A DNA stretch of 28,605 bases from a virus: the IMG/VR virus record IMGVR_UViG_3300030331_005795, positions 1 to 28,605 of that record; one strand, given 5' to 3'. Position 1 is the first letter of the stretch; the number at the start of each line of letters is the position of its first letter. The notes under the pieces are model-generated. The model had not been told where the DNA came from. It made no database searches and worked only from the letters and a program-made list of their open reading frames with translations. The translations under genes were made by a program, and so were the position numbers. Below are positions 1 through 28,605 of this stretch, in pieces.

Positions 1-3000
1 AAGTAAAATTGTGGCTCGGGGCAGGACGACCGGCTAAATCTGGACCAAATGCTGAAGGGCGACTGTACATAGTAAACGTTTGCCTAAATAAACCAGGCAT
101 TGAGCCTGATATTGAATCATAAAAATTAGCATATCGTGGATCTTGAGGAACTACAAAATACGATCCACTTTCTATCGGTAGGTATGCTCCTGCATCAGTG
201 TCATATGTTTTACATCCGTCATTTGCCCAAACAGAAATGTCTCCACCGGATGCACCGTCTTCAGATTTTCCAAAACCATCAACCTCATATGTATAAGTCC
301 TTAAACCTTCTGTGGAGCGGTTCATTTTAACTCTCATCATATAAACTTCAGAGCCAGAAAATGAATACGTATCAGTTTTAATATTTGATTTTAAGCTGGT
401 AAACTGTGAATTTTTTAAGAAAAATGATGGCACGGCACCAAAAAAGTTTCTTGCCATTTGCGGGTAAACATCATCTTCCACATTTGCAACATAAGACGCG
501 GTTTTAAATATAGAAAGCCTCATCAATGGTTGCGATTCTAATTCAAAAAAGCTTTTGCCTGCTAAATGTCTTGTTGGCTCTAACATTGTTTCAAACGGTA
601 ATCGCTCATCAAAGAAAGAACCAGTATTAGTTGTTTTTCCGCCCACGGCGCCAGACACATCAAAGCTAGTAGCATATGAGCAGTTTGCAAGCGAGCCTGA
701 TCTTGTAAACCTCTCACCTTCTATGCCAATGGAGCCTGTATTATATGCGTAATATGCAATTTTTCCAGGATTAGTCACTATAGGATAATCAACTGCCATA
801 CCTGATTTTATAGAGTTATAAAGTATTCCAGGTGAAAATAAACTTGCTAAAAGAGGTCTATAAGCACCGTTTTTAACTGAGCCTGTTCCTGGGTCGAACC
901 CGCCACCATTAGATGGGTCGCCGTCTAAGATTGAGGTAGCTAAATCATCTGCGGGTCTTATTGGTACGACGGGGCCGAAGTAATTGAACTGTGCCCCAAA
1001 GTTTTGTTGATAAGAATTTTTAAACTGTTCAATTAAATTAATTGATCTTTGAACAGGATAAAAGCCTTTATAAGGATTAAACCTTATAGCTCCGGTACAC
1101 GAAAGTCTAATTTCTTTGGCATCTAAAAGTGATTCTCGTTTAATTTGTAAAAAGTCTTTTAAGAATTCAGAATTTGAATAAGTAATAAAAAACGATTCAT
1201 CATTAATAGTGGTAGACGCAGTGACATGTGGTATTTCTAATTCTAATTCTTCAAATGGGTTATCTAACTCTGCGTCTCTAATGTACTTTGAAACATTTTC
1301 ACTAATTCTATATTCTGGAATTACAGAAAATCCTTTAGCTACTAATTTTAAATCATGATTAAAATCGCTATAGTTATTAAACCAAGGCTGAGATGGTTTT
1401 AATGTAAATTCTATAGAAGATTGGCTGGTTATAAGATCAAATGTAGGTTTGTAAATGCCAGCATTTGCAGGAGTGTCCCAATTTGCTGCGCCGCCTCCTA
1501 AACCACGGAAAAATATGGTATGTTCCTGATTAAAAGCTCCTGACATTTCAATCGGCAATATATTGCTAGAGCTTTGAAACGGGTAGTGTGAACGAGCGTC
1601 GTTTGGAGAAACCATTGATGTTGGTATTTCACAAACATGTGGTCTTGCATATCTAATGCCTGTGCCTTTTCTATAATAACTAAAGAAAAGTGTTATTATT
1701 TCGCCCACTAAAGAAGATGTTATGGGTAGGAAAAATGAATAATCATTTTGTAGCTGGCCAGGTGCACCTCTTTGTGTTTGTGGCCAAATGGGTGAAATCG
1801 CTTCTCTAGTTGTAAAATTTTCTGGGGCGTCTAATGGCCACGAACTTGCGGAAGCATAATTTCCCATAGCATCGACGGACACCCACATACCAGCTGACTC
1901 AGGTGATGCGTCAGTAGGATAACCTGGATTTTTGAAGCCGAACCCGGCGGGGGCAAGAATACACTCAAGCCTATCAGAACATTCTGGAAATAAAAATTCT
2001 GCTGAAGCAGTTGGAAATCCAGGTAAGGAGGCTGAAGAATAAAAATAACCTAAAGCATTGGCAGTAACTCTTTCTTGTCTGTCATCTCTCCAGTATTTAT
2101 TATCAAATCCAGGCTTGGTATACGAGCTAGATTTAAACTCATTTCTAAGACTTGGGAAAAGTTGTTGTTGTGAGATAATCCAATTGAGCCTATGATTACG
2201 AGAGCGCGCAATTTGTATAATATGTTGTGCTGGGCTATTGATAGTATCAGATATTGGTGCATATACATTATCCATTCTAATATCGTTAAAATATATTTTT
2301 GAATTTTCATGTGTTGCTTTCACGGCATATGTGAATCCTTGATCTGATTCAAAATTAATGATATAAGGTATAGTGCGATTTGATACCGGCTGTAAACTAT
2401 ATGTTGTAAGTGCCCCATCATCACCTTGTTTATCAATAAGAGTAATTGTGTTGTTTCTTCTTTGGGCCCTAAAAATAGCATTGTCACTCTGTCTTAAAGC
2501 AGTAAAGTCATTAAATCCATATTGATTGCCGCGCTTAAACATAAGACTATTAAATACGTACCCTGAGCCATAATCATTTGACTGATAACCAAAGGGGCCT
2601 GACGCATCGGCATGTGTTACGAGCGCTGTGTTTCTATATTGATTCCCAGGTGTAACATCATTAATATTTAATAATGGCACACTTGGTGGAAAGCCAAGCG
2701 TATTAGAAGATTGAGATATTGGCTCATTTATATTTAAATTTAAATGTGTTGTTTGGAATATTCTACTACGAGGTCCTTCGAAAGTTACTGGGGCGGATAT
2801 GTCTTTACCCCAAACGCGCTGACCGGTGCTAGCTATATAACTTCCAAATTCACTTTGGCTTACAAAATTATAAGCATCAACATATTGAGTTCCACTTAAC
2901 CCAATAGCGGATTGTTTAACCAAAAAGTCTTTTGGGGTGTAGCCAACAAAATTGTTATCTGAAACTAATGAAGCTGTTATCCACGCATATTGTTTTGATG

Positions 3001-6000
3001 ATCTTGGAATTTGATGTTGTACATAAAAATTGTCGTATACATTGTCGTCAGTAAAGCCAGAAATATATTCGTAAAGGTATTGTGGTGGTGTGTTTCCTGT
3101 CAAGAAATTAATTGATGATGTGCCAACAGATAAAGTATGATCTGCCGCGTCAGTACAGGTTAAATAAGCAAAATCAATTTTACTATTACCTGGTGCGCTG
3201 CTTAACGCAGGTGCTACATTTGTTAATTGAGCCGTGCTGTCATTTAACTGAGGACGCGAACCACTTAAAGACGTATTATCTTGTTCGTCGTCACCCATTC
3301 TAAACCACAATAAAAGCGAGCCTGTTGCTGGTGCGCTTGAGTGTGTTAAGTTTAGTGGGTGTCCTGCATTGTATAATTGACCAATTTCATCGCTTGATAG
3401 AATTTTTCTATACATAGACACTTCGTCAGCAAATCCAGAAAACTCATATGGCGTTGTTCCTCCGCCAGTATTCAGGTGTCCAAAAAATGATACTGGTTTT
3501 TCAAGATTAATGCCAAAGTTTCTAAAGTTGCTTTTATGCGAACTAGTTGGAAAAAATTCATGGTCAGTTTTAAGACCATTTGATAGGTTTGTTTCTGTGC
3601 CGTCTACCCACAATTTAATAAATGTACCATCAGTTTTTAAATTTCCGTGAGAACCGCTGAAGGTGAACGCAAAATGATGCCATTCGTTGTCTTGTATTAC
3701 AGGTAAGACATTACTACCTTGCAAAAAGCTTTTTGTTTGGTTGGCTCCATCACCATCGGTGTTGCCCAAAACAAAAAGTGCTCTTCTGCCACTGGCGTTA
3801 ATGCTCAATCTCATTATTGCTCTGTCAGTGTCGTTGTTGTATCCAATATCAAAAATACCTTGTTGGCCGTTATCTCCCCGAGGATTGTCAGTGGTGTCAG
3901 GAAATTTCATCCAGCCAGACCAAGTATATGTTACTGCTTTATCAGCACCACCGTATGCTTCAGCCCATTCTGCATCAAACTGTATTTGACTGCGGGCTGA
4001 GACATCACTTGTTGAGTGTCCTAAATACAAAATATTATCATCTGTATTGCCGTGAGCGTCATCAGATTGAAAATAAAGTGATTTTTCATTTACTAATTTA
4101 ACTTGACCTGAGCCCGGTATGTCTCTACTTTCGTAAGCATAATTAATTTTATTACGTATTAAATTATTTCTGTGAACTTTGTGAAACCCGGGTAGCTCAT
4201 CAGTTGTTACACCAGTCTGGTCATCAGGTACGTGTAATGAGTCCCGACCGAAGCGTGCTGTATGTCTTGCTAAATGTGAATATAGACCGTAATCTTTTCC
4301 ATGAATATCAAAAACTTGTATGTTAGTAGTGTCACCACTAATAGCGGGAGTAGATATTGTGCCTGATGGGCCTTGTGATGGCCTTAAAACTGATAAATTG
4401 CGATAATTTAATGAATTATAGACAGAAAACTCTGAAGATCTAAAATCTTGATATCCTTTTGACATTACCTCAATGCCACCAGGATTAGAAAATCTTGATA
4501 TAATAATTGATTTATTTTTTGAACTTGTTAAATATGCAGTTGAATAATCTGACACATTTTGAAAATGATTTCCAGATGTTCTTTTAATATCAAGAAAAGT
4601 TCTAATAGACGTTGATGAGGTAGAATTTAATTGAAATGCTTCTGCAGGAAGGTTTGGTTGATTATCAATAAAATGTCTAGGGTTTTCAAAAGCACCTACT
4701 GCTTGAACATATTCATAAGTATTAGAATAATTGCCAAGAACTTTAGAGCCAGTAATCCTAATATTTTTAATGTTTACTGGCCTCTTCGCAGTCATATCTC
4801 TATAATAAACAGCTTTTTGATGTAATTCATATGGATATGCAGCAGGGCCTCTTAAGTGTGTATTAGGATTAGGATAATCAGGACCAACAACACCTATTGC
4901 TCCTGATAAAATAGTGTCAGTGCATGTGCCCAATAATATTCTCCAGGCTTCAGGTCTAGAAATTTGATTGTCATTGCCTGTATTTAAATCAATGTGTCGC
5001 GACTGGTGACCACCAACGTTGTGTTCTGTGAAGATGCCCTGCATTGGTTTTTCTAAATCTGGACCATATACATCGTTATGTAAATTAGTAATTTGTATAT
5101 TAGCGCCTGTCAACCTATTAATAAGTTCTGCTTGATGTCCAGATTTTACAGTGGTTTCATATATGCTAAACGGAAATGCAGTTGCCGAATCTAATATACT
5201 TTCACTTGAACCCTCATCATAAGATTTTCCACTAAAAACTTTTAAATGTCTTTCAATTTTGTTAAGACCTGGCTTTGGATCGTTATTGGTTTTGACTTTT
5301 TCCAAATCAGTCATAAACGCTACCAGCACATTAAGTGGCACATACCCACCATTAGCAGTATTTACATCACCTGCAGGTCTTAGTGCATTTAAAGCAAAAT
5401 GTATGTTTTTATTTCCTGTGAAGTTTGAGCCGCCTTTAATGTTGTTTAGCCTTCTAACTTTGTAAAGCTGTGTTTTAATAAACGTGCGAGCCGCATACAA
5501 ATCTGGCTCATAAGTTGCTTCTCCAGTAAATAAAGTTGGAGTTACTCTTCTTAAAAATGGATTGGATATTATAACATTTCTGTATATCTCTCTATGCGCA
5601 TCAATAGTGCTATCGCCAGAAGTAATTTCTATTGCCGATCTCTCAGCACGTTCTCTCCAATACGTTTCTCTTATATTTGTACTACGAGGTGATTGTGGCA
5701 GAGACGAGAACCCTACTGCATATGGATACGCTTTCTCTGTTATACCATACATTGGAGCATCAGGTCCAGGATCTTTGGTTTCTAGCGTTGGGAATGGAGT
5801 CTTATATTTATTTCTTTCTAAAATATGACTCTCAACAACATTGTTTATTTTTTCTAAACCATCAGCAGAAGCGGGCAAAAGCTGTGCAATTATCGAACTT
5901 AGCGCGTCATCAAACCACTTATAATAATCAAAATATTTTTCAACATCTGTGGTTTTGTTTACTTTTTGGTAAAAGGTTGCGCGGAGCTTTTCCATGTCCT

Positions 6001-9000
6001 TGTATCTGGCGCGATAGCGATGAACTGGTTCACCTATTAAATTATTAAAATCAACAACCCCAGCAAAAAATGTAAGCATTTCAGATGAAATTGCATCATA
6101 CATACTTTTTTCAACGTTAAAGAAGTAGCTTGGAACTGTTTGATCAATTCCTATAACTTGATCGTCAGAGGACAAAATATTTATCATGTCGCCACTTACA
6201 ACTTGTTCAGGCTCAATTGCTTTAAAAGAATTGATCTTTATTTGTTTTATTACATCAGTGCTTGATGTTGCAAAATTCTCAGCATATCCGCTATGTTGAT
6301 GCCCTGCAACGTTACCAATCCAACCATAGTTATCTCTAATAAGCGCTGAACCTGAGCTAGCGTCTTGTACAAAAAAGTTTCCGCTTCCGTCAGATGATGT
6401 AACATTATTAAATGTCCAATCTAGTACAAGAGATTGAAAATTAGTAATGTCAACATTAGTAGATTCTGTTTGATTAGCTATTAAATATTGTTGTAAATCT
6501 TCAACACCTGAATTCTCTGAGCCTAAATTATGCGAACCTAACGAATCATTATTTATGCTTTTGGCCCAAGCTCGGCAGTTTAACATTTCAACATCAGTGC
6601 CTACAAGGAGAGCGCCTGTAAGATTGGTCCGTTTTGCACCAACATATACGCGTTTAGGGCTTCGTAGAAAGTTTGAACCAGAAATTGTTGAGAATGTACC
6701 TGTTACTTCAAAAGAATTTTTTGTAGTACCAAGAACATCATTTACACCCCTAAAGATAACTTTATACTCTAAGGAATCAGCTGCTTTTGCGTGTCTACTA
6801 TCTTGCCAATTAGGCTCAACTCGAACAGAGATGTTCCATTTTGTATTGTCATAAACATTAAGAAAGACGCTACTTGTTAAGGTTGGGATTGGATGCGGTT
6901 CATATGAAGACGTTAATTGAAAATAAACGTTTTTAGAATTTGCTTTGGCTCTAACTGCAGAAACTTGAAAGTTTGCTATGTCACCGCCAGCCATAGTAAG
7001 TGGCTTGTAATTTACAGATTTGGATAAGAATGTTGTATCTGTACCATCTTGCGACGGCACAGAAGCAGTGTGTACTGCATGTACTCCAAATAGTGAAATT
7101 TCAGTGCCACTTCTGTTTATGCTAGAATAGCGTGTAAAATAATTTGGGAATATTACATCAGTTTCAAGTGTAAACCCAAGTTGTTTTTCTGGTGATATAC
7201 TGCTTGGTAGTGAACCTGATATAAAACCAGATGTTTCAGTATTGTCATCATTTTTTCTTTGATAAATAACGCCATTTAAATTGTTTATATTATTAAAATT
7301 AATACCTTTTTTATCAACAACAACTTGTGATAAATTATTTGACATTTCATATGTCGCATTAACATTATATTTTTTTAATTTTACTAACTCGTCATCAAGA
7401 TAAAAGCACCTCATAACATTTTTAATGCTTTTTTCGGTCCCTTTTGACTTAAAAATAGCTGTTAAATTGTTATACAAATTGTGATAAATTAAATTTTTAG
7501 TATCTTGGAGGCTGCCTTCAAAAGCAAATTCTTCGTTTTTATTGTAAAGTCTTTCAAGGATTGTTTCGTCAATAAATAAATCTGGTACATATAACCCAAG
7601 AGACGTTGGCAGATGTGAGGCAAACGATATAGGTCTTGCAGAAGAAGTTGTATACGTTGCATGTTTGAATTTTGGTATTTCATTTGATAAGAAATACATT
7701 TTATCAAAATATGATCCAACAATGTGTGAAATAATTTGCAAGTTTTTATTACCAACATCATCGTGCTCATCTACAATCCATGATGGTGCATAATTTAAAA
7801 ATGCTCCATTATTGTTTCCATCATAAGCACTACCGGAATTAAGAAGTGTGGTACGCAATCTTTCATAATCTGGATGTGTGCTATAAATAACTGGTTCACG
7901 GTATTCACTTTCAACAGCAGAAGATGAAATAAAAGCTGACCCAGTGTTTCTTGAGTTTGAGCCAAACCCAGTCCAAACTCCATTCGTGAGCCTACCAGAA
8001 TAATCTAAAACAGTGCTATCAATAGTGCTTGTCCCTGTTATGCCCTCATTAAATTTGTAATACACACCAAGGCTTGTGTTTGAAATATCGGTGTTTGTAC
8101 CGCCACCTATGTGGCTTGCATAATTCAATGAAATTTCACGTGCATCTCTAGAATCCTTCCAGAATCTAAATTCATCAACAGAGCCAGAAAGTTTTCCGGC
8201 GCCGGGATCAGAAAAAGGTGTTGACGCTGATACTTCTGTAACAAGTGCCCCTATGCGCCCAATCATCTTAGAAGTGGTGATCTCGCCTAGTTTTTTGTTT
8301 TCATATATGTTAGTGTCATCAATTTTACCATCAACATACAATTTGGCTATTAAATTACTGCCACTGTTGTGGAAGCTAAAGGCATAGTGATGCCAATCGG
8401 TTAAAAACGCTTTTGTTGTTTGTGTACCTATAGATGAAGTCAGTGGATTCACACCTTCTACAGATGGGGTAGCCAATGTAGCAGAACTTGATTGTGCAGT
8501 TATACGGAATGCTGTGTTATTTACACCAGTCGTGTCAAAAAGCTCGATTCGTAAGCGCCCATAATCTGTGGACCCGATTGAACTGCTATTCCATAAATCA
8601 AAAACAACTTGCTTTTCTGTTAAATCTGTATCAAACCCGTCGTGCTTAAGCCAAAATTCAACGGTCACACCAGTATCAAAATTAGATTTTAAATTTGATA
8701 GACGTGTTCCATTGTCATAATCAGACGGCAAGCCTGCATTTAAATAAGGGTTTTCTTCGTGTAAGTTTGCACTTTGATATTTATTATTAAAAGGATTATT
8801 TGTAAGTGTACTCAGAGCAGCAGTGTTTGATGTTGAGTGAGGGCCACCTTTAAAAGTAATATGTTCTAAACTTTGAGGTAATCCATAACCATTGTCAAGA
8901 CTACCATTTAGACTTCCCCACCCATCCGCAGAAAAAATACCGTATCCTGTAAATCTTGGATACAAATTGTCAAAAATATATTTTTCACCCTCAAACAGTT

Positions 9001-9298
9001 TATTATAAAACTCATTTTTTTCAGCTTCAGAACCATCATAAGGGTAGTAATCAATTATTTTGTTAAGAGCACCTTCATAAAATAATTCAGCAGAACCAAA
9101 CCTAACAAAGTTTTTAACATCTGAATAATCAATTTGCGGCACATATGTGACGGCCCTTAACTCAAGAGCCAAAGCATTGCCTAAAGATTCAACATCTTTG
9201 AAAAAATTCTTTTCAACATTGTACTCAGTATAGTTACGAGAACTGGTACGAGAATCGGTGAAAAGACTTCGTAGTCCTGTTCTTTTTCCGTTAGCCAT
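1..9298 (-). CDS. Giant LamG-domain virion protein, C-terminus beyond the left edge
   Basis: The minus strand is open from an ATG at 9298 to the left edge, giving at least 3099 codons with no stop. An AAGGAAAG ribosome site lies about 9 bases before the ATG. Two LamG/concanavalin-like domains are visible. The first spans about residues 200-420 and has the signature WHHYAFSF, a YVDGK strand and a closing YYKFNEG. The second spans about 1790-2000 with EWHHFAFTF, LWVDGT and LWFRMGDDE. Around residues 610-640 a KSKGTEKSI segment recalls tail proteins that dock on the baseplate. The rest is rich in Ser, Gly, Asn and Thr, as in phage fibre proteins. It follows gp25, gp6 and a DNRLRE-like protein, so a distal tail or adsorption role is likely. 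LamG domains usually bind sugars or proteins; the ligand here is unknown. No enzyme motif was recognised. Confidence is high that it is coding, moderate for function. Confidence 0.88.
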   Translation of the reverse strand, partial: MANGKRTGLRSLFTDSRTSSRNYTEYNVEKNFFKDVESLGNALALELRAVTYVPQIDYSDVKNFVRFGSAELFYEGALNKIIDYYPYDGSEAEKNEFYNKLFEGEKYIFDNLYPRFTGYGIFSADGWGSLNGSLDNGYGLPQSLEHITFKGGPHSTSNTAALSTLTNNPFNNKYQSANLHEENPYLNAGLPSDYDNGTRLSNLKSNFDTGVTVEFWLKHDGFDTDLTEKQVVFDLWNSSSIGSTDYGRLRIELFDTTGVNNTAFRITAQSSSATLATPSVEGVNPLTSSIGTQTTKAFLTDWHHYAFSFHNSGSNLIAKLYVDGKIDDTNIYENKKLGEITTSKMIGRIGALVTEVSASTPFSDPGAGKLSGSVDEFRFWKDSRDAREISLNYASHIGGGTNTDISNTSLGVYYKFNEGITGTSTIDSTVLDYSGRLTNGVWTGFGSNSRNTGSAFISSSAVESEYREPVIYSTHPDYERLRTTLLNSGSAYDGNNNGAFLNYAPSWIVDEHDDVGNKNLQIISHIVGSYFDKMYFLSNEIPKFKHATYTTSSARPISFASHLPTSLGLYVPDLFIDETILERLYNKNEEFAFEGSLQDTKNLIYHNLYNNLTAIFKSKGTEKSIKNVMRCFYLDDELVKLKKYNVNATYEMSNNLSQVVVDKKGINFNNINNLNGVIYQRKNDDNTETSGFISGSLPSSISPEKQLGFTLETDVIFPNYFTRYSSINRSGTEISLFGVHAVHTASVPSQDGTDTTFLSKSVNYKPLTMAGGDIANFQVSAVRAKANSKNVYFQLTSSYEPHPIPTLTSSVFLNVYDNTKWNISVRVEPNWQDSRHAKAADSLEYKVIFRGVNDVLGTTKNSFEVTGTFSTISGSNFLRSPKRVYVGAKRTNLTGALLVGTDVEMLNCRAWAKSINNDSLGSHNLGSENSGVEDLQQYLIANQTESTNVDITNFQSLVLDWTFNNVTSSDGSGNFFVQDASSGSALIRDNYGWIGNVAGHQHSGYAENFATSSTDVIKQIKINSFKAIEPEQVVSGDMINILSSDDQVIGIDQTVPSYFFNVEKSMYDAISSEMLTFFAGVVDFNNLIGEPVHRYRARYKDMEKLRATFYQKVNKTTDVEKYFDYYKWFDDALSSIIAQLLPASADGLEKINNVVESHILERNKYKTPFPTLETKDPGPDAPMYGITEKAYPYAVGFSSLPQSPRSTNIRETYWRERAERSAIEITSGDSTIDAHREIYRNVIISNPFLRRVTPTLFTGEATYEPDLYAARTFIKTQLYKVRRLNNIKGGSNFTGNKNIHFALNALRPAGDVNTANGGYVPLNVLVAFMTDLEKVKTNNDPKPGLNKIERHLKVFSGKSYDEGSSESILDSATAFPFSIYETTVKSGHQAELINRLTGANIQITNLHNDVYGPDLEKPMQGIFTEHNVGGHQSRHIDLNTGNDNQISRPEAWRILLGTCTDTILSGAIGVVGPDYPNPNTHLRGPAAYPYELHQKAVYYRDMTAKRPVNIKNIRITGSKVLGNYSNTYEYVQAVGAFENPRHFIDNQPNLPAEAFQLNSTSSTSIRTFLDIKRTSGNHFQNVSDYSTAYLTSSKNKSIIISRFSNPGGIEVMSKGYQDFRSSEFSVYNSLNYRNLSVLRPSQGPSGTISTPAISGDTTNIQVFDIHGKDYGLYSHLARHTARFGRDSLHVPDDQTGVTTDELPGFHKVHRNNLIRNKINYAYESRDIPGSGQVKLVNEKSLYFQSDDAHGNTDDNILYLGHSTSDVSARSQIQFDAEWAEAYGGADKAVTYTWSGWMKFPDTTDNPRGDNGQQGIFDIGYNNDTDRAIMRLSINASGRRALFVLGNTDGDGANQTKSFLQGSNVLPVIQDNEWHHFAFTFSGSHGNLKTDGTFIKLWVDGTETNLSNGLKTDHEFFPTSSHKSNFRNFGINLEKPVSFFGHLNTGGGTTPYEFSGFADEVSMYRKILSSDEIGQLYNAGHPLNLTHSSAPATGSLLLWFRMGDDEQDNTSLSGSRPQLNDSTAQLTNVAPALSSAPGNSKIDFAYLTCTDAADHTLSVGTSSINFLTGNTPPQYLYEYISGFTDDNVYDNFYVQHQIPRSSKQYAWITASLVSDNNFVGYTPKDFLVKQSAIGLSGTQYVDAYNFVSQSEFGSYIASTGQRVWGKDISAPVTFEGPRSRIFQTTHLNLNINEPISQSSNTLGFPPSVPLLNINDVTPGNQYRNTALVTHADASGPFGYQSNDYGSGYVFNSLMFKRGNQYGFNDFTALRQSDNAIFRAQRRNNTITLIDKQGDDGALTTYSLQPVSNRTIPYIINFESDQGFTYAVKATHENSKIYFNDIRMDNVYAPISDTINSPAQHIIQIARSRNHRLNWIISQQQLFPSLRNEFKSSSYTKPGFDNKYWRDDRQERVTANALGYFYSSASLPGFPTASAEFLFPECSDRLECILAPAGFGFKNPGYPTDASPESAGMWVSVDAMGNYASASSWPLDAPENFTTREAISPIWPQTQRGAPGQLQNDYSFFLPITSSLVGEIITLFFSYYRKGTGIRYARPHVCEIPTSMVSPNDARSHYPFQSSSNILPIEMSGAFNQEHTIFFRGLGGGAANWDTPANAGIYKPTFDLITSQSSIEFTLKPSQPWFNNYSDFNHDLKLVAKGFSVIPEYRISENVSKYIRDAELDNPFEELELEIPHVTASTTINDESFFITYSNSEFLKDFLQIKRESLLDAKEIRLSCTGAIRFNPYKGFYPVQRSINLIEQFKNSYQQNFGAQFNYFGPVVPIRPADDLATSILDGDPSNGGGFDPGTGSVKNGAYRPLLASLFSPGILYNSIKSGMAVDYPIVTNPGKIAYYAYNTGSIGIEGERFTRSGSLANCSYATSFDVSGAVGGKTTNTGSFFDERLPFETMLEPTRHLAGKSFFELESQPLMRLSIFKTASYVANVEDDVYPQMARNFFGAVPSFFLKNSQFTSLKSNIKTDTYSFSGSEVYMMRVKMNRSTEGLRTYTYEVDGFGKSEDGASGGDISVWANDGCKTYDTDAGAYLPIESGSYFVVPQDPRYANFYDSISGSMPGLFRQTFTMYSRPSAFGPDLAGRPAPSHNFT

Positions 9299-9331
9299 TT
9301 ATTTTTTCTTTCCTTGCCTGTCCTAGTATAA

Positions 9332-10885
9332 TTATTCTTCTACTCTAAATTTAAAGTCTTCCTGTTGTTCTATCCATGAATTTAATCTTTCATCATAAAA
9401 TGCAAATTTAAATTTATATTCATAATTTGGCTCAAGAAGCTTCATATCAAAATCAAAATAGTTTCCATTTACGTCGTATGATAAAATTGTATGGTTATCA
9501 GAACCAGTTCCATAATTTACTACATCAAGATTGTCTAATGTTCTAATAACTCTATATGAAGCGCTTTGAATACTCGTAGTTTCTATAACGCTAGTAGATT
9601 TAGTAAAAATAGTTGGGCTCCAGTGTCTTGGCCTGACATATAAATTGAACCTTTCAAATTGATCTTGACGATAAGAATTTTTAAGATTTGTAATTTTTAT
9701 GACGTATGATTCACTCTCTTCACTTGTTGCAGCAGTATAAACTTGTGGTGTAATTGAACCAGTAAAATATTGTTGAGAAGCAGTGGTTGCATCTGAAACT
9801 GAATTAGAACCAGAAAACCAAACATCGTACAAAGGTGTTGTTGATGACGATGCAATCCCAACTGAGCAAGAATAGATACCAGTTGATACATAACCACCTG
9901 TTAACGCTGCTTTGCCGTCGTAAAGTGTTAGTGCTGAACCGGAGGGTCCTGTATTGTCTGATGAGCCTGAGAAGACACTAACCAAAACCTCTCCTGTTCC
10001 AATCGCTGGTATGTTGGTTAATTTGCCTCGTATGAAATTATAAATATATAATGTATTTAAATTATCTGCTGCCGGCGCAAGTGAACTACTAAAGTAAAAA
10101 TTAGCACGGGTATCTCTTACGCTATCATCCCAGCGCGCTTCAATTACAGGCTTCTTAAAATAATATTGAGTGCCACGAGCAAAAAATCTTTTTGTAAAGT
10201 ATGATTTAGTAGCTCCATTTGGATTATGTAACACGCTTCCAGAGCGTTGGCCACTTGAACTTGAGAAAAAACCCTCAAAACTAGATGATAGAAAAACTCC
10301 TACACCATAGTTCTGAGTATCCCCAGCAATCCAGCTTTCTACAAGCGGCGTTATATTAACTTCTAAATCTTCAATGCCTGATTCAAAGTTTTGTTCATAG
10401 ATTAAGTTTGCTGTTGACGTTAGATAGTCGCCCCCTGGGCTTGTCCACGGTGATGAATTAGAAGCAGACATCCAGTTTGAGCCAACATTTCCTTTTGTTA
10501 AGTCCTTATATCCCTCAAGATCAAGACCAGTTCCTTCTTGCCATGATTGTGAAACTGGATATACAACTAACTTAAAATCTTTTGGTACTGTTTTACTGTG
10601 TGCGGCGTTGAATAACCTAAGATAAAATTTTACACTACCGCTAGCAGGGACAGTTCCAGCTGTTCTATCGTTGGAAATACTTGTAATAGGAAATTGAATT
10701 AGTATTCTTGAAAGCTCTTGAGACGCCGGTGCTGCAGAGCTAGAAATAGATTCTCGTCCATAAATTGAATACGTTTCAATTACATCAGCTAATCCTGAGT
10801 TTGAGCCTGTACCTCTGGTATTAAAACCTGCTTGGAAAGCATTTACTATTGTATTATCAGCAGATGCAGTATATCTTGTAAGCAT
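9332..10885 (-). CDS. Tail or baseplate protein with DNRLRE-like domain
   Basis: This 517-residue protein carries, at about residues 34-200, a pattern like the DNRLRE (disaggregatase-related) beta-sandwich. It begins DVIETYSIYGRES, continues with RILIQFPI, SVKFYLRLFN and SQSWQEGTG, and ends with VNITPLVESWIAG followed by NYGVGVFLS. DNRLRE domains occur in surface and carbohydrate-active proteins and are thought to bind or present to polysaccharides. The remainder is beta-rich and Ser/Thr-rich, with no transmembrane segment or signal peptide. Its ATG overlaps the gp6 stop codon as TAATG, so translation is probably coupled to gp6. The giant LamG gene begins 33 bases downstream. Position and composition suggest a baseplate-attached adsorption protein. 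The domain assignment is by pattern only. Confidence 0.75.
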   Translation of the reverse strand: MLTRYTASADNTIVNAFQAGFNTRGTGSNSGLADVIETYSIYGRESISSSAAPASQELSRILIQFPITSISNDRTAGTVPASGSVKFYLRLFNAAHSKTVPKDFKLVVYPVSQSWQEGTGLDLEGYKDLTKGNVGSNWMSASNSSPWTSPGGDYLTSTANLIYEQNFESGIEDLEVNITPLVESWIAGDTQNYGVGVFLSSSFEGFFSSSSGQRSGSVLHNPNGATKSYFTKRFFARGTQYYFKKPVIEARWDDSVRDTRANFYFSSSLAPAADNLNTLYIYNFIRGKLTNIPAIGTGEVLVSVFSGSSDNTGPSGSALTLYDGKAALTGGYVSTGIYSCSVGIASSSTTPLYDVWFSGSNSVSDATTASQQYFTGSITPQVYTAATSEESESYVIKITNLKNSYRQDQFERFNLYVRPRHWSPTIFTKSTSVIETTSIQSASYRVIRTLDNLDVVNYGTGSDNHTILSYDVNGNYFDFDMKLLEPNYEYKFKFAFYDERLNSWIEQQEDFKFRVEE

Positions 10886-12684
10886 TATCTAATTTTTCCT
10901 TTAATATCAGTATCAGGAAACTTAATTTCAAAAATTCCATTTGCGGGACATATAAGGTGACTACCATCCGGTGATAAATTAGAATTTATATCTAATTTAA
11001 TATTTGAATACTGTCCGCTAGTTTTGTTAACAATTTTGACTTTTAAAACATCTAAAATATTATTAGCTTTTTTAAGTTCTGAATAAATATCGCTGATAAA
11101 AAATGGTTCTCCTATAAAAAATCCATCTGAAAATTTGTTTTTAATAATATTAATTGCACTATTAATAATTTCTGCATTGTTTGAACTGCTTACAGGCTTT
11201 ACAACAAATTCAATTCCTAAATTTATTATGTACGCGTCTAAAATATCAACAGTGTCATTTATCATTCTATAATGATTTAACCAAGTTTTTAAATTATTTT
11301 TAATTGTAATATTCGTAGTCGCAAGTTTTCCTTGAGAGTCTTCTGAGATACAATAAATGTTAAGATTTCTTTTCAATGAGTCAGGGTCTTTTTGTGTTGA
11401 TACTCTTTTAATTGACCCAAATTTGCCTGGCATTTGATATGCTAGAGCTTCATAATCAGCTTGTGTGACAGCGCGGTTTTGAGTTGGAAATGTATCGAAT
11501 ATTCTTCTTTTGAGTTCTGCTGATGAAATATTAGAATTGTCACCTGTTATTGGTGACTCATTTTGTACTTCTAATGAGTCCCTAACGGAAGATAATAATG
11601 TAGGACTTAAACTAGTTTCATCATTAAATGCCATAACAGAAGACACAACAGTATCTAATTGATTTACAGCAATGTTTGAATTAAATGGATTAGTAGCTCT
11701 GTATGTTATAATCAATGTTGTATTTGTTGGTACGGTTCCAAAATTTGAATTTTTAGAAATTCTTGTTGGATCAAAAGTGGTATCAGTTACATATGATTTA
11801 CCAAAGACATCCACAGCTACTTGTTGAGGGTTTGCAATCACATTGCTCTCAGACTCATCCCCACTACCGAATTGTAGTATTACTCCTGACGTATTTTTTT
11901 CAACTGTAAATTTTCTAGACACGATCATAGGTTTCATGATTGAGGGGACATTGTCATTTTTATAATTTGAATTAGCTATTTCTTTAAATATAATATCTTG
12001 TGACAAATAATCTACCTCAAAATATTCATTCCCATCAGAATCAAAAACAGAAATAATTTCAGATGAGTTATCAATATCAAGTGTGACTCTTTTAAATCTT
12101 TCGTAACCACCAACAACTACTTCTTTTTGTGCAAATCTTCCAGACACAACATTTCCATAAGCTTTTACTGCGTAATGGGTTGGGGCGCCGGTTGTGTTAT
12201 TAACCCTTGCAACAACCACTTCATTTCCAGAGTCAGCAAAGTTTATATTTTGCGTAAGCACAAAAGCCGCTCCAGCGGTTGAAGAGCCAAAGCTAGTACC
12301 TCTTTTTACTATAGGCATATATCTATCGTCAGGACCCATACCACTTGTAGTAGCCGGCACCAAAACATAAAGGGCAGCAACTCCAAATGTAGAGGGTCTT
12401 CCTGGATTTTTATATCCTAAAGCTCGGCCGTGCCTAATAATATTTCTTGTTTCAAAAGCAGTATCAAGAAATGATTCATTAATGTTGAAATCAATCTGCA
12501 GTGCCATTTGGTCTGCAACATATGCTACTGCATCAATCATCATTGATCCAAAAGAAGCTTCGCTAAAATCTTGGAAAGTGTCTGGGTAGAATCTTTCTGT
12601 TAATTCTAACAAGTCACTACGAATTGAAGAAAATTCTCTGTTTGTATAATTTATTGGAAGGGTTTTCTTTTGATCTTTAGGCAT
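10885..12684 (-). CDS. gp6: Baseplate wedge protein gp6-like (baseplate J family)
   Basis: This 599-residue protein resembles T4 gp6 (about 660 residues), which dimerises to form the ring of the baseplate wedges around the hub. The N-terminal region, residues about 12-95, has the pattern seen in T4-like gp6 of marine phages: NYTNREFSSIRSDLLEL, SFGSMMIDAVAYVADQMALQ, then ETRNIIRHGRALGYKNPG. The C-terminal half contains a segment near ELKRRIFDTFPTQNRAVT and TQADYEALA that is typical of baseplate J proteins. It lies directly downstream of gp25, its expected wedge partner. The ATG has an AAGGAAC ribosome site 7 bases upstream, and the stop overlaps the next start. It looks full length and intact. 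Confidence 0.9.
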   Translation of the reverse strand: MPKDQKKTLPINYTNREFSSIRSDLLELTERFYPDTFQDFSEASFGSMMIDAVAYVADQMALQIDFNINESFLDTAFETRNIIRHGRALGYKNPGRPSTFGVAALYVLVPATTSGMGPDDRYMPIVKRGTSFGSSTAGAAFVLTQNINFADSGNEVVVARVNNTTGAPTHYAVKAYGNVVSGRFAQKEVVVGGYERFKRVTLDIDNSSEIISVFDSDGNEYFEVDYLSQDIIFKEIANSNYKNDNVPSIMKPMIVSRKFTVEKNTSGVILQFGSGDESESNVIANPQQVAVDVFGKSYVTDTTFDPTRISKNSNFGTVPTNTTLIITYRATNPFNSNIAVNQLDTVVSSVMAFNDETSLSPTLLSSVRDSLEVQNESPITGDNSNISSAELKRRIFDTFPTQNRAVTQADYEALAYQMPGKFGSIKRVSTQKDPDSLKRNLNIYCISEDSQGKLATTNITIKNNLKTWLNHYRMINDTVDILDAYIINLGIEFVVKPVSSSNNAEIINSAINIIKNKFSDGFFIGEPFFISDIYSELKKANNILDVLKVKIVNKTSGQYSNIKLDINSNLSPDGSHLICPANGIFEIKFPDTDIKGKIR

Positions 12685-12699
12685 TTATTGTTCCTTTTA

Positions 12700-13068
12700 C
12701 TAAATAGTAAATTCTAACAAATCATTAAGTCCAGCATTTGGTAATTTATAATAAACTTGAAATGATAATGTATTTGTGTCTGGATCGGAATTTAAAAATA
12801 GTATATTAGTTATTGTAACAGCAGGCAAATAAATGGAGACTTGCTTGTAAATGGCGTCGTAAATTTCAGCTTGGACGCCTTCAGAAAAATTAGAAAATAA
12901 AAACCTTCTTATTCCAACACCAAACTCTGGATCCATTATTCTTTCACCAGGATTTGTTAAAATAATAGTCTTTAAATTTTGTTTTACAGTCTCTTTAATA
13001 GTTTTAAGCATTTCAAAACCATCATTGCTACTTCTAAGTAATGGTAGTGCTACTCCGATAGAAGACAT
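12700..13068 (-). CDS. gp25: Baseplate wedge protein gp25-like
   Basis: This 122-residue protein matches the GPW/gp25 family in length and motif. Residues 39-50 read NPGERIMDPEFG, the conserved family core that contacts the baseplate wedge. The flanking helix, residues about 15-35, and the C-terminal beta strands FQVYYKLPN and LLEFTI also fit. In T4, gp25 joins gp6 and gp53 in the wedge core next to the sheath initiator, and it is conserved across contractile injection systems. The gene lies between a very large structural gene and gp6. A GAGGT ribosome site sits 6-7 bases before the ATG. A TATAATTA box in the short gap upstream may be a late promoter element. Confidence 0.93.
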   Translation of the reverse strand: MSSIGVALPLLRSSNDGFEMLKTIKETVKQNLKTIILTNPGERIMDPEFGVGIRRFLFSNFSEGVQAEIYDAIYKQVSIYLPAVTITNILFLNSDPDTNTLSFQVYYKLPNAGLNDLLEFTI

Positions 13069-13091
13069 AAGTTTACCTCACTATAATTATA
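13069..13091 (-). promoter_or_regulatory. Candidate late-promoter box before gp25
   Basis: The 23-base gap contains the palindrome TATAATTATA, reading on the minus strand as TAGTATAATTATAG. TATAATTA differs from the T4 late -10 element TATAAATA at one base. A gp55-like sigma factor that would read such an element is encoded 9 kb upstream. The box ends about 14 bases before the start codon, next to a GAGGT ribosome site. In AT-rich DNA such a match can arise by chance. Confidence 0.3.
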
Positions 13092-16000
13092 CTAATCATC
13101 ATTTTTATTACACAATTTACCTTTAGCGTTAAATGGCGTAGATTTAAGTCTTCTGCCGCCACCTAAGCCGCCACCAGGTGGTAAAGAGATAGCTGCCTTA
13201 AGGTTTTGTATAAATAATTTACCACCATTGCCAGGTTTAGTAAGTTCTCCAACTGCGCTGTCAAAATCTCTATTGTTGTATAATGGTTTAAAAAGTTTTT
13301 TAATTCTAGTTCTAGAATTTCTAAGTAGTACTTTATCCCACTCATCCCATGTTCTATAAAATGGTGTAAAACTAGCAGGGAAACTATTTCTATCACTATA
13401 ATGTTCCCATCCTTCAGCTTTTTGTATTTCAATATATTGGCCGGTTTCTTCGTTAATGTTAATTTTCATTCCTGGCTTTTTATCATAGTTGCCATCTTTG
13501 TCGCCTTTGCTGGCAGTAATTTGCCCAATTGAAGATAACATACCTTGATCATTATATATCGCTATAAGAGAGGTAAGCTTACTCAGTGGGAATACATAAC
13601 TCATCAAAATTTTGAATTTTTCATCATCTTTTAGCATGTTAACTAAGCATAATAAAAGTTTTGAATTTGCTTCAAGGGGTGGTATTTGTGTGCATTTTAA
13701 ATCAAGTGCATCTAATTCTGCGTTTGTGACTTCTATAACCTCTCCATCATGATTTATAAACGATAATTGTAAACCATAGCGTACCCCAAGTTTGCCTGAT
13801 AAGCCTATAATTCTGTCATCTTCATCGCGTTCAAGTTTTAAAGTCCCTGGGTAAACATCAGAAATATTTTTCGAATCATCATGCTCTTTAACGATTGCAA
13901 TAGCGTCATTTGGTGACATTTTGTTACCATTAATTGAAATATACTTTTGTATCACAAAAGGCTTTGTGCGATTTGAAACTATAGATGTGCCAAAAGGATC
14001 AATATCGCCTATTGGGACAATTATTTTGTTAGCAAAAACTGTAAGTTCTTCGTGAGATTCATCATTGTGGTGCTCGCCTACCATATAAATATTAATACCA
14101 TCTTCATTTTCATGAATATGATAATATCCAACATATGGCGTGCCATCTGGTAATGCAAGTTCTGTGCCGTCTGTATATTTAGAGCCACCCGAGGAAGTTC
14201 CAATTTCCATAACTTCTTCTTTAATTTCTTTATCTAAATCAAGATTAGCTCCACCTTGGGAATGAAACTTAAGAGTATATAACAGTAAGTCATTGTATTG
14301 TGGTGACAGGCCAACAGATGAACAGTTATCGTTAAACTTTGTAGCCATTGCATTGAGTTCTTGCACAATAAATTCTTTTAAAACTAATTTGGCATCCTCT
14401 TCAGTTGATTGTACTGCTTCTAAATTTCTTTCGTAGCGCCAACCTTTTAATGTTTGAAAGGGAAACTCTTGGGCTCGGTCTAATTCCCTGTTTGTTTTTA
14501 AATTTGAGCGAGATGGATATTTATAGTTTTCTTGAGCGTCATTCAATCTAAACATTGCTAATTGTACTGCCTCTGGTGGATCTATTTTACCTTCCGCAAC
14601 CAATCTTGAATAAGTTTGCACTGATTGTTCTAAGAAAGAATACCAAAATTCTTCATCTTTAAAAGGATTAAAAAATTCAGCAAATCCTCCTTGCGCATCC
14701 TTAAAATCTTTTTCCATTACTTCCACTATGTAAGCAGCAAAAATTGAACTATAATTTTCTTTAACACCAGCATTGAATGTTACAAAAGTTGGCATGCATT
14801 TAACATAATAAACTGATGCATATATTCTACATGCTGCGGTTATTAAACCTTGAATAGTAGCTTTTGATTGTCGGTTTAAAATGCGATCATATGGCTTTTC
14901 AACAACACAGTCTGGGTCTCCTTTAAGTCTTTGATCCTCTGGCATATTAGCTAATGATTTTTGAACATTTGTTTGTATTTCCCCGAAATCAACCAAATCG
15001 CTTAGTTGCGGTTTGCAAGGGCCAATTTCTGGAAACATAACGTCAACCATACCAAGCCATCCAGTATTTTTTACCGGCTTGACATAGACTTTGGGCCTAG
15101 CGTAAGAACCACCGTATACCATAGGATCTAAATAAAATACTCGGTTTGGTCTATCATAATCGGTGCCAAAATCGGACTTATTGTTTTGTTTATATTTCAT
15201 ATAACTAATACCAAGAATCATATCGTCATTACTAATTTTCCGATCGCCTTCTCTATCACCATCAGCATTAAAATCTGGCACTCTTGCTTTACCATACGCA
15301 GTGCCAGCGTCTGAAAGGGTTGTACCACCTTTAACAACATATATCATATCTTCTTCAGTTATATCATCAATACCGGCGCCATAACTCCATTTAACATCAT
15401 CAAGATTACCAGCAACTAAAGTCATCATTTGCTTCATAATTTCATTTAGAAATGAATCATGGTATTCTTTTAACTGCGACGTTGGAGACTTGCCTAACAA
15501 GTCTGCAAGCATATTAACTTGTGGAATAAATTTAGTTTTTTGAGTTCTAGATAAAGCAAAGCTAGGATAATTTTCTAAATTAATATTATCTAATGTATTG
15601 TCCACTGACAAAAATTCATATTTTCTTTCTCTTATAGCGTCGTTTTCACTTACAGCTTGGGCATTAGCAACATATGTTGAAGATTGAACTTCAGACGGCG
15701 GGTCAAACGCCTTATGTATAATTGCAACTCTTGCATTATCGTCAGGTCTATTAATATATATTTTTTCATCGCTATCAGTGTCAAGCATTTCAATATCAGA
15801 TAACCACATTTTTACTTCAAATCCAAAATCGTAAGGGGGCGGAGTAACTCCCGGTGGTGCACTTTTACCATTTCTATTATCTTGATAGGAAAGCTTTATG
15901 TCTGCTTTGTCTTTTCTAGGAGCTTTTTTAATTACAACTCTTTCATTGTTCATTTGAACAGAGAACTTAGTATTGTAACCAAAATCTGGTAGTGCTAATA

Positions 16001-19000
16001 AATTAATATTAAGTGTTCCAAATAATCCTTCAAAACCTAAATCTTCAAATGATCTGAAAAGTTTTTTTCCTTTTCTTATATTTGACTCGCTGTTATCGCT
16101 ATCAAAGCTTATATTTTCAGCTTGCGACAATATTTGACTTCTCAAGTGCTCTCCGACATACGCAGGAAACTGACCAAATTGTCTTTCAATATCAACTCCG
16201 TCATAGTTTTGATCACCGTCGAGGCCAAAAAGACTTCCAAGATCTGATGAATAACCTTTAGTTGCATAATCAACATACCGTTCTTTATTTGCCGAAAGGC
16301 GCCTGTGGGTACTAAGAGCACGACCATGGGTATCGGAAAGAATCATGTTAATGAGTCCCCAATCGTCATTACCTGCGAATAAGCCACCATTGCCAAGCAT
16401 ATCCTTAGAATATGCAATTTGTAATTGTTCCAGTTGCCCACCTATTAAATTGTTTGTTAGTTTGCTATCAATTTCGTTTTCAAATGGCACAATACCGTCA
16501 TCACAGCCCGGTGTTGAAACAATTGGTGGTAGTGCCGCGGCTACTGCGGCTCCGATGCCGCTTTGCGATAAATCAGTTAATTCTTCTAAATCTTCTAATA
16601 AATCAGACTGTAATTGGTCAAACATAGTTTCACAATCTTCCGGTGTACACTTCCCTTCAAGTAATAAGCACCTTCTATCTAACCAACGATCAAGATCCTC
16701 TGGTGTTGCACAAAGAGATGGATTTGCTGGAAACAAATCGTTTTCTGGTATGTTATTAAGAAAATCTCTCATTGAGTCTCTAACGGGCGCTGGCATAAGC
16801 TTGCCAATATTGCTAAATAAATCAGCAATGTCTTGCTTGGTAGGAAAAGCATCTAAAAATTCTGGGTATTGATTCACAAGTATATTCATTGCTGTGTCAT
16901 TAAAAGCTTGTGACGCGTTTCCATCGGCAGCCTCAAACATTTCACGACGGCTCGTTGAGTTTGCAAGATCTTCACAAAATTGTCTTATCTTTTCTCTATC
17001 AGATAGCGCGGCGCCGCCAACACCGAATTTCTCAAACATTTCAGCAATTGTTGCATCAACTTGTTCATCTGATGCATCTGGGCCGCAGATTGATTCTCTA
17101 ATTATATTTCCAAAAGTGTCTCTACCAGATAACAAATCAGGCAAGGATGCAACCACATCACCAACAGTGCCAAGAGCTTTGCAGATAGCATCACCCAGCA
17201 ACTCACAAACCTTAATTAAAATTCTAAATAATATTTTTAGCAACACTTGTTGTATTGCAATTATAATTGCATTGTATATCTCATTTAATATGTCAGCTAA
17301 AGATGGAACCCAACCAAATGGATTTTGCAACATAGGTAATTGAATTTCTTGAATATTTCTACAAAATGGCAAATCAACACTATTCAAAAAATCTGCAAAA
17401 TTTGGATCAAATGTTGGTGGCGCCGGACAATCAAATATAGCAATAATTTTAGCAATAATTTCTGCACCGGGGTATTTGTTTAATTCGTCTACTAAAGATA
17501 ACAAATCATTGGAATAAACTTCAATAAGCGCAATTATGTATGCATCCATAACTGAATCTGGATTTATGCCAAAGTTTTCTGTATTAGACTGCGAACTTCT
17601 TGCATCATCTAATTTCTGTATCAGTGTACGATTATTTCTTTGTGCATATGGATCGCTTAATGAAATTTGCCTAACTTCATTATCATAGTTACCATAACTT
17701 TTATTTGCTTGCTCTCTTTCTAAAAGTTTTTCATCTTCCCAAGGTTTTTTAATTTCAATTTTACCAAATAATCTTAAATTATCATCAGCTCTTTCAACAT
17801 CATCAAGTCTTCTATCTGATGGGGCTGGAGGCTCCGACATTTTTTTCTTAACAAGGGCGTCCAGTTCTCGTTGCTTGTTAGCGGGAAGACCAATGAATAA
17901 ATCGCCCCAGTTGTTTAATGGCAATGCTTTTAATGCAGACTGTAAAGCAACTTTGAGTGCTTGTTCAAGTGATAACCCCTTGAATAAACATTGAATTGCA
18001 TCCATCATTAGATCTAGCAAACCACACAATTTTAATCTGCCTAACCCATCGCGATAAAGGGTTCTCATTATTTCATCTGTTGATGTTCCTAACGGTAATG
18101 AAGAACCTAATAATGTTGCGCACATCTGAATAAAAACCTGATCGCTATCTTCTAATTGCTCAAATGCTTGTGAGGTGGCCATTGCGGCAATTGATTTAGT
18201 CTCACCAGTTTTTGGGTCTTTTAGTTCATTAAACTTTACACGTCTTTTACCATTTTTAGTAGTCTTGTGTATAATACCCAATTGTTCAAGTTCAGTATTA
18301 ATTGCCCCTTGAGAACGCTTACAAACATTTTTGTGAAATTGATAAGCGATAGCGTCACCAATACTAAAAATGTCATCAATTATGTCTTGTCCTAATTGTT
18401 TGCCCTCTTCAAGAAGCGCATCACCTACACAGCTTAAAGCATGTTTAGTATTGCTACCATCAAGTTGAGGTGTTGGATATTTTTCTGCTGTTGAAACTTT
18501 TGGATACGTAAACTTTTCTACAAACTCAAGCCACGGTCTTTCTACTCTAGCGCTTAAAAAAGAGTCAATTTCATCTAGTTTGGCAAAATATGCTAAGGCT
18601 GTGGGATCTTTATAGGCTGTTTTTGAATTAAGAGAATTTAGTCTTGAGCCACTAAAGACAATTGGTTTTTCTCCGCAGCCTACTGTATAAATTGTAAGCT
18701 TATTAAGTTTATAATCATGACTAAAGCTCATTTCAAACTTAGTAACATTGTTATTATCAAACAAATATTTAAAATCACCGATGCCGGCTAAATATAAATT
18801 ATATCCTCTATCATTTAAAAAGTTATCTAAATCTTTTAAAACATCTGCGGTTCTTGAAGAGCCTACAAAAAAGCCTGCGTCACCATATCTGTCAAATTTG
18901 TTGTGTGTGAATACAGTGCCATCGTCAAAATATAAATTGCCACCTTCAATGCCAGTAAAAACACGGTAATATCTTCCGTAAAGATTCATAGCCTTTCTTA

Positions 19001-19568
19001 GCTTCATTAGTTTAGGAAATATAGTATTTGTATTATATTTAACAACTATTGGGCTTGTATCAGTTGATTCTTCTTCTTGATCATCTTCAGTCATGTCTGG
19101 GATTAAAGCAAAAACATCTACAGGGACCGAATACAACAATTTTACGTTAGAGAAAGGTCTTGGGTCTAGATCATATTTTGAATAATCAACTGCGTCCAGT
19201 AAAATTTGAATGTTTTCTTGACTTACCAATTTGTTAAAATTATCAAGCAAAGATACCATAGCATCATTTGCATAAGTATCAAATAGCACAAGACGATATT
19301 CTTCTACAGTTAAATCAGAAAATTCACCGATCGGCGGAGGCAAAAGTGAGGTTTCCCTGGTTGTAATGGTACACTGCATCAAGCAATATTTTTCATTTAG
19401 CCAAGGTTCTAAATTATCTTTTTTTCTCCAGTTTGGGGTTACAGCAGCTGGATTTCTAGTGCACGGTGGACATTTAAACGTTGGAATTGTTTGTACAAAA
19501 TCGTCACACGCATCAATTAACCCGTCTTTATTTTTGTCTTGATATTTTAAAAAAATTGATTCAGCCAT
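13092..19568 (-). CDS. Very large (2158 aa) probable baseplate/tail protein with Ca-binding-like loops
   Basis: I do not recognise a named family for this protein. The N-terminus has a canonical 12-residue EF-hand loop at residues 11-22 (D11, N13, D15, G16, I18, D22). It is followed by a CPPC pair (C33, C36) and a second cysteine pair (C62, C66). A second calcium-loop candidate of dockerin-like form spans D1438-D1449. Residues about 763-800 are strongly hydrophobic or amphipathic helices (YNAIIIAIQQVLLKILF). A histidine-dense segment runs from H1817 and H1819 through H1833/H1834 to H1839. The last residues include a glycine-rich stretch (PPGGGLGGG). The ATG follows a TAGGAAC ribosome site 6 bases upstream, and the gene starts 8 bases after the 395-aa gene. 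Its place between hub-like genes and gp25 makes a structural baseplate or hub-associated role likely, but the function is inferred from context. Confidence 0.8.
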   Translation of the reverse strand: MAESIFLKYQDKNKDGLIDACDDFVQTIPTFKCPPCTRNPAAVTPNWRKKDNLEPWLNEKYCLMQCTITTRETSLLPPPIGEFSDLTVEEYRLVLFDTYANDAMVSLLDNFNKLVSQENIQILLDAVDYSKYDLDPRPFSNVKLLYSVPVDVFALIPDMTEDDQEEESTDTSPIVVKYNTNTIFPKLMKLRKAMNLYGRYYRVFTGIEGGNLYFDDGTVFTHNKFDRYGDAGFFVGSSRTADVLKDLDNFLNDRGYNLYLAGIGDFKYLFDNNNVTKFEMSFSHDYKLNKLTIYTVGCGEKPIVFSGSRLNSLNSKTAYKDPTALAYFAKLDEIDSFLSARVERPWLEFVEKFTYPKVSTAEKYPTPQLDGSNTKHALSCVGDALLEEGKQLGQDIIDDIFSIGDAIAYQFHKNVCKRSQGAINTELEQLGIIHKTTKNGKRRVKFNELKDPKTGETKSIAAMATSQAFEQLEDSDQVFIQMCATLLGSSLPLGTSTDEIMRTLYRDGLGRLKLCGLLDLMMDAIQCLFKGLSLEQALKVALQSALKALPLNNWGDLFIGLPANKQRELDALVKKKMSEPPAPSDRRLDDVERADDNLRLFGKIEIKKPWEDEKLLEREQANKSYGNYDNEVRQISLSDPYAQRNNRTLIQKLDDARSSQSNTENFGINPDSVMDAYIIALIEVYSNDLLSLVDELNKYPGAEIIAKIIAIFDCPAPPTFDPNFADFLNSVDLPFCRNIQEIQLPMLQNPFGWVPSLADILNEIYNAIIIAIQQVLLKILFRILIKVCELLGDAICKALGTVGDVVASLPDLLSGRDTFGNIIRESICGPDASDEQVDATIAEMFEKFGVGGAALSDREKIRQFCEDLANSTSRREMFEAADGNASQAFNDTAMNILVNQYPEFLDAFPTKQDIADLFSNIGKLMPAPVRDSMRDFLNNIPENDLFPANPSLCATPEDLDRWLDRRCLLLEGKCTPEDCETMFDQLQSDLLEDLEELTDLSQSGIGAAVAAALPPIVSTPGCDDGIVPFENEIDSKLTNNLIGGQLEQLQIAYSKDMLGNGGLFAGNDDWGLINMILSDTHGRALSTHRRLSANKERYVDYATKGYSSDLGSLFGLDGDQNYDGVDIERQFGQFPAYVGEHLRSQILSQAENISFDSDNSESNIRKGKKLFRSFEDLGFEGLFGTLNINLLALPDFGYNTKFSVQMNNERVVIKKAPRKDKADIKLSYQDNRNGKSAPPGVTPPPYDFGFEVKMWLSDIEMLDTDSDEKIYINRPDDNARVAIIHKAFDPPSEVQSSTYVANAQAVSENDAIRERKYEFLSVDNTLDNINLENYPSFALSRTQKTKFIPQVNMLADLLGKSPTSQLKEYHDSFLNEIMKQMMTLVAGNLDDVKWSYGAGIDDITEEDMIYVVKGGTTLSDAGTAYGKARVPDFNADGDREGDRKISNDDMILGISYMKYKQNNKSDFGTDYDRPNRVFYLDPMVYGGSYARPKVYVKPVKNTGWLGMVDVMFPEIGPCKPQLSDLVDFGEIQTNVQKSLANMPEDQRLKGDPDCVVEKPYDRILNRQSKATIQGLITAACRIYASVYYVKCMPTFVTFNAGVKENYSSIFAAYIVEVMEKDFKDAQGGFAEFFNPFKDEEFWYSFLEQSVQTYSRLVAEGKIDPPEAVQLAMFRLNDAQENYKYPSRSNLKTNRELDRAQEFPFQTLKGWRYERNLEAVQSTEEDAKLVLKEFIVQELNAMATKFNDNCSSVGLSPQYNDLLLYTLKFHSQGGANLDLDKEIKEEVMEIGTSSGGSKYTDGTELALPDGTPYVGYYHIHENEDGINIYMVGEHHNDESHEELTVFANKIIVPIGDIDPFGTSIVSNRTKPFVIQKYISINGNKMSPNDAIAIVKEHDDSKNISDVYPGTLKLERDEDDRIIGLSGKLGVRYGLQLSFINHDGEVIEVTNAELDALDLKCTQIPPLEANSKLLLCLVNMLKDDEKFKILMSYVFPLSKLTSLIAIYNDQGMLSSIGQITASKGDKDGNYDKKPGMKININEETGQYIEIQKAEGWEHYSDRNSFPASFTPFYRTWDEWDKVLLRNSRTRIKKLFKPLYNNRDFDSAVGELTKPGNGGKLFIQNLKAAISLPPGGGLGGGRRLKSTPFNAKGKLCNKNDD

Positions 19569-19576
19569 TATAGTTC

Positions 19577-20764
19577 CTAAGTTGTAAATACATTTTGACT
19601 TACAATATATTTTGCGCCAGCGGGTGTCAAATACCCTATATTAATTAGTTTTGAATTAACTCTTAGATGGTGAAGCGCATTACCTACCCACCATGCTTGT
19701 AACATAGCGACTATTGGAGTAACAGTTGCTCGCCATGGTTCAAATGCGGTAATTGCCACAACTTTATTAAGAGACTGCAATAATTGGTGTTGTCTTTGCA
19801 CACAGCCAGTTAATAAGTCAATTGATTCTTGCATTTCTAACAAACAATCTGTTATATTTTCACCGTACGGAACACCCTGTAATAATTGAATGTGTTGCGG
19901 CCTGTTAAATAGACCGCCCCAAACTTTTCTAGTGCCATCTACATTTCCAGCAATTAACTCAATAGGTGAGGCTCTTGGAATTTTTCCGCCCAATGAATTT
20001 TTTTCTTCTTGTCCAGCAGCATAAGAACGACCAGTAACAATTTTTATACCTTCGCTACCAAAAATTCTAATTTTATCAGATTTTAAACCAATAGCTGCAC
20101 GAGAAGCTGGTTTTTTGCCCATCATAGCATCGCCGCGGCCGGCAACACCGGCAACAATTCCAAAGTTTAAATCAACATCAGTTAATTGGCTAACATAAAT
20201 TCTAGAGGCGTCACAGAAAAAATTTGGATCAACTGCTTTAATTTGATTTTTAGACAGCTGTTCTTGCTTACAAGACATTCTACCAACAACAATATCAATT
20301 GTGTTTGCGTTTGACGCACCTTTACCACCTAAACCACTTGATAATGTACTTGGTCTGTCAAATCCTAAAATAATGGCGGCATTTTTATTTTTTGATACAA
20401 GTTTTTTCTCGCCTGGTGCTGAAACAAAATTAATGGTAGGGGCTGTTGGCTCACTTTGAAACGTTCCTTGACCATCTGGATTAAGCTTAAGTGGGCCGCG
20501 GGGGCCATCTGTTGATGGTGAAATAGCACGACCAAAACCAGAAACGTTCTGTGTGTTTCTACGTCGTTCTTGGCTTAAGTCAGTTGGTTTGTTTACTAAA
20601 TTTTTTATTTCCTCTACAATTCCAGAGGGATCTGGATTTGAACCATAAACTTCAGGCCAAGCTTCTCCCGGCTCAAAAGCGCTTGGATTGTCAGCATTTA
20701 ATCTTGATAGTTCATCATTTAAGAATTTTAAATATTCTTCATCTGTTAATTTTTTCTTTGACAT
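19577..20764 (-). CDS. Probable virion structural protein, hub-associated
   Basis: I do not recognise this 395-residue protein with confidence. The first 120 residues are polar and low in predicted structure. Residues 156-250 are beta-rich, with short alternating strands such as AAIGLKSDKIRIFGSEGIKIVTG around 223-245. These recall the repeating strands of gp5/VgrG-type beta-helix needles, but the run is too short to decide. Residues 300-335 form a probable coiled coil (LLEMQESIDLLTGCVQRQHQLLQ), followed by a hydrophobic patch with paired tryptophans (W358, W359). There is no good ribosome site before the ATG. It begins 6 bases after the amidase gene's stop, so translation probably depends on read-on ribosomes. 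Its position beside the amidase gene and the 2158-aa gene supports a hub or tail-tip location. It could instead be a chaperone or a tail-completion protein. Confidence 0.7.
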   Translation of the reverse strand: MSKKKLTDEEYLKFLNDELSRLNADNPSAFEPGEAWPEVYGSNPDPSGIVEEIKNLVNKPTDLSQERRRNTQNVSGFGRAISPSTDGPRGPLKLNPDGQGTFQSEPTAPTINFVSAPGEKKLVSKNKNAAIILGFDRPSTLSSGLGGKGASNANTIDIVVGRMSCKQEQLSKNQIKAVDPNFFCDASRIYVSQLTDVDLNFGIVAGVAGRGDAMMGKKPASRAAIGLKSDKIRIFGSEGIKIVTGRSYAAGQEEKNSLGGKIPRASPIELIAGNVDGTRKVWGGLFNRPQHIQLLQGVPYGENITDCLLEMQESIDLLTGCVQRQHQLLQSLNKVVAITAFEPWRATVTPIVAMLQAWWVGNALHHLRVNSKLINIGYLTPAGAKYIVSQNVFTT

Positions 20765-20769
20765 ATTTT

Positions 20770-22056
20770 TTACGTTGTTGTTTTAGCAGGGGGGCTTGAA
20801 ATAAGTGGCAAACTTCTATTTTTCACAGATCTAGGAAATCTCGGATCTTGTTTTAGCCCAGTTTGTTTTTCAAAATTATCGCGATAAATATCAAACGCTG
20901 GTCCAGGATCTTCTTTGCCAGCTGCTCGGTTATCTTCATGACAATAATAAGTTTTAATATTAGGATATGCTGCTACTAATTGTTTTACAATTGTTATCAA
21001 TCCTTGAATCTGAGCCTGCGGAATTGGCTCCCATTTTTTTGTTACATTAGAGTCATAGCTTTTCCATTCTTCAATTGGTGGAGTTTTTAACGGACGGGGA
21101 AGACTTGGAAATTCGTCTAATAATTGTTTTCCACTAGAAAAAACTACGGTTTTACCTGCAAATTGAGATGCTGTATAGGCTAAATTAACTAAGCTAATGC
21201 CAATTGATATTGTATTAGATGGTGGACCAATTCCGCCTTTAACAGCCCCGTGCCAAGCTTTAAACTTTGTATCTACTGTGTTTATTACAGAGCCATCTTT
21301 TTCAACTAAATAATGATAGCTTAGTCCTCTATTACGAAGTGCAACTATTGCATCGGCCGCATTCTGTGTAACTGTTGAGTGTAACTCAATTGAATCCCAA
21401 TTCTTTTCATTTTCTTTGCCCGCGTTAAGTAAAAACGGAGACTTTGCAGGATCAGGTGTATATGTCAATCCCTGACCAGGGAGGCTACCTGTAGCATTAA
21501 AAATTGCTTTAGCACTAAGACATTGATCTGTTACAGCACTAGCTGCGACCGCTTCGTTGCTTATTTTCTGTTCAATGCTGTCAAAATAACAAAATTGAAC
21601 ATCTATTGGGCCGGCCTGACCAACTGTAGCATTTGCTGTAACAATGTCACCAATACGTGGCATTGCTGAAAAACTATCAACTTTAGATATACACAACATA
21701 TGAGCATTGATAACCTGTGACAAAGCTTCATCATTACCAATAAATTTTGTTGGATTACATGGATCTTCTAAAAGCTGGTGAGCCGAGATAAAATTATCGC
21801 CCTGTATCCTTCCACGAAACATAATTTGAGTTTGAATTTGCCCAAACGGATTGTTTTTTAAATCACCTGGAACATTTGGTTGAATACCATTTATAATAGG
21901 AATTGGTGGCGAAACAACTTTCACTGATAACGCGTTTAAGTTTTTATATGTGTCAACTCTTGTCATAATATCAATCATATATGCATTATAATCATCATAT
22001 TCAACAGGATTGGTTAAATCTAAAAATGGAGTTTTATCATATTCAGCTGAAGACAT
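20770..22056 (-). CDS. Tail-associated N-acetylmuramoyl-L-alanine amidase with hub-like N-terminus
   Basis: Residues about 218-395 form an Amidase_2 (T7 lysozyme/PGRP-type) domain that would cleave the amide bond between MurNAc and L-alanine in peptidoglycan. Likely zinc ligands are H226 (IELHST) and H269 (AWHG). The third-ligand region includes H373 (YYCHEDN) and ends in KEDPGPAFD, with K381 and D383 in the usual catalytic places. Y248 (SYHYLV) fits the family tyrosine. Residues 1-200 are not amidase. They contain short strands such as MFRGRI, NAHMLCIS and MPRIGDIVTA, resembling an OB-fold hub domain, but this is a weak match. T4 gp5 pairs an OB fold with a lysozyme, so this looks like an analogous architecture with a different enzyme. 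An AGGT ribosome site lies 6-7 bases before the ATG. No signal peptide is present, as expected for a virion-borne enzyme. Confidence 0.85.
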   Translation of the reverse strand: MSSAEYDKTPFLDLTNPVEYDDYNAYMIDIMTRVDTYKNLNALSVKVVSPPIPIINGIQPNVPGDLKNNPFGQIQTQIMFRGRIQGDNFISAHQLLEDPCNPTKFIGNDEALSQVINAHMLCISKVDSFSAMPRIGDIVTANATVGQAGPIDVQFCYFDSIEQKISNEAVAASAVTDQCLSAKAIFNATGSLPGQGLTYTPDPAKSPFLLNAGKENEKNWDSIELHSTVTQNAADAIVALRNRGLSYHYLVEKDGSVINTVDTKFKAWHGAVKGGIGPPSNTISIGISLVNLAYTASQFAGKTVVFSSGKQLLDEFPSLPRPLKTPPIEEWKSYDSNVTKKWEPIPQAQIQGLITIVKQLVAAYPNIKTYYCHEDNRAAGKEDPGPAFDIYRDNFEKQTGLKQDPRFPRSVKNRSLPLISSPPAKTTT

Positions 22057-22103
22057 TGTATACCTATGTTAACCTAAGATAATTAGACTATACTAAAAAA
22101 TTG
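22057..22103 (-). promoter_or_regulatory. Longest intergenic gap, possible promoter
   Basis: This 47-base AT-rich gap is the longest non-coding stretch in the window and lies ahead of the tail gene block. The minus strand carries TAGTATA at 22089-22095, followed after four bases by AATTAT. The same two parts occur joined as TAGTATAATTAT in the gap before gp25. No stable hairpin with a T-run was seen, so it is not an evident terminator. A promoter or operator is a guess based on the shared motif and position. Confidence 0.25.
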
Positions 22104-22397
22104 TTAAGCGTCGTCTTTTTGAATTAAATCAAAAAGTTCTTCTTTGTCTTTGTCGCTAAGCTCAAGTGAAGCTCCCTGATCTTTTTGTTTTAAAGAAATT
22201 ATTTTGACCAATTGTTCATTTGAACGTTGTAATGTTTCAATATGTTTGGCAGCTACTGGGCTAAGATATTTATTTTGTTCAGGTTCGCGCGCAATCTGAT
22301 TAGCGACTTCATTTAAAAATTCTCTAGCAATTTTTCTATCATTTCTAATATTACCCAAAGCTTCTTGCACTAAGTCATCAAGTGTGTTGTTGCTCAT
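22104..22397 (-). CDS. Small helical acidic protein after gp55, possible late co-activator
   Basis: This protein has 97 residues from the ATG at 22397. A longer reading from a TTG at 22415 is less likely, because GGGAGG at 22408-22413 is a good ribosome site 10 bases before the ATG, and the ATG overlaps the sigma factor stop as ATGA. The protein is almost entirely helical and charged, with a central ETLQRSNEQLVKIISLKQKD segment and an acidic C-terminus (KEELFDLIQKDDA). I cannot name the family. T4 gp33, the late-transcription co-activator, is of similar size and also has a short acidic-hydrophobic C-terminal tail that binds the sliding clamp. Coupling to gp55 makes a gp33-like role possible, but there is no direct sequence proof. 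Confidence 0.72.
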   Translation of the reverse strand: MSNNTLDDLVQEALGNIRNDRKIAREFLNEVANQIAREPEQNKYLSPVAAKHIETLQRSNEQLVKIISLKQKDQGASLELSDKDKEELFDLIQKDDA

Positions 22398-23104
22398 AAA
22401 GTACCAGCCTCCCAATCAGTCTTGAAACAATAATATTTTTTTCTAAACTTTTTTAATGAGTTAACAATCTGCTTAGTGTTTAAGCCCGTTATTTCTCTTA
22501 AGTAAAGATAAATAGCTTTTTTGTTAAATATCTCAATATCTTCTTTTGATTCAAAAAGTATTATAATTGCTTGATATACTTTCAAATCATTATCTTTCAT
22601 TTGGGATGAATCCCACGATTTTAATTCCTCATAAAATAATTTCCAAAATTCTTCTTCAACCCTGTTACTTACATAAGATTCATTAGTAGATAAAAATTCT
22701 TCTTCGTAATTTTTAGATATATTATCAAAATCAACTTCTCTCTGGTTTCTTTTTTGTTGTCTCTTTACCTTGTGAATAAACCAATTTTTTGTAATTACTG
22801 AAAAGTAAGAAAAAGCTTTTGAACCTTTACTTGGGTCATACTTATCTAATATTGTCATAAGCCAAATTTTACATTCGTCACGCAAATAATCAATGTTTGG
22901 CAGGTTTGTAAACTTATATGTAAACACAATTTTATCTACCATTTCGTTAAACGCTGGTTCAATCCAGCGAACATATAAGTCTGTTCGTTTTCTAACGCAC
23001 GTAATTTTACAATATTCTATGATCGCGTCTTCATGATCTTGTGTAAAATAATGATTTTTATTTTTTGGGCGCCTACCTCTTCTTTTTTTAGGTTGTGTTG
23101 TCAT
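22394..23104 (-). CDS. gp55: gp55-like sigma factor for late transcription
   Basis: This is 236 residues from the ATG at 23104; an in-frame ATG at 23134 would add ten. The later start is preferred because GGAAC lies 6 bases upstream of it, while the earlier ATG abuts its only purine run. The N-terminus is very basic (KKRRGRRPK). Residues 50-125 resemble sigma-70 region 2: a helix with IVFTYKF, then DECKIWLMTILDKYDPSKGSKAFSYFSVITKNWFIHKVKR, the region that contacts the polymerase coiled coil and the -10 element. Residues about 195-228 may be a helix-turn-helix (YLREITGLNTKQIVNSL). T4 gp55 is 185 residues, so this is somewhat longer. It overlaps the upstream membrane-protein gene by 17 bases and the downstream 97-aa gene by four. 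Confidence 0.88.
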   Translation of the reverse strand: MTTQPKKRRGRRPKNKNHYFTQDHEDAIIEYCKITCVRKRTDLYVRWIEPAFNEMVDKIVFTYKFTNLPNIDYLRDECKIWLMTILDKYDPSKGSKAFSYFSVITKNWFIHKVKRQQKRNQREVDFDNISKNYEEEFLSTNESYVSNRVEEEFWKLFYEELKSWDSSQMKDNDLKVYQAIIILFESKEDIEIFNKKAIYLYLREITGLNTKQIVNSLKKFRKKYYCFKTDWEAGTL

Positions 23105-23423
23105 CAGTTTGTTCCATTTGTGTTTGTATTTCATCCTCTACTTCAGCATATTGATAAACAAAATTAAAAGTTTCCATCTGTTCATTAAACGAGCGAGCAT
23201 GCTCAATTAACCCATTAAGTGTTTCATCACCATAAAACATTTCCATTTCATAAACTGATTCAAGATGAACTGTAAAGTTGTCAATTATGAGTCCTAAATC
23301 ATAAAGTTCAGTAGAAATATTGATTAGTTTACTAACTACATTTTTTGCATATGCAAAAAGACCCATATTTAGTAACACTGATAAGGTGAGAGTTGCGGAT
23401 AAAATTATTTCAAGTCGGCTCAT
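23088..23423 (-). CDS. Small membrane-anchored protein
   Basis: This 111-residue protein has one N-terminal transmembrane helix at about residues 5-26 (IILSATLTLSVLLNMGLFAYA). A soluble, acidic helical region follows, with VYEMEMFYGDETLNGLIEHA around residues 57-76 and an acidic Gln/Glu-rich tail. The pattern of a TM helix followed by an EMFYGDETL motif looks familiar from small uncharacterised proteins of marine T4-like phages, but I recall this rather than being able to test it. With no signal cleavage site the helix is probably an anchor, leaving the acidic part in the cytoplasm or periplasm. The start overlaps the zinc-ribbon gene stop by 14 bases and the end overlaps gp55. Its function is unknown; a link to lysis timing or membrane association of late proteins is conceivable. 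Confidence 0.8.
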   Translation of the reverse strand: MSRLEIILSATLTLSVLLNMGLFAYAKNVVSKLINISTELYDLGLIIDNFTVHLESVYEMEMFYGDETLNGLIEHARSFNEQMETFNFVYQYAEVEDEIQTQMEQTDDNTT

Positions 23424-23670
23424 ATTCTTTACTCTGTGCTTCTTTTATTTGTTGATTTAAGATTTCACGATTTTTTTCAATGTAATCTTTTGTAATGTTT
23501 CCAACTTTGTGTTCTTTGTTATGTTTTACTTCAGAAAAAAAATTATCAAACAACTTATTCATTGAAGTTTTTGAACCACACTGTGTGCAATCCTCAAGTG
23601 TTTCAGACATACTAATAAACACTGTTTCTATACATTCGCACACAGTACACTGAAAACGATACTTTGGCAT
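23410..23670 (-). CDS. FmdB-type zinc-ribbon protein
   Basis: This 86-residue protein has a zinc ribbon at the N-terminus: residues 1-8 read MPKYRFQC, with C8 and C11 paired with C28 and C31 (CTQCGS). This is the FmdB/CxxC regulatory family pattern, seen in many bacteria and in T4-like phages of marine bacteria. The rest is a charged helix with no further motif. Family members are annotated as putative regulators, but their role in phages is not established. The ATG overlaps the previous stop as TAATG, and the gene end overlaps the membrane-protein gene. A role in late gene expression would fit its position near gp55, but this is inference. Confidence 0.82.
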   Translation of the reverse strand: MPKYRFQCTVCECIETVFISMSETLEDCTQCGSKTSMNKLFDNFFSEVKHNKEHKVGNITKDYIEKNREILNQQIKEAQSKEYEPT

Positions 23671-23873
23671 TACTTGACCATGTTTTCTAAATCACTGTTT
23701 GTAATTTCACTGTTATCTGTAAATCTTACGGACGGTGGATTTTTTACAATAATGCCATCGTCTCCATTTTCAAGTTCAAATCCACGAAGGATTGGAACAA
23801 TATCAATTTGATTTAGCAATGACTCTTGAAGTGCCATCATGACGGCCCCCAATGCTTGATTAGAAAATTTCAT
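23670..23873 (-). CDS. Small conserved-looking phage protein
   Basis: This 67-residue protein has no assigned function. It begins MKFSNQALGAVMMALQESL, a hydrophobic helix, followed by VPILRGFELENGDDGIIVKNPPSV and an acidic end. A strong AAGGAG ribosome site lies 5 bases before the ATG, the best in this part of the window, which suggests high translation. Its start sits just after the dehydrogenase stop and its end overlaps the zinc-ribbon gene. Similar short proteins next to FmdB-type genes seem familiar from marine T4-like phages, but that is memory only. It could be a virion or regulatory protein. Confidence 0.75.
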   Translation of the reverse strand: MKFSNQALGAVMMALQESLLNQIDIVPILRGFELENGDDGIIVKNPPSVRFTDNSEITNSDLENMVK

Positions 23874-23875
23874 TT

Positions 23876-24721
23876 TTACTCCTTATTATAGTTAACTGCG
23901 CGACCTTCAAGCTCTTCCCAATCTTTAGACGGTCGCACCTCTAAATTTTTTTCCCATACTGATTCTAAAACAGTTGGATTTAAGCCCATCATTTTACAAT
24001 ATGATATTAGTGCATTTACATCTTTTGGAAAACACGAACCACCAAAACCTAGGTTCCCGTCAGGACCAGGTACTGATAAATGTGTGCTTCCAATACGTTC
24101 ATCATACAACGCATACTCTAAAACTTTATCATAATCTACATCAATGCTATTGCACATTTGCTTAAATTCATTAGCAAAACTAACTTTAGTGGCAAGAAAT
24201 GTGTTTGTAAAATATTTTATACATTCTGCAACAGTTGAGCTAGTTTTAATGATAGGCGTTTTTGGAAAAGCTTTTCTGAAAATATTTTTAACCTTAGTTG
24301 AGGCAGGTCTAACACCACCAACGATGATCCTGCTTTGATTTTTAAAATCATCAATAAAATTTGCCTCTGTTAAAAACTCAGGACTAAAAACAACACTAAT
24401 ACAATCACACTCTTTATTTAATTTTTCTGTTGTACCTGGGGGCACTGTTGATTTAATTATTACTATCTTATTGTAACCCGTAGCATTTATTTGCTTTACT
24501 GTATTCTTAACTATTGTAGTATCGCACTCGCCATTTTTTAACATGGGAGTGGGTAAACATACAAATATGACATCTGTTTTTAATACTAAATCATCTAGAG
24601 TATTACATGTTGACTTACCTAAGTCACGGTCATACGTTTGAATGTTAAAGTGTTTACTTAAGCCTTCTTTAACAGCAGTGCCTACAAAGCCTTGCCCGAC
24701 TATTCCAATGTTAGTGTTCAT
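23876..24721 (-). CDS. UDP-glucose/GDP-mannose dehydrogenase lacking the C-terminal domain
   Basis: This 281-residue protein has the N-terminal NAD-binding Rossmann fold of nucleotide-sugar dehydrogenases, with G9, G11 and G14 in GQGFVG and the acidic D31 at the second strand. It continues with CLPTPM (55-60), STVPPGTT (91-98), SPEFLTEA (113-120) and the catalytic loop GFGGSCFPKD with C230. Such enzymes oxidise the sugar C6 hydroxyl to a carboxylate in two steps, for example UDP-glucose to UDP-glucuronate. Family members are usually 390-450 residues. This one ends soon after the central helical dimer segment and so lacks the C-terminal nucleotide-sugar-binding domain. The next gene starts three bases later, so no remnant is present. 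The start overlaps the cupin stop as TAATG. The exact substrate cannot be read from the sequence. Confidence 0.85.
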   Translation of the reverse strand: MNTNIGIVGQGFVGTAVKEGLSKHFNIQTYDRDLGKSTCNTLDDLVLKTDVIFVCLPTPMLKNGECDTTIVKNTVKQINATGYNKIVIIKSTVPPGTTEKLNKECDCISVVFSPEFLTEANFIDDFKNQSRIIVGGVRPASTKVKNIFRKAFPKTPIIKTSSTVAECIKYFTNTFLATKVSFANEFKQMCNSIDVDYDKVLEYALYDERIGSTHLSVPGPDGNLGFGGSCFPKDVNALISYCKMMGLNPTVLESVWEKNLEVRPSKDWEELEGRAVNYNKE

Positions 24722-25080
24722 TAATCTCCCTTTACTAAACGATAACTATCTTCATCAAAGTGCGGGGTTGAAAATTCAAATAATTCTGTGTCCTGCAATG
24801 CTATCATTTGATGTCGCAGCCCACGATGAACATGAAAATTGTCTCCCTGCTGTAATACTACTTCTTCTGCAGAATCTAAATTATCAGATTCCGAATACTT
24901 TACAATTATTTTTCCAGACTGTATATAAAATACCTCATCTTTTAAAATATGATAATGCCAAGAGCATCTTTTACCTTTTACAAAATAAAGTAATTTTCCA
25001 CAATATTCACTGTTATTAACAATCCATTTTTCAAAGCCCCAACCTTTAGGCACAAAATTCATTTCTAAAGAAGTCTTCAT
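24721..25080 (-). CDS. Single-domain cupin, sugar-isomerase-like
   Basis: This protein has 119 residues from the ATG at 25080. An upstream in-frame ATG at 25101 would overlap the HAD gene further and lacks a ribosome site, whereas AAGGGG at 25088-25093 lies 7 bases before the chosen start. The cupin metal motif is clear: H42, H44 and E49 in WHYHILKDEVFY, then G56. The second motif follows, with G79 and H90 (GDNFHVHRGLRHQM). Small cupins like this occur in sugar biosynthesis clusters, where relatives include the isomerase domain of mannose-6-phosphate isomerase and sugar epimerases. Its neighbours handle nucleotide sugars. The actual reaction is unknown and it could be a binding protein only. 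Confidence 0.8.
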   Translation of the reverse strand: MKTSLEMNFVPKGWGFEKWIVNNSEYCGKLLYFVKGKRCSWHYHILKDEVFYIQSGKIIVKYSESDNLDSAEEVVLQQGDNFHVHRGLRHQMIALQDTELFEFSTPHFDEDSYRLVKGD

Positions 25081-25378
25081 CTTTAATCCCCTTATCATCA
25101 ATATATATGTCCCCTGCAGGTTTCCCTAAAAACAGTTCATGAAAATTGACATTCCAATTTTTTAGTTGTTGGTAAGTTAGTTCGTAAAATGCTTCATGAG
25201 CATAGCTGTAAGAATTATTTGAACGGCCCATTCCTCGTGCAGTTTGAAAAATTATCCTGTGTCCATTTTTATACAAATTGTTTACAAAATTAATTCTATC
25301 TTGAATTGGTTTTGCTTTTGAATAATCTCCCTCTGTTTTAGTGCATATAGTGCCGTCAATATCAAATACATATGTCAT
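25046..25378 (-). CDS. Small HAD-family phosphatase-like protein
   Basis: This 110-residue protein has all four HAD motifs in a minimal form. Motif I is D6-I-D8-G-T, with the nucleophile D6; motif II is T46 in FQTARGMG; motif III is K86 in LGKPAGD; motif IV is D94-D95 in YIDDKG. It has almost no cap, as in compact C0-type HADs that act on larger or phosphorylated sugar substrates. Proteins of this form occur in capsule and LPS gene clusters. Here the gene lies between a sugar-phosphate nucleotidyltransferase and a cupin, so removal of a sugar phosphate is the likely role. The start overlaps the nucleotidyltransferase stop as ATGA, and its 3' end overlaps the cupin gene by about 35 bases. Confidence 0.82.
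   Translation of the reverse strand: MTYVFDIDGTICTKTEGDYSKAKPIQDRINFVNNLYKNGHRIIFQTARGMGRSNNSYSYAHEAFYELTYQQLKNWNVNFHELFLGKPAGDIYIDDKGIKDEDFFRNEFCA
25088..25093 (-). promoter_or_regulatory. Ribosome site deciding the cupin start
   Basis: AAGGGG on the minus strand, 7 bases before the ATG at 25080. It lies inside the end of the HAD gene and favours this start over the ATG at 25101. Confidence 0.55.
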
Positions 25379-25764
25379 AATATTTTTTCCAATGTTGAAG
25401 TTGTTGAGTATCCATCAACAAAATTAAAAATTTTTATGTCGCATATATCACTTCCAACAACTTCTTCAGTTTTGTAATCTCCGCCTTTAACAATAAAATC
25501 AGGTTTAATTTTTTTAATTAGTTCATACGGTGTATCTTCACTAAATATATGTACTTCATCAACAAATTTAATTGATTCTAACAGAAATTTTCTATCATTC
25601 TCAGAATTGTAAGGTCTGTGTGCACCTTTGAGTTTTTTTACACTATCATCGCTATTTAAGCCAACATAAACAACATCACCTAATGTTTTGCAATATTTAA
25701 GTAATTCTATATGGCCGCGGTGTAGGACGTCAAAGCACCCATTTGTAAAAATAATTTTGTTCAT
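25375..25764 (-). CDS. HldE C-terminal-type sugar-phosphate nucleotidyltransferase
   Basis: This 129-residue protein closely follows the adenylyltransferase domain of HldE/RfaE. It has TNGCFDVLHRGH (7-18) with the HxGH pair H15 and H18, then LKGAHRPYN (45-53), EDTPYELIKKIKPDFIVKGGDY (76-97), EEVVG (100-104) and the C-terminal GYSTT (118-122). In HldE this domain transfers AMP to heptose 1-phosphate. Related enzymes use CTP with glycerol 3-phosphate, but the KGGDY and GYSTT motifs favour the HldE type. The kinase domain that normally precedes it is absent. Overlaps of ATGA type tie it to the SDR gene upstream and the HAD gene downstream. It probably supplies an activated heptose or similar sugar; the exact sugar and nucleotide are inferred. 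Confidence 0.88.
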   Translation of the reverse strand: MNKIIFTNGCFDVLHRGHIELLKYCKTLGDVVYVGLNSDDSVKKLKGAHRPYNSENDRKFLLESIKFVDEVHIFSEDTPYELIKKIKPDFIVKGGDYKTEEVVGSDICDIKIFNFVDGYSTTSTLEKIL

Positions 25765-26264
25765 AATTTTAACATTTCAAAAACTAATTCAGCAGAAATT
25801 TTTTGTCCTTGAAACGAAAGTATTTTTGAATATCCATCATACTCAAGGCTTTTAATAATATTTTTGCAAACATCATTTAGCAACATTAATTCCATTATAC
25901 CATATGGTTTTATTTTTTTATATTTTAATAACTGTAAAGTTCCTTTTGTGCCTACTATTGTTGGAAACCTCAACACTAAACAATTTTTGCAATTTTGAAT
26001 TAAATACGATTCAGCTAGATGTTTATACATAACATACCATGAACTTTTTTCAGATTTTGTTGAGATAAATATTATTTTATCATTTTTGTTTTTATCAACA
26101 AAATTTTTAAATTTTTTATATTCTAATTTTTGAATATTTTTAGACTTATCGTCAATATTCCATGTATGATATATGTGAGTTTTACATTCACAAATTGCAT
26201 CTATTAATTTATTACTCAATAAGCTACCTAGTTGACCCCTGCCATTTGCTAATATAACATTCAT
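25761..26264 (-). CDS. Minimal SDR/epimerase-like protein
   Basis: This 167-residue protein has hallmarks of the extended short-chain dehydrogenase/epimerase fold but is about half the usual length of 300 or more. A glycine motif G8-x-G10-x-x-G13 stands at the N-terminus. IIFIST (64-69) fits the strand holding the catalytic Ser/Thr, and Y77-x-x-x-K81 fits the catalytic pair. CLVLRFPTIVG (95-105) matches the VIRP.NVYG strand of sugar epimerases. Much of the region between the nucleotide-binding strands and most of the substrate domain is missing, so activity is uncertain. It is very Lys- and Ile-rich, reflecting the local AT content. It overlaps both neighbours by four bases. It may epimerise, reduce, or only bind a nucleotide sugar. 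Confidence 0.72.
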   Translation of the reverse strand: MNVILANGRGQLGSLLSNKLIDAICECKTHIYHTWNIDDKSKNIQKLEYKKFKNFVDKNKNDKIIFISTKSEKSSWYVMYKHLAESYLIQNCKNCLVLRFPTIVGTKGTLQLLKYKKIKPYGIMELMLLNDVCKNIIKSLEYDGYSKILSFQGQKISAELVFEMLKL

Positions 26265-27313
26265 ACCAAAACAAACTTTATTTGTTCGTAATTAAGTTCT
26301 TTGTTGGTTAAGAAAAAATATTTTAATAATATTTCTTTTAAAAGTTCTGGATATTTGGCTGTGTTATCATCATTATAAGCATTTAGATCATGTTGCATTC
26401 GCGAATGCAGTGGAGCGTTTGGGTGGTTATGATATCCTAGACCAGCTTTTTTAGCCTGCGGGTCATTCATCCACTCCAAAGCGCTTCGGCCGCAAAATAA
26501 ATTATCCCAGTAGTTTCCAGTTTGATTTGAAATGTAATTGTAACCACTGCAAGGAGCCTCGATTGCTTTGACATGTCTAACTTGTAAATCTGATACAACA
26601 ACCCAATCTTTTTTAATTGCTTTACAACTGTAAATATAAGTTGATTCAGCACAAAATGCAACAAAAACATCAGGCGATATTCTTTTGTCAAACGTTTTCC
26701 AAAACTCATTTGAAAACAAGCTTGCGTGTAAATTACATGTACCACCAGGGGGAACAACAAAATCTTCTCCAGCTATTTGAATGTCACCAAATTTTGTTTC
26801 ATACACAAACCCCCCTCTTGATTTAGACCATGCCGAGAATGCTTCGGGAGAATCCTCAACCATGGTATCACCAATATAGCCACCCATTAAATCATTAAAA
26901 GCTGTGTCAGTATCTGTTTGAATTGTTACAATACCGTACTTATCTGTTTCTAATCTTTTATAAGCTTCAGACAAAACATGTGTTTGATTGTCAAAATTAA
27001 CACCAGAGTCAATGTATAAGTATCCTTCAAATTCTCCATATTTATTTACCATTTCTTTAACGGTTTTGTTAAAAGTAACTTGAATTACATTTTTTTCTGG
27101 GTATAAACAATATGAAATTTTGTCTCCAAATTCTTGGTATAACCGTCTAAAACAGCCTTCACTGTTCATACAAGATGATAATACAACATGAAAACCATCA
27201 AAGTCTTGATTTAATACATTTTGAATACAATCAATATACCAATCAATAGCTTCTCTCTTAATTCCACATGTATTGTAAACAACTAACATTTTTCTATTTT
27301 CTATAGTTTTCAT
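26261..27313 (-). CDS. Putative GT-A-type glycosyltransferase
   Basis: This 350-residue protein resembles GT-A glycosyltransferases loosely. It has an N-terminal strand MLVVYNTCGIKREAI, a second strand FHVVLSSC (41-48), and YLYIDSGVNF (98-107), where D102 is a candidate for the metal-binding DxD-like position. A later acidic site, AESTYIYSC, could hold the base. The mid part, residues 140-215, has GGYIGDT and PGGTCNLHASLF. No transmembrane segment is apparent. It would transfer a sugar from a nucleotide donor to an unknown acceptor. The gene follows the radical SAM gene by 7 bases, with a GAGGT ribosome site, and overlaps the SDR gene as ATGA. The family assignment is by pattern and context, and the acceptor could be host polysaccharide or a virion protein. 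Confidence 0.68.
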   Translation of the reverse strand: MKTIENRKMLVVYNTCGIKREAIDWYIDCIQNVLNQDFDGFHVVLSSCMNSEGCFRRLYQEFGDKISYCLYPEKNVIQVTFNKTVKEMVNKYGEFEGYLYIDSGVNFDNQTHVLSEAYKRLETDKYGIVTIQTDTDTAFNDLMGGYIGDTMVEDSPEAFSAWSKSRGGFVYETKFGDIQIAGEDFVVPPGGTCNLHASLFSNEFWKTFDKRISPDVFVAFCAESTYIYSCKAIKKDWVVVSDLQVRHVKAIEAPCSGYNYISNQTGNYWDNLFCGRSALEWMNDPQAKKAGLGYHNHPNAPLHSRMQHDLNAYNDDNTAKYPELLKEILLKYFFLTNKELNYEQIKFVLV

Positions 27314-27320
27314 TTTTACC

Positions 27321-28502
27321 TCAAATAAAGTCAGGGTGCTTTAGTGTTTGCCTAATAATACTTTTATCTTCTAGCAACTTTTCTTTAGTTACCCTTTTGT
27401 TTTTTAAATCTTGTTGAATTTTCCACATAGCTTTGTTGCTTTCGTGTGGTTTACAAAGTTTTGTACAATTTTTAAAACACTCAACGTTTTCAATCAAGTT
27501 CATAACTTCTCGTCTTTTTTGCAAATTATTCCAAATAGATTTAAAAGAATCTTCATACAAGTTGCCATAACTATATTGTTTCCAGCCTCTGTGGTTAGTG
27601 CAAACGTACACGTGACCATCTGCACCAATACATGGTGATAACTGAGAACCTAAACATTGTTTATAGTCCCTACCAAACTTTTCTCTGTCCATTGCTAAAT
27701 CTTCAAATTTGTATCCATTAACTTGAAATTTGTCACCCAATATTTTTTCTGCTTGTGTTAACAATGGATTGACTTTTTCTGTCCAAAATTCAAGTTCTCG
27801 CTGTTCACCGCCTTTTTCACGAATAACAATTTCAGGCTTATATTGACAATAAGACAAATCATAATCACTAAAAAATTCTGCAAAGTCTACAATTTCTGAA
27901 TACGTGTCCGGTGAAATAACATACCCTACACCAATGTCAATTTTGTTATTATATGTTTTGTTGACTTCAATAAGTTTTTGAAGATTAGAAACCATCTTGT
28001 CCCAATCTTGACGCCCCCTGGCGCGTCGGACACCATTATATGTCTCTCTCGTACCAGCATCAACTGAAATGCGTACCCACGTCATGTTTTCGACCAACGC
28101 CTCAAACATATCCCATTTATCAAATAGCGTTCCGTTAGTAAACATTCCCATTTTAATATTATTTTTGCCACAATATTCAATGGCTTCTTTAAGATGTCTA
28201 TTCAAAGTTGGTTCACCGCCACCAGTCCAATTAATTGCTTTAACTCCCATATCTACAAAATCTTCGCAAAGTGACATTAAAACTTCTCTAGACATAAGTG
28301 CTCTAGAAAACGTTTCGGTTCCCTTATATTTTTCAAAATGAATATAAGAAGACAAACAAAAACTACATGCATGGTTGCAGGCATTACTTGGATCAACTTC
28401 AACTAAAACAGGTGAAGTATATCCAGTTTCAATATGTTCTATTGCTCTGTCAACGTTTGCAATAATTTTAGATTGTGGATTGAATATTTTACTTTCTTTC
28501 AT
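27321..28502 (-). CDS. Radical SAM enzyme with SPASM-like C-terminus
   Basis: This 393-residue protein has the radical SAM cluster motif C42-x3-C46-x2-C49 (CNHACSFC), then GGGEPT (94-99), which binds the SAM methionine, and the later strand WVRISVDAG (142-150). The C-terminal third has a cysteine set of C283, C291, C301, C342, C346 and C350 around CIGADGHVYVC and CFKNCTKLC. This fits a SPASM/twitch region holding an auxiliary iron-sulphur cluster. Such enzymes modify peptides, sugars or other substrates by radical chemistry. The neighbouring glycosyltransferase and sugar genes suggest a carbohydrate substrate, but a peptide is possible. No small precursor-peptide gene was found in the window. 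The start overlaps the previous gene's stop by 14 bases. Confidence 0.87.
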   Translation of the reverse strand: MKESKIFNPQSKIIANVDRAIEHIETGYTSPVLVEVDPSNACNHACSFCLSSYIHFEKYKGTETFSRALMSREVLMSLCEDFVDMGVKAINWTGGGEPTLNRHLKEAIEYCGKNNIKMGMFTNGTLFDKWDMFEALVENMTWVRISVDAGTRETYNGVRRARGRQDWDKMVSNLQKLIEVNKTYNNKIDIGVGYVISPDTYSEIVDFAEFFSDYDLSYCQYKPEIVIREKGGEQRELEFWTEKVNPLLTQAEKILGDKFQVNGYKFEDLAMDREKFGRDYKQCLGSQLSPCIGADGHVYVCTNHRGWKQYSYGNLYEDSFKSIWNNLQKRREVMNLIENVECFKNCTKLCKPHESNKAMWKIQQDLKNKRVTKEKLLEDKSIIRQTLKHPDFI

Positions 28503-28605
28503 CTTCTAGCCATTTTAAAAAGTATATTGTTGGATCATTGAAATATTCTCTAACAATTGTTTCAAAATATTGTTTTGCTTCTTCAGCTTTCTGTTTTAAA
28601 ACCTG
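28489..28605 (-). CDS. C-terminal end of an unknown protein
   Basis: Only the last 38 residues are in the window. They are helical and charged, ending FNDPTIYFLKWLEDERK. The stop overlaps the radical SAM start by 14 bases, so it is co-translated with the cassette. No family can be named. Confidence 0.6.
   Translation of the reverse strand, partial: QVLKQKAEEAKQYFETIVREYFNDPTIYFLKWLEDERK

Follow-up and report, generated by a model that had tools for sequence, protein, structure and literature searches.

Gene arrangement at the contig end

The window analyzed here, the whole virus record of 28,605 bases, carries seven ORFs on its minus strand, running from 28502 to 23876. In the direction of reading, they encode a radical SAM/SPASM enzyme (rSAM, 27321..28502, 393 aa), a glycosyltransferase of predicted GT-A fold (GT, 26261..27313, 350 aa), a mini-SDR (25761..26264, 167 aa), an HldE-C/RfaE-type nucleotidyltransferase (NTase, 25375..25764, 129 aa), a small HAD phosphatase (25046..25378, 110 aa), a cupin (24721..25080, 119 aa) and a short UDP-glucose 6-dehydrogenase (UGDH, 23876..24721, 281 aa). 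We found all seven where a sequence-only reading had placed them, and its enzyme calls proved correct for each gene when compared with Pfam, PHROGs and NCBIfam and, for the GT and the SDR, with AlphaFold models and Foldseek.

The genes are separated by tiny gaps or overlap. The rSAM and GT genes lie 7 bases apart, 4-base overlaps were found at the GT/SDR, SDR/NTase and NTase/HAD junctions, and the HAD and cupin genes overlap by 35 bases, the cupin starting at the ATG at 25080 and not at the TTG at 25101. The cupin and UGDH genes overlap by 1 base, and UGDH is followed after 2 bases by the next gene. Beyond UGDH, the run continues unbroken through o67, a zinc ribbon gene, o111, a sigma-like gene (22394..23134, minus strand), which is context outside the sugar cassette, and o103, down to 22104. 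The tight packing of the sugar genes into the sigma-like and baseplate genes, noted in the sequence-only reading, was therefore seen in these overlaps and gaps. The same reading had proposed that the cassette is coupled to late genes. The close spacing agreed with this, but the promoter and terminator scans did not add to it: the T4 late-promoter scan (TATAAATA) returned counts at chance level, with zero sites within the cassette, and the sigma-70 promoter and terminator scans were uninformative.

The sigma-like protein had no match in Pfam. When aligned with an annotated phage late sigma factor it gave an hhalign probability of 96.7%, and homologues of its gene keep the same gene order in phages immuto and Mel-JY01; the protein is thus a putative gp55-type factor. 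The window also encodes gp25/gp6-type baseplate wedge genes. Among the baseplate genes are two giant genes, at 2-9298 (3099 aa, incomplete because the contig stops within it) and 13092-19568 (2158 aa), whose products had no PHROG match and are possible tail or adhesion proteins. In the same region, 20770-22056 encodes a protein whose C-terminal domain is an N-acetylmuramoyl-L-alanine amidase, perhaps the equivalent of the baseplate lysozyme.

The cassette had been described as a complete set of seven genes, which did not hold. On the minus strand, 28605-28489 translates to QVLKQKAEEAKQYFETIVREYFNDPTIYFLKWLEDERK*, 38 residues ending in ...YFNDPTIYFLKWLEDERK, which match the C-termini of a GT47-like cluster in 12 relatives (cluster assigned by a weak Exostosin_GT47 match, E=5e-4). 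The contig stops inside this gene, whose visible end (28489..28605) shares 14 bases with the start of rSAM, and in nearly all 12 relatives the GT47-like gene lies directly upstream of rSAM. Hence, the set contains at least one more gene, and the count of seven appears to be an artefact of the contig end. In related IMG/VR contigs, the same island occupies the same place before the sigma gene, with about 15-25 additional genes. Judged by these contigs, the segment is not a self-contained seven-gene unit; a much larger island for glycan biosynthesis would terminate here, at its 3' side.

We have compared six of the sugar genes and the sigma gene with their nearest relatives. Synonymous sites were close to saturation, with pS values of 0.67-0.89 and pN values of 0.08-0.35 between the window and these relatives; the full ranges for the tested genes were 0.59-0.89 and 0.07-0.36. 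This pattern points to strong purifying selection on the tested genes. With pN so low at this synonymous divergence, the cassette ORFs are not chance ORFs.

Enzyme families of the run

The rSAM matched the Pfam models Radical_SAM (1.2e-22) and SPASM (1.9e-6). Its CxxxCxxC motif is formed by C42/C46/C49, and these radical-SAM cysteines, together with C283, C291, C301, C346 and C350, were invariant in 21 phage homologues. The rSAM search retrieved three IMG/VR contigs encoding the enzyme at 78-85% identity, and an alignment query retrieved 31 rSAM loci in IMG/VR, most of them at least 48% identical; about 28 phage contigs share the conserved enzyme, with identities of 48-85%. Phage isolates gave only weak tblastn matches. 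Two named identities were considered for the enzyme and rejected. The viperin model scored 69 bits against an NCBIfam cut-off of 180, and a SPASM domain is present; for named peptide maturases, all scores were far under the curated cut-offs and the context is one of sugar genes.

The closest cellular relatives, among GTDB genomes, were from Pelagibacteraceae (SAR11) single-cell genomes, at 47-53% identity. One GTDB match at 60% was a phage contig inside a Prochlorococcus-labelled single cell. This 130-kb T4-like contig with an rSAM island (QCKN01000003.1; locus L048, the same as L031) is filed under Prochlorococcus AG-409-P03, and probably comes from an infecting or co-sorted phage in that single cell. 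At one SAR11 locus (L049), the rSAM, 48% identical, is the first gene past the 16S, two tRNAs, 23S region. HVR2, the surface-glycan region of SAR11, is located after the 23S region (PMC2217521), and by its neighbors the L049 rSAM appears to occupy that position. Homologues at 47-53% were found in three further SAR11 single-cell genomes, some among sugar genes. Close homologues are rare in SAR11 (1 of 297 SAR11-family genomes, plus 3 others from the GTDB search), so the rSAM is not a core host trait. In the rSAM tree, which was rooted at the midpoint only, the 28 phage sequences grouped together beside three SAR11 ones. A recent transfer from the sampled hosts was unsupported, the phage enzymes standing apart from the SAR11 ones in this tree.

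Neither the GT nor the mini-SDR matched any Pfam, PHROGs or NCBIfam model. The AlphaFold model of the GT (pLDDT 83) matched TarP and SpsA in Foldseek (E about 1e-7), which is indicative of a GT-A fold. That of the mini-SDR (pLDDT 90) matched WbmG, WbmH and RmlD (E about 1e-6), and the protein is predicted to have a truncated RmlD/WbmG-like fold. It has a GxGxxG-like motif, GRGQLG, and a YxxxK motif formed by Y77 and K81, which were invariant in 10 homologues. A single-protein query of viral records with the GT found nothing, unlike the later alignment query, which retrieved 29 viral loci. The phage GT family was absent from the 297 SAR11-family genomes in a search run without a positive control, and within the searches made here its members were in phage contigs only. 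Using tblastn with the GT or the mini-SDR, we obtained no match in phage isolates.

The remaining four genes matched family models. The NTase matched Pfam CTP_transf_like (9.7e-19) and phrog_7878 (1.4e-35), has an HxGH motif, and scored 163.8 bits with NCBIfam rfaE_dom_II, under the cut-off of 181.5. The HAD matched phrog_1238 (2.7e-29), has a DxDGT motif, reached 1.1e-11 with NCBIfam EcbF-BcbF, under the cut-off, and matched the capsule biosynthesis protein of PDB 9iqw at 1.5e-9. The cupin matched Pfam Cupin_2 (7.5e-8) and phrog_7851 (1.6e-57). Its HxHx4E...H metal site is intact, with H42, H44, E49 and H90 invariant in 8 homologues; together with the published reading, this makes it a putative sugar isomerase. 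UGDH exceeded the TIGR03026 cut-off (202.7 bits vs. 189.8) and has the GxGxxG and GGSCFPKD motifs. It comprises the NAD and central domains only, without the C-terminal UDP-binding domain, as do relatives of 280 aa. The ADP-heptose pathway (GmhA, HldE, GmhB, HldD) was considered and rejected: the HAD is EcbF/BcbF-like and not GmhB, and GmhA and HldD are absent from the visible cassette. The NTase set may work like an NDP-sugar pathway, with no heptose product implied.

Related islands and phage lineage

Three relative contigs (45.9, 38.3 and 36.7 kb) shared the gene order into o67, o111, sigma, o103, gp25 and gp6. Upstream, the contig G3 carries GT4, GT2, Mpo1-like, LicD, PEP mutase, epimerase, B12-binding rSAM, PanB-like, TPP enzyme, GT47-like, RmlC, DegT and PfkB genes, a large share of which was found in the others of these contigs; contig G1 extends on the far side to PhoH and PD-(D/E)XK genes. 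ORFs in the relative contigs were called mechanically, and start codons there are approximate. Among the 11 loci that reach o67 (G0-G3, L016, L017, L020-L022, L067 and L075), all had the cupin, 10 the NTase, 9 each the rSAM, GT and PfkB genes, 7 the SDR and 4 the UGDH. Island content is a mosaic on a conserved frame. In most relatives, the PfkB kinase gene is adjacent or close to that of the NTase; it is not in the visible segment, and the contig ends just upstream.

Gp23 was encoded in 7 of the 9 larger records with related islands, hence the island-bearing relatives are T4-like phages. The Gp23 frames in four of these records (G304, G306, G307 and G309, behind L021, L016, L096 and L082) were of 601-655 aa, and their match to the Pfam model was split in two, suggesting that Gp23 of this lineage carries an insertion. 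By gp6 and sigma, the nearest isolates were Microcystis phage Mel-JY01 and Flavobacterium phage immuto, with gp6 at 28-31% identity; gp6 of the window had no match in any Pelagibacter phage isolate. In neither Mel-JY01 nor immuto does the island directly precede the sigma gene; immuto does have sugar genes, some 18 kb away.

Within the islands of relatives, we also observed phosphonate genes (L008:11057-15165 in G001; L014:7504-11630, minus strand, in G003; L018:259-1584). The set comprises a cytidylyltransferase-PEP mutase fusion with an intact EDKx5NS signature and LicD, and G001 and G003 have split TPP-enzyme halves that are phosphonopyruvate decarboxylase-like. From this gene content, the phages may encode glycans that bear phosphonates. 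Among the collected phage records, full-length matches were limited to two human-faecal contigs, and our literature search found no description of phage-encoded genes for phosphonate-bearing glycans. A further run in G003 (L014:1432-5782, minus strand) encodes a B12-binding radical SAM enzyme, a ketopantoate hydroxymethyltransferase-like (PanB-like) protein and an acetolactate-synthase-like TPP enzyme. It is conserved in L017, L018, L020-L022 and L031, just upstream of the GT47-like gene, and suggests the synthesis of a branched or acylated sugar.

Comparison with known systems and proposed role

The view that the run is a sugar cassette of LPS type, carried by a marine T4-like phage, was supported by the baseplate wedge genes in the window and by the NTase-HAD-cupin genes, which correspond to T4-GC 304/306/307 of cyanophages P-SSM2 and S-SM2. 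In P-SSM2, the NTase, kinase, HAD and cupin genes are consecutive (T4-GC 304-307), and in S-SM2 the HAD and cupin genes overlap, as in the window. The HAD and the cupin are 52-59% and 64-67% identical, respectively, to the P-SSM2/S-SM2 proteins, the cupin being 67% identical to that of S-SM2. The cyanophage LPS clusters (P-SSM2, S-SM2 and S-SSM7; T4-GC 260, 265, 266 and 304-308) likewise have epimerases and GTs alongside, and were described with their functionality left open (PMC3037559). They differ in that no rSAM/SPASM gene is listed in the P-SSM2 and S-SM2 stretches, that they lie near hli03 or phoH while the island of the window precedes sigma and baseplate genes, and in phage lineage.

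The same logic has been proposed for a cupin isomerase, a PfkB kinase, a HIGH-type nucleotidyltransferase and GTs, with the purpose of pre-empting other phages (PMC7824862). Pelagimyophages carry glycosyltransferases, rfaE, UDP-glucose dehydrogenase and radical SAM cassettes, for which surface modification was proposed (PMC7029224), and a 183-kb T4-like environmental genome has 12 radical SAM genes (PMC5332604). By its description, the host-recognition cluster of pelagimyophages (HTVC008M-like), a variable region with glycosyltransferases and radical SAM cassettes, is alike, while rfaE and UDP-glucose dehydrogenase are in that cluster or elsewhere in these genomes (PMC7029224). A common lineage with the window is not implied, its gp6 being nearest to Mel-JY01 and immuto. 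SAR11 HVR2 has the 48% identical rSAM in common with the window, but the neighboring genes differ, and the three SAR11 loci compared are without the NTase-HAD-cupin block.

The concept of surface-sugar clusters in marine T4-like phages is therefore already published. The gene combination had been regarded as unrecognized, which did not stand for the NTase-HAD-cupin block, radical SAM cassettes, rfaE or UGDH. The less familiar part of the island is its conserved rSAM/SPASM-GT47-like-mini-SDR set, the rSAM of which links to the SAR11 surface region.

Based on these data, we consider it rather probable that the segment is the island end of an uncultured marine T4-like phage, whose product enters the host surface polysaccharide through host export and changes the surface late in infection. 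Starting from a sugar phosphate, the PfkB kinase (seen in relatives), the HAD and the NTase would yield an NDP-activated sugar, an order supported by established family chemistry and by adjacency in relatives, with the cupin possibly acting as a sugar isomerase on this route. The short UGDH would supply UDP-glucuronate, given its family membership, although it has no C-terminal UDP-binding domain. The rSAM/SPASM enzyme and the mini-SDR could perform a redox, epimerizing or dehydrating edit of a sugar, and the GT-A and GT47-like enzymes would attach the product. We recognized no flippase, polymerase or ligase in the island, hence the product would most likely pass through export enzymes of the host and become part of its surface polysaccharide. 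The late change of the surface could then result in superinfection exclusion or receptor masking. Synteny, gene content, the domain and fold calls, purifying selection, the match with cyanophage LPS blocks and the SAR11 link of the rSAM were observed directly; which substrates are used, in what order the steps run, when the genes are expressed and that the host surface is the target are what we infer. More tentatively, the GT47-like, rSAM/SPASM and mini-SDR enzymes might perform an undescribed radical-based sugar edit, with an rSAM common to the surface-glycan islands of SAR11 and several lineages of T4-like ocean phages, which would use it to alter the surface of the host.

A simple hydropathy count showed no multi-span membrane proteins encoded in the islands, except for a two-segment form of the small o111, outside the sugar genes. 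Export would therefore be done by host proteins or be unneeded, and in the latter case the island could glycosylate the virion, with cytosolic enzymes adding sugars to large proteins of the tail or capsid, for instance the 2158-aa and 3099-aa products encoded just downstream. GT-A enzymes are typically cytosolic in bacteria, the absence of export genes fits cytosolic glycosylation equally well, and the sugar genes are tightly linked to baseplate and tail genes. Even so, we regard virion glycosylation as unlikely: the nearest cellular rSAM relative with a clear setting sits in a surface polysaccharide region, comparable LPS clusters in cyanophages are located away from the sigma gene, and LicD and the dTDP-sugar genes of relatives resemble O-antigen pathways. 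Editing of the host surface, by adding an unusual sugar to its glycan, seems the most likely role by analogy with published surface-modification clusters.

Many characterized SPASM enzymes are peptide maturases, and the rSAM gave sub-threshold matches to such maturases and to viperin. That it is a maturase or a viperin-like antiviral enzyme, placed in the cassette by chance, is nevertheless improbable, because these matches fall far short of the curated cut-offs, viperins are without SPASM, no precursor-peptide ORF was a constant neighbor among ORFs of at least 50 aa, and the rSAM neighbors are mostly sugar genes in phages and SAR11 alike. T4-like phages can glycosylate their DNA, and nucleotides are conceivable substrates of the rSAM and NTase, with hypermodified or glycosylated bases as the outcome. 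The NDP-sugar enzymes (UGDH, RmlC, DegT, HldE-C) and several different GTs point instead to an oligosaccharide, with zero base-modifying enzymes among the genes scanned, which makes nucleotide or DNA modification highly improbable. Finally, cyanophage LPS genes have been considered as possible non-functional cargo, or stuffer DNA for headful packaging (PMC3037559). This reading is scarcely credible here: it is contradicted by pS far above pN in the tested genes, and the catalytic motifs are intact and the block order is conserved across phage lineages.

If host-surface editing is indeed the role, ocean phages would encode long, conserved pathways for remodeling host surface sugars, and one part of the pathway would use an enzyme family common to the SAR11 surface-glycan region. 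The rSAM/SPASM enzyme would then be a concrete target for assays, and the idea of superinfection exclusion would gain a concrete test.
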